Shown: piece by piece, positions 1-64,000 of the stretch | Position numbering within the stretch: the first letter of the stretch is position 1 | Layout of the letters: each line of letters starts with the position of its first letter | NCBI RefSeq assembly: GCF_002723935.1 | Contig: NZ_BEWM01000004.1 | Span: 372,001 to 436,000, forward strand | Direction of reading: 5' to 3' | Origin: Gluconobacter cerinus | Lineage (GTDB): Bacteria; Pseudomonadota; Alphaproteobacteria; Acetobacterales; Acetobacteraceae | DNA length: 64,000 bases | Made by a program: the position numbers and the translations under genes | The notes under the pieces: model-generated | Seen by the model: the letters and a program-made list of their open reading frames with translations, nothing else | Told to the model about the DNA's origin: nothing | The model's database searches: none

Positions 1-336
1 AAGAAGCTCACGCTGATCGAACGGCTTTGTCAGATAATCGTCCGCTCCGATTTCCAAACCGACGACCCGGTCCGTATGTTCTGCCATAGCAGAGAGCATG
101 ATGACTGGTACATTCGAGGACGTTCTCAGTCGACGACAGAGGCTAAAGCCATCTTCATTGCGTAGCATAATATCTAGAATGACTAGATCAACATTTCCTG
201 CCGATATTGCGGAGAACATGGCTACGCCATCCTCAGCTATGGACACGGTATAGGAATGTTTACCGAGAAAGTTTGTCAACAAGGCAAGAATGTCCTTGTC
301 GTCATCAACGATAAGGAGATGAGGCATCACAGTCAT
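1..336 (-). CDS. Response regulator, OmpR-type receiver domain (C-terminus off window)
   Basis: Reading leftward from ATG 336 gives a canonical receiver domain of 112 visible residues. It has the acidic pair and neighbours (LLIVDDDKDIL), the phospho-acceptor Asp in VILDIM, the switch Ser in MLSA, and the Lys of the YLTKPFD motif. The output domain lies beyond base 1, so the DNA-binding class cannot be seen. The spacing and the motif GADDYLTKPFD resemble OmpR/PhoB regulators. An alternative ATG at 327 gives a protein three residues shorter. No partner kinase is visible here. The response-regulator identity is certain; the pathway is unknown. Confidence 0.9.
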   Translation of the reverse strand, partial: MTVMPHLLIVDDDKDILALLTNFLGKHSYTVSIAEDGVAMFSAISAGNVDLVILDIMLRNEDGFSLCRRLRTSSNVPVIMLSAMAEHTDRVVGLEIGADDYLTKPFDQRELL

Positions 337-901
337 CCAGTCTTGATAGCATGTGAGATCATCCTGATGATGTCTCTTATGTGAGCAAATTATTTCAGCA
401 CGGACATATTCCTCTCATCCACAATTTCCTTTTGCCTTTCAATCCATCAAGTACCGTTTTGATATCTTAAAAGGTATAGCATTTCTAAGCTGACATATTA
501 CGGACATCTCATCGAAAAAAATCGCTACTACAACGGCTAAAGGTAGTCCTTCCTTCAGGTTGGCCCTAAGAATTTGTAGAAAAAAGGTGCTATTATGCTG
601 GGGCGAGTTGCGGTTTTTAAGTTTAATTTTGGATACATGGCATACATAGCCTTGTGCATAATGGATATTATAAACAATCCATTTAACGTTTATATTTATT
701 TTGGAAAAATAGCAGTTATCAGGAATATAATCGGAAAATTTGTTTTTGAATTTTATCAAACCATTGATAAAATGAAGAGAGACGTTTTAGAAATCTACTC
801 TGTTAATAATTAATATTATACTTGAAAATTTATCCAACGCATCCCCGCAATATGGGCATGTCGCAAGTACGGGAGCGCGTTAGAAATGACCTTACTAGCT
901 C
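337..901. other. AT-rich intergenic region, no convincing gene
   Basis: This stretch separates the response regulator from the flavin reductase. From about 480 to 830 it is markedly AT-rich compared with flanking genes. Short open frames exist on both strands, but their translations are low in complexity, lack ribosome sites and match no family I know. A perfect 10-bp inverted repeat (ATTTTATCAA, 4-base loop, TTGATAAAAT) lies at 750-773 and may be a terminator or regulator site. I see no tRNA or other RNA gene. Confidence 0.6.
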
Positions 902-1444
902 TTACTGCCTCTTGATCGGCAGGTGATGAAAATCACGGGAAAACCACGTGAGGCCATGTTCGGCTTCAGGGTTGTTATATATGGACTGAACTTCGCAAAA
1001 GAGCACATCATGTGTTCCGGCGCTGTGTATCGTTCGTATCACACAATCAAGCGTTACAAGAGCGTCTGACAAAAGCGCAGCACCAGTTTCACCAATTTCC
1101 CATGTTCCGTGAGAAAATTTCTCTTGAGCATCAAGAGACCGGCTCGCAAATACGCGTGCCAGATCGCTGTGATTTGGCGACAACACACTAATTCCTACAA
1201 TACCGTTCTGCAAAAAAGACTGATGCGATCGATTGCTGCGATTCAGGCAAACAAGCACTGTCGGCGGGGTATCGCTGACGCTACTAATGGCTGAAACCGT
1301 GAGTCCTTGGCGTCCACCAGGGCCGTCTGTCGTAACCAGAACGACTGGTGCCCCGAGTAGGCTCATTGCCTCGCGAAACTCTTCCTGACTGACATGGGAA
1401 GAACTGTGCTCGGGAAGCAACGCAGCGGCAGGGTTATGTGGCAT
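902..1444 (-). CDS. Flavin reductase family protein (FMN reductase component)
   Basis: A 180-residue protein of the flavin reductase-like fold (HpaC/RutF/SnaC type), which reduces FMN or FAD with NAD(P)H and hands the free reduced flavin to a partner monooxygenase. The diagnostic segment is about residues 33-70: PVVLVTTDGPGGRQGLTVSAISSVS, then a P-x-VLVCLNRS strand. A second conserved region around residues 105-120 (FSHGTWEI) and the C-terminal GLTWFSRDFH complete the fold. Length is normal for the family. It lies downstream of, and on the same strand as, the LysR gene. It is close to a luciferase-type monooxygenase and an acyl-CoA-dehydrogenase-like flavoenzyme, either of which would need such a reductase. 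The pairing is inferred from context. Confidence 0.88.
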   Translation of the reverse strand: MPHNPAAALLPEHSSSHVSQEEFREAMSLLGAPVVLVTTDGPGGRQGLTVSAISSVSDTPPTVLVCLNRSNRSHQSFLQNGIVGISVLSPNHSDLARVFASRSLDAQEKFSHGTWEIGETGAALLSDALVTLDCVIRTIHSAGTHDVLFCEVQSIYNNPEAEHGLTWFSRDFHHLPIKRQ

Positions 1445-1555
1445 GAAAACTACCTTTACTAGCTTTAGGGTTCAAGACGGCATATCTGCCGAAGAAATTG
1501 GCAAGGGCCTCACGAGGCACCAGAGAGCCTGCTGCCTGTGGTACCTCGGCTTTAC

Positions 1556-2440
1556 TCATTGGTCAGAAGCTGCCTGCACAAGTAGCTCCGCCAGATCTTG
1601 AGCCGCATCGGGCAGGCCGTTTCTTTGAATCAAAATTGTCTCGATTTCGGGGACTTCGGGAAGTAATCCGGCAGGAAGAGTAGAAAGCCCCTCCGCTGCA
1701 GCAAAGCGACGCGTTCGGCAACTGGCACCCAAGCCGCTCCGGACACCGGCACGCATGGCAGGAAGGTGTGGCGTTTGGAGAACGATGCGATAATCACGGC
1801 GGGCCTTCGCTAGGGTTCCAAGCGCGGCGTCCCTGAAACGGCATGGCGGCTCTAGCAAAACCAGAGGAATTTCAGGCTGATCCAAAGTGCTGGGATCTCC
1901 TATCCAAACCATTTTATCATGCCCGACAATACGCCAGCTTGAGTTGGGTCGATCGCCATGTTGGCCAAGGCACAGGACAATATCCAGCCGGGAACGGTCA
2001 AACATCTCCAGCAGTTCCACTGAGCCGCCTACGCGGATTGTCAGACGGCACCGGGGATGTTCCAGTCGAAAACGGGCCAATACATCCGGCAGGAGCGTGT
2101 CGGCAAAATCCTGCACCATCCCAACGGTTATCGGCTCAGGATCAGAAATATGCCCAAGTTTATGCATGATGCGGTCATTGAGAGTGAGAAGCTGCCTGGC
2201 ATATGCCACCAATTCTTCACCCGCAGGCGTCAGAACCAGCTTTCGTCCATCACGTCTGAACAGCTTTTGTTGAAGCACGTCTTCCAAACGCTTCATCTGA
2301 AGGCTTAAAGCTGACTGAGTCAGGAAAATGGTTTCGGTCGCCTGAGCCATGGAACCAGCTTCAACAATTGCAACAAAAGAACGCAGAAGCTCAGTCGGAA
2401 CATTGCGTGCCATGCGCTGGGGCAGAGAAGAGGTGGACAT
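1556..2440 (-). CDS. LysR-family transcriptional regulator
   Basis: A DNA-binding regulator with an N-terminal winged helix-turn-helix (LRSFVAIVEAGSMAQATETIFLTQSALSLQMKRLE, given here in outline) followed by a LysR effector-binding domain of two alpha/beta lobes. The start at 2440 is preferred because GGAG lies 7 bases upstream (2448-2451) and the helix-turn-helix begins at the usual distance from the N-terminus. The frame is open to 2467 but that start would lie against the conserved intergenic motif. It is divergent from the SsuD-like monooxygenase, the standard LysR arrangement, and probably controls that cluster and itself. The likely inducer is sulfur status or an organosulfur compound, which is inference only. 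The C-terminal half has a slightly degenerate second lobe but no frameshift is visible. Confidence 0.9.
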   Translation of the reverse strand: MSTSSLPQRMARNVPTELLRSFVAIVEAGSMAQATETIFLTQSALSLQMKRLEDVLQQKLFRRDGRKLVLTPAGEELVAYARQLLTLNDRIMHKLGHISDPEPITVGMVQDFADTLLPDVLARFRLEHPRCRLTIRVGGSVELLEMFDRSRLDIVLCLGQHGDRPNSSWRIVGHDKMVWIGDPSTLDQPEIPLVLLEPPCRFRDAALGTLAKARRDYRIVLQTPHLPAMRAGVRSGLGASCRTRRFAAAEGLSTLPAGLLPEVPEIETILIQRNGLPDAAQDLAELLVQAASDQ

Positions 2441-2471
2441 AGCAACACTCCAAGGCGAACAAGACATAAAA

Positions 2472-2559
2472 CTATATTATGTAGTTGTACTTATATTTTT
2501 CACTTGAGTCATGACGTACAAAAAAGTGTATATTGTCAATACAACGATATAATATCGTT
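2472..2559. promoter_or_regulatory. Divergent operator pair between LysR and monooxygenase genes
   Basis: Two copies of one 17-mer face away from each other in this intergenic region. On the minus strand (2472-2488) it reads ACAACTACATAATATAG, and on the plus strand (2541-2557) ACAACGATATAATATCG, identical at 14 of 17 positions. The plus copy overlaps a perfect inverted repeat, AACGATAT-A-ATATCGTT (2543-2559), just before the AAGGAGG ribosome site of the monooxygenase. This is seen in the sequence. That it binds the LysR protein, or is a paired promoter element, is inference. Confidence 0.55.
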
Positions 2560-2578
2560 TTTTTAAGGAGGCTGTGTC

Positions 2579-3685
2579 GTGCCTGTGGACTTCATCGGCT
2601 TTGTTGGCAGTCGCAATCATTCAGAGATCATTCCGGCTCATGGCCCCATCATTGATCTTGCTCATGTTGAAGCTGCGGCAAAAACCCATGAAGCTGCTGG
2701 CTTTGACAGGGTTCTGGTAGCCTTCCATTCAAATTCTCCTGACAGCATTCTGCTTTCACAGCACATTGCAGCCACGACAGAGCGTCTTGGGCTCATGGTC
2801 GCGCATCGTCCTGGCTTCACAGCTCCCACGCTTGCAGCCCGACAGTTCGCAACCCTTGATCACATCAGCCGTGGTCGTGCCGCCGTGCATATCATCACCG
2901 GAGGAAGCGATATTGAGTTCCAGGCTGATGGAGACCATACGACCAAAGCTGAGCGCTATGCCCGGACGCACGAATACATAGAAATCCTACGCCAGGAATG
3001 GAGCAGTGACGCTCCCTTTGATTATCAGGGCCGATTTTATTGCGTGAATGGCGGTCAATCGCGCGTATTGCCTTATCAGGGTCACACCATCCCAATCTAT
3101 TTTGGCGGCTCTTCAGACGAAGCCATCGCCGTCGCCGGACAGCAGGCAGATGTCTATGCACTTTGGGGAGAAACGTACGAGCAAGTACGGGAAACCATCG
3201 CTCGCGTACGCGCTATTGCGGATAAGGCTGGACGGACCATTCGTTTCTCGCTTTCGTTGCGTCCCATCCTGGCCGATACAGAAGAGAAGGCTTGGGCCAA
3301 AGCGGATGATATTCTTGCCAAAGCCCGGTCTCTTCAGAACGACACGGGTTACATCCGGGCCACATGCATTCCAAATGAAGGGTCCCGTCGACTATTAGCC
3401 GCCGCTGAGCAAGGGGTGCGGCTGGATAAACGCCTCTGGACCGGCCTCGCCGCTCTGACAGGGGCAAAAGGAAATTCAACCTCCCTTGTCGGAGCGCCAG
3501 ATCAGGTTGCTGATGCGCTTCTTGATTACTATCGCTTGGGAATCTCGACATTCTTGATCCGGGGTTTTGAGCCAATCATGGATGCTTATGAATATGGCCG
3601 GGATCTTTTACCCCGAGTGCATGCCTTGATTGAAAAAGAAGATCACCTCAACGGTGAAGAAGGGATGAAAATTTCAAGAAAATAG
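2579..3685 (+). CDS. LLM-class flavin-dependent monooxygenase, SsuD-like
   Basis: A 368-residue bacterial-luciferase-like TIM-barrel oxidoreductase, the class that oxygenates alkanesulfonates and related organosulfur compounds with reduced FMN. Family features visible are the N-terminal EIIPAHGPIIDLAHVEAAAKTHEAAGFD, the R-P-G-F-T-A-P-T-L-A-A-R-Q segment near residues 79-91, the HIITGGSDIEFQADGD loop near 104-119 that is typical of SsuD/NtaA-type enzymes, and SLVGAPDQVADALLDYYRLG near the C-terminus. Translation starts at GTG 2579 behind a strong AAGGAGG (about 2565-2571). It is followed at once by the aldolase gene and is divergent from LysR. The true substrate may differ from alkanesulfonate; the monooxygenase class is firm. 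Confidence 0.9.
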   Translation: MPVDFIGFVGSRNHSEIIPAHGPIIDLAHVEAAAKTHEAAGFDRVLVAFHSNSPDSILLSQHIAATTERLGLMVAHRPGFTAPTLAARQFATLDHISRGRAAVHIITGGSDIEFQADGDHTTKAERYARTHEYIEILRQEWSSDAPFDYQGRFYCVNGGQSRVLPYQGHTIPIYFGGSSDEAIAVAGQQADVYALWGETYEQVRETIARVRAIADKAGRTIRFSLSLRPILADTEEKAWAKADDILAKARSLQNDTGYIRATCIPNEGSRRLLAAAEQGVRLDKRLWTGLAALTGAKGNSTSLVGAPDQVADALLDYYRLGISTFLIRGFEPIMDAYEYGRDLLPRVHALIEKEDHLNGEEGMKISRK

Positions 3686-4525
3686 ATGAAATTATTTCAG
3701 TGTTGGAAAATGATTATGACTACCAAATCACAAAATATTAGAAGCGCTGAAAATGGCTTCAGGAAAAAAACTTTCCATTTGCAACCTCGGATGCCCGCAC
3801 AAACTTTTGAAGAAGAACGTCTTCATCGAAAACAGCGGTTGGCCGCAACATTTCGATTATTCAGTCGATATGGATTTGATCAAGGCCTGGCTGGCCATGT
3901 TACCGCGCGAGATCCAGAATTTCCGGATCGATACTGGATCAACCCTCTCGCTGTCCATTTTTCGCAAATCCGGGTTTCGGATCTTCAATTGGTAGACCAC
4001 GACGGCAATATCCTGATTGGACAGCGACCTATCAACACGGCTGGATTCACTATTCATTCTGCGCTTCATCGTGCCAGACCGGACATCATTGCGGCCGCCC
4101 ACACCCATTCGACATACGGGAAGGCCTTTTCAGCCTTAGGAACCGAGCTTCTTCCGATTACTCAGGATGCCTGCTCGTTTTATGAAGATCATGCAATCTT
4201 CAATCCCTTCAGCGGGGTCGTGCTGGATGACAAGGAAGGCGATCGCCTTGCGCGAACTCTGGGCAGCAAAAAAGCCCTCATACTGCAAAACCACGGCCTT
4301 CTGACCGCAGGACCTACCGTGGAAGCCGTAGCCTGGTGGTTTTTAGCCATGGATAACGCTGCACACACACAGCTTTTGGCACAGGCTGCTGGCCCTCTAA
4401 AACTCATCGCACCAGACATTGCAAAACTGACTGGCGGGCAGGTGGGGAGCGCAGAAGGCGCCTATTACTCGTTTCAGCCCCTGTGGGACTGGATTGTGGC
4501 CCTTGAGCCTGACCTTTTTGACTGA
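3686..4525 (+). CDS. Class II aldolase/adducin-domain protein
   Basis: A zinc-dependent class II aldolase-fold protein (L-fuculose-phosphate aldolase/adducin head family). Conserved metal-site motifs are visible: IHSALHRARPDIIAAAHTHSTYGKAFS with the two metal-binding histidines near residues 135-137, the acidic/histidine segment FYEDHAIF, and LILQNHGLLTAGPTVEAVAWWF with the third histidine. The first ATG abuts the upstream stop codon; in-frame ATGs at 3710 and 3716 are also possible, and no clear ribosome site distinguishes them, so the N-terminal 10 residues are uncertain. Such proteins without a kinase partner often act on non-phosphorylated acids or on products of organosulfur or C-C cleavage. 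Its place behind the monooxygenase suggests processing of the desulfonated product, but the substrate is unknown. Confidence 0.88.
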   Translation: MKLFQCWKMIMTTKSQNIRSAENGFRKKTFHLQPRMPAQTFEEERLHRKQRLAATFRLFSRYGFDQGLAGHVTARDPEFPDRYWINPLAVHFSQIRVSDLQLVDHDGNILIGQRPINTAGFTIHSALHRARPDIIAAAHTHSTYGKAFSALGTELLPITQDACSFYEDHAIFNPFSGVVLDDKEGDRLARTLGSKKALILQNHGLLTAGPTVEAVAWWFLAMDNAAHTQLLAQAAGPLKLIAPDIAKLTGGQVGSAEGAYYSFQPLWDWIVALEPDLFD

Positions 4526-4544
4526 CCCGACGATCCCAACGAGC

Positions 4545-5717
4545 CTAGTTTTGTTTTTTCAGTGCTTCGCGGCCAGCCGCTAGAAGAGCGCTATCTCCCT
4601 GAGGCGTATGAATTCGCCCACACAAAACGTTCCGATAGTGGCGTTCCAAAGGATTATCTTGGCTTAGACCAGGATTTCCAATGGCTGCCACCGCCTTGCC
4701 CACGGCAAGGATGGCGTTCTCAGTGACTGAGTGCTTGGTTAAACCCGCCAGTATGGTGACTTCAGTGCCTTGCTCTTGGAGCTGAAGGGCTTGATCGATG
4801 AGCCCGGCATTAGAAAGGAGCAGTGCGTCGATTTCGCCAAGAAGAACCTCGAACCGCGGCAAAGTCGCTAGAGACGCCCCCAGATTGGACGGGACGCGCT
4901 GGTGCAGGAAGTTAATCAGCCAATTACGGGCCGCCACAGCAATACCATTATACAGCGAAGCAATAACAATGGCATGCCAACTGGCAATGGCTACAGTAGG
5001 GCGCCCCTCATTTGACGCAGACGCTGAGAGCAGACCAAGGTATCGCTCTGGAATTTCTACATTATCAAAGATAATCGTATGGCTTCCGGTCGCGCGCATA
5101 CCCATCTGGTGCCAGCTTTTCTCAATGCGGACACCTCGAAGGTCCAGCGGAACCAAGACAGGACCAACCTTGGGGTCAGTCTCGTCCGTTTTGGCCCAGA
5201 CAATTCCCCATTGCAGGGCAGTCGAGCCTGTTGAGAAGATTTTGCGGCCGCTGATGCACCAGGCTTGTCCGCGCTGACTGACAGTCGTAGCTGGCAAACC
5301 GCCTCTGGCAGGCGTTCCTAACTCCGGCTCTACACGCAGAGCATTGATGAGCGCCCCCTCCTGAAGGACGCTCTCGAACAACTCCTGTTTGACCTCTTCT
5401 GACCACTCGGACGAATGAGCAAAAGCTGCAGTTTGAAGATACTGCATTGCCAGAATAAGGGCAGTTGACGGATCTCCTTGCGCTATCTGTCCGACAATCC
5501 TGACTATCGCGCTCAGTGAAATATCTTGGCCGCCTGCGCTTCTGGGAAGAGCGAGCGATAAAAAACCTGCATCTTGAAGATCCTGAAGGTTCTCGAGGGA
5601 AATGCTACCACTCCGGTCATACCGCGCAGCCCGCTCTTCGAACAATGGAATGAGCTTTTTGAGAACCTCGTCCATGCCCTCTGGGAGGCAGTGCTCTAAA
5701 AATGGCTTGTCACCCAT
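4545..5717 (-). CDS. Acyl-CoA dehydrogenase-fold flavoenzyme (SfnB/DszC-like)
   Basis: A 390-residue acyl-CoA-dehydrogenase-fold protein: helical N-terminal domain, central beta domain (ISGRKIFSTGSTALQWGIVWAKT, then WHQMGMRATGSHTIIFDNVEIPERYL), and a C-terminal helical domain ending PLERHYRNVLCGRIHTPQGDS. This C-terminal pattern is typical of the branch that includes SfnB and DszC-like sulfur monooxygenases rather than beta-oxidation enzymes. ATG 5717 has GGAGATC just upstream. It converges with the aldolase gene (19 bases apart) and is divergent from the ABC permease. With a flavin reductase, an SsuD-like enzyme and a sulfonate-type transporter nearby, a role in sulfur scavenging is likely. 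Whether it is a dehydrogenase or an oxygenase cannot be told from sequence. Confidence 0.82.
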   Translation of the reverse strand: MGDKPFLEHCLPEGMDEVLKKLIPLFEERAARYDRSGSISLENLQDLQDAGFLSLALPRSAGGQDISLSAIVRIVGQIAQGDPSTALILAMQYLQTAAFAHSSEWSEEVKQELFESVLQEGALINALRVEPELGTPARGGLPATTVSQRGQAWCISGRKIFSTGSTALQWGIVWAKTDETDPKVGPVLVPLDLRGVRIEKSWHQMGMRATGSHTIIFDNVEIPERYLGLLSASASNEGRPTVAIASWHAIVIASLYNGIAVAARNWLINFLHQRVPSNLGASLATLPRFEVLLGEIDALLLSNAGLIDQALQLQEQGTEVTILAGLTKHSVTENAILAVGKAVAAIGNPGLSQDNPLERHYRNVLCGRIHTPQGDSALLAAGREALKKQN

Positions 5718-5970
5718 GGGGGATCTCCGATCTCAGTCTGGCCGAGATTACAACATCTTTGACGGGGCGCGGAAACCAAGGGCTGAAAATATCCCGCACA
5801 ACACACGCTCTTCTCTCTGGATTAAAAAGCTGCACACGCCAGTGTGTCGGGCAGGAAAGGTCGAGAGACGATCGTCAAGTCCTGTAAAACTCTCACATTT
5901 AGAATATTCATCTGACATCTCCGCGCAGAGTTGAAACAATCATTGCTTCTTTCGGTTGTGGAGCAAGCCA

Positions 5971-6810
5971 ATGTCAGACACCGTCGTCTTGACCGAGACG
6001 CAAAGCGCCACCGAAGTTCCAAAAGGGCCATTGTCGTTTGTAAACCTCGCGTCTTTGCGGAGATACGCGTCCCCCGTTTTTTTGGTCTGCTGCTGGCAAG
6101 CAGCGTGCTCCTCAGGTTTCTTGTCAACGCGACTTGTCTCATCTCCTGCGCAGATAGCTGTCACAGGATGGGCGCTCACCCGTGACGGAACGTTGCCATA
6201 TAATCTTGGTGTCTCCCTTCTGCGGGCTGCAAGTGGGTTAGGACTAGCTCTCACCTTAGGCGTCTTACTGGCTCTTATCTCAGGCCTGTCCAAAGCAGGT
6301 GAAGACATTGTAGATGCACCCCTACAGATATTACGTACCCTTCCTGCGCTGGCGCTGGTTCCATTATTCATCCTGTGGTTCGGAATTGGCGAAACACCTA
6401 AAATTCTGCTCGTCGCGCTAGGCGCCATATTTCCGATCTATCTAAATCTTCACAGTGGAATTCGCTCCATTGACCCTAAACTTCTGGAGATGGGGTCCAC
6501 ACTAGGCCTGTCGCGCTGGCAGACAATCAGGGACATTTTTCTACCGGGAGCGCTACCAGATTTCCTTACAGGCTTGCGGTACGCCGTAGGGGTTTCCTGG
6601 ATGATGCTTGTGGTTGCAGAGCAGGTGAATGCCGAAAGCGGGATTGGCCATATGATGATGGATGCACAGGACTTCATGCGCACAGACATCATTCTGGTCG
6701 GGCTTCTCGTCTACGGGGTCCTCGGTCTGCTGTCAGATCAAATTATCCGCTTTCTGGAAGCCATATTTCTGGCCTGGCGCCCCAGCAATGAAAAGAAGCG
6801 CACGACATGA
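5971..6810 (+). CDS. ABC transporter permease, SsuC/TauC-like
   Basis: An inner-membrane permease with about six hydrophobic segments and the cytoplasmic coupling motif of binding-protein-dependent importers: EMGSTLGLSRWQTIRDIFLPGALP, near residues 175-198. A TAISP-like N-terminal segment (VTGWALTRDGTLPYNLGVSLLRAASGLGLALTLG, outlined) is typical of the nitrate/sulfonate/taurine permease family. ATG 5971 is preferred to the upstream in-frame TTG at 5956 because GGAG (5960-5963) is ideally placed. It overlaps the ATPase gene by ATGA at 6807. There is no periplasmic binding protein gene in this cluster, which is unusual because this class of importer normally needs one. Confidence 0.9.
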   Translation: MSDTVVLTETQSATEVPKGPLSFVNLASLRRYASPVFLVCCWQAACSSGFLSTRLVSSPAQIAVTGWALTRDGTLPYNLGVSLLRAASGLGLALTLGVLLALISGLSKAGEDIVDAPLQILRTLPALALVPLFILWFGIGETPKILLVALGAIFPIYLNLHSGIRSIDPKLLEMGSTLGLSRWQTIRDIFLPGALPDFLTGLRYAVGVSWMMLVVAEQVNAESGIGHMMMDAQDFMRTDIILVGLLVYGVLGLLSDQIIRFLEAIFLAWRPSNEKKRTT

Positions 6811-7532
6811 CTGCTTTGAAAGCTGCTCCACAAGATGCAGCAGTTAGCATCCAACAACTGACAAAACGCTTCGACGGCGGCTCTCCCGTGTTGGATAGGC
6901 TCAATCTGGCCATAGCTCCAGGCGAATTCGTAGCATTGCTCGGACATAGTGGCTCAGGAAAATCAACTCTCCTGAGAACACTTGCAGGACTAGATCCAGT
7001 GACAGAGGGCATTGTGACCAGACCACAACGCGTTTCGGTCGTTTTCCAGGAATCCCGGCTGCTGCCTTGGAAAAAGGTCTGGAAAAATATTGTTCTAGGC
7101 CAAGAAGACGCGGGTACCAGACAGCGTGCCGAAGTCGTTTTGGAAGAAGTGGGGCTGTCACATCGAACCAATGCATGGCCTGCGACCCTTTCCGGTGGTG
7201 AAGCGCAGCGGGCTGCCCTGGCCAGGGCACTTGTGCGGGAACCTGCCTTTCTCATGCTGGATGAACCCTTTGCGGCCCTTGACGCACTCACACGCCTGAA
7301 AATGCAGCAATTGGTCGCCGACCTCTGGAAGAAACATGGCTGCGCTGTTTTTCTTGTCACACATGACGTGGATGAGGCGCTGTTACTTGCAGATCGAGCC
7401 GTTGTGCTCGAACAGGGGCAAATCCGGGTCGATCTTCCAATTCCTCTTTCACGGCCGAGAAAACACTCCGATGGTGATTTGGAGGCTCTCCGGACAACCT
7501 TGCTCAATGCGCTGGGGGTTCATGGCGCATGA
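6807..7532 (+). CDS. ABC transporter ATP-binding protein, SsuB/TauB-like
   Basis: The cytoplasmic ATPase of the importer, 241 residues. Walker A is GHSGSGKST at residues 46-54. The Q-loop is in VFQESRLLPWKKVWKN, a signature of the nitrate/sulfonate/taurine group. The ABC signature is LSGGEAQR, Walker B is FLMLDEPFAALD, and the switch histidine is in VTHDVDEAL. It starts inside the permease stop codon (ATGA, 6807-6810) and its own end overlaps the nitroreductase start in the same way, so permease, ATPase and nitroreductase are translationally coupled. Substrate class is inferred from family resemblance and neighbours. Confidence 0.93.
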   Translation: MTALKAAPQDAAVSIQQLTKRFDGGSPVLDRLNLAIAPGEFVALLGHSGSGKSTLLRTLAGLDPVTEGIVTRPQRVSVVFQESRLLPWKKVWKNIVLGQEDAGTRQRAEVVLEEVGLSHRTNAWPATLSGGEAQRAALARALVREPAFLMLDEPFAALDALTRLKMQQLVADLWKKHGCAVFLVTHDVDEALLLADRAVVLEQGQIRVDLPIPLSRPRKHSDGDLEALRTTLLNALGVHGA

Positions 7533-8173
7533 GCATTTCTTCTAAAAAGGCTATATATATGACGACCGCTCCTGAGCGCACCGCTCATTCTTCTGTCGAA
7601 CCGCTCATCCTTAATCGCTGGTCTCCAAGGTCTTTTAGTCCGGTAGATATTGATCCTCAGGATCTTCTGGCCTTTCTCGATGCGGGACGGTGGGCACCTT
7701 CAGCGTATAATAGCCAGCCGTGGCGTTTCATTTATACTCGGCGCAACATGCCAGAATGGAACCGTTTTCTATCGTGGTTAATCCCGTTTAACCGCTCATG
7801 GGCAGAAAACGCATCGGCTATCGTGTTTGTCGCATCCAGAACGATTACCATCTCAAGTCGAACTGGCGAGCCATCTCCTCTGACGACGCACGCATTCGAT
7901 GCTGGTGCGGCTTCTGTCCTTGTCCAGTTACAAGCATCTCAAGCAGGGTGGGCCGTTCATCCTATCAGTGGCTTTGATCATGATCTCGCCCATGCAGGCT
8001 TGGAATTACCGGAAGACTATCAGCTTCATGCAGCATTGGTCATTGGAAAGCAGGCGAATGGGGAGAACCTCTCAGATGAACTGCGGAAACGTGAGCAGCC
8101 CTCCAGCCGGGTCAGTCTTAAAGAATTGGCGTTTAAAGGGCGTTTCAACGCGTCGGAAAAATCTGAAGACTGA
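7529..8173 (+). CDS. Nitroreductase family protein
   Basis: A 214-residue FMN-binding nitroreductase-fold oxidoreductase. Seen are the N-terminal flavin-binding segment NRWSPRSFSP and RWAPSAYNSQPWRFIY near residues 48-65, and the central HAFDAGAASVLVQLQASQAGW helix that lines the active site. The last gene of the ABC-transporter operon, it overlaps the ATPase gene by four bases at 7529. A second in-frame ATG at 7559 with AAGG eight bases before it is an alternative start. In this setting it may supply reduced flavin to the cluster's monooxygenases or reduce an activated sulfur substrate; the specific role is unknown. It ends 410 bases before the next gene. Confidence 0.87.
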   Translation: MSISSKKAIYMTTAPERTAHSSVEPLILNRWSPRSFSPVDIDPQDLLAFLDAGRWAPSAYNSQPWRFIYTRRNMPEWNRFLSWLIPFNRSWAENASAIVFVASRTITISSRTGEPSPLTTHAFDAGAASVLVQLQASQAGWAVHPISGFDHDLAHAGLELPEDYQLHAALVIGKQANGENLSDELRKREQPSSRVSLKELAFKGRFNASEKSED

Positions 8174-8242
8174 TCAAGTTGGATTACCTCTCGCGAGCGG
8201 TATTTCTCTAGTAAGCCGCATCATTCTCTTATAGTTTAAAAA

Positions 8243-8283
8243 ATAATTATACCTTTCTATATTAATTAGAAAAGTATAATTAT
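8243..8283. repeat. AT-rich inverted repeat, 17-bp arms
   Basis: Left arm ATAATTATACCTTTCTA (8243-8259) pairs with right arm TAGAAAAGTATAATTAT (8267-8283) with one mismatch, around a 7-base loop. There is no T-run after it on the plus strand. On the minus strand the right-hand flank gives TTTTTTAAA. It may be a terminator, a cruciform or a regulator site. Confidence 0.55.
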
Positions 8284-8520
8284 ACATACCATACCGATAA
8301 TAATTTATTCAATAAAAATAAATATGGATAGTTATGGAGATTTACTTCCATTGTTTATTTTATATAATTGGTAATTTTAACATAAATTACTTTATTAAAC
8401 TACTTTATCAGCCCAATAAATTTTTCTTTTGAGGTTTTCCTGAAAATATATTCCCTCTTATGTCAAAAAAATTCAGTACCAAGGAGCCAAAGGCAGAATC
8501 GGTTTACAATCGTAATTAAT

Positions 8521-8541
8521 AGGTATTAGAAAGGTATTATT
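8521..8541 (+). promoter_or_regulatory. Tandem GGTATT operator-like motif before TonB receptor
   Basis: The motif is AGGTATT, five spacer bases, GGTATTATT, ending 42 bases before the receptor ATG. The same motif occurs at 11076-11096, ending 38 bases before the symporter ATG, with identity at all 16 non-spacer positions. The simplest reading is a binding site for the GntR/UTRA regulator encoded downstream; this is inferred from position and repetition only. Confidence 0.55.
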
Positions 8542-8583
8542 CATGGTTTACCTATGACGGGCTGAGGCTCGGGAGAGAGAACG

Positions 8584-10950
8584 ATGCGTTATCGTAAGGT
8601 TCTTATGCTGGGGGTAGGGTGTGCCGTTTGGGCAACCGCTTCCGTAGAGGCAAAATCTACGTCGCAGGCTGCATCCGAAAATAAAAAAGAAAAATCCATT
8701 TCCGCTTCGGGTGACGCTGAAGAAGTAAAGGTCACGGCGAAAAATGCTCCCGATGGAGCGAGCGGGCATTCGGCAGGAGCGGGTATGATGCCTGTTCAGA
8801 CTGTACCCAAGGCCCGGAGCGCCTTTACTCGAGACTTTATTGCGCATCAGCCGCCGACGCAGAATACCGCATCCATGATTGCCAGCATGCCGGGTGTGGC
8901 CGTTGGGCGAAATGATCCACTCGGACTTGATGATCAACGCATCAACCTTACGGTTCGAGGGATGGCACAAACTGAAATTGGCTATCTGATGGACGGAATT
9001 CCTGCTGCGGACCCGTCGAATTACAAGCTTTACACAACGCAGAACGTAGATAACGAAAACCTGGCTCGCGTAGACCTGACGCAAGGCTCAGCTTCACCTA
9101 CATCTCCCCTGTATAATGCTGTCGGTGGTGAACTGACACAGACCTTACGAACGCCTTCAGATCATGCTGGCGGCTATGCAGACTTCAGCGGCGGCTCCTA
9201 CAGCCTGGACCGTGAATTTTTCCGGATAGATACCGGAGAAATCGGGCATACCGGCATCCGATCCTATGCATCTTTTTCCCATACGCATGCAGAAGACTGG
9301 CGTGGTCCGGGCTACACAACCCGCTACCATATGGACAACAAGACCGTAAAAGAGTGGGGACATAGCGGGGCGGAACTATTGGTTTCATACAACACCACGA
9401 CCAGTTTCTATCCGCGCTTCCCAACACTGACTCAGTGGAAGCAGTACGGTACCAATTTTAACTGGGAAAAGGATTATATCCCAGGCAGCGCCAATTATTA
9501 TCGTTTCCAGCAGAACGTCCGAAACGCCATTACGATCGGCGCTCCCATGCATTTTGACTTGGGACATCAACTGACTGCCCACTTGACTCCGTATTACATG
9601 CATTCCGATGGGTATGGAGACGTCGGTAGCAGTCTGAGCAACACTGGCAGCTATTATGGAAACATTCCAGCGGGGAACCTGAACGTATCCCCATCTTATA
9701 ACGGTTCTTTCCCCGTTTCGATTACGGACACGTTCAAAGAAAACAATGCTGGGCTCAACGCCTCGTTGTCATGGAAACATGGTCACAATACTCTAACGGT
9801 CGGGTACTGGTACGCATATTTTGCGCAGCCCGAAGCTGCAACATATGCTGCGGCAGATGCGAACGGTAGTATCGCCAGCATGTCTGGAAAATACCCGGTT
9901 GTTTCTGCGTCGGGTAATGTGCTGCACAGTTACAATATTAACTTCATGCAGCAGACAAATACGGCGTACATTGTCGATGAATATAGTGCGTTGAATGACC
10001 GCTTAAAGCTTTCTGCCGCATTCAAAGAAAGCATGATTACGAGGCAGCTTACTCAAATCATGCCTGGCCTACCGTCATACAGAAACGGCAACAGCGATGC
10101 CGTGCCGCTTCCTCAAGTGATGGCAAGTTATCAGATCACACCGAATGACCAAATTTTCGTTAACGGAACAACGGGCTTTGCCGAACCTGCTGGGTGGCCG
10201 AGCTACGCTGATTTTATCAGCGTCGCCACCGGCAAACAGACGCGTGGCCATGCACAAAATCTAAAGCCGGAATACGCAATTTCTGAAGAGCTGGGATATC
10301 GCCATCATGGCTTCGTAAACGTCAATATTGCCCTATTTAATTACAATTTTACGAACCGTCAGGTTTCTACGACAGAGGTCGTAGGCGGAACGAGAGTGAG
10401 TTCGTCGATCAATGGCGGTGGACAAACATCTCGCGGAGCAACTATTGAACTGGGATTGAAGCCTTGGCATCATTTCAGCCCCTACATCTCAGGCCAGTAT
10501 ATCCACGCGACGATCGATAATAACTTGAGAGCGTCCAGCGGTGACTATCTGAGAACTAAGGGAAAACTGGCTGTTAATACACCGGAATTCACAGCATCCG
10601 TCGGAATTTTGTATGACAATGGCAGCGCATTTGGCGGTCTTTTGTTCAACTATGTTGGAAGTCAATACTCCACATTCATGAACGATGAGAAGATGCCAGC
10701 ATACGAAACTCTGAATATGAATTTAGGCTACAGATTTCAGTCTGTTGGTTTCCTGCATCGCCCACAAATTCAGCTGAATTTGGTTAATCTTGGGCTTGGT
10801 AACAAGGGTTACCTCTCTTCGACGTATTCTGTTGCAACGAACGCTCATGCCACGACGGGCGTGTATGGCACAGCGATCGCCGCCAGCGCACCAACTTACA
10901 ACGTCGCAGGCGGATTTGCAGGAATTGTCTCGGTCTCCTCTGGATTTTGA
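8584..10950 (+). CDS. TonB-dependent outer-membrane receptor, probable muropeptide/amino-sugar uptake
   Basis: A 788-residue outer-membrane active transporter. It has a signal peptide (MRYRKVLMLGVGCAVWATASVEA), a TonB-box-like EEVKVTAKN around residues 46-54, a plug domain with IASMPGVAVGRND, NLTVRGMAQTEIGYLMDGIP and LARVDLTQGSASP, and a long beta-barrel region ending in an aromatic residue (SSGF). ATG 8584 sits behind GGGAGAGAG. Iron-siderophore receptor hallmarks and a Fur box are absent. Instead it leads a run of genes for N-acetylmuramic acid metabolism and shares an operator-like motif with the symporter gene. Import of peptidoglycan fragments into the periplasm is therefore the favoured role. 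TonB receptor identity is firm; the substrate is inferred. Confidence 0.9.
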   Translation: MRYRKVLMLGVGCAVWATASVEAKSTSQAASENKKEKSISASGDAEEVKVTAKNAPDGASGHSAGAGMMPVQTVPKARSAFTRDFIAHQPPTQNTASMIASMPGVAVGRNDPLGLDDQRINLTVRGMAQTEIGYLMDGIPAADPSNYKLYTTQNVDNENLARVDLTQGSASPTSPLYNAVGGELTQTLRTPSDHAGGYADFSGGSYSLDREFFRIDTGEIGHTGIRSYASFSHTHAEDWRGPGYTTRYHMDNKTVKEWGHSGAELLVSYNTTTSFYPRFPTLTQWKQYGTNFNWEKDYIPGSANYYRFQQNVRNAITIGAPMHFDLGHQLTAHLTPYYMHSDGYGDVGSSLSNTGSYYGNIPAGNLNVSPSYNGSFPVSITDTFKENNAGLNASLSWKHGHNTLTVGYWYAYFAQPEAATYAAADANGSIASMSGKYPVVSASGNVLHSYNINFMQQTNTAYIVDEYSALNDRLKLSAAFKESMITRQLTQIMPGLPSYRNGNSDAVPLPQVMASYQITPNDQIFVNGTTGFAEPAGWPSYADFISVATGKQTRGHAQNLKPEYAISEELGYRHHGFVNVNIALFNYNFTNRQVSTTEVVGGTRVSSSINGGGQTSRGATIELGLKPWHHFSPYISGQYIHATIDNNLRASSGDYLRTKGKLAVNTPEFTASVGILYDNGSAFGGLLFNYVGSQYSTFMNDEKMPAYETLNMNLGYRFQSVGFLHRPQIQLNLVNLGLGNKGYLSSTYSVATNAHATTGVYGTAIAASAPTYNVAGGFAGIVSVSSGF

Positions 10951-11075
10951 GATACGCGAAAAAATGAGCGCTCTGGAAATGTTCAAGACTATCCCAAGCG
11001 CTCATCGATCGCATGGGTAATTTCAAACAGAGATCTAATTTCCATATCTGAGGCAAAAGGCAGGAACGAGTTATC

Positions 11076-11096
11076 AGGTATTTTTTTGGTATTATT
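11076..11096 (+). promoter_or_regulatory. Tandem GGTATT operator-like motif before symporter operon
   Basis: AGGTATT, five T spacer bases, GGTATTATT, 38 bases before the preferred symporter start at 11135. It matches the site at 8521-8541 except in the spacer, and marks the symporter-murQ-gntR-hydrolase-kinase run as a second transcription unit under the same control. Confidence 0.55.
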
Positions 11097-11134
11097 AAGG
11101 TTCTATGGCAGTTGAGGTCTACGAGGAAACATTC

Positions 11135-12658
11135 ATGCAGTTTGCCGATATTGCTGTAATCTGTGCTTATTTCATTGCACTGCCTGTCCTGGCGATCACG
11201 CTTTCACGCCGAAAGAACTCATCCGGAGATTTTCTCTCAGCCGCTCATGACCTGCCGTGGTGGGCGATCTGCCTGTCTTTGGTCGCCACCGAGACCTCAA
11301 CCCTGACATTCATCAGTATTCCAGGAGTAAGTTATGGAAGCGGTATGGTGTTCCTGGGGCTCGCGGCAGGATATTTTATTGGCCGTTTGATCGTGACCAT
11401 ATGGTTTTTGCCGCTGTATGCACAAGGCCGCATGACAAGTGCATACCAGTATCTGGGTCATCGCTTCGGTGCTGGATTGCAGCAAGCAGCGTCAGTCGCA
11501 TTTCTGATAACGCGACTGCTTGCGGAAGGCGTTCGTTTATCGGCAGGGCTTATCCCACTCATGTGGATGCTTGATCATGAAGGGATCAGCATAAACCGCG
11601 CCTTAGTCATGGGCATCATTATGGTATTTACACTGACTTATACGATGATGGGTGGTCTTCGCGCGGTCGTGTGGTCTGATACTATTCAGCTGTGCATTTA
11701 TCTTTTTGGCGCAGTCATCTGTGCTGTACTGCTGAATAACGAGATCTCTCCTGAAGGTTGGTCCAGTGCGTGGAGATCAGGGCATCTGGCACCTTTCCAT
11801 CATATGACTATGGGCAACCTGGTGTCTGATCCCTTTACGCTTTTAGCCGCGTTAGTCGGAGGGGCTATTCTCTCAGTTGCCTCTCACGGAACTGACCAAC
11901 TCATGGTTCAGCGCCTTCTGGCTGCACGTAGCTTGAGAGATGCGCGCTTTGCACTAATGGGAAGTGCTTTTGTTATCGCGTTTTTGTTTGGGATCCTGTC
12001 CCTAATCGGCGTGCAACTCTGGATACGCAATGGAGGCACCTCTCTCACGTCTCTGGGGCTGAATTCTCCTGACGACCTTTTCCCAACTTTTATTGTTTCA
12101 GGGCTGCCAGCAGGCTTAGGCGGGTTGCTTCTAGCCGGTGTATTAAGCGCGACTATGGGTTCGCTATCATCTACACTTAACGCAATGGCGAGTGCTGTTT
12201 TAACAGATTTTGGGCCTTTACCGGCACGTGCCCTTCAGACGTGCCAAACACGCTTAAATTTAGGGCAGGGTAAGCTGTTCGCACCTCGGGTCCTAACGTT
12301 GGTGTGCAGCCTTGCCCTTTTGTTGACTGCGCTGTGGTTCACAGGAAGCCGACAATCAGCGGTCATTCTGGGCTTAACAGTCGCAGGATGGTCTTATGGG
12401 CCAACACTAGGCACGTTCCTGTTTGGAATGCTGTATCCATCAGCATGCTTGAAAGATGCGTTAACGGGATTTTCTGTTTCTCTGGCAGGCATGGCCGTAA
12501 TGATGGGGGCATTACAGTATTATAGCTGGCACGTGGCTTTTCCCTGGTTAGTGCCGTTAGGAATTACCTTGATGGTCATATCGGGATCTATTTCAATAAT
12601 GTTCACAAAAGGCGGGCTCCAACACTTTCCGTCTGCCCCCGACACTTCAAAGGACTGA
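11135..12658 (+). CDS. Sodium:solute symporter (SSS family), probable amino-sugar importer
   Basis: An inner-membrane carrier of about 507 residues with roughly 13 hydrophobic segments. SSS-family motifs are visible: FLSAAHDLPWWAICLSLVATETSTLTFISIPG, outlined, in TM2; the G-R-L-I-V-T-I-WFLPLY segment; TYTMMGGLRAVVWSDTIQ after TM5; and LLAGVLSATMGSLSSTLNAMASAV near residues 335-360, where the sodium site lies. ATG 11135 is preferred over 11105 because GAGG (11123-11126) is suitably spaced. The gene is followed 5 bases later by murQ. Unlike the PTS transporter MurP, this class delivers unphosphorylated sugar, which explains the kinase gene downstream. Substrate is inferred from the operon. Confidence 0.87.
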   Translation: MQFADIAVICAYFIALPVLAITLSRRKNSSGDFLSAAHDLPWWAICLSLVATETSTLTFISIPGVSYGSGMVFLGLAAGYFIGRLIVTIWFLPLYAQGRMTSAYQYLGHRFGAGLQQAASVAFLITRLLAEGVRLSAGLIPLMWMLDHEGISINRALVMGIIMVFTLTYTMMGGLRAVVWSDTIQLCIYLFGAVICAVLLNNEISPEGWSSAWRSGHLAPFHHMTMGNLVSDPFTLLAALVGGAILSVASHGTDQLMVQRLLAARSLRDARFALMGSAFVIAFLFGILSLIGVQLWIRNGGTSLTSLGLNSPDDLFPTFIVSGLPAGLGGLLLAGVLSATMGSLSSTLNAMASAVLTDFGPLPARALQTCQTRLNLGQGKLFAPRVLTLVCSLALLLTALWFTGSRQSAVILGLTVAGWSYGPTLGTFLFGMLYPSACLKDALTGFSVSLAGMAVMMGALQYYSWHVAFPWLVPLGITLMVISGSISIMFTKGGLQHFPSAPDTSKD

Positions 12659-12663
12659 CAATC

Positions 12664-13593
12664 ATGGCCATCAAGGACCCCAATAACCTTTCAAAGGTTT
12701 CTTCTGGCACGGAATCTCAGGACCCCCGTTATGTCGACGTTGACCTTTGGCCGGCTACCTCCATTCTGGACGCACTTGCGGAAGCCCAGATGTCCGCAAC
12801 AGCAGTTGTTAAAACGTCAGTCCCGCAAATTGCAAAAATCGTCGCTGCGGCGCTTCCTCGGCTACAGGCAGGAGGGCGCCTTTTTTACGTGGGTGCCGGT
12901 ACATCTGGGCGTGTCGGGCTTCAGGACGGTGTAGAACTTACACCTACGTTTGGGTGGGAGCCTGAGCGTCTGGTTCTCATGCTGGCCGGAGGTACCAAAG
13001 CGCTTTTCGAAGCTGTCGAAGGAGCGGAAGACCGCGAGGATACGGCTCGTGCCGAGATATTGTCTCACACTCCAGGGCCGAATGATGTTGTCCTCGGGAT
13101 CGCAGCAAGTGGTGCAACCCCCTACACGTGTGCCGCGATTGCAACTGCCAGAGAAATGGGCTCGCTGACTGTCGGCATAAGCTCCAATCCGGCCGGCCGA
13201 CTTCTCAGTGAGGCAGAGATGGGTCTCAGTATCGTCACGGGTCCTGAAGTTATTGCCGGGTCAACGCGTTTGAAGGCAGGGACGGCACAAAAAGCGGCTC
13301 TAAATCTTCTGTCCACTACGCTCATGATTCAGATGGGTCATTGCTACCGGGGGCAGATGGTGGACATGCGCGTCGTCAATGCAAAACTGGAAAGACGAGC
13401 AGCACAGATGGTGCACTTGTTAGCGGGCGGAACTCCCGCGGAAATCGCTGATGCACTTGCAGTGAGTGGTCAAAACGTCAAGCGAGCCGTGCTCGTTCGG
13501 TCCGGCATGACAATTGACGACGCCGAAAGTGCTCTTGTTGCCCACGAAGGTAATTTGCGCGCCGCTCTTACGTCCCGCCAGGAACACGAGTAA
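12664..13593 (+). CDS. murQ: N-acetylmuramic acid 6-phosphate etherase
   Basis: MurQ cleaves the lactyl ether of N-acetylmuramic acid 6-phosphate, giving N-acetylglucosamine 6-phosphate and D-lactate in the cytoplasm. The 309-residue protein has the sugar-isomerase (SIS) fold. GAGTSGR lies at residues 77-83, followed by LQDGVELTPTFG with Glu91 at the position of the catalytic Glu of characterised MurQ. IAASGATPYT marks the phosphate loop, then come GPEVIAGSTRLKAGTAQK and VDMRVVNAKL. The length is usual. ATG 12664 follows AAGGA, five bases after the symporter gene and six before the regulator gene, so the three are one operon. It needs phosphorylated MurNAc, which the kinase at the operon end could provide. 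Confidence 0.95.
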   Translation: MAIKDPNNLSKVSSGTESQDPRYVDVDLWPATSILDALAEAQMSATAVVKTSVPQIAKIVAAALPRLQAGGRLFYVGAGTSGRVGLQDGVELTPTFGWEPERLVLMLAGGTKALFEAVEGAEDREDTARAEILSHTPGPNDVVLGIAASGATPYTCAAIATAREMGSLTVGISSNPAGRLLSEAEMGLSIVTGPEVIAGSTRLKAGTAQKAALNLLSTTLMIQMGHCYRGQMVDMRVVNAKLERRAAQMVHLLAGGTPAEIADALAVSGQNVKRAVLVRSGMTIDDAESALVAHEGNLRAALTSRQEHE

Positions 13594-13598
13594 TTTTC

Positions 13599-14363
13599 AT
13601 GCACGTGATAAGTTCGCAAAAGCTGTTCGCTGCCCTGACGCCTGATCCCGCAGACCGCAAGCCTCTCTACTTGCAACTTGCTGAGCAACTAAGGGAATTG
13701 ATTGAGAGTGGAGCCCTTAAGGGTGGAGATGCTGTTCCTCCAGAGCGGGAAATTGCAGAGTTCACCGGTGTTTCACGAGTGACAGTCCGCAAATCGTTAG
13801 AGCAGTTGGTAAATGCGGGACTTCTAACTCAACGCCCAGGTGCTGGAACCTTTGTCACCCGACGCATCCAGCAGCCCCTGTCTGCCTTGATGGGCTTTTC
13901 CGAAGATATGCGGGCGAGGGGCTATGAACCCGGCTCAATCTGGCTAGGCAAGCGCATGGCTGGGGCCAGCCCGGACGAAGCAATGGCAATGGGTATGGCC
14001 CCGGGCGCACCCGTGCTTCGCCTCAAGCGGATCAGAACCGCAGATGGGGAACCTCTGGCCATTGAGACCGCCGTTATTTCTCGCAGGGATCTGGCATCTC
14101 CCGAGTTAGTCAAAGATTCATTTTATGAGGCGTTGAAAGAGCGAGGCCTGTTGCCAGTCAGAGCGCTTCAGCGCATTCGTGCCAGAATGGCGACTACTCA
14201 AGAGGCGGAGCTCCTCCACCTTGTGCAGCCGAGTGCCATTCTTGAAATTGAACGAAGATCTTTTTTGGCAGATGGACGAATACTTGAGGTGACATTCTCA
14301 TGCTATCGCGCCGATCTCTATGACTTTGTCGTGGAACTCCGAACATCCGCAGAGCGTGGCTGA
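13599..14363 (+). CDS. GntR-family regulator with UTRA domain
   Basis: A 254-residue HutC-type GntR regulator. The winged helix-turn-helix covers about residues 20-87 (LYLQLAEQLRELIESGAL, PPEREIAEFTGVSRVTVRKS, LLTQRPGAGTFVTR), followed by a UTRA ligand domain with GFSEDMRARGYEPGS and the RIRTADGEPLAIETAVI strand. Relatives such as NagR/DasR sense amino-sugar phosphates. It lies between murQ and the serine hydrolase in the operon. It is the obvious candidate to bind the repeated GGTATT motif found before the receptor and symporter genes. Its ligand, possibly GlcNAc-6-P or MurNAc-6-P, is inference. Confidence 0.92.
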   Translation: MHVISSQKLFAALTPDPADRKPLYLQLAEQLRELIESGALKGGDAVPPEREIAEFTGVSRVTVRKSLEQLVNAGLLTQRPGAGTFVTRRIQQPLSALMGFSEDMRARGYEPGSIWLGKRMAGASPDEAMAMGMAPGAPVLRLKRIRTADGEPLAIETAVISRRDLASPELVKDSFYEALKERGLLPVRALQRIRARMATTQEAELLHLVQPSAILEIERRSFLADGRILEVTFSCYRADLYDFVVELRTSAERG

Positions 14364-14393
14364 CCGTGTGGTCTTTCAGGAGATAAAAGCAGG

Positions 14394-15590
14394 ATGACAA
14401 GTCCCAATCCCTCATCGTCCAAACGTAACCTGACGGTTACAAGTCGGCGCATTTTTCTGACGGGCACCGCAACATTGGTCTGTGGCGGTCTGTCTGCTTG
14501 TGCTCAATCTTCAGACGACAGGTTCTTGCGAGTAGATACCTTAGCGCAGCGAGCAGTCCGGAAGGGGGAGGTACCGGGGATTGTTCTTGCAGTCGGGCAT
14601 CAGGGACAGATTGTACATCGTTACGTTTGCGGCAACCGAGCATTGGTTCCGAACCGGGAAGCGATGACCTGGGATACGCGCTTTGATATGGCTTCTCAGA
14701 CCAAGCCTACCATGACAGCGTTGTCTATTATGCAACTTGTCGAGAGGGGGCAGGTGGGTCTGGACGAACCTGTCAGCCGTTATTTACCCGCCTTTGCCGC
14801 GAATGGAAAAGCGCCTGTCACAATACGCCTGCTCCTGACCCACTATTCCGGCTTGCCCCCGGACCTCTCTTTGGACGATGCGTGGTATGGCAAAGCCGAA
14901 GCCGTTCGTCGTGCGATGACTTCTTCGCTGGCCAATCCCCCAGCCGAAAAATTTGTTTACAGTGATATCAACTTCATCACGCTGGGACTTGTGGTCGAGA
15001 AAGTCAGCGGGCTTTCTCTGAACACATACGTTCAAAAAGAAATTCTGGGTCCTTTGAGGATGACGGAATCCGGCTATCTGCCTGATCCATCACTCAAAAT
15101 GATCATCGCTCCAACACAATATGATGAACACGGCATGATGCTTCGTGGCGTGGTACACGACCCGACTGCGCGCCGTATGGGCGGAGTGGCCGGGCATGCA
15201 GGTCTCTTCTCAGACGCTCATGACATGTGCCTGTACGCACAAGCATTGCTGGATCGGATTGCGGGCAGGCCAAGTGCATTTCCACTCCGCCGCGAAACTC
15301 TGCAACAGATGATCTCCCCACAACAACCACAAGGAAAAACAGAACTTCGTGGCTTTGGATGGGATAACACGACCCATTACTCCTCGCCCAGAGGCAGCTC
15401 TTTCTCTGACACTTCCTTCGGCCACACAGGTTTCACTGGAACGTCGCTTTGGATCGACCCGGCCAGTGATTCATACGTCTTAATCTTAACCAACAGGGTT
15501 CACCCGAATGGGAGAGGGAATGTCTCTCAACTTCGATACGATATTGTCACGGAAGCCGCGCATGCACTCGGTCTCTACAACAGGGCCTAA
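14394..15590 (+). CDS. Tat-exported lipoprotein serine hydrolase, beta-lactamase/AmiE-EstB fold
   Basis: A 398-residue serine hydrolase of the class C beta-lactamase/penicillin-binding fold. The N-terminus carries twin arginines (residues 18-19) before a hydrophobic stretch and a lipobox LSAC with Cys36, so export by Tat and lipid anchoring are likely. The active-site motifs are SQTK (Ser101-Lys104), YSD (189-191) and HTG (344-346) within FGHTGFTGTS. The same fold occurs in Bacillus AmiE, an N-acetylmuramoyl-L-alanine amidase encoded in the murQRP-amiE-nagZ operon. The location here beside murQ suggests it strips the stem peptide from MurNAc-peptides in the periplasm before symport. An esterase or beta-lactamase activity cannot be excluded. 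Confidence 0.87.
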   Translation: MTSPNPSSSKRNLTVTSRRIFLTGTATLVCGGLSACAQSSDDRFLRVDTLAQRAVRKGEVPGIVLAVGHQGQIVHRYVCGNRALVPNREAMTWDTRFDMASQTKPTMTALSIMQLVERGQVGLDEPVSRYLPAFAANGKAPVTIRLLLTHYSGLPPDLSLDDAWYGKAEAVRRAMTSSLANPPAEKFVYSDINFITLGLVVEKVSGLSLNTYVQKEILGPLRMTESGYLPDPSLKMIIAPTQYDEHGMMLRGVVHDPTARRMGGVAGHAGLFSDAHDMCLYAQALLDRIAGRPSAFPLRRETLQQMISPQQPQGKTELRGFGWDNTTHYSSPRGSSFSDTSFGHTGFTGTSLWIDPASDSYVLILTNRVHPNGRGNVSQLRYDIVTEAAHALGLYNRA

Positions 15591-15646
15591 AGCATACAAT
15601 GAGCACTGAAACGACTGCTGCACGACATGTCTGATTGGATTGATCC

Positions 15647-16603
15647 GTGACCTGTTCCAGCATCGCGGCAATAGATGGCGGGGGCACCAAAACACTGCTT
15701 GTCGTTCTCCACCGAGACGGCACTCTAGGCCCTGTTATAAGAGCCCCTGGCTCCAACCCATTCGATCAAGTCGACTGGCAGTCCATCCTGATATCCTTGA
15801 TGTCCCGTCTTCCCTCAACCACGAAAGCCCTATCTCTTGGGCTCGCGGGCTACGGAGAGATGCGGCCATCCGGCCGAAAACAGAAAGACGTCGTAGCGGC
15901 AAATTTCCCGCATATTTTCAATATTACCAACGACGTGGATATTGCCTGTACCGGAGCATTTGCCGGGCATGGCGGCCTTCTTCTGCTGGCAGGAACAGGC
16001 TCTGTCGCGTGGGTCGTTAATGGCAAAGGCGAACAAGACCGTGTTGGCGGATGGGGAAGTCTGTTTGGCGATGAAGGCAGTGCGTTCTGGATTGGTCGAC
16101 AGGCTCTGTCATTACTGGCGATGCTGTTAGATGGCCGCAATCAAAAAGATTGGGCATTCCTCGAACCGTTTGCTGACGTTCTCGGGTTATCTTCTAAAGC
16201 GAATTCTTATGATGCTGGGCTAATGGAATGGTACAGCCGCCTCGAAAATCCTCGTGCATCAGTGGCATCGCTGGCAAAAACGGTTTCAGATCTAGCTGAG
16301 CAGGGCATTGTGCCAGCTCAGCGTATAATGGTTGAAGCCGCAGCTCTTTTGGGAGCACACATCACTGCTGCGAGACGCAAATTTCCCGATACATCTCTCC
16401 CCTGGAGCTACGCTGGTGGAGCTCTCCAAAGTCGTCTCCTTCGAGAGACACTAGCCGCTCATCACGGTGCGCCCCTGGTGCCCCGTCTGCCACCGGTGGG
16501 CGGAGCTTTGCTCAACGCCGCTCAAATGGCCGGATGGAATCCCGATGAACGCTGGATCTGTAAAACAGCTGCAACCTTACGGTTAGCGGGCATCAGTTCA
16601 TGA
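15647..16603 (+). CDS. BadF/BadG-type N-acetylhexosamine kinase (NagK/MurK-like)
   Basis: A 318-residue ASKHA-fold sugar kinase. The phosphate-1 motif is DGGGTKT at residues 10-16. LSLGLAGYGE, GLLLLAGTGSVAWVV and GGWGSLFGDEGSAFWIGRQAL are the hallmarks of GlcNAc kinases, and YAGGAL is the adenosine motif. The start is GTG 15647; upstream ATGs are out of frame or closed. Related Clostridium MurK phosphorylates both MurNAc and GlcNAc at position 6. Placed last in an operon with MurQ and a non-PTS transporter, it is the missing step that makes MurNAc-6-phosphate. Whether it uses MurNAc, GlcNAc or both is inferred. There is no AnmK here. Confidence 0.87.
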   Translation: MTCSSIAAIDGGGTKTLLVVLHRDGTLGPVIRAPGSNPFDQVDWQSILISLMSRLPSTTKALSLGLAGYGEMRPSGRKQKDVVAANFPHIFNITNDVDIACTGAFAGHGGLLLLAGTGSVAWVVNGKGEQDRVGGWGSLFGDEGSAFWIGRQALSLLAMLLDGRNQKDWAFLEPFADVLGLSSKANSYDAGLMEWYSRLENPRASVASLAKTVSDLAEQGIVPAQRIMVEAAALLGAHITAARRKFPDTSLPWSYAGGALQSRLLRETLAAHHGAPLVPRLPPVGGALLNAAQMAGWNPDERWICKTAATLRLAGISS

Positions 16604-16728
16604 AACGAAAACAGAGGCCGTGACGAGTGAGCTATGAGTATGCGGTCTCTCAGCACAATATGGCAAAATCCTGTGATTTAAGGAGCCTGTCGCCATGCTG
16701 CTGAGGGGCATGGTAAGGAACGAGTATC

Positions 16729-17934
16729 ATGAGCAACCAAACTCCTACGCCCGTCTCCAGCCACGCTGATCGCCCTGACAGCGCTAACACGCTCTCCGCA
16801 TTTCTGACGCTCAGCATGGCTGTAGCTGCCGGCGTTGCGGTTGCGAACATTTACTATAATCAGCCCATGCTTGGCATCATGAAGCGTGACCTGCCAGGTT
16901 CGACCACAAACATGATTCCAACCGGCACTCAACTTGGTTATGCCGCGGGACTGTTTCTTCTTGTTCCTGTCGGGGACCTTCTGGAGCGCAAACGGCTGAT
17001 TGTTCTTCAGTTTGTTCTGCTCGCGCTTGCCCTTGCCGCTGCGGCAATAGCACCAAACGCAGCCCTCCTGCTTGTGGCGTCCGTCGCGGTTGGTGCACTC
17101 GCAACTGTTGCACAGCTCATTGTTCCTTTTGCCGCGCATCTTTCCTCTCCGGAAAGACGCGGCCACACTGTCGGCATTGTTATGGCAGGCCTCCTGTGCG
17201 GCATTCTTCTAAGTCGGACCTTGGCCGGTGTCGTCGCTACATATGCCGGGTGGCGCGAGATGTTCTGGCTCGGTGCTCCGATCGCTCTGGGCACAGGCGC
17301 CTTGTTGGCGTGGGTTCTTCCTGCCAGCAAGCCGACCTCGAAAATGCATTATGGGCAATTACTTGCGTCCCTTGCAGGCCTTTGGAAAGAGTTTCCGCAG
17401 TTACGCCTCGCAGCAGTCACTCAAAGTCTCCTGTTTGGAGCTTTCAGCGTCTTTTGGACGATCCTCGCCCTTCACCTGCAAGAGCCCAAGTTTGGATTAG
17501 GGGCGGGCACTGCAGGTCTGTTCGGCATTGTCGGAGCCGTTGGCATCCTTGCGGCCCCGATTGCCGGAAAAATTGCCGATCAACACGGCCCTCATAAAAT
17601 GATTATTCTTGGGGCCATGTTGACACTTCTGTCATGGGGCATTTTCGGTCTCTGGAATTCGCTTCCAGATCTGATCGCTGGGGTGATCGTTCTGGATTTT
17701 GCAATTCAGGGCGCGCTCGTGTCGCATCAGCATGTCGTTTATGCCCTGCGGCCTGAAGCGCGAGCACGCCTGAATACCATTTTTATGGGAACAATGTTTC
17801 TTGGCGGAGCTCTTGGCTCCGCCGCGACGATGATGGTTTGGCCCACATTCGGCTGGACTGGAATTGTCCTTCTTGGTGCGGGCCTGGCACTTTCGGCTAC
17901 TTTGCTCCAACTGCGCAATTGGAACAATTCATAA
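16729..17934 (+). CDS. MFS transporter
   Basis: A 401-residue major facilitator with 12 predicted membrane segments. The conserved loop 2-3 motif appears as VGDLLERKRLIV near residues 83-94, and GKIADQHGPHK is its second-half counterpart near 281-291. The N-terminal IYYNQPMLGIM segment is typical of the YfiS/YgaY drug-exporter-like group. AAGGAACG before ATG 16729 serves as the ribosome site. It is separated from the kinase gene by 125 bases and converges with the quinone reductase gene. The substrate is unknown; an exporter is more likely than an importer. Confidence 0.87.
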   Translation: MSNQTPTPVSSHADRPDSANTLSAFLTLSMAVAAGVAVANIYYNQPMLGIMKRDLPGSTTNMIPTGTQLGYAAGLFLLVPVGDLLERKRLIVLQFVLLALALAAAAIAPNAALLLVASVAVGALATVAQLIVPFAAHLSSPERRGHTVGIVMAGLLCGILLSRTLAGVVATYAGWREMFWLGAPIALGTGALLAWVLPASKPTSKMHYGQLLASLAGLWKEFPQLRLAAVTQSLLFGAFSVFWTILALHLQEPKFGLGAGTAGLFGIVGAVGILAAPIAGKIADQHGPHKMIILGAMLTLLSWGIFGLWNSLPDLIAGVIVLDFAIQGALVSHQHVVYALRPEARARLNTIFMGTMFLGGALGSAATMMVWPTFGWTGIVLLGAGLALSATLLQLRNWNNS

Positions 17935-17969
17935 GACCGGGCACATCATCAGAGCAAAACTGTTTTATC

Positions 17970-18581
17970 TCATGTATCCAGAGTGGCTTCGGGAAGCACA
18001 AATCCCAAGACTTTTGAAAGGTGTTCACGGTAGCGCCGTATGACGTTATCGACGGCAGGGACTTTGATGACGTCCGTTGCCAGATACGTAGAGAGAGAAC
18101 TCATTCCCAAAAACTGGTTTGCCTTGTGAAAAGGAAAGTAAACAGCATCCACCCCTTTACCTTCAAAGAACTGGGCCGGATCTTCAAAGGCTTCTTCCGG
18201 CGCGTTCCACGTTAAGGAGAGCATATAATGCTTTCCTTGAATCAGGCCGCCTGAACCATATTTCTGATTGGGATTGGAGCGGCTTCGTCCGTCGCTGGCG
18301 TACAGGAAGCCATGACCAGCCGTGAAAACTTCATCGACATACTTCTTGACGATCCACGGCACGCCCATCCACCAGCCTGGCATTTGATAAATAATCAGAT
18401 CTGCCCAGAGAAAGTTCTCGACCTCGCTCTGCACATCATAGCCTGCATCAATTTTGGTCTGACGAATATCGAACCCGGCGCTTTTTAGAGTTTCGTAAGC
18501 AACCTCATGGAGCGTGTCATTGAGACGGCCCTGCGAGTGGCCGAAAGCTTTCGAACCATTCAGAAGAAGAATATTTTTCAT
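17970..18581 (-). CDS. NAD(P)H:quinone oxidoreductase, MdaB-like flavodoxin fold
   Basis: A 203-residue flavodoxin-fold reductase that reduces quinones by two electrons, limiting redox cycling. MdaB hallmarks are ILLLNGSKAFGHSQGRLNDTL at the FMN phosphate site, ENFLWADLIIYQMPGWWMGVPWIVKKYVDEVF (outlined), and GKHYMLSLTWNAP. Length matches E. coli MdaB. It is followed on the same strand by an SRPBCC gene 51 bases upstream in transcription order. The resemblance is strong enough for the family; I do not assign the symbol. Confidence 0.9.
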   Translation of the reverse strand: MKNILLLNGSKAFGHSQGRLNDTLHEVAYETLKSAGFDIRQTKIDAGYDVQSEVENFLWADLIIYQMPGWWMGVPWIVKKYVDEVFTAGHGFLYASDGRSRSNPNQKYGSGGLIQGKHYMLSLTWNAPEEAFEDPAQFFEGKGVDAVYFPFHKANQFLGMSSLSTYLATDVIKVPAVDNVIRRYREHLSKVLGFVLPEATLDT

Positions 18582-18632
18582 AAAAGTTATCCTGAAAACC
18601 TGAATACTATGGGAAGTTACTGGAAACGGGCC

Positions 18633-19052
18633 TTACGTCGCCTGTTCCAGAAGTGTCTTTGCGTGATTTAGGGCAGATGCATAAGCAGAGCGATAACGCG
18701 TTTCTGCTTCTGAGCTGCTTATTCCAACCGGGCTAAACTGGCTCCCCCAACTTATACAACAGCGTTCAGGGGAAAGGGATGTAACTGTGACCTTCCCAAG
18801 GTAGTCTTCAACCGGGTCCGGCCCCTCGATATAGGCATAAGTGTAAGTGCGTTTGCGCTGATCGAAACTGACCAAGCGCTCTACAATCACAGACCCGTCT
18901 TTGGCCGTCAGTCGTCGAACGCGACCTCCGTCTTCCAAGAAGCTCCTGGTAATCATTGGGATCCAGAGGGGAAGATTATCGAAGCCGCCTAACAGGCTCC
19001 ACGCCTTATCGGCACTCACCGCCACATCTACATCGCTGCTTGCTTCAATCAT
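18633..19052 (-). CDS. SRPBCC (polyketide cyclase-like) family protein
   Basis: A 139-residue START/Bet-v1-like protein: EASSDVDVAVSADKAWSLLGGFDNLPLWIPMI (outlined) at the N-terminus, a beta-rich centre with GSVIVERLVSFDQRKRTYTYAYIEGP, and a C-terminal helix. This small lipid- or aromatic-binding fold is often annotated as a polyketide cyclase, but the fold does not give a reaction. It lies upstream of the MdaB-like gene on the same strand and is probably co-transcribed with it. The actual function is unknown. Confidence 0.82.
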   Translation of the reverse strand: MIEASSDVDVAVSADKAWSLLGGFDNLPLWIPMITRSFLEDGGRVRRLTAKDGSVIVERLVSFDQRKRTYTYAYIEGPDPVEDYLGKVTVTSLSPERCCISWGSQFSPVGISSSEAETRYRSAYASALNHAKTLLEQAT

Positions 19053-19324
19053 CTTTTGATCTTTACAGCTCGCCGGTCGGGAGAAACCATGCCGTTCATA
19101 AGATAGAGCATGAGGCCTCGCTTCGGCTCGGTTACATCAGATGTGCAGTATGCAGTCCTCAATCTTGTGCGATAATAGCCTGTCTCTGCATATGAATTAT
19201 GAACAGAATTCACAGACGAAATCTAACCGTGAAAGTTCAGCTTCCTTGTGATGCTAGGCCTTGATCATCCGCCATACCCATGACCCTTCATCGCAAAAAG
19301 TAGAACACAATAAATGGCTGATCC

Positions 19325-20533
19325 TCAGGCTAACAAATGATAAGCTAAAATTCGTTGAACAGCCCAGGATAGGCCAATTGCTGCGATAAGAAGCGAGGCC
19401 GGGATCGCAATTCGTCTTCTAAACCATGGACGGTTTCTGAAAGCGCCTACGGCCAGTGTTGCGAGGAGAATGATAAATAGCTGTCCCGCATCAACGCCAA
19501 AGTTGAAGCCTATGAGAGCCGCAATGAAGTCACGATGAGGGAAGGGCACTTCACTCAGGCTGCTGGCGAACCCAAAGCCGTGAATCAGCCCGAAAGCAAA
19601 AACAACCAACAGACGTATTCGTCCCAGTTTTGGACTAAATACATTTTCCAGACCTATTAACGAAATCGACAGAGCGATTGCTGGCTCTACAAAACGGCTT
19701 GGAAGATCAAAAATTCCATAGGTTGAGAGAAACAATGTGGTGGCATGGGCAATTGTGAAGACCGTTGTTTGGGACAGCAGCTTGCGCCAGCTAATTCCAA
19801 GAAAGAAAAGCCCTAAGACAAACAGGATATGGTCTGTCCCTTCCGGGACGATATGCTTGAACCCAAACTTCAGATAAACCGGAAGCTGTTGCCACCATGA
19901 CAGCGTGTCTGGATCAAAACTTGCAGGCTGATCGACATGACCAGTTGGAAGCTTCCCCCTATAGTCAAAGGTAACGCTCTCATGCTGCCCGGCATCGAGC
20001 CATCGCGTTTGTGTAAAATGGCGCTCAGGAAGCTGAACCGTATAGGCTACTGGGTAATCAATCTGCGCCCCCAGCGGAATACGCAGCTGTAACGGGCCAC
20101 TATTGGCAGGAAGCGGTATCACGAACTGGAAATGAGCAGGTTTGTCTGCTGCCAGATCCATATACTCATCCCGGCTCTTGCTAGAAAAATTGTAGGTCAC
20201 AAGAGTGGCGTGAAGTGGAGAATGACCCGAGAAAAGCGGTAGGGCCTTAGTGATTTCCTGGGCAATAGATCTGACTTCAGCCTCATGTTTTGAGCCGCGC
20301 CCAGTCGCCATCACATAATATCTGGCAGGGTCACCCATAAGAACTGTCAGATCCATATCGATCATGACCGTCGCCGTGTCGGGCCGATCCAGCGAGACCA
20401 GGACTCTCGTCATGGATTCCGGATCGGCGAACGCAGGGAAAATCATTAGAAATAAAAATGCAAAAACAATAACTTGAATTGGTTTTCTCACATTTCCACT
20501 AACGTGGAAGATGCTCGGGGAAACAGCCTTCAT
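19325..20533 (-). CDS. HupE/UreJ-type membrane protein with periplasmic N-terminal domain
   Basis: A 402-residue protein with a signal-like hydrophobic N-terminus (VIVFAFLFLMIFPAFA), a roughly 170-residue beta-rich extracytoplasmic region, and a C-terminal membrane domain of about six or seven helices. The membrane domain carries HupE/UreJ_2 family motifs: FKHIVPEGTDHILFVLGLF, FTIAHATTLFLS, FGLIHGFGFASSLSE and FNFGVDAGQL, with conserved histidines that suit a metal (nickel or cobalt) permease. It begins three bases after the adenine-deaminase-like gene on the same strand, so the two are one transcription unit. That link is odd and hints at metal supply for the partner enzyme, which is inference. 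Confidence 0.84.
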   Translation of the reverse strand: MKAVSPSIFHVSGNVRKPIQVIVFAFLFLMIFPAFADPESMTRVLVSLDRPDTATVMIDMDLTVLMGDPARYYVMATGRGSKHEAEVRSIAQEITKALPLFSGHSPLHATLVTYNFSSKSRDEYMDLAADKPAHFQFVIPLPANSGPLQLRIPLGAQIDYPVAYTVQLPERHFTQTRWLDAGQHESVTFDYRGKLPTGHVDQPASFDPDTLSWWQQLPVYLKFGFKHIVPEGTDHILFVLGLFFLGISWRKLLSQTTVFTIAHATTLFLSTYGIFDLPSRFVEPAIALSISLIGLENVFSPKLGRIRLLVVFAFGLIHGFGFASSLSEVPFPHRDFIAALIGFNFGVDAGQLFIILLATLAVGAFRNRPWFRRRIAIPASLLIAAIGLSWAVQRILAYHLLA

Positions 20534-20536
20534 ACC

Positions 20537-22507
20537 TTACCAGACAGTCGGCATTGTCTGCCCCGTCTGGAGAAGAACCAGCCCGCTCGGATTGCCTGGG
20601 TATGGAACGACCAGGCGCCATGTGAAAGGACTGCATGTGATCATCGAAATCAGAAGTCTCCGCGGATAACCGGGCGCTCCTATCCATTCAAGGCTGTCGG
20701 CTTTGGCGTAGACATTTTCCATGCTCGCAGCGGCATCCTGCACGGGACGACTGGTCATTAGACCTGCGATCTCCAACTTCATTTCGGCAAGAACCTTACC
20801 GTGGCTGACCATCACGATCCCACCTTTGAGCTCGGCGATACGATTGACTGCGAGCGCCATTGCCTCGTCGCTGGTTCCCATGACCGTGATATTGTGGAGA
20901 TCGTGGGAGACGGACGTAGCGATGGCACTATCGAGCGTTTTAGGGCCATTACCCGTCCAGAACATCTTGCCCAGCCGAGCCTGTCCCATGTACCGATCTA
21001 CTGTTGAAACTTTGATGATATCATGTGCGACATCGCGCTGAACGACCCCGTTCACCACAGAGAGCATTGCTGTTTTCTGAACGGGGTCAGTGTAAAATGG
21101 GGCCTGAATAGCAGCCGTAACCTGGGTTGTTTTTCCCTTGGGTGCCAGGATCTCAAAGTCTTTTGCAGTCAGTTTTCTACCGATATGAATCGTATCGGAT
21201 GCCCATGTCGGCCATGTAATTTTGGGCACTGGAAGCAAGTATTTCCCATCCTGGGCCGCCAGCTTTCCGTTCGCAAAAACATACTTGATCTTCACGTCCG
21301 GCACAGAAGATAGCAAGACAACGTCAGCATACCGACCCGGTGTAATAGACCCGACAATCTGATCCAGATGACCATGCTGGGCCGGATAAAGGCTACCCAT
21401 TGCGTATGACGCCTCAATGGGCGCACCCATCTTGATTGCAAGACGGATGTGATAATCCATTGTTCCTTGCTTCAGCGTATCCGCGACATTCCTGTCGTCT
21501 GTTACAAGCGCAATATTATTCCAGTTTTTCAGCCCTTTACGCACAAAGTAAGGGACGGCCCGCTCAATATTGTCATCACGGAGCTGTAAAAAGAGGCCAT
21601 GTTGCAACTTGTTCCATGCCTCTTCAGGTAGCCGGGTTTCATGGTCGCTGGAGAGACCCGCTCCGGCAAACGCATTGATCGTGTCCATGTCCCATAATCC
21701 TGCACCGTGCCCATCGACGACGCCCCGATTATCGAATGTGGCCTGAATGTTTTCCCAGATCCGTTGGTGACCAGGGTGAGAAGGGTTTGAAACGGCAGGC
21801 CAGTCCATCACTTCGTCCAACCCCTGGACGCGCGGATTATCGCGAATATTTTCAGAGATTTCCTTGTAGGCATAGTTTCCGCCACCTTGCTCGAAGGCAG
21901 AAGGCGGGGTGGCTGACCCGAGAGCAGGGAAAATTTTCAACGGACTGCCAAGGTGTTCTGCCGTCAGCCAGAATTCAACGTTATGCGTACCACTGACATT
22001 CGCAAACTCATGAGAGCCTTCCGTGGTCCAGGTATTTCCCAGTGGGATGACAAGGGCCGCTTCCCACTCGGGCGAGAGCATTGAACTCTCAATATGCTTA
22101 TGAGATTCCCCGAAACCGGGGACAGCCGGGAGCCCCTTGGCATCAAAGGTTGAAAGCGCCTGACCTTTCCACGCCCCAACAGGCCCTACCCAGGCAATCC
22201 GTCGCCCTGCAATGACGATGTCCTGTCCATCCTCCCAACTCAGGGTGTAGACGTTCAGAACCTTTGCATTGTGGATCAGAAGGTCAGCTGGGGCATGACC
22301 CAGGGCGACCGCGACCAACAACTGACGTGTTTTAACTTCATCACTGAAGGCAACGGGGTGCGCCACCCGACTTGCTGTGGGAACCGGAGAAGCTGCCGTT
22401 TCACCAGCGACGGCATATGATGATGTCAGAGAGATACATGACAGCGAACAGGCCAGCGTCTTTGCTGAAAAATTCGAGAACTTTCGGAAAGACAACGGAA
22501 AAAACAT
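20537..22507 (-). CDS. Exported adenine deaminase-like amidohydrolase
   Basis: A 656-residue amidohydrolase of the adenine deaminase (Ade) family, which converts adenine to hypoxanthine and ammonia at a metal centre. The metal motif HxH is present as ESHKHIESSML (family form DAHxHIESS); GSHEFANVSG, VDGHGAGLWDMDTINAFAGAGLSSDHE (outlined) and LVTDDRN follow. Usual Ade is about 570-590 residues and cytoplasmic. This one has an extra N-terminus with a basic region, a hydrophobic core and an AVA/GE cleavage-like site near residues 35-37, so it appears to be exported. The usual TDDRHP is TDDRNV, and the C-terminus diverges. Catalysis may be altered. It is coupled to the HupE-like gene. Confidence 0.83.
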   Translation of the reverse strand: MFFPLSFRKFSNFSAKTLACSLSCISLTSSYAVAGETAASPVPTASRVAHPVAFSDEVKTRQLLVAVALGHAPADLLIHNAKVLNVYTLSWEDGQDIVIAGRRIAWVGPVGAWKGQALSTFDAKGLPAVPGFGESHKHIESSMLSPEWEAALVIPLGNTWTTEGSHEFANVSGTHNVEFWLTAEHLGSPLKIFPALGSATPPSAFEQGGGNYAYKEISENIRDNPRVQGLDEVMDWPAVSNPSHPGHQRIWENIQATFDNRGVVDGHGAGLWDMDTINAFAGAGLSSDHETRLPEEAWNKLQHGLFLQLRDDNIERAVPYFVRKGLKNWNNIALVTDDRNVADTLKQGTMDYHIRLAIKMGAPIEASYAMGSLYPAQHGHLDQIVGSITPGRYADVVLLSSVPDVKIKYVFANGKLAAQDGKYLLPVPKITWPTWASDTIHIGRKLTAKDFEILAPKGKTTQVTAAIQAPFYTDPVQKTAMLSVVNGVVQRDVAHDIIKVSTVDRYMGQARLGKMFWTGNGPKTLDSAIATSVSHDLHNITVMGTSDEAMALAVNRIAELKGGIVMVSHGKVLAEMKLEIAGLMTSRPVQDAAASMENVYAKADSLEWIGAPGYPRRLLISMITCSPFTWRLVVPYPGNPSGLVLLQTGQTMPTVW

Positions 22508-22615
22508 CTCTTAGGCATCCGGCAGCAGAAAACGATGCTGAATTCTAGCGTGGACCGTACCGGCATCATAATGTTTTTTCCGGATATTGGGGCAACTGAT
22601 AGCCACCCCGCTCGC

Positions 22616-23383
22616 CTAGCAATTTTTGCGCCACACTACGATTGAGATCGGAAAGTAGAAATGAATGCCGTCCTCCGCGTTCCATGCCCCCAAGCCTAAT
22701 CGATCCTGCCCGCTGGCAATATCTTCCACGAACATTGCTTTCAGAGCAGACCAGTCTTCGGGGGCAACCTGATCCTGCAAACGGGATTCAAGGCGATATT
22801 GCTGCGTTTCAAGAGGGAATAAGCCCGCATCGGTGCCCATCAGCAGTAACTGTTGCAAGGTGAGGGCGCTTGTATGAGAACGGTCACGCAGGGTCTCAGC
22901 AAGGTCATAGTGTGCCTGACAGTCAGGGGTTGGCGTTGCGTCAATGACAATGATCCGCCCATCCGGCCGACATACACGCACCATCTCAGCCAGGATTTCA
23001 GACGGCTCCTGCATGTGATGAAAGCTGTAACGTGTCACAACACGATCGAAGCTATCCGCTTCAAAAGGGAGATGCTGCGCGTTACCAATCTGATACTTCA
23101 CGCTCACACCGGCCTTGCGTGCTCGCAGACGGGCCTGTTCGATCATAGCAGGGGTAAGATCAACTCCTGTGACGTCGGCCCCTGTCAGGGCCAGTCCGCA
23201 AGCAACAATGCCTGGCCCACATGCCACGTCCAATACCTTCATGCCCTTGGTGACAGAACAGGCGGAAACGGTCTGTGCCATGCTTTCGGCGTCTGCATGG
23301 ATGGGCAATTCAGCAAACGGTTTTGCCCATCGTGTGAATTGATCAACAATCCGGGTTTCGTGAGATACGGGAGAACGGGACAT
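22616..23383 (-). CDS. SAM-dependent class I methyltransferase
   Basis: A 255-residue Rossmann-fold methyltransferase of the UbiE/Methyltransf_11 type. Motif I is VLDVACGPGIVACGLA (residues about 49-64), the acidic motif II is VTGVDLTPAMIEQAR, then NAQHLPFEADSFDRVVTRYSFHHM and the post-motif EMVRVCRPDGRIIVIDATP. The methyl acceptor is unknown. Substrate could be a small metabolite or a quinone precursor, but cytoplasmic ubiE normally lies elsewhere with ubiB. Divergent from the AraC gene, with 190 bases between. Confidence 0.9.
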   Translation of the reverse strand: MSRSPVSHETRIVDQFTRWAKPFAELPIHADAESMAQTVSACSVTKGMKVLDVACGPGIVACGLALTGADVTGVDLTPAMIEQARLRARKAGVSVKYQIGNAQHLPFEADSFDRVVTRYSFHHMQEPSEILAEMVRVCRPDGRIIVIDATPTPDCQAHYDLAETLRDRSHTSALTLQQLLLMGTDAGLFPLETQQYRLESRLQDQVAPEDWSALKAMFVEDIASGQDRLGLGAWNAEDGIHFYFPISIVVWRKNC

Positions 23384-23573
23384 CTTTATTCCTTTCCGAA
23401 TAGGTTCAGGATAAAGACTGAGTGACTGGCCGACTAACGCTTCTCGGCCATAAAATAGCGGGAACCGGCCAATTCAAAACCTGACTGCCAACCAGACACA
23501 GAGCATCCTGATTGAGAACCGGATCGATACCTCGGGTGGTGTTGGTTTCGGGTTTCGCAACCCTGCAACAGCT

Positions 23574-24305
23574 GTGTTCTATGACTGGCACGAGCATCCA
23601 CGACATCAAATCACATACGCCAGACGCGGTACAACGCAGATCGAAGGGCCGGAAGGGCGGCATCTTCTGCCGGCGTCTCATGCCATATGGATACCCGCAG
23701 GAACGCGACATCGCACCATGATGCGTAATCTGGATGGTGTCTCGGTCTACTTTGATCCCGCGCATTTTTCTGCAGAAACGTTGGAACGCATTCAAACCTT
23801 CCCAGTGACGGCCGTCATAAAAGAGATGCTGTTTCACACGCTTCGCTGGTCAGATAAATCAGGGGAGAAGATGCCTGTCGAACAAACGTTTTTTCAGGCT
23901 CTGTTTCTGCTGTGTCAGGAACAGATGAAGCAGAAAGCAGCTGAGACGTTCACGCTACCGCGCGTCACCCATCCATTGCTGGTGCGCGCTATGGATAGTG
24001 CTCTTGTCGATCCCGGCCATGCCAGCCTGACGCAGGCATGGCATCAAGCCGGCATGTCTGAGCGCAGTTTCCGCCGTCATTTTCTCAATGAAACCGGAAT
24101 GACGTGGCAGGCGTGGATTACGCAGGCTCGCCTTTTCCACGCTGCGACCCTTCTGGCCGAAGGTCAGCGTGTGACTGATGTGAGTGCAGACGTGGGCTAC
24201 GCATCACTTAGCGCCTTCGCAAAAGCGTTCACACACCTTCTGGGTCAATCACCTGTACGTTTTCGAAAGTCTCAGGAGAGCAATATAGGACTCAAAATCC
24301 ATTAA
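23574..24305 (+). CDS. AraC-family regulator with cupin N-terminus
   Basis: A transcription factor with an N-terminal cupin-type sensing half (WHEHPRHQITYARRG, HAIWIPAGTRHR) and a C-terminal pair of helix-turn-helix motifs (LTQAWHQAGMSERSFRRHF; VTDVSADVGYASLSAFAKAF). The start is uncertain: GTG 23574 is the first standard start, yet the frame is open back to 23454 with sequence reading ENRIDTSGGVGFGFRNPA, which could belong to the protein if a CTG or ATT start is used. It converges with a siderophore-receptor gene five bases away. Divergent from the methyltransferase gene, which may be its target. Confidence 0.86.
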   Translation: MFYDWHEHPRHQITYARRGTTQIEGPEGRHLLPASHAIWIPAGTRHRTMMRNLDGVSVYFDPAHFSAETLERIQTFPVTAVIKEMLFHTLRWSDKSGEKMPVEQTFFQALFLLCQEQMKQKAAETFTLPRVTHPLLVRAMDSALVDPGHASLTQAWHQAGMSERSFRRHFLNETGMTWQAWITQARLFHAATLLAEGQRVTDVSADVGYASLSAFAKAFTHLLGQSPVRFRKSQESNIGLKIH

Positions 24306-24309
24306 ACGT

Positions 24310-26484
24310 TCAAAACCCGACCTCAATGCCCACATGCACCGTACGGCCTTGCCCCCAGGAAACACGGAGCGGGGTCCCCGCGGTTGAGACGAAATAAGCT
24401 TTATTGGCCAGATTGACAGCATTGACCTGCAAAGACGTGTCATGGCCCAACAGCCGCCCGGTGTGCCATGACGCAAAGGCATCAACCGTTGTATAGCCTG
24501 GAAGCCAGAAGGTATTGTTCAGATCTCCTGCCCGTCGCCCAACGTACCGAGCACCTGCGCCGATCCGCATAGTCGTCTGAAGCCATGGCAAAGCTGCTTC
24601 ATAAGTGAGATAGCCACCACCGGTATGCTTGGCCACGTTAGCGACAAGCTTGCCTTCATCCGCAGGCGTGTCACGCAGGATACGCGCATAGGTGAAGGCA
24701 TAATTGGCTAAAATGTTCCAGTGCTTGTCCAGCTTGCCTGCCACACTGGCCTCCACTCCCTTGGAACCCACCAGGCCCGCCAAACGCTGGAGCGTATTCC
24801 CTGTCTCGTCCAGCCCTGCGGACTGCTGTACGTTCTTCTTGTGGATATTATACAAAGCCACATCCGCCGTCAGGAAACGATCCTGATAGCGCGCACCGAC
24901 TTCAAACTGTCGTCCCATGGTGGGCTTGTATCCGCCCTCAAGAACGCTGCCAGCATCAAGCTGATTGGGCGTGAAAGACTGGGAATAATCTCCATAGAAA
25001 GAGACGCGTTTCCCTAGCTGATACACCAGCGCTACGAACGGCAGAGGCTTTGTGTATGATGCATCGGTTGTCTGCACGTACGGACGGCGGCCTCCATATG
25101 TGATGTGGAAAAACTGATACCGCACACCGGGTGCTAAAATCAGCCCATGACCCAGATGGATATTGTCTTTGAGGTATCCTGAAGCACTGTTGATGTACTG
25201 GCGCCAGTCACTGTTGCTGTTGTTTATCGGGCCGACAGGCTTGAGCAGCCCATACACAGGATCAGCGGGATAAAACCCACCCTGTCGCGTCCCATCAATG
25301 AAAGCGCCCTGGTTTTGCTGGCGGTTCTCGTAGTCGGCGCCCACAACAAGGTCATGCTTCATACCCCACAGGACGTGATTTGAGAGGTAATCTAAAGACG
25401 CATAGCCATTGGCACGGATGGTTCCGGTATTGCTTCTATAACGGCGGGTCAGGATGCCCGTAGCGGCGTTGTAGGCAGACGGATCAGCCTGCCGATCATG
25501 ATAATTGTCCCGGTTCCAGCCTCCGGACAGGCGGATGCGGTCATGATCCGTCAGACGATACTCCATCGTCGTGGCCAGAAGATGCCGTTCGCCAAAGGAT
25601 TTGGCCCAGCTTTCATCCAACCGCTTTGCTGGACCACTGACCGCTCGTCCATTCGAAAAGACAGCACCGCGGTCTAGCGTATTGTTATATTTCGCCCATT
25701 CGTAAGACACATCTGCTGTGAAGCGACCGTGCTCAAAACGGAGGGACGGTGCCAGAAGCTTCTGCCTGTTGGAGCCAAAATTACGCCAGTAATTCTCATT
25801 TTTGTAGGATCCGACAAGCCTGAAGCTCAGGTCATGGGTGAGGGGGCCACCCCCATCAAAGTGGCCATAACCGCCGCCGAGCGAAGACCATGTCGTCCCG
25901 AGATTGGCTCCCCATGTTTTCCGGGGCTGCTTTGTGATGACGTTAATGACGCCCCCAGGCTCCTGCATTCCGTAGAAAAGGGACGCTGGCCCTTTCAGCA
26001 CTTCCACGCGTTCTGTTGTGGCTAGATCGAAGTTCCGGCCAGTCGGCATCCGCACTCCGTTGCGCAGGATCGAACCATCGTCCACGGCTCCGAAACCGCG
26101 TTTCATCAGATCGTCCTGGGTGCCGCCAAAGTTATTGCCGATGGAAATGCCGGGCACATATTTCGCCACATCTTCCATCGTCTGAGGCGTCATGTCTTCA
26201 ATGACCTGATGGGTCACAACATTTGTCGTCTGGGTCTGCTGAAGAAAGGTTGTGGGAAGCTTGTCCGCTATGCTGCTGGATGTGGCTCCATAGGAATGTG
26301 CATCTGCATGAACACGAATATGTTCAGCCTTACCGTGTGATGTGACGGTTTTGGGCTTTTTGTAACGGTCTTCCTTGCTGCTTGATGTGGAAGAGGGCGC
26401 GTCATTGGATGAGGCTTCTGCACCAAACCCGCTGAAAACAGATAATCCCGCGCATGCAAAAGCGAGTGTCCTAAGGGCAGCCAT
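24310..26484 (-). CDS. TonB-dependent siderophore receptor
   Basis: An outer-membrane ferric-siderophore transporter of about 724 residues. It has a signal peptide from ATG 26484 (MAALRTLAFACAGLSVFSGFGAEA), a TonB-box-like EHIRVHAD, and a plug domain with EDVAKYVPGISIGNNFGGTQDDLMKRGF, outlined, and the FhuA/FpvA-family signature VEVLKGPASLFYGMQEPGGVINVITKQP (outlined). The C-terminal barrel ends in GIEVGF. The frame remains open to 26625 but the added residues do not look like protein. A Fur box lies 15 bases upstream of the start, so iron repression is likely. The siderophore is unknown; hydroxamate type is a guess from similarity. Confidence 0.93.
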   Translation of the reverse strand: MAALRTLAFACAGLSVFSGFGAEASSNDAPSSTSSSKEDRYKKPKTVTSHGKAEHIRVHADAHSYGATSSSIADKLPTTFLQQTQTTNVVTHQVIEDMTPQTMEDVAKYVPGISIGNNFGGTQDDLMKRGFGAVDDGSILRNGVRMPTGRNFDLATTERVEVLKGPASLFYGMQEPGGVINVITKQPRKTWGANLGTTWSSLGGGYGHFDGGGPLTHDLSFRLVGSYKNENYWRNFGSNRQKLLAPSLRFEHGRFTADVSYEWAKYNNTLDRGAVFSNGRAVSGPAKRLDESWAKSFGERHLLATTMEYRLTDHDRIRLSGGWNRDNYHDRQADPSAYNAATGILTRRYRSNTGTIRANGYASLDYLSNHVLWGMKHDLVVGADYENRQQNQGAFIDGTRQGGFYPADPVYGLLKPVGPINNSNSDWRQYINSASGYLKDNIHLGHGLILAPGVRYQFFHITYGGRRPYVQTTDASYTKPLPFVALVYQLGKRVSFYGDYSQSFTPNQLDAGSVLEGGYKPTMGRQFEVGARYQDRFLTADVALYNIHKKNVQQSAGLDETGNTLQRLAGLVGSKGVEASVAGKLDKHWNILANYAFTYARILRDTPADEGKLVANVAKHTGGGYLTYEAALPWLQTTMRIGAGARYVGRRAGDLNNTFWLPGYTTVDAFASWHTGRLLGHDTSLQVNAVNLANKAYFVSTAGTPLRVSWGQGRTVHVGIEVGF

Positions 26485-26498
26485 CTGATTTTTCCGCA

Positions 26499-26517
26499 AA
26501 TGATAATTACTCTCATT
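26499..26517 (-). promoter_or_regulatory. Fur box before siderophore receptor gene
   Basis: The plus strand reads AATGATAATTACTCTCATT, a 9-1-9 inverted repeat with 7 of 9 pairs, which resembles the classical Fur consensus. It is just upstream of the receptor start at 26484, where iron-loaded Fur would block transcription. Confidence 0.65.
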
Positions 26518-26637
26518 TACGTTTGTTACGGAAGGTTTGTCATTGGGAGAGTTATGACAAACGATATCGAGTATTTTCGTAAATGGCGGCAAAATCGTGA
26601 ATTTCGCCGCCGAAGAAGGTCGCAAGAGAAGGAAGCG

Positions 26638-28104
26638 CTACAAAACGTGGTTGATCATGGCGTTTTTACGAGCCGGAAGGGTCTCGTTCCATCCGCCTCC
26701 AAGCGCTTTGTAGAGTGTTACCGTATTAGACATCTGCTGAAGATGGGTCGTGATCGCTCCAAGCTGAGCACTATAGAGTGTCCGTTGTGCGACGAGCGTA
26801 TCAAGATAGGGGTCATAACCCCCTTTAAAACGCGCGAGTGCGAGTTGATACTGGCGGCCACCAGCCTGAACCAAGGCGTTCTGCGCATGCAACTGCTCCA
26901 GGTAAGTGCCTCGCCCAGCTAAGGCGTCAGCAACTTCCCGGAATGCAGTTTGCACCGTCTTCTCATACCGTGCGATTTCCTCCTTCTTACGAGCCTTTGC
27001 CTGGTGGAGCTCTGCTGTCAGACGCCCGGCGTCAAACAGTGGAAGAGTGATCTGAGGGGCTACGTTCCAGGCACCCATCCCACTTTGGAACAAGCGAGTG
27101 ATATTGTTGCTCGCCGTACCATTCGCCGCCGTGATCTGGATTTTGGGGAAAAACTCAGCTCGCGCTGCTCCGATATCGTCATTTGCCGCCCGCAAAACCT
27201 GCTCTGCCGAAAGGATGTCAGGCCGACGTGCAATCATGTCTGAAGGAAGCCCTTCCGGAACATCCGGAAAAGGCACCACATCCTCAAGGGCAGCCTTATG
27301 TTCCATATCAGCACGCACTGAAGGCATTAGAGGTGTGCCGACCAGGAGTTCAAGTTGGTTCATCGCCTGCTCGCGCTGACGCGTATAGATCTGAAGATTG
27401 GTTTCTGCGTCCCGCAGAGCAGCTTCCGCCTCGGCAACATCAAGTTGAGTTCCGGTGCCGACATCGGCTGTCTGCTTGACCAGATCATAAGTGTGACGGC
27501 GGTTCGCAAGGACGTTCTGTGTAACCAGAAGGGCCTGATTGTTAGCGACCCAGTTGAGCATTGCTGTCGAAACGCTTGCAATGATGCTGAGGCGCATACT
27601 CTCACGCCCCAGCTCATCTGCAACATACCGATCAAACGACGCACGAGAGGCGGACCGGATACGTCCCCACAGATCGACCTCATAAGCCGAGACACCAAAC
27701 CCCACGGCATATTGCCGCATGTAGAACGGACCATTCCCCTGTGACAGGCTCCATATCCTGGAATTCATTTTCTGAATATTCGCACCCGCCGTCCCATTCA
27801 GCGTTGGGAACAGGGCAGCATTTTCAATGTCGAACTGCGCGCTGGACGCTTCGACCTGATGCTGGGCAATCTGCAGGTCCCGGTTATTGGCCAGAGCCGT
27901 CTCGATCAGCGATTGCAGAACGGGGTCGCGATAAAATGTACGCCAGTTCTCAAGACTGCCCCCATCCGTAGCCGCCACATCGGCGGCTTTATTGGGCCAC
28001 GCGGTTGCCACTGGGGCTGCAGGGCGATGATAGTCCGGAATCATCGTGCAGCCGCTCAGCAGGAGCGCTAATCCAGCCGTAAGAGTTGTGGTGGAAGAAC
28101 GCAT
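26638..28104 (-). CDS. Outer-membrane efflux lipoprotein, NodT/OprM family
   Basis: The outer-membrane channel of a tripartite efflux pump, about 488 residues. It has a lipoprotein signal (LLLSGC, Cys19) and two outer-membrane-efflux repeats, with helix segments such as NRDLQIAQHQVEASSAQF, DVAEAEAALRDAETNLQIYTRQ, MIARRPDILSAEQVLRAANDDIGAARAEFFPKI (outlined) and ALARFKGGYDPYLDTLVAQRTLY. ATG 28104 is chosen because AAGGGAG is seven bases upstream; the GTG at 28110 would be too close. It is the last gene of the RND operon, two bases after the adaptor gene. Exported compounds are unknown. Confidence 0.93.
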   Translation of the reverse strand: MRSSTTTLTAGLALLLSGCTMIPDYHRPAAPVATAWPNKAADVAATDGGSLENWRTFYRDPVLQSLIETALANNRDLQIAQHQVEASSAQFDIENAALFPTLNGTAGANIQKMNSRIWSLSQGNGPFYMRQYAVGFGVSAYEVDLWGRIRSASRASFDRYVADELGRESMRLSIIASVSTAMLNWVANNQALLVTQNVLANRRHTYDLVKQTADVGTGTQLDVAEAEAALRDAETNLQIYTRQREQAMNQLELLVGTPLMPSVRADMEHKAALEDVVPFPDVPEGLPSDMIARRPDILSAEQVLRAANDDIGAARAEFFPKIQITAANGTASNNITRLFQSGMGAWNVAPQITLPLFDAGRLTAELHQAKARKKEEIARYEKTVQTAFREVADALAGRGTYLEQLHAQNALVQAGGRQYQLALARFKGGYDPYLDTLVAQRTLYSAQLGAITTHLQQMSNTVTLYKALGGGWNETLPARKNAMINHVL

Positions 28105-28106
28105 CT

Positions 28107-29288
28107 TCACGCTCCCTTCGATCCATTCACATCATGCGGTGCAACCTGACGGCCATCTGTCAAAGCCGATGGAGGATGCATGATCAGGCGGCTTCCTTCA
28201 GCCAAACCGGTTTGGATCTCAATCCGATCTCCATAATCCCGTCCAACAGTCACCTTGTGAAGACGCAGTCGGTTCCCGTCTTCGACGGTGGCCACGGACA
28301 GGCCGTCCGCGTTGTAAATCAGTGATTCCGTTGGAATCAGCAGGGTCGGGGCAGGGCGTGGCAAGTCAAAATGAATTGAACCATACACACCGGAGGCAAG
28401 CTTTCCGTCACGATTATCCAGCTCGATTTCAACTGGCAGCATCCGGCTCTCACGTTCCAGCGCATGGCCTGTCCGTGTGACGGTGCCTGCAAAGCTTTCT
28501 CCCGGATGATCCGGCACAGTCAGACTGACAGGTGTACCCGTCTGCACTGTGCCGGCCTCCTCCTGTGGCACATGCACGCGAACACGCAGTCTATCCGTGC
28601 GAGCGACCACAAACAGCGGGACTGACTGAGCACTATCCGCACTCACCAGATCGCCAACTTCCACGTTCCGTACCGTCACAACACCATCGAAAGGGGCCGT
28701 CACAGTCGTGTAGGCACGCCGTTGTGCGGTTTCCGCCAGGGCTGCGTCGGCTGCTGCACGTGCAGCATTCTGAGCCTGTTGGGTAATGCGATCCGTATCG
28801 AAGTTCTGCTTGCTCACCGCGCCGCCACCGACGAGGCCACCAGAGCGCCTTGCCGTAACACGGGCGAGATCCAGATTGGCGCGAGCCTGTTCGGCCGCGG
28901 CCTTGGCGCGTGCTTCCTGTCGATCCAGTTCCGGCGCATGAATAATGGCAAGAACGTCTCCCGCTTTGACACGAGTGCCGATATCAACACGTCGTTCGGC
29001 AATGTATCCTGATGCTCGCGCACCAATTGCCGCTGTCTCGAGAGGGGCGGTTTCTCCGGGAAGATCAAGAGAGACAGGCCTCGTCTCTCTGTGAGCAATC
29101 ATGAAGCTGACATCTGGTGTCTGGTTCTGACGCGTCTCAGCGAGAGCGCGAACTGCGATGCCGCGTTCACTATGCGCGTAGATCCCGTAGCCGAGCAGCA
29201 GGATAGCCCCGAGGCCAATCAACGGCACGATGGGCGGCCCACGGCGTTCTTCACGGACGCCGGTCGAGGATAAAACGGGTTCAGACAT
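28107..29288 (-). CDS. RND efflux periplasmic adaptor (HlyD/MexE-like)
   Basis: A 393-residue membrane-fusion protein linking the RND pump to its outer-membrane channel. Visible are one N-terminal membrane segment (IVPLIGLGAILLLGYGIYAH), the lipoyl half-motif GYIAERRVDIGTRVKAGDVLAIIHAPELDRQEA (outlined), a coiled hairpin rich in Ala/Arg, and the barrel strand VVTVRNVEVGDLVSA. ATG 29288 overlaps the pump gene's stop codon (ATGTCTGA) and has GAGGAA seven bases upstream. Gene order pump-adaptor-channel differs from the more common adaptor-pump-channel. Confidence 0.93.
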   Translation of the reverse strand: MSEPVLSSTGVREERRGPPIVPLIGLGAILLLGYGIYAHSERGIAVRALAETRQNQTPDVSFMIAHRETRPVSLDLPGETAPLETAAIGARASGYIAERRVDIGTRVKAGDVLAIIHAPELDRQEARAKAAAEQARANLDLARVTARRSGGLVGGGAVSKQNFDTDRITQQAQNAARAAADAALAETAQRRAYTTVTAPFDGVVTVRNVEVGDLVSADSAQSVPLFVVARTDRLRVRVHVPQEEAGTVQTGTPVSLTVPDHPGESFAGTVTRTGHALERESRMLPVEIELDNRDGKLASGVYGSIHFDLPRPAPTLLIPTESLIYNADGLSVATVEDGNRLRLHKVTVGRDYGDRIEIQTGLAEGSRLIMHPPSALTDGRQVAPHDVNGSKGA

Positions 29289-32200
29289 GACTGTATTCCT
29301 CAAGAATGCGGCTTTCTCGTTTTCTCAGGCGTGTGTAGAGCCAGGGCACAATGAAGAGCGTGGCGCAGGTGCCCATCATCAGGCCGCCAATCACGGCGCG
29401 TCCGAGCGGGGCGTTCTGTTCGCCGCCATCGCCGAGCCCCAGAGACATGGGCAACATGCCGATGATCATTGCGAGTGACGTCATCAGAATGGGGCGCAGG
29501 CGTGCCTGTCCGGCAGCGACGGCGGCTTCGACGGCACTCAAGCCTTCGGCACGTCTTTCCTTGGCAAAGGTTACAAGCAGGATCGAATTGGCGCTGGCGA
29601 CACCGACACTCATGATCGCCCCCATGAGGGAAGGAACCGAGAACGTTGTCCCTGTGACGAACAGCATGAACACGATCCCGCACATGGCGCCGGGAAGGCC
29701 AAGGACGACCACGAACGGGTCCATGAAGGACTGGAAGTTCACGACCATCAGAAGATAGACCGCAATCGCTGCGACCATCAGGCCGATACCCAGCCGGGTA
29801 AAGGCAGAATGCATGCTTTCGATCTGCCCTTGAACGGTGATCACATTGCCTGGTGAAAGCTCCCCCCGATGGCGCGCAATGACCCGGTCAATGTCCCGGG
29901 CAATGCTCCCCAGATCACGCCCCTCTGCACTCGCATCGACATCGAGTGTCGGCTGGATGTTGCTGTGTGAAATGACGTTCTGTGCCGTGCCGCGCTTGAT
30001 GGTTGCGACGTTGCTCAGCAGAGCCGAGGAGTGCTGTGACCCGATTGCGGAGGCAATGACGGTGTTACGAAGATCACCCAGATTGTTGACCCGATACTGC
30101 GGTGTCTGGACCGCGAGCGGGTACTGAATGCCCGTTGCCGGATCGACCCAGAAGTTCGGGGTTACGGTATTGGAGGACGCCAGTGATACCATCACGTTGC
30201 GCGCAACGTCATTGAGCGTCAGGCCGAGGTCCAGAGCGCGCTCACGATCAATCGCAATTGCAAGTTCTGGGGCTGCAATCTGCTGGTGCAGATGGACGTC
30301 CACCAGGCCGGGAATGCGGGAGACTTCCTGACGGACTTCCTGCATGACCTTGCGGTTATTTGCCGCGTCATAACCCGAAATGCGGATATCCACTTGCGCG
30401 GGAAGCCCGAAATTCAGGATCTGGGTCACGATGTCGGCTGGCTGGAAATAGAACACGCTGTCCGGGAAACGGCGAGCCAGTTCGGTCCGGAGTGTGCGGA
30501 TATAGTCGGCGGTTGGACGATGCCCTTCCTTCAGCTCCACCATGATCTGACCGTCATTCGGTCCAACGGTCGTGCCGTCGTCGAAAGGCATGGAATACCG
30601 GAATGGTACACCCATGTTATCGAGGACCAATGACCGTTCATGCTCGGGTACGACTTCACGGATGACGTCTTCAACCTGATCGAACAGTCGTTCCGTGCTC
30701 TCGATGCGCGTGCCTTCCGGCGCGCGGACGTGGAGCTTGAATTCGCCGGCATCAATCGTGGGGAAGAAATCCTGCCCGACCTGAGTTGCGAGGAAACCGG
30801 CAGCCAGAACAGTCACACCTGCCAGCGCAGGAACTTTCCAGCCACTTTCGATGAGGCCATGTAACTGACGGACGTAGCTATCCCGCAGCCGGTTGAAGCG
30901 CCGATCAAAAGCAATGCCGAACCGGGTAATGACATCAGGTGGCAGCCCGGCATCGCGGCGGCGTATGGTCTGCCGTTCTTCAGACCGAAGAAGGATAGCT
31001 GCGAAGATTGGCACCAGCGTCCGGCTGATCGCATAGGAGGCGAGCATGGCGTACACAACAGCAAGGGCCATCGGTGTGAACAGGAAGCGGGACGGCCCGA
31101 CAAGGAACTCTACCGACACAAATACGCTGGAGATGGCCAGTGTCGAAACCAGTGTTGGCAGTGCGATTTCCGACGCGCCGTTGAGCACGGCCTGTCGCAG
31201 TTCTGTTCCTTCATGGCGAATACGATGGATATTTTCGATCGTTACAGTCGCATCATCCACCAGAATACCGACGGCAAGGGCCAAGCCTCCCAAGGTCATC
31301 AGATTCAGTGTCTGGCCAGTCCAGGATAGCACGGCAATCGAAGACAGGATGGCCAGCGGGATGGAGACGGCAACGATAATGGTCGAACGCCAGCTTGCGA
31401 GAAACGCAAGGATCATTGCCGCTGTCAGCAGGCCGGCGATGACAGCTTCAGACGCCACTCCGGTAATTGCCGCTTTGACGAACAGGGACTGGTCAAACAG
31501 CTCCTCGATCTTCATGCCTGCCGGGGCTGCTGCACGCGTGACAGGAAGAACCTGATTACGAATGGCGTTTACAACACTCAGCGTCGAGGCATTTCCGGCC
31601 TTCATGATGGAGAGCAGTACGGAGCGGCGGCCTTCGCGGCGCACCACATTCTGCTGCACGGCCGTTCCATCACGGACCTGCGCAACATCGGCAATACGAA
31701 CGATAGCGCCAGTCTTGGGGTCACGCTTGAGGGGAACATCGTTCAGACGCGCTGCGACGTCTGGCATGCCGTTCATACGCACGTCGTATTGGGTGGCGCC
31801 GAATTTCACTGTTCCGCCGGGCAGTGTCAGGTTCTGCACGTTAATGGCGTTGGAAACATCCAGCGGCGTCAGGCCGACGCCTGCCAACTTGGTCTCATCA
31901 ATATCCACCATGACCTGACGGATCTTTCCGCCATAGGGCGGGGGCAGCATTGTGCCGGGAATAGGGGCGAGCTGCTGACGGATGCGGTAAATGCCATAGT
32001 CATACAGTTCGCTTTCCGTCAGCTTCTCCGAAGAGAGGGAAAGCTGGAGAACCGGCACACTAGAAGCGCTGTACTGCATGATGATGGGCGGCTGAATGCC
32101 CGGTGGTAGCAGGGCGCGGATTGAGTTTGTAGCCGAAACGGTTTGGGCTACGGCAAGATCCACGTTTACGCCCGGCTGAAAATACAGCTTTTGCAGGACC

Positions 32201-32466
32201 AGCCCCGGTGTCGTCTGGCTTTCGATTGTGCGCAGATTGTTGACGAAGAAGCTTTCGGAAAACTCCGTATAAGTACTGATCCGCTTCTCGGTCTCGGCTG
32301 CATCCAGGCCGTCATAATACCAGACGACGGTGACGACCGGGATATCGATGTTCGGAAACACATCGGTAGGCGTTCTGAAGACGGCCGTGATGCCCAGAAG
32401 CAGGATGAGTACCCCTGCGACAAGGAACGTGTAAGGCCGTCGTAGCGCAAAGGCGACGATCCCCAT
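29281..32466 (-). CDS. RND efflux pump inner-membrane transporter (HAE1-like)
   Basis: A proton-driven inner-membrane pump of about 1061 residues with the usual two-fold repeat: TM1 after RRPYTFLVAGVLILLLG, two large periplasmic loops, and the TM4 motif GGLALAVGILVDDATVTIENIHR (outlined) with the paired Asp residues of the proton relay. The DVFPNIDIPVVTVVWYYDGLDA segment is typical of the family. The frame is open upstream to 32691, but ATG 32466 begins the characteristic MGIVAFALRRP N-terminus and has GAGAT before it, so the longer form is not favoured. It heads the operon, divergent from an AraC gene. Substrates unknown; a multidrug or solvent role is likely. Confidence 0.95.
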   Translation of the reverse strand: MGIVAFALRRPYTFLVAGVLILLLGITAVFRTPTDVFPNIDIPVVTVVWYYDGLDAAETEKRISTYTEFSESFFVNNLRTIESQTTPGLVLQKLYFQPGVNVDLAVAQTVSATNSIRALLPPGIQPPIIMQYSASSVPVLQLSLSSEKLTESELYDYGIYRIRQQLAPIPGTMLPPPYGGKIRQVMVDIDETKLAGVGLTPLDVSNAINVQNLTLPGGTVKFGATQYDVRMNGMPDVAARLNDVPLKRDPKTGAIVRIADVAQVRDGTAVQQNVVRREGRRSVLLSIMKAGNASTLSVVNAIRNQVLPVTRAAAPAGMKIEELFDQSLFVKAAITGVASEAVIAGLLTAAMILAFLASWRSTIIVAVSIPLAILSSIAVLSWTGQTLNLMTLGGLALAVGILVDDATVTIENIHRIRHEGTELRQAVLNGASEIALPTLVSTLAISSVFVSVEFLVGPSRFLFTPMALAVVYAMLASYAISRTLVPIFAAILLRSEERQTIRRRDAGLPPDVITRFGIAFDRRFNRLRDSYVRQLHGLIESGWKVPALAGVTVLAAGFLATQVGQDFFPTIDAGEFKLHVRAPEGTRIESTERLFDQVEDVIREVVPEHERSLVLDNMGVPFRYSMPFDDGTTVGPNDGQIMVELKEGHRPTADYIRTLRTELARRFPDSVFYFQPADIVTQILNFGLPAQVDIRISGYDAANNRKVMQEVRQEVSRIPGLVDVHLHQQIAAPELAIAIDRERALDLGLTLNDVARNVMVSLASSNTVTPNFWVDPATGIQYPLAVQTPQYRVNNLGDLRNTVIASAIGSQHSSALLSNVATIKRGTAQNVISHSNIQPTLDVDASAEGRDLGSIARDIDRVIARHRGELSPGNVITVQGQIESMHSAFTRLGIGLMVAAIAVYLLMVVNFQSFMDPFVVVLGLPGAMCGIVFMLFVTGTTFSVPSLMGAIMSVGVASANSILLVTFAKERRAEGLSAVEAAVAAGQARLRPILMTSLAMIIGMLPMSLGLGDGGEQNAPLGRAVIGGLMMGTCATLFIVPWLYTRLRKRESRILEEYSHV

Positions 32467-32945
32467 TGAATATCTCTGTTCAGATGGCTTTGGAGCACGG
32501 AATCCGCACCCCGCTTGTCCGGCACAATCCATGTGCGGACAAATCGGCAAGCTTTTCGCCATGACATGATGCCGCGCCGCGTTGGCCGTCTTCTCACCGG
32601 AAACGACGTTCTCAGGGAAGGAGCATAACCGCCGCGGAAGGCTTGGGCGGATCATGCAACTCCACGCGCAACATCCGGTAGAGCAATCCAATCAGATGAT
32701 TGCACAATCCTGCCATATCGAGCTGCAGGCGAGGACATGAAATAGAGACAACAGTCCGTAAATCGCCATCAAAAGTGGATACATCGCCATGAAGGGTTAG
32801 AACGAAACTTCAAAAAGATGCCTGATTCGATCATATGCTTGCACAATCCGACCAAAGTCTCACACTACCCTTCTGGGCGGATCAGGCATGCCCCTAAATG
32901 TGCAATACCCAAACGACTGACTGAAAAAATCGGAAATTTCGCTTC
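32467..32945. other. Regulatory intergenic region between RND operon and AraC gene
   Basis: A 479-base gap with no supported gene; the open frame on the minus strand is a non-coding-like extension of the pump gene. Two features stand out. An 11-bp direct repeat TTGCACAATCC occurs at 32700-32710 and 32839-32849 (14 of 16 when extended). A 9-bp inverted repeat, ATGCCTGAT at 32818-32826 with ATCAGGCAT at 32881-32889, flanks the second copy. These are plausible AraC-type operator half-sites controlling both directions. Confidence 0.5.
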
Positions 32946-33851
32946 ATGCAGGATATTCTGTCACGGCTTCGAGACACGATCGACCGCCATTGCGTCGAGC
33001 CAACGACCCGCTCGGTTGTGCCGGGCCTGCTGCTTTTTCGTGCGGATGCCCCCACGACACCAATGGATGTGGTGTACGAACCCCGCTTCTGTGTGATTGT
33101 CCAAGGGTCAAAACAGGTCATGCTGTGTGACAAGGTCTTCGATTATGATGCCAGCAAGTATCTCGTAACGGCCGTTGACCTTCCCGTTACTGGGCAGGTG
33201 ACACAAGCCACGCATGAAAAGCCCTATCTGGCGCTCTGCCTGGCTCTGGACCCTGCGCAAATTGCTGATTTGCTACTCGAAATGAAGGATGCCTTTCCTA
33301 CAAACGGGACGACATGCCCATCCTGCATGACGGTCAGTGCACTTACCCATGAAATCCTGGATCCAGTGACCCGCCTCGTAGGGCTGTTGGAAAATCCGGA
33401 AGACATTCCCATTCTTCAGCCCGCCATCTTGCGCGAGCTGCTTTATCGGTTGTTGCAGGGGCCTCAAGGCTATGTTCTGCGGCAGATTGCCACCGCGGGG
33501 ACAAATCTCTCCCAGCTCAATCGGGCGATTGGCTGGATACGAACGCATTACGCAGAATCTTTCGACATTGCATCTGTTGCGAAGATTGCCGGGATGAGCC
33601 CTTCATCATTTCATCGGCATTTCCGGGCCGCCACGATGATGAGCCCCTTGCAGTATCGCACGCGCCTTCGCCTTCAGGAGGCGCGCCGCAGGCTGCTCAG
33701 TGCCACGGTCGATGCTGCTGAGGCCGGATTTGCGGTCGGGTACGACAGCCCGTCCCAATTCAGTAGAGAATACCGGCGCATGTTCGGGGTTCCTCCCGCA
33801 AGGGACGCGCAACGCCTGAAATATGCGGGAGACGGAATGCTACCAGCCTAA
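32946..33851 (+). CDS. AraC-family regulator (AraC_N type), probable RND-operon regulator
   Basis: A 301-residue regulator with the AraC_N sensory domain: RSVVPGLLLFRADAPTTPMDVVYEPRFCVIVQGSKQVML (outlined), and YLVTAVDLPVTGQVTQAT. The C-terminal double helix-turn-helix is in FDIASVAKIAGMSPSSFHRHFRAATMMSPLQYR and AAEAGFAVGYDSPSQFSREYRRMFG (both outlined). Divergent from the RND operon across a 479-base region with repeated motifs, it is the natural candidate regulator of the pump. It converges with the next receptor gene. Ligand unknown. Confidence 0.91.
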   Translation: MQDILSRLRDTIDRHCVEPTTRSVVPGLLLFRADAPTTPMDVVYEPRFCVIVQGSKQVMLCDKVFDYDASKYLVTAVDLPVTGQVTQATHEKPYLALCLALDPAQIADLLLEMKDAFPTNGTTCPSCMTVSALTHEILDPVTRLVGLLENPEDIPILQPAILRELLYRLLQGPQGYVLRQIATAGTNLSQLNRAIGWIRTHYAESFDIASVAKIAGMSPSSFHRHFRAATMMSPLQYRTRLRLQEARRRLLSATVDAAEAGFAVGYDSPSQFSREYRRMFGVPPARDAQRLKYAGDGMLPA

Positions 33852-33891
33852 CGAGAAGGCTTAAAAATGACGGTATGAGCCTCTTGAAAGG

Positions 33892-33916
33892 GGTTGCCAG
33901 AGACTATCTGGCAACC
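33892..33916. terminator. Hairpin between convergent genes
   Basis: GGTTGCCAGA, loop GACTA, TCTGGCAACC: a perfect 10-bp stem between the AraC stop and the receptor stop. No clear T-run follows on either strand, so it may be a bidirectional, weak or Rho-assisted terminator. Confidence 0.5.
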
Positions 33917-33930
33917 TCCTTCGTAAGGAA

Positions 33931-36144
33931 TTACCAGCTATACCCTATGCTGGCCTGGGCATTCCGGCGCTCGCCGTAGTAGCAATATTGTCCGTCTGCA
34001 CCGTACGCGAAGCAGTTCGCAATATATTTCTTGTCAAAGAGATTACGAACGCTAGCAGAGGCTTTCCAGCCATGAAGCGAATGGGACATGTTCGCCAGAT
34101 CATAGCTCACGGACGCATCGAAGAGAGCATATTGGGGAAGCCAAACGCTGCCATATGTTGCTTCGCCACCGTAAGTTTTTGCGGAATAGCGCATACCACC
34201 ACCAAATCCGAAACCTTTTAGCGGCCCGGAGGGCATTGTGTAGAACGCGAAAAGGGAGGCATTCCCTTTGCCAGACTGGATCAACGGCTTACCTGTTGAA
34301 TCATCCTTGATCTTCTGAAAACTCACTGCGGCTGTCAGCATGAGGTTACGGAACGGCTCGGCATGGGCTTCAAATTCGAAACCGTCCGAGTGAACAAGTC
34401 CGCTCTGCACACTGTACCCTGTGTTCGCGACCGAGACGAGCACGTTGCTTTGCTCGATATGGAACCCTGCCGCGGTCAGCAGGATAGATGTTCCAGGAAG
34501 CTGATATTTCAAGCCACCCTCAAGCTGCTTTCCCATAGATGGATTGGCCTGGCGAACGGTCGCACCGCCATCGTTGGAAACAGAGCCTGACTGCGGCTGA
34601 AAAGACGTCGAATAGCTGATGTAAGGTGAGAGGCCGAAGTCAAAGTGATAAAGACCGGAAGCACGCCATGTAATCTGGCTTGAACTCTGGCGGTTGTCAG
34701 AGGGTGTCATAGACTCAACCTGATGCGAGCGATACCAGTCATTGCGAATACTTCCCGTAAGGATCAGCCGATGCCAGCGGATTTCATCCTGACCATACGC
34801 GCCGATCTGATGAGAATGCGTGACATAGTTCAGATACGGGGACAGGTCAGGAATGACCATGTGATAATCGGGATGGAGCACATCCAGATCCGGAGCATCG
34901 CCATAGGCTTCTGTGTCATTGGCCTTCTGCTGCATATAGTCGAAGCCGAACATCAGGGCATGTCGCAACGGGCCAGTGCGGACGCGACCTTTGACCTGGC
35001 TGTCAAACGCCAGATTATAGGTGTGTTCGTGCGTTCCATATGCAGAGCGGGACAGCATCTGCCCACTCGTACCGTCATCGCTGTCGTAGTAGCCATTGTT
35101 ATACACGCTGCGATAGATGGTCTTGATATCATCGTAGCGGCCGCGCGTACTGAAGCTCCAGTCATCGTTGAAGCGATGATTGAAGATATAGGTAATTGCG
35201 CCCTGTTTGCGGTTGAATTTTTCTGATGGGACATCCCCGTCATAGAAATTCCGGGGCAGATAGCCGTAGGAAGCGCGTTTGAGCGACCCAATCAGCGGCA
35301 CGCCGCCATAAGAACCACTCTCAGGATCGTACTGGTAGTTACCCAGCAAGGTGAGGGTGGTCGGGCCGTCGCCTCCAAAGGTAAAGGCCGGACTAATGCT
35401 GAAGCGTCGGCTACCGGTTCTGCTGAGCTGGGTGTGCTGCCCATTTACTGTGCCATAAAGCCGGTAGCGAACGAGACCGTCCTTGGTCGCAAATCCGCCG
35501 ACGTCAGCATCCACACGATACAGATCGAACATGCCGCCCGTTGTATTGACGCTACCATAGAACCGCTGATCTGTCGGCAATTTGCTGGATAACGCCGTCA
35601 GACCACCTGGGCTGGACTGCCCATACAGCGCAGAAGCCGGCCCTTTTAGCAGCTCAACGCGATCAAGCCGGAAGGTATCCGTCTGGGCGACGGCGAAGCC
35701 GGTCGGGCTATCCTGGAACTTCAGTCCATCCAGAAAAGTCGGCACTGTAAAGCCGCGAAGATCGAAGAGATCATAGCGAGTGCCTTCACCACCCCGCGTA
35801 TCCGCTGTAACGCCTGCTGCGTACCGCACGGCCTGATTCAGTGTCAGAACACCGCGTGCATCCATTTCGTCACGGGTGATGACGGTGACGGACTGCGCGG
35901 TTTCAACAAGAGGTGTGTTTGTTTTCGTAGCGGAGGACGCAATAGTTGAAGACTTGCGAGCATGGACCTCAACCCGTTCAACCCTTGCGCTCCGTGCTTT
36001 GGCATTGTCAGCGCTTGCTTGAGCCGGGGCGGGCGCCCCAGACTGCTGCGGATCCTTGGCTTTATTCTCCTGCTCAGCCGCGAAAGCCGTATCGCTCAAA
36101 ATGAGGGAGAAAAGAACCGTGTAAACTATCCTGCTGCGCTGCAT
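33931..36144 (-). CDS. TonB-dependent siderophore receptor
   Basis: A 737-residue ferric-siderophore receptor with a signal peptide (MQRSRIVYTVLFSLILSDTAFAA), a TonB-box-like VERVEVHARK, a plug with DARGVLTLNQAVRYAAGVTAD and the hallmark VELLKGPASALYGQSSPGGLTALSSK (outlined), and a barrel ending IGYSW. ATG 36144 is preferred to the in-frame TTG at 36150. Upstream sequence near 36210-36228 has only a partial Fur-like half-site (about 12 of 19 against the consensus), much weaker than at the other two receptors. The AraC gene at 36407-37189 is on the same strand 262 bases upstream and may regulate it. Substrate unknown. Confidence 0.93.
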   Translation of the reverse strand: MQRSRIVYTVLFSLILSDTAFAAEQENKAKDPQQSGAPAPAQASADNAKARSARVERVEVHARKSSTIASSATKTNTPLVETAQSVTVITRDEMDARGVLTLNQAVRYAAGVTADTRGGEGTRYDLFDLRGFTVPTFLDGLKFQDSPTGFAVAQTDTFRLDRVELLKGPASALYGQSSPGGLTALSSKLPTDQRFYGSVNTTGGMFDLYRVDADVGGFATKDGLVRYRLYGTVNGQHTQLSRTGSRRFSISPAFTFGGDGPTTLTLLGNYQYDPESGSYGGVPLIGSLKRASYGYLPRNFYDGDVPSEKFNRKQGAITYIFNHRFNDDWSFSTRGRYDDIKTIYRSVYNNGYYDSDDGTSGQMLSRSAYGTHEHTYNLAFDSQVKGRVRTGPLRHALMFGFDYMQQKANDTEAYGDAPDLDVLHPDYHMVIPDLSPYLNYVTHSHQIGAYGQDEIRWHRLILTGSIRNDWYRSHQVESMTPSDNRQSSSQITWRASGLYHFDFGLSPYISYSTSFQPQSGSVSNDGGATVRQANPSMGKQLEGGLKYQLPGTSILLTAAGFHIEQSNVLVSVANTGYSVQSGLVHSDGFEFEAHAEPFRNLMLTAAVSFQKIKDDSTGKPLIQSGKGNASLFAFYTMPSGPLKGFGFGGGMRYSAKTYGGEATYGSVWLPQYALFDASVSYDLANMSHSLHGWKASASVRNLFDKKYIANCFAYGADGQYCYYGERRNAQASIGYSW

Positions 36145-36406
36145 ACCCAACTCATTTCGTTACCGGCTCGTGCTGGTTGCGAGGCAGAGACCGGCTTTAT
36201 TGTTAAGAATGATACTTAATTGCGCTCCTAGACATCTTCGGAAACAGCTTCAAGCAGCCAGCGCGCAGTTGGCCCAAACGCAACTGAATAAGGCCCGATC
36301 ACTGGCAATGGGTCACTTTTAGAACAGAAAAGAAACGGTTTGTTACCAGTTTCTAGCCGTAGAGAGAGAGGAAGGGTACAGCGATCAAGTGTGATAGCCC
36401 GATGCT

Positions 36407-37189
36407 TTATAGCCGCGCAGCCATAGGCGAGTTGGCTCTCAGCTCGCGGGGGGAAACACCAAAGGTTCTGTGAAACATGCTGCTGAAACTACTGGCATTA
36501 TCGTAGCCTAGATCGAAAGCGACTTCGGCAATCGATTGGCCCGTCGCAATTCGGGAAGCGGCTTCCACAACCCGTACTCTCCGGCGCCATGCCGCGAAGC
36601 CCATACCCATTTGAGACTGAAAGAGGCGGGTAAAAGTGCGCCGCGCCATACCGGCTTCGCGCGCCCAATGATCGATGTCGCGACAATCTCCCGGTTTGGC
36701 GATAATCGCTTCACAAACCCGCCGCATACGAGGGTCGGCAGGAAGAAGCACGCGCTCGGCGAGCCGTGGTGCGCGCTCCACTTCATCGATGAGAAGCCCG
36801 GCAATTGTTGACATGCGGCTGTCCATGGCAAACTCAAAGCTCATGGCAATGATCTCGTCCATCAGGCCTCGTATCAAAGAAGATGCATCAAACATCTTGC
36901 ATGGAAGCGTTCCCGCGCCGGGGAAATCAGGATCAACATAGATGACCTGAAACGACAGGTCGGTGCGGCAGGTGGCTTGATGCAGCGTGTGGGCAGGAAG
37001 CCAAAGCGCCTGTCCGGGGCGAAGGACGAAGCTTTCCTCATGCGTAGTGACTGTCACACTCCCAGCCATGAACACGGATAGCTGTGCGCGCTCATGTGTG
37101 TGGAAGCCATCTACGAAACCGCCGACATAATAATCTGCAAAACCGACAACGGGAGGTGGGTTTGCAGGTAAATCGGCGGAACGCTTCAT
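36407..37189 (-). CDS. AraC-family regulator with cupin domain
   Basis: About 260 residues: a cupin sensing half (GGFVDGFHTHERAQLSVFMAGSVTV, outlined, and LRPGQALWLPAHTLHQ) and a C-terminal AraC DNA-binding half (DIDHWAREAGMARRTFTRLFQ; SIAEVAFDLGYDNASSFSSMFHRTFGVSPRELR, outlined). ATG 37189 (MKRSADLPANPP) is chosen as it gives the length usual for this subfamily; the frame runs open to 37300 but that extension looks non-coding. It sits between two iron-uptake units and may control the receptor gene downstream. The signal is unknown. Confidence 0.88.
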   Translation of the reverse strand: MKRSADLPANPPPVVGFADYYVGGFVDGFHTHERAQLSVFMAGSVTVTTHEESFVLRPGQALWLPAHTLHQATCRTDLSFQVIYVDPDFPGAGTLPCKMFDASSLIRGLMDEIIAMSFEFAMDSRMSTIAGLLIDEVERAPRLAERVLLPADPRMRRVCEAIIAKPGDCRDIDHWAREAGMARRTFTRLFQSQMGMGFAAWRRRVRVVEAASRIATGQSIAEVAFDLGYDNASSFSSMFHRTFGVSPRELRANSPMAARL

Positions 37190-37353
37190 AGTGTTATGAT
37201 CTGGGCCAATCTTTACGAGAGCATCTTTCGCAAAGACCGGCCACGACTCCCCTGACGCTGGACGTACGAATTGGCAGTAGCGGCAAGAATATCCGATCAA
37301 GAACCTGCCGCCAGAACGTGAAAGCCTAGTTGTCCGTCGTCGTCAGACTTTTA

Positions 37354-37722
37354 TCAAGAGGCGGCATGATGGCGGTTGCCCTCATGGTTAGTAATGAACA
37401 TCAGAGTGACCGAAACAGGCGCATCCTGCCGATGCCAGGTCTTTCCCGGAACAACCAGAACGTCACCCTTTCTGGCCGTAGAACTGACCTCGCCCTGTTC
37501 GGTTCGAAGTGTCAGCGAAGTTTCTCCTTCGACCACAAGAAGAAATTCATCATTTGGATGCTCTTCCCAAGGGGTTGAACCTTTGAAACGCAGTAGTCCC
37601 ACGTCATGGGTTCCAAAAGGGAAAAGCATCTTCAACCCGTTTGTGGAAACCGTTTCTGTCTTTTTGCCAATATCAATAAGCGACAGATCGGCAGCTTCTT
37701 TGGGGAGATTAAAGATTGTCAT
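37354..37722 (-). CDS. Small cupin-domain protein in siderophore-uptake operon
   Basis: A 122-residue single cupin barrel. Motif 1 is FKGSTPWEEHPNDEFLLVVEG, outlined, and motif 2 is KGDVLVVPGKTWHRQ, keeping the His and Glu residues that bind metal. It overlaps the permease gene by ATGA (37719-37722), so it is the third gene of a receptor-permease-cupin unit. Pyochelin-type operons usually carry an unknown or reductase gene here. A role in siderophore handling or iron release is possible but inferred. Confidence 0.85.
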   Translation of the reverse strand: MTIFNLPKEAADLSLIDIGKKTETVSTNGLKMLFPFGTHDVGLLRFKGSTPWEEHPNDEFLLVVEGETSLTLRTEQGEVSSTARKGDVLVVPGKTWHRQDAPVSVTLMFITNHEGNRHHAAS

Positions 37723-39002
37723 GAATGTCTCAAGTGTTTGAAGGATTGTTTGGAAGGCTTAGTGTCCTCACATAAGCCTGCGAGTTTTCTGACCGCCGTC
37801 ACCACAAGCAGCAGCGCGAACGCGCCAGCGATCCAGGCCACCAGAAACGTTCTGCTGTATCCGATGACTGAGGCCAAAGGCGCGATCAACATGCCTGCGA
37901 GGACGTTCGCCAGACTTTCTCCACACTGAAGAAAGCTGTAGTCCGTTCCTGGCCGCTCTTCTGAAGACCAGTTCATCAGTGTGGCCCAGACGGAGACGTA
38001 AAAGCCTCCATCAAGGAAGTTTTCTATGCCAAGACCGGCATAAAGAAGTACTGGTGTTGCCATCCCCCCGGCCTGCAGACACACCAACGTTCCAAGTAGC
38101 AAACTGGATGGCCAGATGAGCAGGGCGACAGCGCGACGGCAGCCCAAAAACCTGACTGCCGGGAAGCCGATAACCGCGCCACCGAGGGCGCCACAGATGA
38201 TGTTGGACATCTGAAGTGTTCCGGCAAAATCCAGACTGAAAGATCGGTCCATCAGCCAGGGCTGGAGCAGCATCGCGAGCGCTGAACTTGCAAATTTGAA
38301 GGTAAGCGCCATCAAAAGCGCCCACCGAAAACCCGGTTGCCGGAAAAGATCCACAAGGCGAGAGGGCTTCTGGAATACCCTAATAGGCTCGATGCCGGCT
38401 CTTAATGGCAGAAGTGCGAGCCACAGGATAAAGAGTTCACATGCCATACCCCACATCGCACCGGACCAGCCAAGCCGCTCATAGATGAACAGTGATCCTG
38501 CACCACCAACCACCATGCCCAGAAGAAATGAAATGACCTGTAAGGCATTCGCCAGCCCTGCGTTGCGCCCCTTCATGTGCGAAACGGCGCACGCATTCGT
38601 AAAAATATCCTGAGTGGCAAAAATCGTGTTCAGAAGCAGAATGCCTGACAGAGCCAACAGAAAGTGATGCTCAGGTGAGGCGAAGCCCAGAAGTAGGCAG
38701 ACCACGATCGCTGACATATGGGTCCATAAGGCGAGGGGCCCATAACCCCAACGTTTGCCAGCATTGTCAGCAATACCGGACCAGAAGCATTTCAGCGCCC
38801 ACGGCAGAAACACCAGCCCTGTCAGGCCGATATCCTTCAATGGCGTCCCACTATGGCGCAAAATGGTTGAAAATGCGTTGAAAGCCAGCCCCGCAGGGAT
38901 ACCCTGCGAGCCATACATGAGCCCGATTGCCAGAAGCCGCGTTAAGATCGTTGTCCTGGTTTCAGAGTGGCCACTTCGACAGAGAAAGGATGTGCTCTTC
39001 AT
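37719..39002 (-). CDS. RhtX/FptX-like siderophore MFS permease
   Basis: A 427-residue inner-membrane major facilitator of the RhtX/FptX kind, single-protein importers that carry siderophores such as rhizobactin 1021 or pyochelin across the inner membrane. Typical features are the N-terminal LMYGSQGIPAGLAFNAFSTILRHSG (outlined), LTGLVFLPWALKCFWSGIADN, and NIIFATQDIFTNACAVSHMKG-like region (here NTIFATQDIFTNACAV). About 12 membrane segments. The ATG at 39002 follows the receptor's stop codon by one base, giving strict coupling. No ABC siderophore importer is present, consistent with this permease replacing it. Confidence 0.88.
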   Translation of the reverse strand: MKSTSFLCRSGHSETRTTILTRLLAIGLMYGSQGIPAGLAFNAFSTILRHSGTPLKDIGLTGLVFLPWALKCFWSGIADNAGKRWGYGPLALWTHMSAIVVCLLLGFASPEHHFLLALSGILLLNTIFATQDIFTNACAVSHMKGRNAGLANALQVISFLLGMVVGGAGSLFIYERLGWSGAMWGMACELFILWLALLPLRAGIEPIRVFQKPSRLVDLFRQPGFRWALLMALTFKFASSALAMLLQPWLMDRSFSLDFAGTLQMSNIICGALGGAVIGFPAVRFLGCRRAVALLIWPSSLLLGTLVCLQAGGMATPVLLYAGLGIENFLDGGFYVSVWATLMNWSSEERPGTDYSFLQCGESLANVLAGMLIAPLASVIGYSRTFLVAWIAGAFALLLVVTAVRKLAGLCEDTKPSKQSFKHLRHS

Positions 39003-39003
39003 G

Positions 39004-41133
39004 TCAGAAATTTACCCCAACACGGAAGCCAAGCTGACGCGGGTTGGCGGCGACGACGTACCCACCCGACAGGCCACGCGTAAAATAGCTCGAATTGGTT
39101 AGATTGTGGCCGTAAAGCACGACATTCCAGTGCTTCCAGCGCTTCTCGATCTGCGCATCCACAAGGATGTAGGGTGCATTCTGAATACTGCTGCTGGGAT
39201 AGAGGGTTGTTCGTCCGCGCCTGACCACGCTGGCATTGACTGCCCAGCCCGGAACGGGATGCCATTCGCCTGAAAAACCGAAATTACTCCGCGGAGTGCC
39301 AGCCATCTGTTTGCCGCTATAATCTGAGCCACCAAAGACGAAGCGATCATATGCGGCGTAGGTCAACCCAAGGAACGCGTTAAGCTGAAGTGTATTGAGT
39401 GGCTTCCAGTGTGCGGTTGCTTCCACCCCTCGTGAGTGGGCGGTACCAGCAGTCCCGATAAGAGATTCTCCCGCACCATTGGTGGCCGAGACCTGCAGAT
39501 TTGAGAGGAAATTCGCAAATCCGGTTGCCTCTACAGACCACCGACCGGTGAGATCTCCAAGACGGTACCCCAGTTCCAGATTATTGCCGTAACTGGAAGC
39601 ATACGGCGCCGAGACGGTACTGCTGTAGGAACCGTAAGGGCTATAATTTGGCGGCAGGAAGGAGCGGGAGTAACTCAGCCAGCCGAACTGGCTCAATTGA
39701 CCAGAAGGCTGAGGATTATACTCGACTTTAAGGCCCGGAAGCGGAGCGGTCTTGGAGAGTGTCTGACGAGGAAGGCTTTCCTGCATGCTATACGCATAAG
39801 GCGTGTCCCCGCTCATGGAGCTTGTCCAGTTGCTGAGCGAACTATCGACATGCTCGATACGCAGCGATGGCACAAGGCGCCAGCTCTTCGCGAAATGCCA
39901 CCCTAGTTCCCCCATAAAGGCAACGTTGGCTGTTCCCAATGTCGCAGTTGTGCGGCTGGCATAATAGGGCGTCATGTCAAAGGTATAGGGCGCCCAACGC
40001 TTAGCCTGCTGCCCGTAAATCCCGCCTTTCCAGTCCAGTGTTCCTGAACTCCCGGAAAGCATGACAGACCCGCCAATCTGGCGTGTTGGTAGGGTAAAGC
40101 CAGAATTAGCAGAGAAGACAGAGTAGGGGTTGCTGTAACGCCAATCGGTAGAGGCTCCTCCGAACGTAACGTCCAAAATCAGGCGCTGACTGAAGCGTCG
40201 ATGATATTGTGCTGAGCCAATGAGGTATTCGGTATCATTTACGCCTTCCGACGTGTTGTAAGAAACGTGGTTCCGGGCATGCTGTGGCGTTTCAAAAAAG
40301 TCGTTACCGCCATGGTTCAACATATGGTGAAGGCTGAAGCGCCATTCTCCGCCAGCACTATCCTTATGCAGCAGTTTGATACGGCCAAACCAGCCATGCC
40401 AGCCGCCCGTATCTCGACGGTCCAGAGCCCGATTGTGAATGTAACCATCGGCGGTTTCTCCACCGACGGAAAGACGGAGGCTGGTGGATGCATCAATCGG
40501 AAGGTCGCCAGAAAATGTTGCTCTTTTGCGATTTCCCGTTCCGTACTCGAAGTCCAATGCCCCGCCTAGACGATTTCCAGGGTCTCGCGACTGCGCAGAA
40601 ACCATGCCTCCAAATGCATTGACCCCTTCTGTCAACTGAGGGCCGCGCATGACATCCACATTGCTGAAATCAAACATCTGCCCCATGGCAAAGCTGGGAA
40701 CAGGTATGCCGTCGATCAGGACGGGTGTGTAAAGAACCGGCCCTTCATCCTCCGTGCCGCCAAGTCCTCGTACCATCAGAACCGGATTGTTGGGCGTTGT
40801 ATTGGTGAATGACAGGTTCGGGACACGTTCGGCAATGTCCCCCAAAGTCTGCATTCTGTATGCCTGAATGTCCTGTGCAGACAGATGTGTTGTGCTCGTG
40901 GGGTTCACGAAAGCGGCGCGCTTACCCCAGACGGTCAAGGCCTCTTTTGCAGAGATGCAGGATGTTTCAGGGCTGTCGTCGCCGGGCTTCTGAGTGCACT
41001 TCATCGCAGGGGATGCGGCCGCCCATCCAGGGACAGGTAATGCCGTCAGCGCCGTACAGACGAAAGCCAGTGAACTCACGCTCCGCAAACGGACGCTGCT
41101 CCTGAGCCATGGAAGGGAAAGGTTTTCTTTCAT
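39004..41133 (-). CDS. TonB-dependent siderophore receptor (pyochelin/pesticin type)
   Basis: A 709-residue outer-membrane receptor: a signal peptide (SSLAFVCTALTALPVPGWAAA), a TonB-box-like ALTVWGKRA, a plug domain with GDIAERVPNLSFTNTTPNN, VRGLGGTEDEGPVLYTPVLIDGIP (outlined) and DVMRGPQLTEGVNAFGG, and a barrel ending GFRVGVNF. It heads the receptor-permease-cupin operon. A near-perfect Fur box (41144-41162) lies 10 bases upstream of its ATG, between it and the divergent AraC gene. No siderophore biosynthesis genes are in the window, so uptake of foreign siderophores is likely. Confidence 0.93.
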   Translation of the reverse strand: MKENLSLPWLRSSVRLRSVSSLAFVCTALTALPVPGWAAASPAMKCTQKPGDDSPETSCISAKEALTVWGKRAAFVNPTSTTHLSAQDIQAYRMQTLGDIAERVPNLSFTNTTPNNPVLMVRGLGGTEDEGPVLYTPVLIDGIPVPSFAMGQMFDFSNVDVMRGPQLTEGVNAFGGMVSAQSRDPGNRLGGALDFEYGTGNRKRATFSGDLPIDASTSLRLSVGGETADGYIHNRALDRRDTGGWHGWFGRIKLLHKDSAGGEWRFSLHHMLNHGGNDFFETPQHARNHVSYNTSEGVNDTEYLIGSAQYHRRFSQRLILDVTFGGASTDWRYSNPYSVFSANSGFTLPTRQIGGSVMLSGSSGTLDWKGGIYGQQAKRWAPYTFDMTPYYASRTTATLGTANVAFMGELGWHFAKSWRLVPSLRIEHVDSSLSNWTSSMSGDTPYAYSMQESLPRQTLSKTAPLPGLKVEYNPQPSGQLSQFGWLSYSRSFLPPNYSPYGSYSSTVSAPYASSYGNNLELGYRLGDLTGRWSVEATGFANFLSNLQVSATNGAGESLIGTAGTAHSRGVEATAHWKPLNTLQLNAFLGLTYAAYDRFVFGGSDYSGKQMAGTPRSNFGFSGEWHPVPGWAVNASVVRRGRTTLYPSSSIQNAPYILVDAQIEKRWKHWNVVLYGHNLTNSSYFTRGLSGGYVVAANPRQLGFRVGVNF

Positions 41134-41143
41134 GGATCGGGAT

Positions 41144-41162
41144 GATAATAATTCTCATTATC
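41144..41162. promoter_or_regulatory. Fur box, near-consensus
   Basis: GATAATAATTCTCATTATC; its complement reads GATAATGAGAATTATTATC, matching the classical Fur consensus at 17 of 19 positions. It lies between the divergent receptor and AraC genes and should make both iron-repressed. Confidence 0.82.
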
Positions 41163-41214
41163 TCCGCTACCCGGATCAGTCTGTTTACCCCGATCGGACA
41201 GGAAAGACCGCGCC

Positions 41215-42096
41215 GTGATGGCAGAAGTCAGCTCAACTCAGGTTCATCAACCACACCCCAACCGGGTAGCAGGCACATCTCTGTTACATCCGCATTCCCG
41301 CGGATTTGCTGGTGGCCTGCTCACAAGCGGGTTTCTGGCTCCGGAGGCGGGTGCGTTGAATGGCTATTTTGATGAACCGGGATCAACCACCCGCTGTACT
41401 GTCATCCTCTCAGGTGCATGCAGCATGAAGGCAGCCGGTCAGGTGCATCATTTTCAGGCCTGCGATCTTATTATGGCGCGCACGTCTGCTGAATCTTTTA
41501 CCTTCGAGAACAGTGCTGAATTCTCGGCTCTTGAAATTCATGTACCATCGCTCCTGCTGGAGCAGATGCAAATCGAGCATCTCCCCAGAATTCAGAGGCG
41601 ATCTCTCGAACTTCAGGATCCGGCTTTGAAAACAGCCAAGCAACTCTTTGGCTATTTGCGAACTATTCCTGCCGCACATTCCCCTGCAGCTCTCGTGGGG
41701 TACGGCTTGGCAATGACGATGCTAGGATATGCGTTTACGACGCAGAAAACAGCTCGTTCTCAGTTAACTGCCAAAACAATCCATGGATTGGAAAATGCTC
41801 GTAAGGCGCTTCTGGCGCGTCTTGACCAAGCTCCGACAATTCCGCAGCTTGCGGCACTTTGCGACCTTAGTCCCACGCGTTTTAAAGAACTATTCAGCCG
41901 ACAGTATGGCTGCGGACCCTACACGCTGTATCAATCCCATCGCATGGAATACGCACGCAGCCTTTTAGAGCGTTTGAACGTAACAGAAACGGCGATGGAA
42001 CTTGGATACAGCAACGTCAGTCATTTTAGCGCTGCTTTTCAGAGAAAATTTGGATATCTGCCAAGCAGAGTGAAGCGACCGCATTCTTGTAAATAA
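41215..42096 (+). CDS. AraC-family regulator, PchR-like
   Basis: A 293-residue regulator with a divergent N-terminal sensing half and a C-terminal AraC domain: APTIPQLAALCDLSPTRFKELFSRQYGCGPYTLYQSHRMEYA (outlined) and VTETAMELGYSNVSHFSAAFQRKFGYLPS (outlined). This matches the PchR type, which activates a siderophore receptor when its ferric-siderophore ligand is bound. GTG 41215 has AGGAAAG eight bases before it; ATG 41218 is the alternative. Divergent from the receptor operon across a Fur box, as in pyochelin systems. The ligand is inferred. Confidence 0.9.
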   Translation: MMAEVSSTQVHQPHPNRVAGTSLLHPHSRGFAGGLLTSGFLAPEAGALNGYFDEPGSTTRCTVILSGACSMKAAGQVHHFQACDLIMARTSAESFTFENSAEFSALEIHVPSLLLEQMQIEHLPRIQRRSLELQDPALKTAKQLFGYLRTIPAAHSPAALVGYGLAMTMLGYAFTTQKTARSQLTAKTIHGLENARKALLARLDQAPTIPQLAALCDLSPTRFKELFSRQYGCGPYTLYQSHRMEYARSLLERLNVTETAMELGYSNVSHFSAAFQRKFGYLPSRVKRPHSCK

Positions 42097-42166
42097 CGAG
42101 TGTCATCTTCGACTTGCGCGAGAGCGATTTAATAAATCTTTCTCTCTATTAATTGAATATTAAAAC

Positions 42167-42205
42167 CCTCCCAGACAAAGCAAAAACTTTTATTAGGCTG
42201 GGAGG
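42167..42205 (-). terminator. Second hairpin after Hint-protein gene
   Basis: CCTCCCAG (42167-42174) pairs with CTGGGAGG (42198-42205), a perfect 8-bp stem. On the minus strand it is followed by GGTTTTAA. It backs up the stronger terminator beside it. Confidence 0.5.
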
Positions 42206-42235
42206 AAAAACCTGCCCGTAGTTATTACGGGCAGG
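42206..42235 (-). terminator. Rho-independent terminator of the Hint-protein gene
   Basis: CCTGCCCGTA, loop GTTAT, TACGGGCAGG forms a perfect 10-bp GC-rich stem, followed on the minus strand by TTTTT. It lies 10 bases after the stop codon. Confidence 0.85.
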
Positions 42236-42245
42236 GGAATAACCT

Positions 42246-44657
42246 TCAGGCCGTCTTGAGAGCAACTTCCACGTCATCTGCCGGAGCAACAACGTAAGGG
42301 CCAGCAGCCTCGACCTTGATGGCAAGAAGACCAATGCCACCCGGCAGGCGTGCACCGAGCGGAAGATAGGCGTTGCCGTTCGTCCAGCGCATTGGGATGT
42401 GCTCCACACTATGCCAGCCGCTCAGATTTTCCTTCGTGAGGTGCGTCTTGATGTTCACCGTGACGCCACTGTCGAAGAACGAAACATCGCCAATCAACAC
42501 ACCCAGCATACGACGGTCGTCAACAAACGGGCCAATCGCATCAGCCGGACGGCTGCTGTTCGAGACGATACGAACCGAAGACACATCACTTGGGATCATG
42601 AACATGACGCGGTTATCGACCGTGCGGAGCGGCTGGATGCGATGACCGCGATCAGACACCAGGTGCAGGTCGCTTTCCGTGACCGTCGTCGCAGCCGGTG
42701 CCTGAACTGCGAACTGCAGCTCCTGCGCACGCTGTTCGATCTGACGGTAAAGAGGCTCAACCAGATCACGGCATACGGTCAGAGCAGCAGCAGCATCGCT
42801 CTCCCAGGACTTCGCCTTTTGGCCGAACATGAAGACATTGCTCTTCTGTTCGAACGCACGACGATTGCCCGTATCAAGATAGCTCTCGGTCAGTGCACCG
42901 TTTGCCATGATGACCGAATGATCTTCCGTCTCAATGTGGAAGTAGTCATAGGACGTGAAGGACTTGTCGTAATAGATCGAACGACCGTTGACGAGCATAC
43001 GGGCCGGAATGAACTTGCCATCCAGGAAGAGGCAATGTTCAGACGTCACGAGCATGTCCTGAAAGGGAACACCCAGAGCAATCGCGTTTTCAAGGATCCG
43101 CACTGGATAGCCGGCCTCATCATCAGCCTTTTCCGGACGGACGACGCAATGTGCCTTACCTGCCCAGGAAACAGTGCTGCTGTATGCCTGACCGTCGCGA
43201 TAGGACGTGACAGTGTCGCCTGGTGCAAGATCCTGGACGGCAATATTGCCATTCGGGCCTGCGATCAAGGTGTCAGCCAGGAAGCACACTTCATAGACAA
43301 GATCGCCGCTGCTGTCTGAAGCCAGCGTATAGCCTACGTTCTGGACGCCAATGATGTTCAGCGTGACGGCTGAACCGTCCTTGAGCGTGAACGTGACATG
43401 GTCAGCGTCAGGATAGGTGACGGAGGCTACGTTGGCGGTTTTGACGTTCGTCAGCGTGATGCCGTCTGCGGTTCCTGCCGTCTTATCTTCCGAGAAACCG
43501 GAGATAACCGTCGTCGGGTTACCCGAACCTGTGATGGTCAGGCCAACATTCCCATTACCCTGCAGGTCGATGGTGCCACCAGCAGTCGTCGGGATTGTCA
43601 GTGTAGCGCCCTTGGCGGCCGTGACAGTACCAGAAATCGTTGCGCCATCTGCAGCGCTAAGGGTCGCGCCACTCTGCACTGTGGTCGTACCAAGTGTACC
43701 ACCGGAAGCGACAATAGCAGATCCGCCCTTGCTAACTGTGTTTCCTGCGGCCTTACCGCCCGAAGTAACGCTAATTACACCACCACTAATAGCAGTCGTA
43801 TTTGAAGCCGAACCTGCAACAGAGACGCCGCCGCCACTGATAACCAGTCCACTCGCGGTAGCACCCGAGTAAATACCTACTTTATTACCTGAACCAATGG
43901 TGCTGTTGGAAAGAGAGGCGCCTGATTTTAGATTGATCGTGACGCCAGAACCAAGTTTTTGGTAACCCCCATCACTGACACCGCTTTCGAGGATCAAGGT
44001 TCCGCTAATCAATCCGCCAGCAACAAGCGACGGTGTAACATATGTGTCGAGCGTACCACCATTGAGTGTCAGGGCCGACATCGTAGCGCCAGCCGCAAAG
44101 TACGCGGAGCCACCGGCATTGATCGTACCGCCAGAAGCCGTACCACCAGAAGCAACGGACATTACGCCGCCGTGGTTAACCGTTGTATTAGACGTGGTCC
44201 CGTTTACAGCTAGACCGCCACCGCTGGAAATGATGGCGTTTCTAAGCGTGCCACCCTTGTTTACAACGATGGTGCCCTGGGAACCGGCGTCAGCGTTGGA
44301 GAGCACACCCCCAGAAAGCACATTGATCGTCGTTCCTGACAGAGCTGTCAGGGAGGTCATGTGCTGGTTGTCGTAGTTGGTGCCGATATTGAAAGTCGCA
44401 CCAGCTTTAAGGCTGATATAACTCCCGCTACCACCCGCAGAAATGGTCAATACGCCACCTGAGGAGACCGTATCGTTAAAAACTGAGCCGCCACTCTGAA
44501 CCACGACTGTGCCACCCGACACAATCGAAGCGCTTCCGTAAGTACCACCAGAAGACACAGATACCGAAGAGAAGCTTGAAGTATAGAAACTTCCAGGGTT
44601 TGTTCCTCCGTTGACGGTATCATCAACATACAGAACGCCGTTCGTTACGTGGCTCAT
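42246..44657 (-). CDS. AIDA-repeat protein with Hint_2 (hedgehog/intein-like) domain
   Basis: An 803-residue protein starting at ATG 44657 behind GGAGGG. Residues about 1-390 are built of AIDA/autotransporter-like beta-helix repeats rich in Gly, Ser and Thr (SGGT, VSSGGV, VLSGGVLSN, GGTASGGTI). From Cys458 (CFLADTLIAGPNGNIAVQDL) a Hint_2 domain runs to about residue 600, with LVTSEHCLFLDGKFIPARMLVNG, outlined, and YFHIETEDHSVIMANGALTESYLDTGN (outlined). The last 200 residues are another globular domain. No classical signal peptide or translocator barrel is visible. Hint domains can self-cleave at the Cys, but activity here is unproven. A surface or secreted role is inferred. Two terminators follow it. 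Confidence 0.88.
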   Translation of the reverse strand: MSHVTNGVLYVDDTVNGGTNPGSFYTSSFSSVSVSSGGTYGSASIVSGGTVVVQSGGSVFNDTVSSGGVLTISAGGSGSYISLKAGATFNIGTNYDNQHMTSLTALSGTTINVLSGGVLSNADAGSQGTIVVNKGGTLRNAIISSGGGLAVNGTTSNTTVNHGGVMSVASGGTASGGTINAGGSAYFAAGATMSALTLNGGTLDTYVTPSLVAGGLISGTLILESGVSDGGYQKLGSGVTINLKSGASLSNSTIGSGNKVGIYSGATASGLVISGGGVSVAGSASNTTAISGGVISVTSGGKAAGNTVSKGGSAIVASGGTLGTTTVQSGATLSAADGATISGTVTAAKGATLTIPTTAGGTIDLQGNGNVGLTITGSGNPTTVISGFSEDKTAGTADGITLTNVKTANVASVTYPDADHVTFTLKDGSAVTLNIIGVQNVGYTLASDSSGDLVYEVCFLADTLIAGPNGNIAVQDLAPGDTVTSYRDGQAYSSTVSWAGKAHCVVRPEKADDEAGYPVRILENAIALGVPFQDMLVTSEHCLFLDGKFIPARMLVNGRSIYYDKSFTSYDYFHIETEDHSVIMANGALTESYLDTGNRRAFEQKSNVFMFGQKAKSWESDAAAALTVCRDLVEPLYRQIEQRAQELQFAVQAPAATTVTESDLHLVSDRGHRIQPLRTVDNRVMFMIPSDVSSVRIVSNSSRPADAIGPFVDDRRMLGVLIGDVSFFDSGVTVNIKTHLTKENLSGWHSVEHIPMRWTNGNAYLPLGARLPGGIGLLAIKVEAAGPYVVAPADDVEVALKTA

Positions 44658-45503
44658 AATTCCCTCCAAGAGAATTCGTTAACGGTACAACCACCCAGAG
44701 CGTGAGAAATTCAAACTTCTCGATGGTATTTCTTTGTGACCCTGCGGACGGACAGTCAGAATTTCTTTGATATCTGTAAAATTCGATCGCTGGCGGCTAG
44801 CGCAACAAGCCCTACGTAAAGGGGCGAATTTAACAGAATATGGCTCCATTCAGATTGTTTGCAGAATCTTGTCATGGAGATAGAGACACAATTTTGAGGG
44901 GCCGGAATATGGATGAATTTTCCAAAGGTAAAAAAAAAGTTGACACCCCAGTGGGCAGCATAGAAAAAACTTTAATAAATTCTCTTAAAATCATATATTT
45001 ACACAGTTTTTATAATAATTTCACGAAGAGAAATTTCTCAAATTTCGTCAATTCAAGCGTAAGTTAATGATATTTTGTCACGAAGTTTGCTGCGTTCCGG
45101 CCTTGGGAAAGAGCCGATTTTCGAAAAATGACGAATGGGAAGTTCCAAAAAAGGAGTAGGCGGACCAAGTTTATGCCCCGCTGTCATCATCACTGAGTGC
45201 GCACCTATTCATATTCCAGGCATAACCATGACCCGGCAGAGAGCGTAATTTTCTGTATCTACTGACGCAGCATATGCAGCACACATACCTTGCAAGGGTC
45301 ACAGACAGCTCTCAATTATTCAAAGTATATCATAATTGTTTATTTTTATTTCAATATTATATTGAAATAAAAATATGGAAATATTAAAAAACAGATCAGA
45401 AACATAATAATAATGACACAAAACCTTAACTTTTCTGCTTTATTTCTTCCAACTAACAATCCGTACCAAGGCGTTACAAATAGCGTTTTTGGGAAACATT
45501 CCG
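44658..45503. other. Long AT-rich divergent intergenic region
   Basis: An 846-base gap between the divergent Hint-protein and TonB-receptor genes. An open frame at 44840-45067 encodes a lysine-rich 75-residue sequence without family resemblance or ribosome site, so I do not call it. A single CTGTCAT half-site (45181-45187) resembles half a Pho box. A perfect AT-rich inverted repeat at 45341-45375 is listed separately. The rest shows nothing I can name. Confidence 0.55.
45341..45375. repeat. Perfect 16-bp AT-rich inverted repeat
   Basis: TATTTTTATTTCAATA, loop TTA, TATTGAAATAAAAATA. The arms are perfectly complementary, and the site is about 130 bases before the receptor start. It could be an operator or a cruciform; as a terminator it would have no gene to end on the plus strand. 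Confidence 0.7.
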
Positions 45504-48032
45504 ATGAAAAAGACGGTTTTAATTCTGGTTGCAACAACTGCTACCGGCGCATTCCTAGTGCCCGCGCAGGCTCAACCGCTTTCCGGTCAAACCACGACAG
45601 ACGACAAACCTGCTAAGGCCAAAGGAAAATCAAAACGAACGACGACTGCCCATGAAAACGAAAGCGAACAGGTCATCGTAACGGGAACGCGTGAATCCCA
45701 CGTCAAGGCTCGACAAAGCATCAGCCCTGTCGTCATTATCTCCTCGGCAGCCCTCGCACGTTCAGCCGAAATGAACGTCGCCAATGCTCTGACGCGCATC
45801 TATCCATCCATCACAATGAGCGCCCGCGGATCGAATACCAACTCACTGGTGTCATCCATCCAGATGAGAGGGCTAGGACCGAATGAGACGCTTGTTCTGG
45901 TAGATGGAAAGCGTCGGCATAGCACTGCGAACATTGTGCAGAAGCCAGGCCCGCAATTTGCGTCTTCGGGTGTCGATCTCAACATGCTTCCCGAGAATAT
46001 GATCGATCATATCGAAATTCTCGAAGACGGCGCCGCTGCAATGTATGGCTCTGATGCGATTGCAGGTGTGGTCAATATCATAACCAAAAAGAAGGATCAC
46101 GGCCTGTCGTTATCAGGACAGGGTGGAGCCAATGCGTATCTTGGGAGCGGAGAGCAGTTCCAGCTCAATGCAGACGGCGGCTTCAAACTTGGTCGCGATG
46201 GCTATGTACACCTTGGCGCGCAGATCTATCACAGCGAACATGCAGTCGCGTGGGGGCCGGATCACGCGCTCCTTGGCTACTGGCCAGCGGGTGCCGATAC
46301 AAAAAACTACTTTGTCGGTGTAAAGCCAGGCTCAGAAAAGTGGAAAGGTCGCAAGACCGATTATCTGAGCACCCCTAAAGAAACGCGCGAAAATTTCGGC
46401 CTGAACTTCGGAAAGCCACTCGGGGCTGACATCGAGCTTTATGGACAGGCAACTCTCGCCTATCGCCATGCAGGCATGCGGGCCTACAAATACCCTTACG
46501 TCGTGCCCGCCATGGGAATTGACGAGTTACGTCCGGTCACGGGCGATGACGAACTCGACTATGGCGTCACCCTTGGTTTGAAGGGCCATGATTTTGTTGG
46601 GTTCGACTGGAATCTTTCTACAGTTTACGGCGGCGATAACTCCCGGATCAGCATTCGTGACAACGTCAATATCGGGATGCTGACCCGGACAGGATATTCA
46701 CCGTCCAAATTCTGGGACTACACCCAGAAGAACGCACAATGGACCAATAATCTCGATCTGCGGCGCAGCTTTACGGTTATGGGGATGCCTGTGAGCCTTG
46801 CCTTTGGTGGGGAACATCGGCTGGACTCCTATCAGATCATCTCGGGCAATCCGGAATCCTATCTTGATGGGGGACCAGTAGAGCACGCCGGCATTCCCCC
46901 CCAATCCGCAGGGACGTGGTATCGCAATGTATACTCAGCGTATGTCGACACGACGCTACGGCCCACAAGCAAGCTTTCGATCGATATCGCAGGCCGATAT
47001 GAGTATTACACAGACACAAATAACACCGAAAACGGAAAGATTTCGGCCCGATATGATGTGTCTCGCAGGTTCGCACTCCGAGGCACGATCAGCAATGGCC
47101 TTCGCGCTCCGACATTACAGGAATCTCACTTCAGCCGTCTGAGCATTTTCGCTGGAACAGGCAGCGTCGGAGGCCAGCTCCCGGTTGAATCTGCCGCTGC
47201 ACGGTCTCTCGGTGCATCGGGGTTGAAGCCTGAGCGCTCAGTGAATGCCAGCGGCGGCTTTACCATGGAACCGGTACGCGGCCTCCATGTCGAAGCTGAC
47301 GTATACCAGATCAACCTACGCGATCGCATTGTGCAGGGTGGAACGGTGCGCGGAGCACAGGCGCTGGATGCCATCCGTTCGTTCGGGTTCGACGTCTCAC
47401 CAACAGCAACCAATGCGGCGGCTTCGTCCGCTTACTTCCTGTCCAACGGTGCAAGCACACGCACACAGGGGCTGGACCTGAAAGCCGATTACCTCGTTCA
47501 TATGCATCAATGGGGCAATATCGCCCTGACAGCTGCGGTAAATTTCAACCGGACCCGTCTGCATCATAATGGTATTTCATCGATCGGAACCCCGCTGCTA
47601 AACGATCAGACGATTGCCTACATCACGACCGCGACCCCACGCAGCAAAATGATCCTGAATGCCCTGTGGACTGTGGGCGATTGGGACATAAACATCCGCC
47701 AGAGCCGTTATGGTGAAACGACAGGAATGATGACGTATCAGGACTGGACACCTGCCTCAGCCACATGCCCGAAAGGTGGAGCGCTGCGTTACTCCAACAG
47801 TTGTTTCGCACAGTTCAAGAATACGCCGCGCTGGCTGACAGATCTGGAAATCGGCTATCGTGTCACGTCACACGTTCATGTCGCAGTGGGCGCGAACAAT
47901 ATTTTCAATGTTCGCCCTCGCAAGCTGCCTGACCAGCTGATTTCTGCAGGTGGCAGCATGTATGATCAGTTCTCGAACCAGGTACCATTCACCGGCGGAT
48001 ATTATTTCGGCCGGGTGAACGCGTCTTTCTGA
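45504..48032 (+). CDS. TonB-dependent receptor, possibly phosphate-linked
   Basis: An 842-residue receptor. It has a signal peptide (MKKTVLILVATTATGAFLVPAQA), a clear TonB box EQVIVTGTRES near residues 57-67, a plug domain with NALTRIYPSITM, MRGLGPNETLVLVDGKRRH and IEILEDGAAAMYGSDAIAGVVNIITK (outlined), and a barrel ending GRVNASF. This plug pattern is that of general substrate receptors rather than classical siderophore receptors. ATG 45504 is preferred to TTG 45489. It precedes PstS, an OprB porin and PPK2, so a role in taking up a phosphorus-containing nutrient is possible, but it lacks a full Pho box and may be independent. Confidence 0.91.
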   Translation: MKKTVLILVATTATGAFLVPAQAQPLSGQTTTDDKPAKAKGKSKRTTTAHENESEQVIVTGTRESHVKARQSISPVVIISSAALARSAEMNVANALTRIYPSITMSARGSNTNSLVSSIQMRGLGPNETLVLVDGKRRHSTANIVQKPGPQFASSGVDLNMLPENMIDHIEILEDGAAAMYGSDAIAGVVNIITKKKDHGLSLSGQGGANAYLGSGEQFQLNADGGFKLGRDGYVHLGAQIYHSEHAVAWGPDHALLGYWPAGADTKNYFVGVKPGSEKWKGRKTDYLSTPKETRENFGLNFGKPLGADIELYGQATLAYRHAGMRAYKYPYVVPAMGIDELRPVTGDDELDYGVTLGLKGHDFVGFDWNLSTVYGGDNSRISIRDNVNIGMLTRTGYSPSKFWDYTQKNAQWTNNLDLRRSFTVMGMPVSLAFGGEHRLDSYQIISGNPESYLDGGPVEHAGIPPQSAGTWYRNVYSAYVDTTLRPTSKLSIDIAGRYEYYTDTNNTENGKISARYDVSRRFALRGTISNGLRAPTLQESHFSRLSIFAGTGSVGGQLPVESAAARSLGASGLKPERSVNASGGFTMEPVRGLHVEADVYQINLRDRIVQGGTVRGAQALDAIRSFGFDVSPTATNAAASSAYFLSNGASTRTQGLDLKADYLVHMHQWGNIALTAAVNFNRTRLHHNGISSIGTPLLNDQTIAYITTATPRSKMILNALWTVGDWDINIRQSRYGETTGMMTYQDWTPASATCPKGGALRYSNSCFAQFKNTPRWLTDLEIGYRVTSHVHVAVGANNIFNVRPRKLPDQLISAGGSMYDQFSNQVPFTGGYYFGRVNASF

Positions 48033-48067
48033 GCATAGGAAAGTCGCGCTAAAAAATCCGACCAGAT

Positions 48068-48098
48068 CTACGAGAGGGCACCCCAAACCCTCTCGTAG
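48068..48098 (+). terminator. Hairpin after TonB-receptor gene
   Basis: CTACGAGAGGG, loop CACCCCAAA, CCCTCTCGTAG: a perfect 11-bp stem 35 bases after the stop codon. It is followed by ACAATTTC rather than a strong T-run, so termination may be partial. Confidence 0.6.
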
Positions 48099-48126
48099 AC
48101 AATTTCACGTAGACACTCCGGAACGC

Positions 48127-48144
48127 TTGTCTCGAAACTGTCTT
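48127..48144 (+). promoter_or_regulatory. Pho-box-like site before pstS
   Basis: TTGTCTCGAAACTGTCTT has two TGTC half-sites exactly 11 bases apart, as in PhoB sites, and matches the consensus at 12 of 18. It lies 75 bases before the pstS-like start. Confidence 0.5.
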
Positions 48145-48218
48145 TTTTGATGTGTTGGAAGAGCATAGTCACACGACCTTTCTCAGTGATATGCGCAGAA
48201 AATCCCTGACCAGACGGA

Positions 48219-49220
48219 GTGTCGGTGCGCATGTTTCTCTCGATAAGAGTTTTGGCACGCAAAGTGATGCCCATGCTTCTCTTCATGATTTGCGGCGCTG
48301 CATATTCAGCTCCCATTGCTGGTGCAGGTTCAAGCTTCGCTGCACCCCTGTATCGAGCATGGAGTGACAGTCTTCCACCTCAAGCTGGCCTGTCCCTGAA
48401 ATATCGCACTGTGGGATCAGGAGAGGGGCAGAAACTTGTCATGGCGCACAAGGTGGATTTCGGGGCCTCAGATATTTCTCTCCCAGGCAATATTCTTGAT
48501 ATGGAGGGGCTTTATCAGTTTCCAGTTGCGATCGGAGCTATCGTCGTAGTCATCAATGTTCCCGGCGTAGGGGCTGACCAGATGCGGCTGGATGGCTCAA
48601 CGCTTGTTGCCCTTTTTAGAGGTGACATTACTTCCTGGAATGATCCGCGCATCCGCGCCCTGAATCCTGATCTTCGCCTCCCGGACCTGGATGTCCTGCC
48701 GGTTCATCGTGAAGAGGCATCCGGAACCAGCCAAGTCTTTTCGGACTACCTTCGCACACAGTCGCCATCCTGGAAGCCCGGATCATGGGGCGAGGGGGCC
48801 GAGGCCCGTGGCAATGATGGTGTGGCGGCGAGTGTGCGTCAGTCCATCGGCGGGATTGGGTTTGTGGAATATGCCTTTGCGCGCCGAAATCATCTGAACA
48901 CAGTAAAATTGAAAAATCATTCAGGTTTATTCGTTGCTCCGGAAACAGCCGCCTTCAAAAGCTCTGCTTACAGCGCAGACTGGCAGCACACGGATCATTA
49001 CGCGGTGAGCTTGCTGGACGCTGTCGGCTCACAAAGCTGGCCGATCATGAGCGCCACTTTCGTGCTCGTCCCGGTTCATCCATCAGACCAGACGACTGCA
49101 AGCGCAGTGAAGGCATTTTTCACCTATGGGCTGCGTCGCGGCGATAAGGCCCTTCGGGATCTGGATTACATCCCGATGCCGAACGATGTAAAAAACAAAA
49201 TCCTTGCAGAGTGGCCCTGA
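48219..49220 (+). CDS. pstS: Phosphate-binding periplasmic protein, PstS family (orphan)
   Basis: A 333-residue periplasmic phosphate-binding protein. A signal peptide (basic MSVRMFLSIRVLARKV, then MPMLLFMICGAAYSA) precedes IAGAGSSFAAPLYRAWSD, the PstS opening motif. LKYRTVGSGEGQKLVMAHKVDFGASD, outlined, LFRGDITSWNDPRI and HREEASGTSQVFSDYL carry the phosphate-binding residues. The start is GTG 48219 or ATG 48231. No pstCAB genes follow, so this is a stand-alone copy: either it serves a transporter elsewhere or helps an outer-membrane uptake step. A Pho-box-like site upstream fits phosphate-starvation control. Confidence 0.9.
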   Translation: MSVRMFLSIRVLARKVMPMLLFMICGAAYSAPIAGAGSSFAAPLYRAWSDSLPPQAGLSLKYRTVGSGEGQKLVMAHKVDFGASDISLPGNILDMEGLYQFPVAIGAIVVVINVPGVGADQMRLDGSTLVALFRGDITSWNDPRIRALNPDLRLPDLDVLPVHREEASGTSQVFSDYLRTQSPSWKPGSWGEGAEARGNDGVAASVRQSIGGIGFVEYAFARRNHLNTVKLKNHSGLFVAPETAAFKSSAYSADWQHTDHYAVSLLDAVGSQSWPIMSATFVLVPVHPSDQTTASAVKAFFTYGLRRGDKALRDLDYIPMPNDVKNKILAEWP

Positions 49221-49232
49221 ACGAGGCTGGCA

Positions 49233-49250
49233 AAGTCATAATATCTTCAC
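49233..49250 (+). promoter_or_regulatory. Pho-box-like site before OprB porin
   Basis: AAGTCATAATATCTTCAC holds GTCAT and TTCAC half-sites spaced 11 bases, 11 of 18 to the consensus. It is weaker than the one before pstS, and is supported mainly by the similar sites beside the neighbouring genes. Confidence 0.4.
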
Positions 49251-49433
49251 TCCCATTTTCCTCTCATTTCTGTGAATGAATTGTGCCTTCCGGCATCTCG
49301 GAATGAGGGGACCGTCGTGCTTACGAGTGCTCAGTATCGTCGTCTTTTTATCGCACACGGCACCGCAAGGCTGAGAAGGCCACTAATTATAGAGGGCGGC
49401 ATAACTTCCCCAGGTTTTTGACGGGATCTCCGC

Positions 49434-50888
49434 ATGCTTGGGAAAATGCGCTCACTGGCGCACCTTGTAGTTTTCAGTAGCATTTTCCATTCGTTTTTCG
49501 GGAAAGCCGAGGCGGCAGCGGCACCTCTCGTAACTGACGTTTTGCCGTCAGGCGTACCGTTACCATCTCCGGCACCGGGCTTCGTTCTTCCACCGGAAGA
49601 CACAGGAACGGAGTTGTTGGGCGATGCATGTGGAGCACGAGTCTGGCTGGGCCGAAAAGGGATCAGACTCAACCTTCAGGATGTTGAGGAAATATGGGGC
49701 CTAGCCTCAGGTGGAATGCATCCGGGGCCCACATATGACGGCATGACAGCCGCCACTCTCGTGCTGGAAACCCGCCGCGCGTTTGGTTGGCATGATGGAC
49801 TTCTCAATATCAGCGCCATTCAAGTCAGGGGGCGGTCTCTGGCGGAAGAGCGCCTTGGGTCTTTAAACCCGGTGAGCGGCTATGACGCTGGCCGGACGAC
49901 ACGTTTGTTCGAGCTTTGGTATGGGCAGGGCTTCTTTGGAAACCGGCTTGACATTCGCGTTGGCACAATTGATCTGGATACTGAATTTCTGGTCAGCCAG
50001 AATGCGTCTCTGTTTCTGAATGCAAGCTTTGGCTGGCCGCTCTCGACGTCAAGCAATCTGTATTCGGGCGGCCCGTCCTGGCCTTTCTCGGCTGTCGGGA
50101 CACGGATCAAGTGGTCTCCAGCTTATCCGCTTGTGCTTATGCTGGCCATTACGGACGACAATCCAACCAAAGGCCCATTTTATAGTCAACTCAGCCCTAC
50201 TCGTATGGACCCTTCGGGCACCAGTTTCTCGACAAGCGGTGGAACGTTATTTTTAGGGGAGGCGCAGCTCTGGGTCGATGCCGCCCAAAGCCTTTCAGGA
50301 AAAGATGCACCCGCACTTCCCGGGACATGGAAAATCGGCGGCCTTTACGATACCGGCCATTTTCCTGACCCCCGATATGACAGTCGTGGCGGCTTCCTGG
50401 GCAGCCCTGACAGTTCCGGAATACCGGCATATCACCATGGAAACTGGCTGGGTTACATCGTGCTGGACCAAACCCTCTGGAGAACGGTTCAGGGGCCATC
50501 AAAGGCAATCAATACGTTTGTTCGTGCGACCATTGCCAGCGGGACGCGCAACCGATTTACAAATGAAGTGGAAGCCGGGCTGACGTTTCAGGGTTTTGTG
50601 CCGTCTCGGCCCAATGATGTTGTTGGAATTGGGTGGGGAACCAGCTTTTACGGGCACCGTGCACGAGACAACGTCAAAGATACGATACGCCTCGCAGACA
50701 GCTCCGCCAGACTGCTCGTACCGGAAGATCATATTGAACTCACCTGGCAAATTCCGGTCCGCGATTACCTGACTGTTCAGCCTGATTTTCAGTATTTCTG
50801 GCATGTTGGAGGTCAGGCGCCAGAAAAGGGTCAAGCAGCAGCCTCAGAAGGCGCTGTTCTTGGCCTGAATATGACAACGACGTTCTGA
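49434..50888 (+). CDS. OprB-family carbohydrate-type porin
   Basis: A 484-residue outer-membrane porin of the OprB family. After a signal peptide (SLAHLVVFSSIFHSFFGKAEAAA) comes the family opening WLGRKGIRLNLQDVEEIWG. Barrel repeats such as FELWYGQGFFGNRLDIRVGTIDLDTEF (outlined), WSPAYPLVLMLAITDDNP, GTWKIGGLYDTGHFPDPRY and a C-terminal phenylalanine complete it. Start ATG 49434, with ATG 49446 as alternative. Usual role is passive entry of sugars. Next to PstS and PPK2 it may instead serve phosphate esters or phosphate, as OprO/OprP do in pseudomonads; that is inference. Confidence 0.88.
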   Translation: MLGKMRSLAHLVVFSSIFHSFFGKAEAAAAPLVTDVLPSGVPLPSPAPGFVLPPEDTGTELLGDACGARVWLGRKGIRLNLQDVEEIWGLASGGMHPGPTYDGMTAATLVLETRRAFGWHDGLLNISAIQVRGRSLAEERLGSLNPVSGYDAGRTTRLFELWYGQGFFGNRLDIRVGTIDLDTEFLVSQNASLFLNASFGWPLSTSSNLYSGGPSWPFSAVGTRIKWSPAYPLVLMLAITDDNPTKGPFYSQLSPTRMDPSGTSFSTSGGTLFLGEAQLWVDAAQSLSGKDAPALPGTWKIGGLYDTGHFPDPRYDSRGGFLGSPDSSGIPAYHHGNWLGYIVLDQTLWRTVQGPSKAINTFVRATIASGTRNRFTNEVEAGLTFQGFVPSRPNDVVGIGWGTSFYGHRARDNVKDTIRLADSSARLLVPEDHIELTWQIPVRDYLTVQPDFQYFWHVGGQAPEKGQAAASEGAVLGLNMTTTF

Positions 50889-50903
50889 AAAGTGGCCAAC
50901 GTA

Positions 50904-50921
50904 ATGTCAATTAACCTTCAA
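50904..50921 (+). promoter_or_regulatory. Pho-box-like site before PPK2
   Basis: ATGTCAATTAACCTTCAA core (50904-50921) contains TGTCA and TTCA half-sites 11 bases apart, 10 of 18 to the consensus, 71 bases before the ppk2 start. A weak match on its own. Confidence 0.35.
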
Positions 50922-50991
50922 ACTCTCAGTCTGGTTTCCACAGTATAGTTTCTTTTACGGCCTTGAAGGTCGGTGATAAAGGAACTTATCC

Positions 50992-51909
50992 ATGACGCAG
51001 GACCACGATTTCAGCGCCAATTCTTCGGCCGAACAGGCGCGGGAACGTATGCGCTACGAAATCATCGACGATTTGGATGAAGAATTCGAACTTTCCCTGG
51101 AAGAAAATGAGGGCGAGGGGCTTGATCCTGCAGATCGTACGTTCCGCCGCACCTATTTTCGCGAACTCATTCGCCTGCAAGCCGAACTCATCAAACTTCA
51201 GGATTGGGTCAAGGCAACGGGAGAACGCGTTGTTGTCGTTTTCGAAGGCCGTGATGCTGCCGGGAAAGGTGGTGCGATCAAGCGTATTACCCAAAGGCTG
51301 AACCCGCGGATCTGTCGCGTAGCAGCGCTTCCGGCACCTAATGACCGTGAACGGACACAATGGTATTTCCAGCGCTATGTTGCGCATCTTCCCGCAGCAG
51401 GCGAGATCGTGCTGTTTGACCGCAGTTGGTATAACCGCGCTGGCGTTGAACGTGTCATGGGGTTCTGCACCGACGAGGAATACGAAGAATTCTTTCGATC
51501 AGTGCCAGAATTTGAGCGCATGCTCGTCCGCAGCGGCATTCGGGTGATCAAATTCTGGTTCTCGATCACGGACGAAGAGCAGGAAGCACGCTTCCGCGCC
51601 CGCATTGAAGACCCATTGAAGCAATGGAAACTTAGCCCGATGGACCTTGAAAGCCGTCGTCGCTGGGAAAGTTACACGCTGGCCAAGGAAATCATGCTCG
51701 AACGATCCAGCATTCCTGCAGCTCCCTGGTGGGTTGTCCCGGCAGTAGACAAAAAGCGGGCGCGCTTGAACTGTATTGCTCACTTCCTGTCTCTTCTGCC
51801 TTACGAACCTGTCAGCCGCCCGGAAGTTGTTCTTCCCGAGCGTGTATTCCATCCCGACTATGAGCGTGAGCCCACGCCAGAAACTATGCTGGTTCCGCAG
51901 CGCTACTGA
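50992..51909 (+). CDS. ppk2: Polyphosphate kinase 2
   Basis: A 305-residue PPK2-family kinase, which transfers phosphate between polyphosphate and nucleotides (mostly forming GTP/ATP from GDP/ADP). Walker A is GRDAAGKGG at residues 86-94 in VVVFEGRDAAGKGGAIKRIT. The lid and catalytic region follow as LFDRSWYNRAGVERVMGFC and KFWFSITDEEQEARF, then LSPMDLESRRRWESY. The acidic N-terminal extension (residues 1-50) is usual for class I enzymes. It lies downstream of PstS and the OprB porin, consistent with phosphate storage. Phosphate regulation is suggested only by the weak Pho box. Confidence 0.94.
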   Translation: MTQDHDFSANSSAEQARERMRYEIIDDLDEEFELSLEENEGEGLDPADRTFRRTYFRELIRLQAELIKLQDWVKATGERVVVVFEGRDAAGKGGAIKRITQRLNPRICRVAALPAPNDRERTQWYFQRYVAHLPAAGEIVLFDRSWYNRAGVERVMGFCTDEEYEEFFRSVPEFERMLVRSGIRVIKFWFSITDEEQEARFRARIEDPLKQWKLSPMDLESRRRWESYTLAKEIMLERSSIPAAPWWVVPAVDKKRARLNCIAHFLSLLPYEPVSRPEVVLPERVFHPDYEREPTPETMLVPQRY

Positions 51910-52094
51910 CGCCCGCGTTATGATTTACGGGTAATGGAACGAACTCTTCTATTGCCCGTATAGCCCTATGGATCGAGGAAAATCACTCGCACTGACCATA
52001 ATTACAGACCGAGATACTTTCTGAAACCTGCTTTGCAGGAAACTTGAAGGATACCCTTGCGCTAAACATCATTACAGTTTTGCAGAAGGTCCTG

Positions 52095-52607
52095 ATGGTA
52101 GAAACAGCGTCTCCGTCCCCCGACACCAGCCAGATCGTGGCGCAGGGTCATCCGACAGACAACGAGTTACTAGCGTTTTACCGCTCGGAGATCCGGTTTG
52201 AGACTGAAGTTGTAAACGGTCGCTTGCAGGCTCTTCTTGGTTCACAGGCATTTCTTGTCATTGCATACGCCACAGCCATGACGGGCTCTACAAAAAGGTG
52301 GGGAGACAGCATGGTTCTTCTTCTGCCGCCCCTGTTTTCGCTATTGGGATTTGTTCTGGCAGCAATGGCCCTTCCTGGTATCCGTGCGGCATACGCTGCG
52401 ATTGGTAAATGGGAGGGGAAGCAGCGTATGTTGCATCAGCGCAGCCCGGCACTGACTGATTTCACTCTTGCCCCAAATGAGGACGAGACACGCGACATGA
52501 TGCGAAGAGCACAACGAGGTGCACTCTTTGCGCATCAGGCGCCATTCATATTCATTATCGCCTGGACAATTTTCGGATTTATTCCGTTCTATCTATACTT
52601 AAAATAA
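52095..52607 (+). CDS. Small membrane protein, unknown function
   Basis: ATG 52095 has AGAAGG about seven bases upstream and gives 170 residues. Three or four hydrophobic stretches are visible: around LLGSQAFLVIAYATAM, MVLLLPPLFSLLGFVLAAMALPG and APFIFIIAWTIFGFIPFYLYL. A polar loop (WEGKQRMLHQRSP..DEDETRDMMRRAQ type) lies between the last two. I recognise no family. A GGAAC-N16-CGTA pair at 51936-51960 resembles an EcfG (general stress) promoter with one mismatch, which hints at stress control. Confidence 0.72.
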   Translation: MVETASPSPDTSQIVAQGHPTDNELLAFYRSEIRFETEVVNGRLQALLGSQAFLVIAYATAMTGSTKRWGDSMVLLLPPLFSLLGFVLAAMALPGIRAAYAAIGKWEGKQRMLHQRSPALTDFTLAPNEDETRDMMRRAQRGALFAHQAPFIFIIAWTIFGFIPFYLYLK

Positions 52608-52772
52608 TTAATATTCTTGATAGAATATCTATCTTACAAACGAATTTCTCATCGCTTGGTAAAACTTCCATGAGGGAAAATTTTTCGAAGAAACACTTTG
52701 AAGTTCTGGATGTTGATTATGTCAGGAGCGCCTTTGTTTTAGGCGCATCATCCTTTGTGGAGTGATAGTTGC

Positions 52773-53633
52773 ATGCCTGACCATATTCTTCCCCAGTCGC
52801 AGGATCATCAGCCCGGCCTTGAAGGACTAATGCAGCCTAAAGCGGAGCATATCCGTGCCAGTTACAAAGGAAGCGGAAAGCTCACCGGAAAAAAAGCACT
52901 GATCAGTGGCGGAGACAGCGGGATTGGACGTGCTGCAGCCTTACACTTCGCCCGTGAAGGGGCAGATGTTGCAATCCTTTACCTTGAGGAACATGAAGAT
53001 GCGAAAGAGACTATTCGCCTGATTGAGAAGGAGGGCCGCAAAGGCCTTGCTATCGCGGGTGATGTCTCTTCAAGTCAAACCTGTAACTCAGCGGTGGAGA
53101 AGACGGTCAAGGAGCTTGGCGGACTTGATATTCTTGTCAACAATGCTGGCGTTCAGATTGTTCAAGAAGAAATCAGCGCCATATCGGACCAAGAGTGGCA
53201 AAAACATATGGACACCAATATCAACGGATATTTCTATCTGGTCCGTGCAGCACTCCCGCATCTCGCGAAGGGAAGTGCTATCATCAACACGTCCTCCATC
53301 AACGCGTTCGCCGGCAACAAAGCCCTCCTGGCTTACTCAACCACCAAAGCTGCGGAAATGGGTTTCACGCGTGCATTGGCGCTTCAGCTTGTCTCGAAAG
53401 GTATTCGTGTGAATGCTGTCGCTCCTGGCCCGATCTGGACCCCTCTACAGCCAGCAAGCTGGGGGCCAGTTGACCCGCAGTCTGTCGCAGATCTTGGGAA
53501 AGATACACCCATGGGACGTTGTGGAGACCCTTCCGAACTTGGCCCAGCATATGTTTACCTCGCGAGTAACGATGCATCATTCGTGACCGGACAGACACTT
53601 CATGTGAACGGCGGCATGATTATCAACGGCTGA
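52773..53633 (+). CDS. SDR-family oxidoreductase (YghA/YhdF-like)
   Basis: A 286-residue short-chain dehydrogenase. The N-terminal PQSQDHQPGLEGLMQPK is typical of the general-stress SDR group (YghA, YhdF). Cofactor motif GGDSGIG occurs near residues 46-52, then NNAG, the catalytic Ser in INTSSIN, and YSTTK with Tyr and Lys. It ends with TGQTLHVNGGMIING. ATG 52773 is preferred to an in-frame TTG at 52755 as GGAG is nearby. The substrate is unknown; aldehydes or sugars are likely. It has a strong terminator after it, so it is a single-gene unit or the end of one. Confidence 0.92.
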   Translation: MPDHILPQSQDHQPGLEGLMQPKAEHIRASYKGSGKLTGKKALISGGDSGIGRAAALHFAREGADVAILYLEEHEDAKETIRLIEKEGRKGLAIAGDVSSSQTCNSAVEKTVKELGGLDILVNNAGVQIVQEEISAISDQEWQKHMDTNINGYFYLVRAALPHLAKGSAIINTSSINAFAGNKALLAYSTTKAAEMGFTRALALQLVSKGIRVNAVAPGPIWTPLQPASWGPVDPQSVADLGKDTPMGRCGDPSELGPAYVYLASNDASFVTGQTLHVNGGMIING

Positions 53634-53674
53634 TCGTCCAAGGGGTCCATCGCCTGCATTTTAGCTAGCCTCTT

Positions 53675-53708
53675 CCTCCCTTGCCAAAGCTGGCTAGGGA
53701 GGTTTTTT
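53675..53708 (+). terminator. Rho-independent terminator after SDR gene
   Basis: CCTCCCTTGCC, loop AAAGCT, GGCTAGGGAGG (one mismatch), then six T bases. A classical terminator 42 bases after the SDR stop codon. Confidence 0.88.
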
Positions 53709-53868
53709 GTCTCAAGCGATGCTCCCTCCAGATACAACTTATTGGCAGTTCTACTCCGGACGCATGAAAGCCCTCATATTTGAGGGTGCGTTCTTCTAAA
53801 ACAGGATTGGAGGTAAGCCCCAGTCGCGGTATGCTGGATACCATGCAGGATTTGGACATACCTTGAGA

Positions 53869-55890
53869 ATGGGCTCTGCCGACGGACTTGACCGGGTGAA
53901 TGCCTACGGAGATCTGTCGGCCTTTTCCGACGCGGACCTGAATGACATCGCGATCGCAGCCGCTGCACTGTGTCAAACTCCCATAGCCCTTGTCAGTATT
54001 CTCGATCAGGACAGGCTATGGTTTTCAGCCCGTGTCGGTACAGACCAGCCCTTCGGTCCGCTTGCAAATTCAGGATGTGGGCAAGTGATTGCCCGTAAGG
54101 TTCCGGTTGTTATTCCTGACATGCTGGCAGATCCTTACACCCAGAAGAACACACTTGTCTGCGGTGTGCCTGGACTACGGTTTTACGCGGGCTATCCACT
54201 GTTCGATACCCAGGGAAGGGTAGTCGGTACCCTTTGCGTTGTCGATCTTGAAACACGATCTGATGGCTTGTCCTCACATCAGAAAGATGGTCTCGCTGCA
54301 CTGGCGCGGCAGTCCATGCGTCTGATGGATTTGAGGCAGGCGTCAGTTACTCAGGAACGACGTTTTACGGCGCAGCAGCTTCGCAGCCAGCGTGCTGCGA
54401 AGCGGGTGCGGGAGGCCGAAGCAGAACGGCGCCATGCTCTGGAAAAATATGCTCTCCAACAAGCAGCGGGAGCGGCTGGCGGCATAGGCATCTATGAGTA
54501 TGATCTGGTGTCGGGAGACATCACCGTGTCGCCCGAGGTCTGCCGGATTGCAGGCATCGATCTGATTCCTACTCTTTCGGCAGAGCAATGGATTGCCCTG
54601 ATCCATCCCGATGACAAGGTGACGATCCCCACTCTGAACCGAATTCTTGAAGGAACTGCTCCTTTAAGGCTGCAGTACCGCATCCTTCGGGCCAGCGACG
54701 GAAAAGAGCGATGGGTTCTCCGTCAGGGTATTCTGGATCATGACGAAGCCGGACGCCCGATCCGGCTGATCGGAACTCTTCAGGACGTTACACCCGAAAG
54801 AAATGCGACTGCCAGACTGACAACGCTTCTCGCCATTGGTGATGCCCTTCGGACTGCCGAAACGCGCCAGAAGGCCCTTCAGGAAACATGTCAGTTGCTT
54901 GGAAATCGCATTGATGCGCAGCGCGTTGGTTTCGCCCGCATTTCCATGCGGGAAGAGCGCTTCACTGTGGAGCAGAGTTGGTGTGCGGCTGACATGCCAC
55001 CCATCAACGGGGAATTCTCATTCGAAGCCTTTCGGCATACGTCAGATTTCCTTCGCGGAGGTTCCGTCTTCATTCTGGATGATATCACCCACACATCTTG
55101 GATGAGTGTCGAACAGGCTGCCTATCAGTCCGTGAATGTCATTGCGCAGGTACTGGTCCCGAAAATAAGGGGAGGAGACCTGACGGGCTGCCTTTTTGTC
55201 CATAGCTCCCAGCCTCGAGAATGGACTGTGGACGAGACGTCTTTCATCCGCACTGCTGCCGACAGAATTTTTGCTGGCCTGGATGAGTGGGATACTCTGT
55301 CCCGCCAGGATCTGATTAACCATGAAATCCTTCATCGCTTGAAGAACACGCTCAGCATTGTTCAGAGCCTGGCCCATCAGGGTTTTCGAGGTGTTGAGGA
55401 TCAGAGCGCGCTCACAACATTCACCGCGCGACTGATTGCGCTAGGTTCAGCGCATGATCAATTGATGAGAAGAAACTGGCAATCTACAGACCTTGCCAGT
55501 CTGACAGTGGCAGTCATGATGCCGCTCGGCTTGGAAGGAAGGGTGAAAGTGAACGGACCTTTCCTTTGCCTGGGGCCCGATACGGCAACGTCCTTCTCGA
55601 TGGTTCTTCATGAACTGGCCACGAATGCCCTGAAGCATGGCGCGCTGAGTGTCCCTGATGGGATCGTGAGTTTGAACTGGACGATCGAAGGGTATGGACC
55701 AGAGTCAGCTATGATGCTGACCTGGCAGGAAACTGACGGCCCATCGGTGACAATGCCAAACCGGACAGGTTTCGGAATTCGCCTGTTACAGGCTGGTCTG
55801 GGGCATCAGGGGAAGACCGAACTTTACTACGATCCCGACGGTTTACGCGTAGAAATGACAGCGTCAATCATTTCGATGGCCAGTCACTGA
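53869..55890 (+). CDS. GAF-PAS-GAF sensor histidine kinase, HWE family
   Basis: A soluble 673-residue kinase without membrane segments. An N-terminal GAF domain (about 15-160: ALCQTPIALVSILDQDRLWFSARVG, outlined, RFYAGYPLFDTQGRVVGTLCVVD) is followed by a coiled link, a PAS domain with PAC strand (about 200-305, RILRASDGKERWVLRQG), a second GAF-like domain (about 320-470), and an HWE kinase core. His489 in NHEILHRLKNTLSIVQSLA is the phospho-acceptor. HELATNALKHGAL (His581, Asn586) is the N box, and GFGIRLLQAGL the glycine-rich box. HWE kinases often feed the PhyR general-stress pathway in alphaproteobacteria. No response regulator is adjacent. Signal unknown; redox, light or small ligands are possible. 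Confidence 0.92.
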   Translation: MGSADGLDRVNAYGDLSAFSDADLNDIAIAAAALCQTPIALVSILDQDRLWFSARVGTDQPFGPLANSGCGQVIARKVPVVIPDMLADPYTQKNTLVCGVPGLRFYAGYPLFDTQGRVVGTLCVVDLETRSDGLSSHQKDGLAALARQSMRLMDLRQASVTQERRFTAQQLRSQRAAKRVREAEAERRHALEKYALQQAAGAAGGIGIYEYDLVSGDITVSPEVCRIAGIDLIPTLSAEQWIALIHPDDKVTIPTLNRILEGTAPLRLQYRILRASDGKERWVLRQGILDHDEAGRPIRLIGTLQDVTPERNATARLTTLLAIGDALRTAETRQKALQETCQLLGNRIDAQRVGFARISMREERFTVEQSWCAADMPPINGEFSFEAFRHTSDFLRGGSVFILDDITHTSWMSVEQAAYQSVNVIAQVLVPKIRGGDLTGCLFVHSSQPREWTVDETSFIRTAADRIFAGLDEWDTLSRQDLINHEILHRLKNTLSIVQSLAHQGFRGVEDQSALTTFTARLIALGSAHDQLMRRNWQSTDLASLTVAVMMPLGLEGRVKVNGPFLCLGPDTATSFSMVLHELATNALKHGALSVPDGIVSLNWTIEGYGPESAMMLTWQETDGPSVTMPNRTGFGIRLLQAGLGHQGKTELYYDPDGLRVEMTASIISMASH

Positions 55891-56106
55891 AATTTGGAAG
55901 AAGTCGTCGGTTCCATAGTCTGAGGGCTATGGAAAATCTTACATTGTTCTCTACAGGCGCTCACTTGCGGAGACTGCGCTGAGAGAGAGGCTGGTGATAC
56001 AAACATAAACTATGACAAATAGAGCGGGCATCAGGTTACGCAGTTTTATCCAGCGCTCATAATATTGAGCACCAGATAAAAGCGCATACGTGGGTCTAAG
56101 AGCCCG

Positions 56107-57483
56107 TTAGCCGTGCGCGACGACGACCAGCTTGCGATTAACAAACTCCATGATCCCGAGGTCGCCCAACTCACGTCCGTAGCCAGATCGCTTGACCCCA
56201 CCAAAGGGAAGTTCCGGCGCTGTGCTGGTCCATTGGTTAATAAAAACCATGCCGGTTTCTATCTGAGAGGCAAGCTTCTTGGCGCGCTCATGATCTTTCG
56301 AGAAGACCGATCCGCCAAGGCCGTATGGAGAGTCATTGGCTAACGCAACCAGTTCGTCTTCGCTTTTCACAACATAAACCTGCGCCACCGGTCCGAAGAA
56401 CTCCGATTTAAACGAAGGGCTGTTCTTGTCGATACCGGTCAGAATGGTGGGTTCGTAGAAGAAACCGGTCCGATCAGCGACCTTTCCGCCCGTCAGAACT
56501 TGAGCACCATGCTTCACAGCTTCGTCCACTTGCTTGGCGATTGTTTCCAATGCGGCCTTGGACGACATCGGTTGCAGCGTGGTTGCCGGATCCAGCGGGT
56601 CGCCCAAACGGGCTTTTTCAAACTCTGTTTTCAGGCCAGCAATAAACGCGTCTGCAACTTTCTCATGCACAATAAAGCGCTTGGCCGCGGTGCAAACCTG
56701 CCCAGCGTTTGAAAGCCGTGCTGCTGTGCCGATTTTAATAGCGCGGGCGAGATCGGCGTCATCGAGAACTGCAAAGATATCCATGCCACCCAGTTCAAGA
56801 GTGGACTTCTTTAGATGCTTGGCTGCGGTAGCCGCCACCGCTGCGCCAGCGCGTTCTGATCCTGTAAGCGCGACGCCCTGCACTCTGTCATCACCAATGA
56901 GAGCAGCGACCTGGTCAGGCGTTATGAACAGGTTGACGCAGGCACCATCCGGCGCGCCTGCGTCACGAACGAGGCTTTCGAAAAGCTCTGCGCAATGCGG
57001 GACAATTTCCGCGTGCTTGATGAGAACGGAATTCCCTACCGCGAACGCTGGCGCAACAACACGGACCAACTGGTAAAAAGGAAAATTCCATGGCTCTACA
57101 GCAACGAGCGTTCCAATCGGCGCATTTTCGATCCACGCCTCTCCAAGAGATGTCTCGCAGGATGTGGGCTTCAGCTGCTCTTTCGCGTGATCAGCATAAA
57201 AGCGTGCAATACCGCCGCAGAGTTTGACTTCCTCTTTCGCGTCAGAAAACCGCTTACCCATCTCGATGCTCGCGGCATGCGCCAAATCATCAGCGCGCTC
57301 ATCAAAGAGATCTGCAATTTTTGATAATACAGATAGCCGTTTCTCGATCGGCCCCTGACCCCAGTCAGCTGATTTGAAAGCTGCATCAGCTCTACCGAGA
57401 GCTTCGAACGCTTGCGCATCCGTGTGCTCAGGGTACGTTTTTACAGTTTGTTCGGTGAAAGGATTGACCGTCTGGTAAGCCAT
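56107..57483 (-). CDS. NAD(P)-dependent succinate-semialdehyde dehydrogenase family
   Basis: A 458-residue aldehyde dehydrogenase of the succinate-semialdehyde branch (GabD/Sad/YneI type). The N-terminus MAYQTVNPFTEQTVKTYPEH is characteristic. The cofactor region includes VAVEPWNFPFYQLVRV, GSERAGAAVA and the catalytic Glu motif ELGGMD; the nucleophile Cys is in AGQVCTAAKRF. GGVKRSGYGRELG closes the family pattern. ATG 57483 follows GGAGAAAA and replaces a longer frame to 57531. It is a stand-alone gene between the HWE kinase and an exporter. It may also oxidise other short aldehydes, as is common in acetic acid bacteria. Confidence 0.92.
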   Translation of the reverse strand: MAYQTVNPFTEQTVKTYPEHTDAQAFEALGRADAAFKSADWGQGPIEKRLSVLSKIADLFDERADDLAHAASIEMGKRFSDAKEEVKLCGGIARFYADHAKEQLKPTSCETSLGEAWIENAPIGTLVAVEPWNFPFYQLVRVVAPAFAVGNSVLIKHAEIVPHCAELFESLVRDAGAPDGACVNLFITPDQVAALIGDDRVQGVALTGSERAGAAVAATAAKHLKKSTLELGGMDIFAVLDDADLARAIKIGTAARLSNAGQVCTAAKRFIVHEKVADAFIAGLKTEFEKARLGDPLDPATTLQPMSSKAALETIAKQVDEAVKHGAQVLTGGKVADRTGFFYEPTILTGIDKNSPSFKSEFFGPVAQVYVVKSEDELVALANDSPYGLGGSVFSKDHERAKKLASQIETGMVFINQWTSTAPELPFGGVKRSGYGRELGDLGIMEFVNRKLVVVAHG

Positions 57484-57801
57484 GATGTCATTTTCTCCGC
57501 TGACTGGTAATTGTCTGTTTCGGCTAATCAACCGCCCACAAACCGAAAACAGTCAGTTTCGTGATTTGCAATGAGGTCCAGTGAAAAAACGGACCTTTGG
57601 AAGCTGGATACTTAGTGAACGCTCCCAACTGCGCGAGAGTTCTGGAAAAAATGGAGATTGCTTGCGGGTATCCGATCACAATTTTCTAGGCATCACGGCG
57701 GGGAAGCAGAAACCGCGTGCTGTAGCAACGGCAATGAGCGGGAAGACTATAGCATTCGCGTCGTCATCTCACCTTACCGTGAGCCGCATATTGCATTCAA
57801 T
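57484..57801. other. Intergenic, nothing identified
   Basis: A 318-base gap on which the dehydrogenase and the exporter genes are both transcribed leftward. A plus-strand frame starting at 57581 runs antisense into the exporter gene and has no family resemblance. I see no terminator hairpin or RNA gene. Confidence 0.5.
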
Positions 57802-59250
57802 TCAGCTGCGCTTTCCTGAAATTTCTGCCCCGAGATCACGTGACATTTTCCAGAAACCAGATGTGCCAATCAGCACGATCACAGCAGTCATCAGAAAGAC
57901 CATATGCAGTTCGCGCAGACTGATTGAGGCGTGACCATACACGTGAGAGAGCATGGCAAGCCCGAAAGCAGTAATGGCAACGCCCACAGTTGAGCCCGCC
58001 TGTCCTAGAATGGACATGATGGCAGCGGCCTTGCTCCTTTCGTTGTGACTGACATCCGCAAAGGCCATCGTCGAAAGACTGGTGAGCTGGAGCGAGCGAC
58101 ATAACCCCGCGACTACAAGGGAAAGACCTAGCAAGACTGGAGATGTCTGGGTGTTCAGCAAGGTAAAGGGGAGCAGCGACACCGCGACGAGTAAGCCATT
58201 GAAGAAGAGGACGTTCCGGAAGCCGCCCCACCGAATGATGGTAGACGTCCAGGGTTTTATGCCGAGATTGGCGCAGAAATAGGCCAGCAGCCATGTTCCG
58301 GCCTGCATGGGAGAAAATCCAAGCCCAAGCTGTAAAAACAGCGGAAGCAAAAATGGGGCAGAGGAAAATACAGCGCGGAAAATTAGCCCAGGGTAGAAGG
58401 CCGCATATCGCAGGCTGGCGCGTTTAAGAGGTTCCAGAGAAAGAATGGGAGTAGGGTGAGCTTTAAGATGACGAACGGCTGACAGGCTGATGATGGCTCC
58501 TGCTATTGTAAGGCCACATGCAACAATCTGCTCCGTTCCCGTTTCAGAAATGCGCTGAAGGCCAGACAGCAGGCAGGTCAGACCTGTCCCGCAAAGCACA
58601 AAACCCTTGATATCCAGCTTTCCTGCTCCTTCCGCAGGTTCGGCAGGGACCACACGCAGCATGATCAGAACGGCTAGAATTCCGATGGGCAGATTAAGCC
58701 AGAAATTCCAGCGCCATCCGACGGTCTCGGTCAGATAGCCGCCTAGAACCGGGCCAATGATTGGAGCGGACAAAGCAGGCCATACAGTGACGGACTGCGC
58801 TTTCATCAGGTCGCCTTTAGGCGTGTGGCGTAGGATGATGGACATGCCTACAGGCATCATGACGGCACCGGCCAAACCTTGTCCGATCCGCGCGCAGACA
58901 AACATGGGAAGTGTCTCCGCCAGACCACAAAGCAGGGACGATAGCGTGAAAAACGCTACGGCCAGACACATGACGCGCTTCTCACCAAACTTCATGGCCA
59001 TCCAGGCAGAGATGGGTGAAATAGCAACCGACGCCAGAAGATATGCGGTCACACCCATCGAAAGATCAAGCGTCTTCACCCCAAAGGAACGCGCCATTGT
59101 TGGAAGGGAGGTGTTGATGATGGCTCCGTCAAGGTTCTGCATGAACGTCGCAATAGCCATGGTAAAAGCAATAAGCGGGGAGTAACGCAGAGCCTCTCCC
59201 GCGTCAGACTGAGCAGAAAAGGCCACGGTTTTATGAGATGTCTCCGGCAA
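57802..59250 (-). CDS. DHA2-family MFS drug exporter (EmrB/QacA-like)
   Basis: A 482-residue exporter with about 14 hydrophobic segments. TM1 motif LDGAIINTSLPTMARSFG is the EmrB/HsrA signature. AWMAMKFGEKRVM gives the loop 2-3 motif, GPVLGGYLTETVGWRWNFWLNLPIG (outlined) is motif C of drug:H+ antiporters. Single gene, with the tannase gene divergent across 551 bases. No EmrA adaptor is nearby, so it probably works alone. Substrate unknown; phenolic compounds would fit the neighbouring tannase but this is a guess. Confidence 0.92.
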   Translation of the reverse strand: MPETSHKTVAFSAQSDAGEALRYSPLIAFTMAIATFMQNLDGAIINTSLPTMARSFGVKTLDLSMGVTAYLLASVAISPISAWMAMKFGEKRVMCLAVAFFTLSSLLCGLAETLPMFVCARIGQGLAGAVMMPVGMSIILRHTPKGDLMKAQSVTVWPALSAPIIGPVLGGYLTETVGWRWNFWLNLPIGILAVLIMLRVVPAEPAEGAGKLDIKGFVLCGTGLTCLLSGLQRISETGTEQIVACGLTIAGAIISLSAVRHLKAHPTPILSLEPLKRASLRYAAFYPGLIFRAVFSSAPFLLPLFLQLGLGFSPMQAGTWLLAYFCANLGIKPWTSTIIRWGGFRNVLFFNGLLVAVSLLPFTLLNTQTSPVLLGLSLVVAGLCRSLQLTSLSTMAFADVSHNERSKAAAIMSILGQAGSTVGVAITAFGLAMLSHVYGHASISLRELHMVFLMTAVIVLIGTSGFWKMSRDLGAEISGKRS

Positions 59251-59801
59251 AAAAAGTCTCCAGAAGAGAAGTTCAGCTGATAGTCCGACTGGTTCGGAGA
59301 ACGTTTTTGCCGGAAAATATGGGATCTGAGGAAAGCAGGCAGTTCACAAACCACGCTGTTTCAGACCGTGACCCAAAACTAATACAAACAAGATAAGTGG
59401 AGCCGGTCTACGGAAGCAGGGAAGGGTACCAGACTTTTGTGCAACATAAGGAAACTGTACCCTATGGCAGCGCTCGTCTCCATGAAGGCCATGGTTGATC
59501 CAGCGGACGCTTTCTTCCGAAATTGTAGAGTACTGGCCGCAATGGACGGATATTTGGCCATAAACAGGCTACCAATCATCCAAAATCTACTCGTCATCCC
59601 GCCCACCCTCATTGGTGCTCCTACCGTTTGATGCCCCTTTCCGAAAAGCGAGACTGAAACACTGCATTGCAGCACGGAACGGATCAAGGCTTTACCTCTT
59701 CAGCTTTGAGGTGTTCAGACTGCGTCGTGCTGTCTTGGGTTGCAGAGGCTTGATCTCTGGTACGCCGGACAACGCCAAGAAAGCAAAAAGCCGAGGACGC
59801 T
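59251..59801. other. Divergent intergenic region, possible gene remnant
   Basis: A 551-base gap between the exporter and the tannase genes. Its base composition is coding-like, and frames of about 100 residues exist on both strands (for instance 59379-59687, minus). The translations resemble no family I know and contain no motif. It may be a decayed gene or an ordinary control region. Confidence 0.4.
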
Positions 59802-61409
59802 ATGCCAATCATGCAATCACGCCGCTCTCGCCACACGCAATTGCCGCGTCAAATTCTGGCAACTTGTGCAGTGGGGGCGTTCTTCTTGGCCTCAGGGTCT
59901 CTGCTTTTGTCTTCAAAGGCGCGTGCTGCCAGCTGCGCGGATCTGGCTCGACTGGTACTTCCCAATGCGACCTTTACCAAGGTTGAAACCATAGACGCCG
60001 GAGAGTGGCACAGCCCGCAAACAAATCTGAGCCGGATCATGACAGCCCCCGGCATGAACCTTGCAGGACATCCTGTTCAGGCGGCCAATCCGGCATTCTG
60101 CCGTGTGGCTATGACGCTCCGTCCGTCTTCAGATTCAGCGATCCAAACAGAAATCTGGCTTCCGCTACAGGGCTGGAACGGAAAGCTGCTTGGGGTCGGA
60201 AATTTCGGATGGGCAGGCTCTCTCATGTATGACGGCATGGTGACGGGTCTGGGTGAAGGCTATGCTGTTGCAAGCACGGATACAGGCCATGACAGTTCTA
60301 CGCCCGAAGGACAGGGTGGACGTTTCACGCTAGGCCATCCGGAAAAGCTGGTGGATTATGCTTATCGCGCTGACCACCTGATGACGGTTATGGCAAAGCA
60401 GCTCGTCCGGCGCTTTTATGGGAAAGACGCTTCCCATGCATATTGGATTGGATGCTCCCTGGGCGGGTTGGAAGGCTTGATCGAAGCCAAGCGTTACTCC
60501 GATGATTACGACGGCATCGTTGCTGGAGCGCCTCCTAACCCGATTGTCAATTTCAATAGTGAGCAGCTCTGGGCAGGGTGGATGAGCTATCATGATCCCG
60601 CACTGCGTGTGGGGCGCGAGAAGTTCCAGCTTTTGAACCGCGCAGTCATGGCGGCATGTGCCTCTCCGGTCGGGAAAAGCCAGGGTTTTCTTGACGAGCC
60701 AGACAAGTGCAGGTTCGAGGCTAAGCAGCTTTTGTGCGAGGGAAAAAATACGAAAAGCTGCCTGACGGCCAATGAGGTCAAAGCGGTGGAGCAGGTCTAT
60801 CGCGGCCCGATTGATCCCAAAACAGGCAAGGTTATCTTCCCCGGGCCTGCGAAGGGCAGTGAAGACGGATTTTCAGCGGATGGAAAAGCGTTTCCTGTGG
60901 CTCTCGATCTGTTCAGATATGCTGCTTTTCAGAACCCCGCATGGGACTGGACCACACTGAAGTGGGACACTGACATCGCCTCAGCAACCAGCAAGCTTGG
61001 CCCGCTGCTTCATGTCGATGACAATCTGACGCCCTTCTTCAAGCGTGGGGGGAAGCTGTTAATGTATATTGGCTGGAATGACGGGCATAACCCGCAGGAA
61101 CTCGCCGGATACTATCAGGCCCTCATGCAGCATGCCGGACCAACAGGACAGAAGTCTGCTCGCCTCCTTGAAATCCCGGGTATGGGGCATTGCTATGGCG
61201 GAGCAGGGTGCGACACGTTCAACAAGCTTGGCGCGATCGATGCGTGGGTCGTACGTCACGACGCTCCACAAACGATTATTGCCTCTCGGGTCGAGAACGG
61301 GAAGATTATACGCACAAGACCGCTCTGTGCATGGCCGCAAGTTGCCCGATATGATGGACACGGCCCTATGACCACGGCGGCCAGCTTTACCTGCGTTGTG
61401 CCAGAGTGA
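59802..61409 (+). CDS. Tannase/feruloyl esterase family hydrolase, exported
   Basis: A 535-residue secreted or periplasmic esterase. A signal peptide is visible (ILATCAVGAFFLASGSLLLSSKARA, outlined, ending near residue 42). Family motifs are FCRVAMTLRPSSDSAIQTEIWLP, outlined, WNGKLLGVGNFGWAG, and the catalytic Ser in YWIGCSLGG, where the preceding Cys pairs with the Cys in GMGHCYGG; this CS-x-HC disulfide links the triad. GGKLLMYIGWNDGHNP carries the Asp. The motif is GCSLGG where GCSTGG is usual. Enzymes of this family hydrolyse gallate or hydroxycinnamate esters of plant origin. Exact substrate unknown. Convergent with the porin operon. Confidence 0.9.
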   Translation: MPIMQSRRSRHTQLPRQILATCAVGAFFLASGSLLLSSKARAASCADLARLVLPNATFTKVETIDAGEWHSPQTNLSRIMTAPGMNLAGHPVQAANPAFCRVAMTLRPSSDSAIQTEIWLPLQGWNGKLLGVGNFGWAGSLMYDGMVTGLGEGYAVASTDTGHDSSTPEGQGGRFTLGHPEKLVDYAYRADHLMTVMAKQLVRRFYGKDASHAYWIGCSLGGLEGLIEAKRYSDDYDGIVAGAPPNPIVNFNSEQLWAGWMSYHDPALRVGREKFQLLNRAVMAACASPVGKSQGFLDEPDKCRFEAKQLLCEGKNTKSCLTANEVKAVEQVYRGPIDPKTGKVIFPGPAKGSEDGFSADGKAFPVALDLFRYAAFQNPAWDWTTLKWDTDIASATSKLGPLLHVDDNLTPFFKRGGKLLMYIGWNDGHNPQELAGYYQALMQHAGPTGQKSARLLEIPGMGHCYGGAGCDTFNKLGAIDAWVVRHDAPQTIIASRVENGKIIRTRPLCAWPQVARYDGHGPMTTAASFTCVVPE

Positions 61410-61412
61410 AAA

Positions 61413-61447
61413 CTGAAATTCCTGAATTTAAAGAACGGGAATTTCAG
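61413..61447. terminator. Hairpin between convergent tannase and porin genes
   Basis: CTGAAATTCC (61413-61422) pairs with GGAATTTCAG (61438-61447), a perfect 10-bp stem just after the tannase stop. No T-run follows, so it is a weak candidate terminator. Confidence 0.45.
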
Positions 61448-61541
61448 CCATAATACCAAATGATGGGACGCCGCTATGTCAGCTTTTGTCCCGTCATCTG
61501 GAGTGCAGAAAGCCAATATGGTTGAACCGAACTTCTGGTAA

Positions 61542-62999
61542 TCAGAAATTGGAAGTCAGCTGCCCTCCGATAACAGCGGCGTCTTTGAAGGTCGTCGTAG
61601 CCCCTGGGCGTTGGAGATACTGAAAGTCTGCCTGCAACGTTGTACCTCGCATGAGATGGGTGCTGTAGAACGCTTCATACACATTCTCCCAATGCTGCAC
61701 CCCGTAAACAGGGCCCCACTGATTATCCAGATAGGGCAGGCCAAGCGCGAGGGATGATTCCTGCTGAAGGGTGACGGTATGGCTCATGTCCATATGCTGG
61801 AACATGATACCAGCCTGATCGCCACTTCGATGCCATGGCGTCCCGCTATCGACTATCCCGATCCACTCATGATCTCGCATGGCGACAAGATTGCCCTGCG
61901 CATACCCAACACCACCAATAAGAATAAGCCCATCAGTAACGCCGGGCCCATTGCGGACCAACATCTGGTCAAACATGAACCATGCGGAAGTCATCCCGGC
62001 CTCATAGCGACGCCCGAGGCCCGTCGCCTGAAAGGAGTTGCCGTTCACGTCCTCGTAAAGGTTCGGGTAACGCGAGTTATCGTACCAGGCGCCGAGCTTG
62101 TAGTTGCCTCGCAGTTTGTTCTTACCGAAAGACGGCATCCAGCCGATTTCAATCTGCGACGAGACTTTACCCAATCCACTCTGAGCAAGGGCCCAGCCTG
62201 AAATGCCACCGTTGTAACTATGGGGCGAAACCGCGAAGACGCCTCCCATGATGTAAGTTTGCTCCGTCGGACGGAGACGCAGCACACCACCAAGGTTTCC
62301 GGAGGGCCAATCGCGTCCACCCGGGACGTATTTTCCGGGAGCAAAATTACTGCAAACGGATACGTTCATGAAGGAACAGGCGACGTAATCAAACGCAAAG
62401 AAGCTTCCCGTCGGAATATCACCAAGGGACAAAATGATGCGGTCATTCAGAAAAGACTTATCCGCATACATGGAGACAAGATGGGCAACCACGTTACCGC
62501 GGGCACCGTAGATCTGTTCAGGGTTGGTGACTGAATCGCCCAGTGTATGGCTGAAGCTGCGTCCATGGCCGTTAATGACGAGAAGATGCGTCCAGAGACC
62601 CTTCACACCTGCAAGCTGCTGCCAATCCACATCCAGTTCGGCAGCCACCTGACCGGCCAGCACGTTATCCCGCGTGCGGCCACCCGTGACATTGGCCATG
62701 TATTCTTCATTGAGCGCGACGTTCAAATACATGCCGTGCTTTGTCAGCCATGTCTGCGCACCGCCCCAGTCTCCAAACAAATGAGGATTCCCATAAAGAG
62801 ACGGGACGAGGGGACCGACCGCGAAGGTGCCCATGCCTTCCATCGCAAAAGCACGGGACTTGTAGGATTCAGGTGTTGCAAGGTTCTGGGAAGTTTCGCT
62901 CTGGGCGAGCGCCTGACGGCCGGGACCAACGATACCCAGGGCCGCGCACAGGAAAAAGCCAGCGAGTTTTTTCCTGTGCATTGGACGTCGGGTTTTCAT
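61542..62999 (-). CDS. OprB-family carbohydrate porin
   Basis: A 485-residue outer-membrane porin. Signal peptide KKLAGFFLCAALGIVGPGRQALA is followed by the OprB opening YGNPHLFGDWGGAQTWLTKHGMYLNVALNEEYM (outlined), barrel strands including LNDRIILSLGDIPTGSFFAFD, GNYKLGAWYDNSRYP, LILIGGVGYAQGN, and a C-terminal Phe. It overlaps the HbpS-like gene by four bases (ATGA), so it is the last gene of a dehydrogenase-HbpS-porin operon. It should let sugars or polyols reach the periplasmic dehydrogenase. Confidence 0.93.
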   Translation of the reverse strand: MKTRRPMHRKKLAGFFLCAALGIVGPGRQALAQSETSQNLATPESYKSRAFAMEGMGTFAVGPLVPSLYGNPHLFGDWGGAQTWLTKHGMYLNVALNEEYMANVTGGRTRDNVLAGQVAAELDVDWQQLAGVKGLWTHLLVINGHGRSFSHTLGDSVTNPEQIYGARGNVVAHLVSMYADKSFLNDRIILSLGDIPTGSFFAFDYVACSFMNVSVCSNFAPGKYVPGGRDWPSGNLGGVLRLRPTEQTYIMGGVFAVSPHSYNGGISGWALAQSGLGKVSSQIEIGWMPSFGKNKLRGNYKLGAWYDNSRYPNLYEDVNGNSFQATGLGRRYEAGMTSAWFMFDQMLVRNGPGVTDGLILIGGVGYAQGNLVAMRDHEWIGIVDSGTPWHRSGDQAGIMFQHMDMSHTVTLQQESSLALGLPYLDNQWGPVYGVQHWENVYEAFYSTHLMRGTTLQADFQYLQRPGATTTFKDAAVIGGQLTSNF

Positions 63000-63505
63000 T
63001 CAGTGCTCTTTGCCTTTGAAGTCTGCAGGAAGGTGGTGACTGTGGACTGAGCGAGATGAGCATCGGTTTCACCTTCGCCACCACTCAGACCAAGAGCCCC
63101 TACAAGTTCGTTGTTCACCATGATCGGGTATCCACCGCCGGCGGGAAGGGCATTCGGCAGCGTGCTGATCATGTAATTCCCGCTATTGAGGGCATGTTCC
63201 ATGTCAGCAGTTGGACGAGCGAATGAGAGCGCGGTCTTGGCTTTGCGGATCGCCAGTTCGATACTCCCGAGTTGTGTCCCATCCATCTTCTGAAAAGACA
63301 CCAGATTTCCTCCCGCATCAACAATAGCGATGGCGACACGGGCATGACTGGCCACCGCAAGCTTCTTGGCCTGATCGATGAGGGTATTTGACGTCTCTAA
63401 ATTCACGGTCAGGTCCTTCGCTGATGCAAGCCCCGTAAGACTTGCTGTTGCGATGAGAATACTTAGGACGGCGCCAATGGTCCGGCGCTGAAATAGTTTG
63501 TACAA
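62996..63505 (-). CDS. HbpS/GlcG-like heme-binding family protein, exported
   Basis: A 169-residue protein of the GlcG/HbpS family. Signal peptide from a TTG start at 63505 (RRTIGAVLSILIATASLTGLASA) precedes ARVAIAIVDAGGNLVSFQKMDG, RKAKTALSFARPT and LPNALPAGGGYPIMVNNELVGALGLSGG (outlined), all family signatures. Five bases after the GMC oxidoreductase stop. Members are common beside periplasmic dehydrogenases, where they may bind heme or help electron transfer, but their role is not settled. The unusual start is forced because no ATG or GTG is in frame nearby. Confidence 0.88.
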   Translation of the reverse strand: MYKLFQRRTIGAVLSILIATASLTGLASAKDLTVNLETSNTLIDQAKKLAVASHARVAIAIVDAGGNLVSFQKMDGTQLGSIELAIRKAKTALSFARPTADMEHALNSGNYMISTLPNALPAGGGYPIMVNNELVGALGLSGGEGETDAHLAQSTVTTFLQTSKAKSTE

Positions 63506-63510
63506 AACAC

Positions 63511-64000
63511 TTACCCCTGTTTCAGGTCGTTGAGAATGGCGTCGGCGGCGCGGAGTGAGAGCGCAGCCATCGTCAAAGTGGAATTCACCGTTCCAGACGC
63601 CGCCATTGTTGCGCCTGTAGCAAGAAACAAATTGGCGTGATCATGGGTTCTGAGCCACTCATCCACGACAGAATCACGCGGATCATGGCCCATGATGGTA
63701 CCACCGGTGATGTGATTGTTCGGAGTAAAGAACGGACTCATTTCAATTTCGGTTCCCCCAAGGGCCTTGGCAATGTCCATCAGGCGCTGCCGGGAAATGA
63801 CCGCTGATTTGCGCACATATTCTCCCACGTCATACGTGACTTCGGGATGGGGAATACCGAGAGCGTCCTTATGATCCTTGGAAAGGACGAGACGGTTATT
63901 TGGGTCAGGGAGAACCTCATGGTTGGCGTAGATGTCCACACCATGAGCCGTACGACGGCGGATCTCTTGGTCCAGTTTCTTGCCAACCAAGCCCATGGAT
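63511..64000 (-). CDS. GMC-family oxidoreductase, C-terminal part (5' end off window)
   Basis: The last 162 or so residues of a flavin-dependent GMC dehydrogenase, such as the large subunit of gluconate 2-, sorbitol or 2-ketogluconate dehydrogenase. FFTPNNHITGGTIMGHDPRDSVVDEWLRTHDHANLFLATG (outlined) and SGTVNSTLTMAALSLRAAD are the C-terminal signature; the His and Asn of these segments form the active site. The N-terminal FAD motif lies beyond base 64000. As first visible gene of the operon with HbpS and OprB, it likely oxidises a sugar or polyol in the periplasm and passes electrons to a cytochrome c subunit not visible here. Confidence 0.92.
   Translation of the reverse strand, partial: SMGLVGKKLDQEIRRRTAHGVDIYANHEVLPDPNNRLVLSKDHKDALGIPHPEVTYDVGEYVRKSAVISRQRLMDIAKALGGTEIEMSPFFTPNNHITGGTIMGHDPRDSVVDEWLRTHDHANLFLATGATMAASGTVNSTLTMAALSLRAADAILNDLKQG

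Follow-up and report, generated by a model that had tools for sequence, protein, structure and literature searches.

Among the closest described systems, those of E. coli and Bacillus place murQ beside an importer gene and an S12 hydrolase gene, in the orders murQP-yfeW and murQ-murR-murP-amiE, respectively, and their regulator MurR is of the RpiR type. In a Metabacillus locus, murQ clusters with NamZ and with genes for a PTS EIIBC and an S12 protein. Import of MurNAc without a PTS is described for Tannerella forsythia, whose murTKQ operon (PMC5790795, PMC5388701, PMC7670621, and PMC10465942, as excerpted) combines a protein of the "sodium symporter superfamily" with a BadF-family kinase (MurK) and MurQ (PMC5790795). 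GlcNAc uptake in Caulobacter is TonB dependent, and the nag clusters join a TonB receptor and an inner-membrane amino-sugar importer to GntR-type regulators; in the excerpted text of that source (PMC13046382), the importers are PTS permeases, the clusters are without MurQ, and MurNAc takes the MurU route. AmpG and YejBEF-YepA provide entry for peptidoglycan fragments at the inner membrane (PMC9790009, as excerpted). The main text of a review on prokaryotic SSS transporters contains none of the terms "muramic", "MurNAc", "MurT", and "peptidoglycan" (PMC7918813).

Here, we analyzed a Gluconobacter locus that resembles each of these systems in part. Like murTKQ, it combines predicted PTS-independent import with a BadF-family kinase and MurQ, but its candidate importer belongs to PF00474, and genes for a TonB receptor and a GntR regulator are present as well. 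Like the E. coli and Bacillus loci, it has importer and S12 hydrolase genes as neighbours of murQ; it differs from them in having no PTS EIIC, a GntR/UTRA protein in the place of MurR, and an additional TonB receptor and BadF kinase. In comparison to AmpG, its candidate importer is an SSS monosaccharide transporter, in a genus with no AmpG above the model cut-off. Judged from its sequence, the locus is probably (probability of about 0.68) a regulon for the catabolism of muramic-acid sugars under GntR control, in which the SSS protein would import in place of MurP and AmpG. The first-pass annotation had regarded the TonB and SSS parts as new roles, for which the excerpted Tannerella (PMC5790795) and Caulobacter (PMC13046382) accounts provide precedents.

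Gene content of the locus

The window (the whole 64-kb stretch of Gluconobacter DNA analyzed) contains six intact reading frames spanning 8584-16603, all on the + strand and of recognized families, confirming the six co-directional genes described earlier. The gaps between successive frames are 154, 5, 5, 30, and 56 bases, and the features are as follows:

8522-8540, + strand: putative operator copy 1 (0 mismatches), 43 bases upstream of the TonB gene
8584-10950, + strand: TonB-dependent outer-membrane receptor (PF07715), probable amino-sugar or muropeptide receptor
11077-11095, + strand: putative operator copy 2 (0 mismatches), ahead of the symporter operon
11088-11106: weaker repeat overlapping operator copy 2 (pattern match)
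11105-12658, + strand: SSS symporter (PF00474), probable importer of MurNAc or anhydroMurNAc; alignment with related proteins suggests that the true start is 11135 rather than 11105
12664-13593, + strand: MurQ, MurNAc-6-phosphate etherase of the window ("A") lineage (family models and tree)
13599-14363, + strand: GntR/UTRA (HutC-type) regulator (domain matches), probable local repressor
14394-15590, + strand: Tat-type lipoprotein serine hydrolase of the S12/beta-lactamase fold (PF00144), YfeW/AmiE-like
15647-16603, + strand: BcrAD/BadFG-family amino-sugar kinase (PF01869), predicted for MurNAc and/or GlcNAc

Promoter and terminator scans gave results below the shuffle mean. The TonB receptor matched the plug domain PF07715 with 48 bits and had no solved relative at E 0.001, and homologues with 43-46% identity lie near several Gluconobacter nag operons. 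The hydrolase matched PF00144 with 219 bits, and its best NCBIfam relative was PBP4B PRK03642 (138 bits, below the cut-off of 385). Inspection by eye of its N-terminus revealed SRRIFLTG, which we take to be a twin-arginine motif, followed by LSAC, presumably a Cys lipobox. The SxxK motif reads SQTK and is accompanied by YSD (also by eye), and the Metabacillus homologue (29% identity) carries SNTK and YSD. It is possible that the hydrolase trims muramyl peptides. Both the hydrolase and the kinase are extra paralogues, with best matches of 71-72% and 67%, respectively, in the 99 related genomes (100 searched, counting its own), and their closest relatives, where examined, lie in other loci.

The SSS protein matched PF00474 (SSF) with 94 bits, and its closest solved structure is the sialic-acid symporter SiaT. 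All 27 aligned SSS rows (25 distinct, as two duplicate loci are included) retain the equivalents of SiaT Ser60 and Thr63, two residues that contact the carboxylate in SiaT. The carboxylate-binding Arg135 is replaced by Ala in all 27, with an invariant Arg one turn earlier, and several further binding residues differ. The charged residues that never vary across these rows suggest that the proteins share a single charged substrate.

MurQ lineages, linked genes, and other importers

The window MurQ scored 336.5 bits against NF003915 (cut-off 168) and 285.3 bits against NF009222 (cut-off 255), while its score of 265.5 bits against TIGR00274 is below that cut-off (302). The solved MurQ structures 1nri and 4lzj align with residues 15-303, and the motifs DGVEL and EGAED retain both Glu residues of solved MurQ, which are presumably catalytic. 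The protein is 92-94% identical to MurQ of its nearest match, Gluconobacter sp. Gdi. A second murQ, adjoined by anmK, lies outside the window in the same genome, and the MurQ tree separates the two lineages, with support of 100/100 for the second (B) type and 97/77 for the window-type clade (36 rows), the latter's second value falling short of the usual 80.

To survey the linkage, 35 window-type and 20 second-type murQ loci were drawn from MurQ peptide patterns plus the 100 related genomes, a subset of acetic acid bacteria; the counts rest on related species. Three loci (L037, L039, and L044) that share contigs with L054, L055, and L056 were excluded from the 35. An SSS gene is near murQ in 31 of the 35 window-type loci, as compared with 0 of the 20 second-type loci. 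The other families are found near window-type murQ less often: AnmK in 24/35, the GntR regulator in 20/35, an S12 hydrolase homologue in 19/35, NagB in 17/35, TonB receptor homologues in 16/35, and NagA in 8/35, with contig ends cutting several loci (e.g., L043, L054, L056, and L062) and making gene absences there weak. All six families occur within about 20 kb or less in only 3/35 loci (L060, L063, and L076, of the Novacetimonas group), where the arrangement differs from that of the window and nag genes are interspersed; six further loci hold five of the six. The core recurs in relatives, for the most part alongside a different kinase. The proposed conserved co-occurrence thus holds for SSS and murQ and often for the TonB receptor, but not for the full set, which among the Gluconobacter loci examined was seen in the window alone. 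Three Gluconacetobacter loci that lack anmK carry NamZ, an enzyme known to release free MurNAc, positioned between SSS and an adjoining BadF.

Outside the family, a BadF gene is present in 13/20 Bacteroidales murQ loci. In one of them (L240), a PF00474 SSS gene directly adjoins BadF-MurQ, so acetic acid bacteria are not the only group to have SSS, BadF, and MurQ as neighbours. Four others (L228, L231, L234, and L236) encode a protein of about 390 aa between NamZ and BadF-MurQ, which occupies the place of Tannerella MurT, a likeness of operon order and not of MurT sequence. This protein is HGSNAT-like by Pfam in L228 and has no Pfam match in L234, and those of L231 and L236 share the N-terminal motif of L234, by eye.

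No match to PTS EIIC (PF02378) was found in the Gluconobacter genome, while 7/14 control genomes matched; the proposal of a route without MurP was therefore borne out. That the route would need no AnmK did not hold, since AnmK is common at such loci and also encoded elsewhere in this genome: the sole match (C2:311649-312710, 298 bits) adjoins the second murQ, on a different contig from the window (C4). The only AmpG match in the genome scored 81 bits against a strict cut-off of 350 (5/14 control genomes match, 2 of them above it). AmpG above the cut-off was present in 0/26 genomes of the genus (a set that seems to include Neokomagataea) and 25/34 other genomes of the family, and the symporter route may thus replace AmpG. 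Window-type murQ, defined here as a best match with identity of at least 62% (14 genomes), was found in 14/35 AmpG-negative and 0/25 AmpG-positive family genomes (p 0.0001, a value that ignores kinship). Thirteen AmpG-negative genomes of the genus hold the second murQ type only; none of the 20 loci of that type surveyed showed a nearby SSS gene, so SSS does not stand in for AmpG in every genome. The AmpG-like match, which lies inside the window (37719-39002, minus strand), was rejected as AmpG, as it scores better as RhtX/FptX-like (154.8, yet also under that cut-off) and is adjoined by a TonB-receptor-like gene.

GntR regulator and putative operator

Analysis of the upstream regions identified a putative operator, GGTATT-N5-GGTATTAT, with just two perfect copies in the 64 kb, one before the TonB gene and one before the SSS gene. 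Allowing up to two mismatches, the window holds three matches against 0.14 expected, and 1 of 100 shuffles reached three. Operator-like sites near the start of a cluster gene (SSS, TonB, Bla, MurQ, NagA, or GntR) were present in 17/20 loci with the GntR gene versus 2/15 without it. The pattern was initially derived from the window and ten of the 35 loci; in the 25 loci unused in its derivation, sites were present in 9/11 with GntR versus 1/14 without (Fisher p 0.0002, ignoring kinship). Of the 45 operator-like sites in the 35 loci, 7 fall away from the tested genes. The DasR/NagR-type operator is TGGTNTANACCA, and its single window match (1 mismatch, 0.99 expected) at 4660, away from the locus, was rejected. 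No palindrome with six-base arms was found ahead of SSS; the two AT-rich ones detected, at positions 8274 and 8304, are a long way upstream of the TonB gene. The GGTATT repeats are the putative site of GntR, which would respond to a presumed effector.

Candidate pathway and alternative readings

In the proposed pathway, the receptor would carry a peptidoglycan fragment or amino sugar across the outer membrane, and the periplasmic S12 lipoprotein, going by its fold and neighbourhood, may trim the peptide. The SSS symporter would then bring the free sugar in with sodium, replacing MurP and AmpG, and a cytoplasmic kinase would yield MurNAc-6-phosphate. MurQ would convert this to GlcNAc-6-phosphate and D-lactate, with GlcNAc-6-phosphate passing to NagA, encoded elsewhere in the genome. 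The substrates and the direction of transport are predicted at each step. AnmK is the kinase at most relatives' loci, which suggests anhydroMurNAc as the sugar there; the window locus has a nag-type BadF and no AnmK, making free MurNAc (alone or with GlcNAc) the likelier substrate.

The role of the BadF protein as a MurNAc kinase, assumed in the first-pass annotation, is unproven, because it branches inside the nag-operon kinases. It scored 74 bits against PF01869 (BcrAD_BadFG) and 65 bits against NagK_SO3507, far under the equivalog cut-off of 370; at 51.7 bits, the genome's own nag-operon kinase likewise stays below it. Somewhat short of an even bet is the reading in which BadF would be an additional GlcNAc kinase and the locus would serve both sugars of a disaccharide, with MurNAc-6-phosphate arising from anhydroMurNAc through the AnmK available elsewhere. 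The kinase tree nests the window copy among Gluconobacter nag-operon (GlcNAc) kinases (support 97/95), whose active-site loops it shares; NagP adjoins ten relatives of 61-67% identity in 10/10 stretches, with NagA near in 7/10, and BadF adjoins NagA or NagB in L060, L063, and L076. Against this reading, the genome already holds a nag-operon BadF (contig C6), no branch in the ten-row clade is longer than that of the window copy (0.34), and the best solved relative, 8zo3, is labelled a MurNAc/GlcNAc kinase and has the Asn-Asp motif in common; the three Gluconacetobacter NamZ-BadF pairs, and a NamZ near a nag-type BadF in one other genome of the genus (L188), also speak for MurNAc. Unlike Tannerella MurK, the window kinase does not carry the specificity residues: Ser133-Pro134-Leu135 and Thr94 correspond to Trp-Gly-Ser and Asn, at places inferred through the 8zo3 alignment, and the MurK authors, in the excerpted text, expect Asn for Thr94 to hinder MurNAc. 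These loops proved indecisive for MurNAc specificity, since nag-operon kinases carry the same ones.

That the scavenging is "external", as earlier claimed, is not established; with no AmpG above the cut-off in the genus, own-wall recycling is possible. Such recycling, in which AmpG was lost and wall sugars would be degraded to monosaccharides before SSS takes these up from the periplasm, has a real but clearly minority chance. The AmpG counts (0/26 versus 25/34) and the presence of anmK, the enzyme for lytic-transglycosylase products, in 24/35 loci agree with it. However, a TonB receptor gene preceded by the shared putative operator argues for an outside source, the NagA and NagB neighbours (8/35 and 17/35) point to catabolism, and the second murQ-anmK pair has no SSS within about 10 kb. 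It is unlikely that SSS and the receptor carry another substrate (chito-oligosaccharide, sialic acid, or lactate) and merely adjoin murQ: the receptor family is found near nag operons as well, and SSS specificity is unreadable from sequence, with SiaT binding residues changed, but SSS accompanies 31/35 window-type murQ genes and nagA just 8/35, and the invariant charged residues favour one charged substrate. As for the earlier pathway reading overall, the SSS-murQ linkage and the lack of MurP stood, freedom from AnmK did not, and the MurNAc kinase and the external source are unproven.

Returning to the regulon for muramic-acid sugars, a broader history can be offered tentatively, at just under even odds: acetic acid bacteria may have lost MurP-type PTS and AmpG and evolved an additional inner-membrane entry, SSS sodium symport of MurNAc or anhydroMurNAc, fed by a TonB receptor of its own and GntR-repressed at GGTATT direct repeats, with the kinase swapped by lineage according to the fragment eaten (AnmK for anhydroMurNAc, BadF for MurNAc). 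Muramic-acid sugars would be a candidate SSS substrate class absent from the SSS review (PMC7918813), and the proposed operator offers a handle for finding further regulon members. For acetic acid bacteria, which include industrial strains, the locus suggests, in a form open to testing, how bacteria with no recognizable AmpG or MurP may recover or eat peptidoglycan sugars.

The six-gene locus and the neighbourhood of its murQ lineage

The six genes that the first-pass annotation had read as a MurNAc-scavenging locus (window 8584-16603, +), encoding a TonB receptor, an SSS (PF00474) symporter, MurQ, a GntR/UTRA regulator, an S12 lipoprotein hydrolase, and a BadF-family kinase, are real, intact, and all in one direction, as judged from reading frames and family matches. 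The host contig spans 465 kb of a 3.58-Mb genome. The gaps from SSS through BadF are only 5, 5, 30, and 56 bases, suggesting a single transcript, and the TonB gene is set apart by 154 bases. Upstream, at 902-8173, lie genes for a luciferase-like monooxygenase, an ABC permease and ATPase, an acyl-CoA dehydrogenase-like protein, and a nitroreductase, which look like a possible cluster for sulfonate or thioether use. Elsewhere, the window encodes a protein that has a Hint_2 domain in the second half of its length and weakly matches an AIDA-like repeat (42249-44669, -), and an adenine-deaminase-like protein with a C-terminal adenine deaminase domain, whose last residues appear odd by eye (20540-22507, -).

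We compared 35 distinct loci of the window-type murQ with 20 loci of the second Gluconobacter murQ type, the source genome included in the latter, fetching approximately 10 kb either side of each murQ gene (shorter at contig ends). The tree splits the two types (second type 100/100; window-type clade 97/77). The window-type genes are accompanied by SSS in 31/35 loci, anmK in 24/35, GntR in 20/35, S12 hydrolase in 19/35, NagB in 17/35, TonB in 16/35, NagA in 8/35, BadF in 7/35, NagP in 6/35, and GH20 in 5/35. The linkage of receptor and symporter with murQ, set beforehand as a criterion for the proposal, holds in related loci. Near the second type, anmK is present in 15/20 loci, and SSS, TonB, or GntR in 0/20 of the fetched stretches. 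These neighbour counts identify SSS-murQ as the conserved core and anmK as its usual kinase. A window-type locus seldom has both AnmK and BadF (AnmK alone in 23, BadF alone in 6, both in 1, neither in 5). AnmK gave one match per genome in all 12 genomes tested, among them the ten lacking it in the fetched stretch. The second murQ of the source genome is followed by anmK (C2:310766-312710), an arrangement widespread in Gluconobacter, and neither SSS nor TonB accompanies this murQ type in the 20 loci compared.

The proposed co-occurrence of all six families recurs in part: they share one stretch in 3/35 loci (L060, L063, and L076, from two Novacetimonas and one genome titled Gluconacetobacter entanii), but in another order and with nag genes in between. 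Six further loci carry five of the six families, including three Gluconacetobacter loci lacking TonB only; among the Gluconobacter loci examined, the window locus alone has the full set. The kinases of the seven BadF-bearing window-type loci form a branch separate from the window BadF (34-40% identical), and the recurrence of the combination despite separate kinase origins favours a functional tie.

The window locus lacks anmK, and its hydrolase and kinase genes, placed after GntR, are extra paralogues. Their best matches among 99 related genomes reach 71-72% and 67%, respectively. Within the source genome, another hydrolase copy (C4:140185) is 71% identical, and another kinase, on contig C6, where NagP and NagA lie in the same stretch, is 53% identical. 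In the sister strain Gluconobacter sp. Gdi, GntR lies close to the end of a contig and is followed by an IS5-like transposase fragment (below the model cut-off); a search of that genome yielded neither a hydrolase nor a kinase copy closer than those above. Between kinase and NagP, the C6 stretch (L035 10212-12605) also encodes a GatZ/AgaZ-like tagatose-bisphosphate aldolase subunit as well as an SIS-type protein that resembles GlmD at a score under the cut-off.

A putative operator

A direct repeat, GGTATT-N5-GGTATTA, is visible upstream of cluster genes. Its 19-base form has three matches in the window at ≤2 mismatches, against 0.14 expected; the only two perfect copies precede TonB (8522) and SSS (11077). 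Sites occur near cluster genes in 17/20 GntR-bearing versus 2/15 GntR-less loci. The pattern was read off the window and ten loci; in the other 25, sites occur in 9/11 GntR-bearing versus 1/14 GntR-less loci, these being related species with kinship uncorrected. The 35 loci hold 45 sites, 38 of them near a cluster gene, versus 2 to 8 in mononucleotide shuffles. Controls gave one site in 20 second-type murQ loci, three in 19 nag loci, four in 21 distant murQ loci (all in a single locus), and none in three other stretches. These repeats are probably bound by the GntR protein, whose regulon would include the TonB gene.

Import routes

A profile search found no PTS EIIC in the source genome. AmpG (TIGR00901) exceeds the cut-off in 0/26 genomes of the genus and in 25/34 other family genomes; this cut-off is strict (among 14 control genomes, the model gives a match in 5 and passes the cut-off in 2). 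A weak match at C4:409800-410936, inside window 37719-39002 (-), was rejected as an RhtX/FptX-like permease adjoining a TonB-receptor-like gene. The window-type murQ occurs in 14/35 AmpG-negative versus 0/25 AmpG-positive family genomes, largely one clade, as if the locus replaced AmpG. A simple replacement is nevertheless disfavoured, because 13 AmpG-negative genomes of the genus have the second murQ type only, two other AmpG-negative genomes (G029 and G034) have a more distant murQ, and six (G005, G009, G022, G038, G054, and G057) gave a marginal murQ match at most.

The solved structure nearest to the window SSS protein is 5nv9, which we take to be the SiaT of PMC5931594. In an alignment of 27 SSS rows (25 distinct), compared with the SiaT residues given in that paper, the equivalents of Ser60, Thr63, Phe78, and Asp182 are conserved in 27/27. 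Thr58, Gln82, and Arg135 are changed to Glu, Tyr, and Ala; one helical turn ahead of the Arg135 position, all rows share an Arg. This pattern would fit a charged sugar other than sialic acid; the residues do not say which.

Kinase substrate and relation to known systems

The window BadF nests among nag-operon kinases (97/95 for a clade of ten rows; one more row from a nag operon lies outside it, 100/98), is the longest branch of that clade, and agrees with these kinases in its loops. It carries Asn-Asp like 8zo3, labelled a MurNAc/GlcNAc kinase and presumably the Clostridium enzyme, versus Thr in Tannerella MurK. NamZ, whose product is free MurNAc, lies between BadF and SSS in three Gluconacetobacter loci, all lacking anmK:

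L067 7127-8365, NamZ exo-N-acetylmuramidase (PF07075/PF20732 by Pfam)
L070 and L071, matching places, NamZ exo-N-acetylmuramidase (by profile)

NamZ is also near BadF and MurQ in 5/20 Bacteroidales loci, and close to NagP-BadF in another genome of the genus (L188 6338-7660), where BadF is nag-type and of the same clade as the window BadF. These adjacencies support MurNAc as a real substrate of the window kinase, at a probability of about 0.55; that GlcNAc is its only substrate would be a serious contender at somewhat below even odds.

In four Bacteroidales loci, a protein of ~390 aa is encoded between NamZ and BadF-MurQ (of two tested, HGSNAT-like by Pfam in L228, no Pfam hit in L234), and in one other, L240 (3572-6821), an SSS gene directly adjoins BadF-MurQ. 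No report of this locus was found in the accessible literature on MurQ/AnmK with a symporter, permease, or TonB receptor, or on AmpG in Acetobacteraceae, which mostly leaves subscription journals uncovered. Nor did one appear among the matches listed on acetic-acid-bacterial peptidoglycan recycling, on MurNAc with GntR and alphaproteobacteria, or on TonB-dependent MurNAc/muropeptide uptake, including the consulted part of a TonB review (PMC11658791). MurNAc use has been predicted in other bacteria from MurQ together with a GlcNAc pathway (PMC5507952).

PMC5790795 describes Tannerella MurT as a sodium symporter superfamily member that acts with the BadF kinase MurK and MurQ; PTS-free MurNAc import with a BadF-type kinase is therefore already known. 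On computational evidence, the locus is probably a regulon for the uptake and catabolism of muramic sugars, in which the SSS-murQ core is conserved and the kinase can be exchanged.
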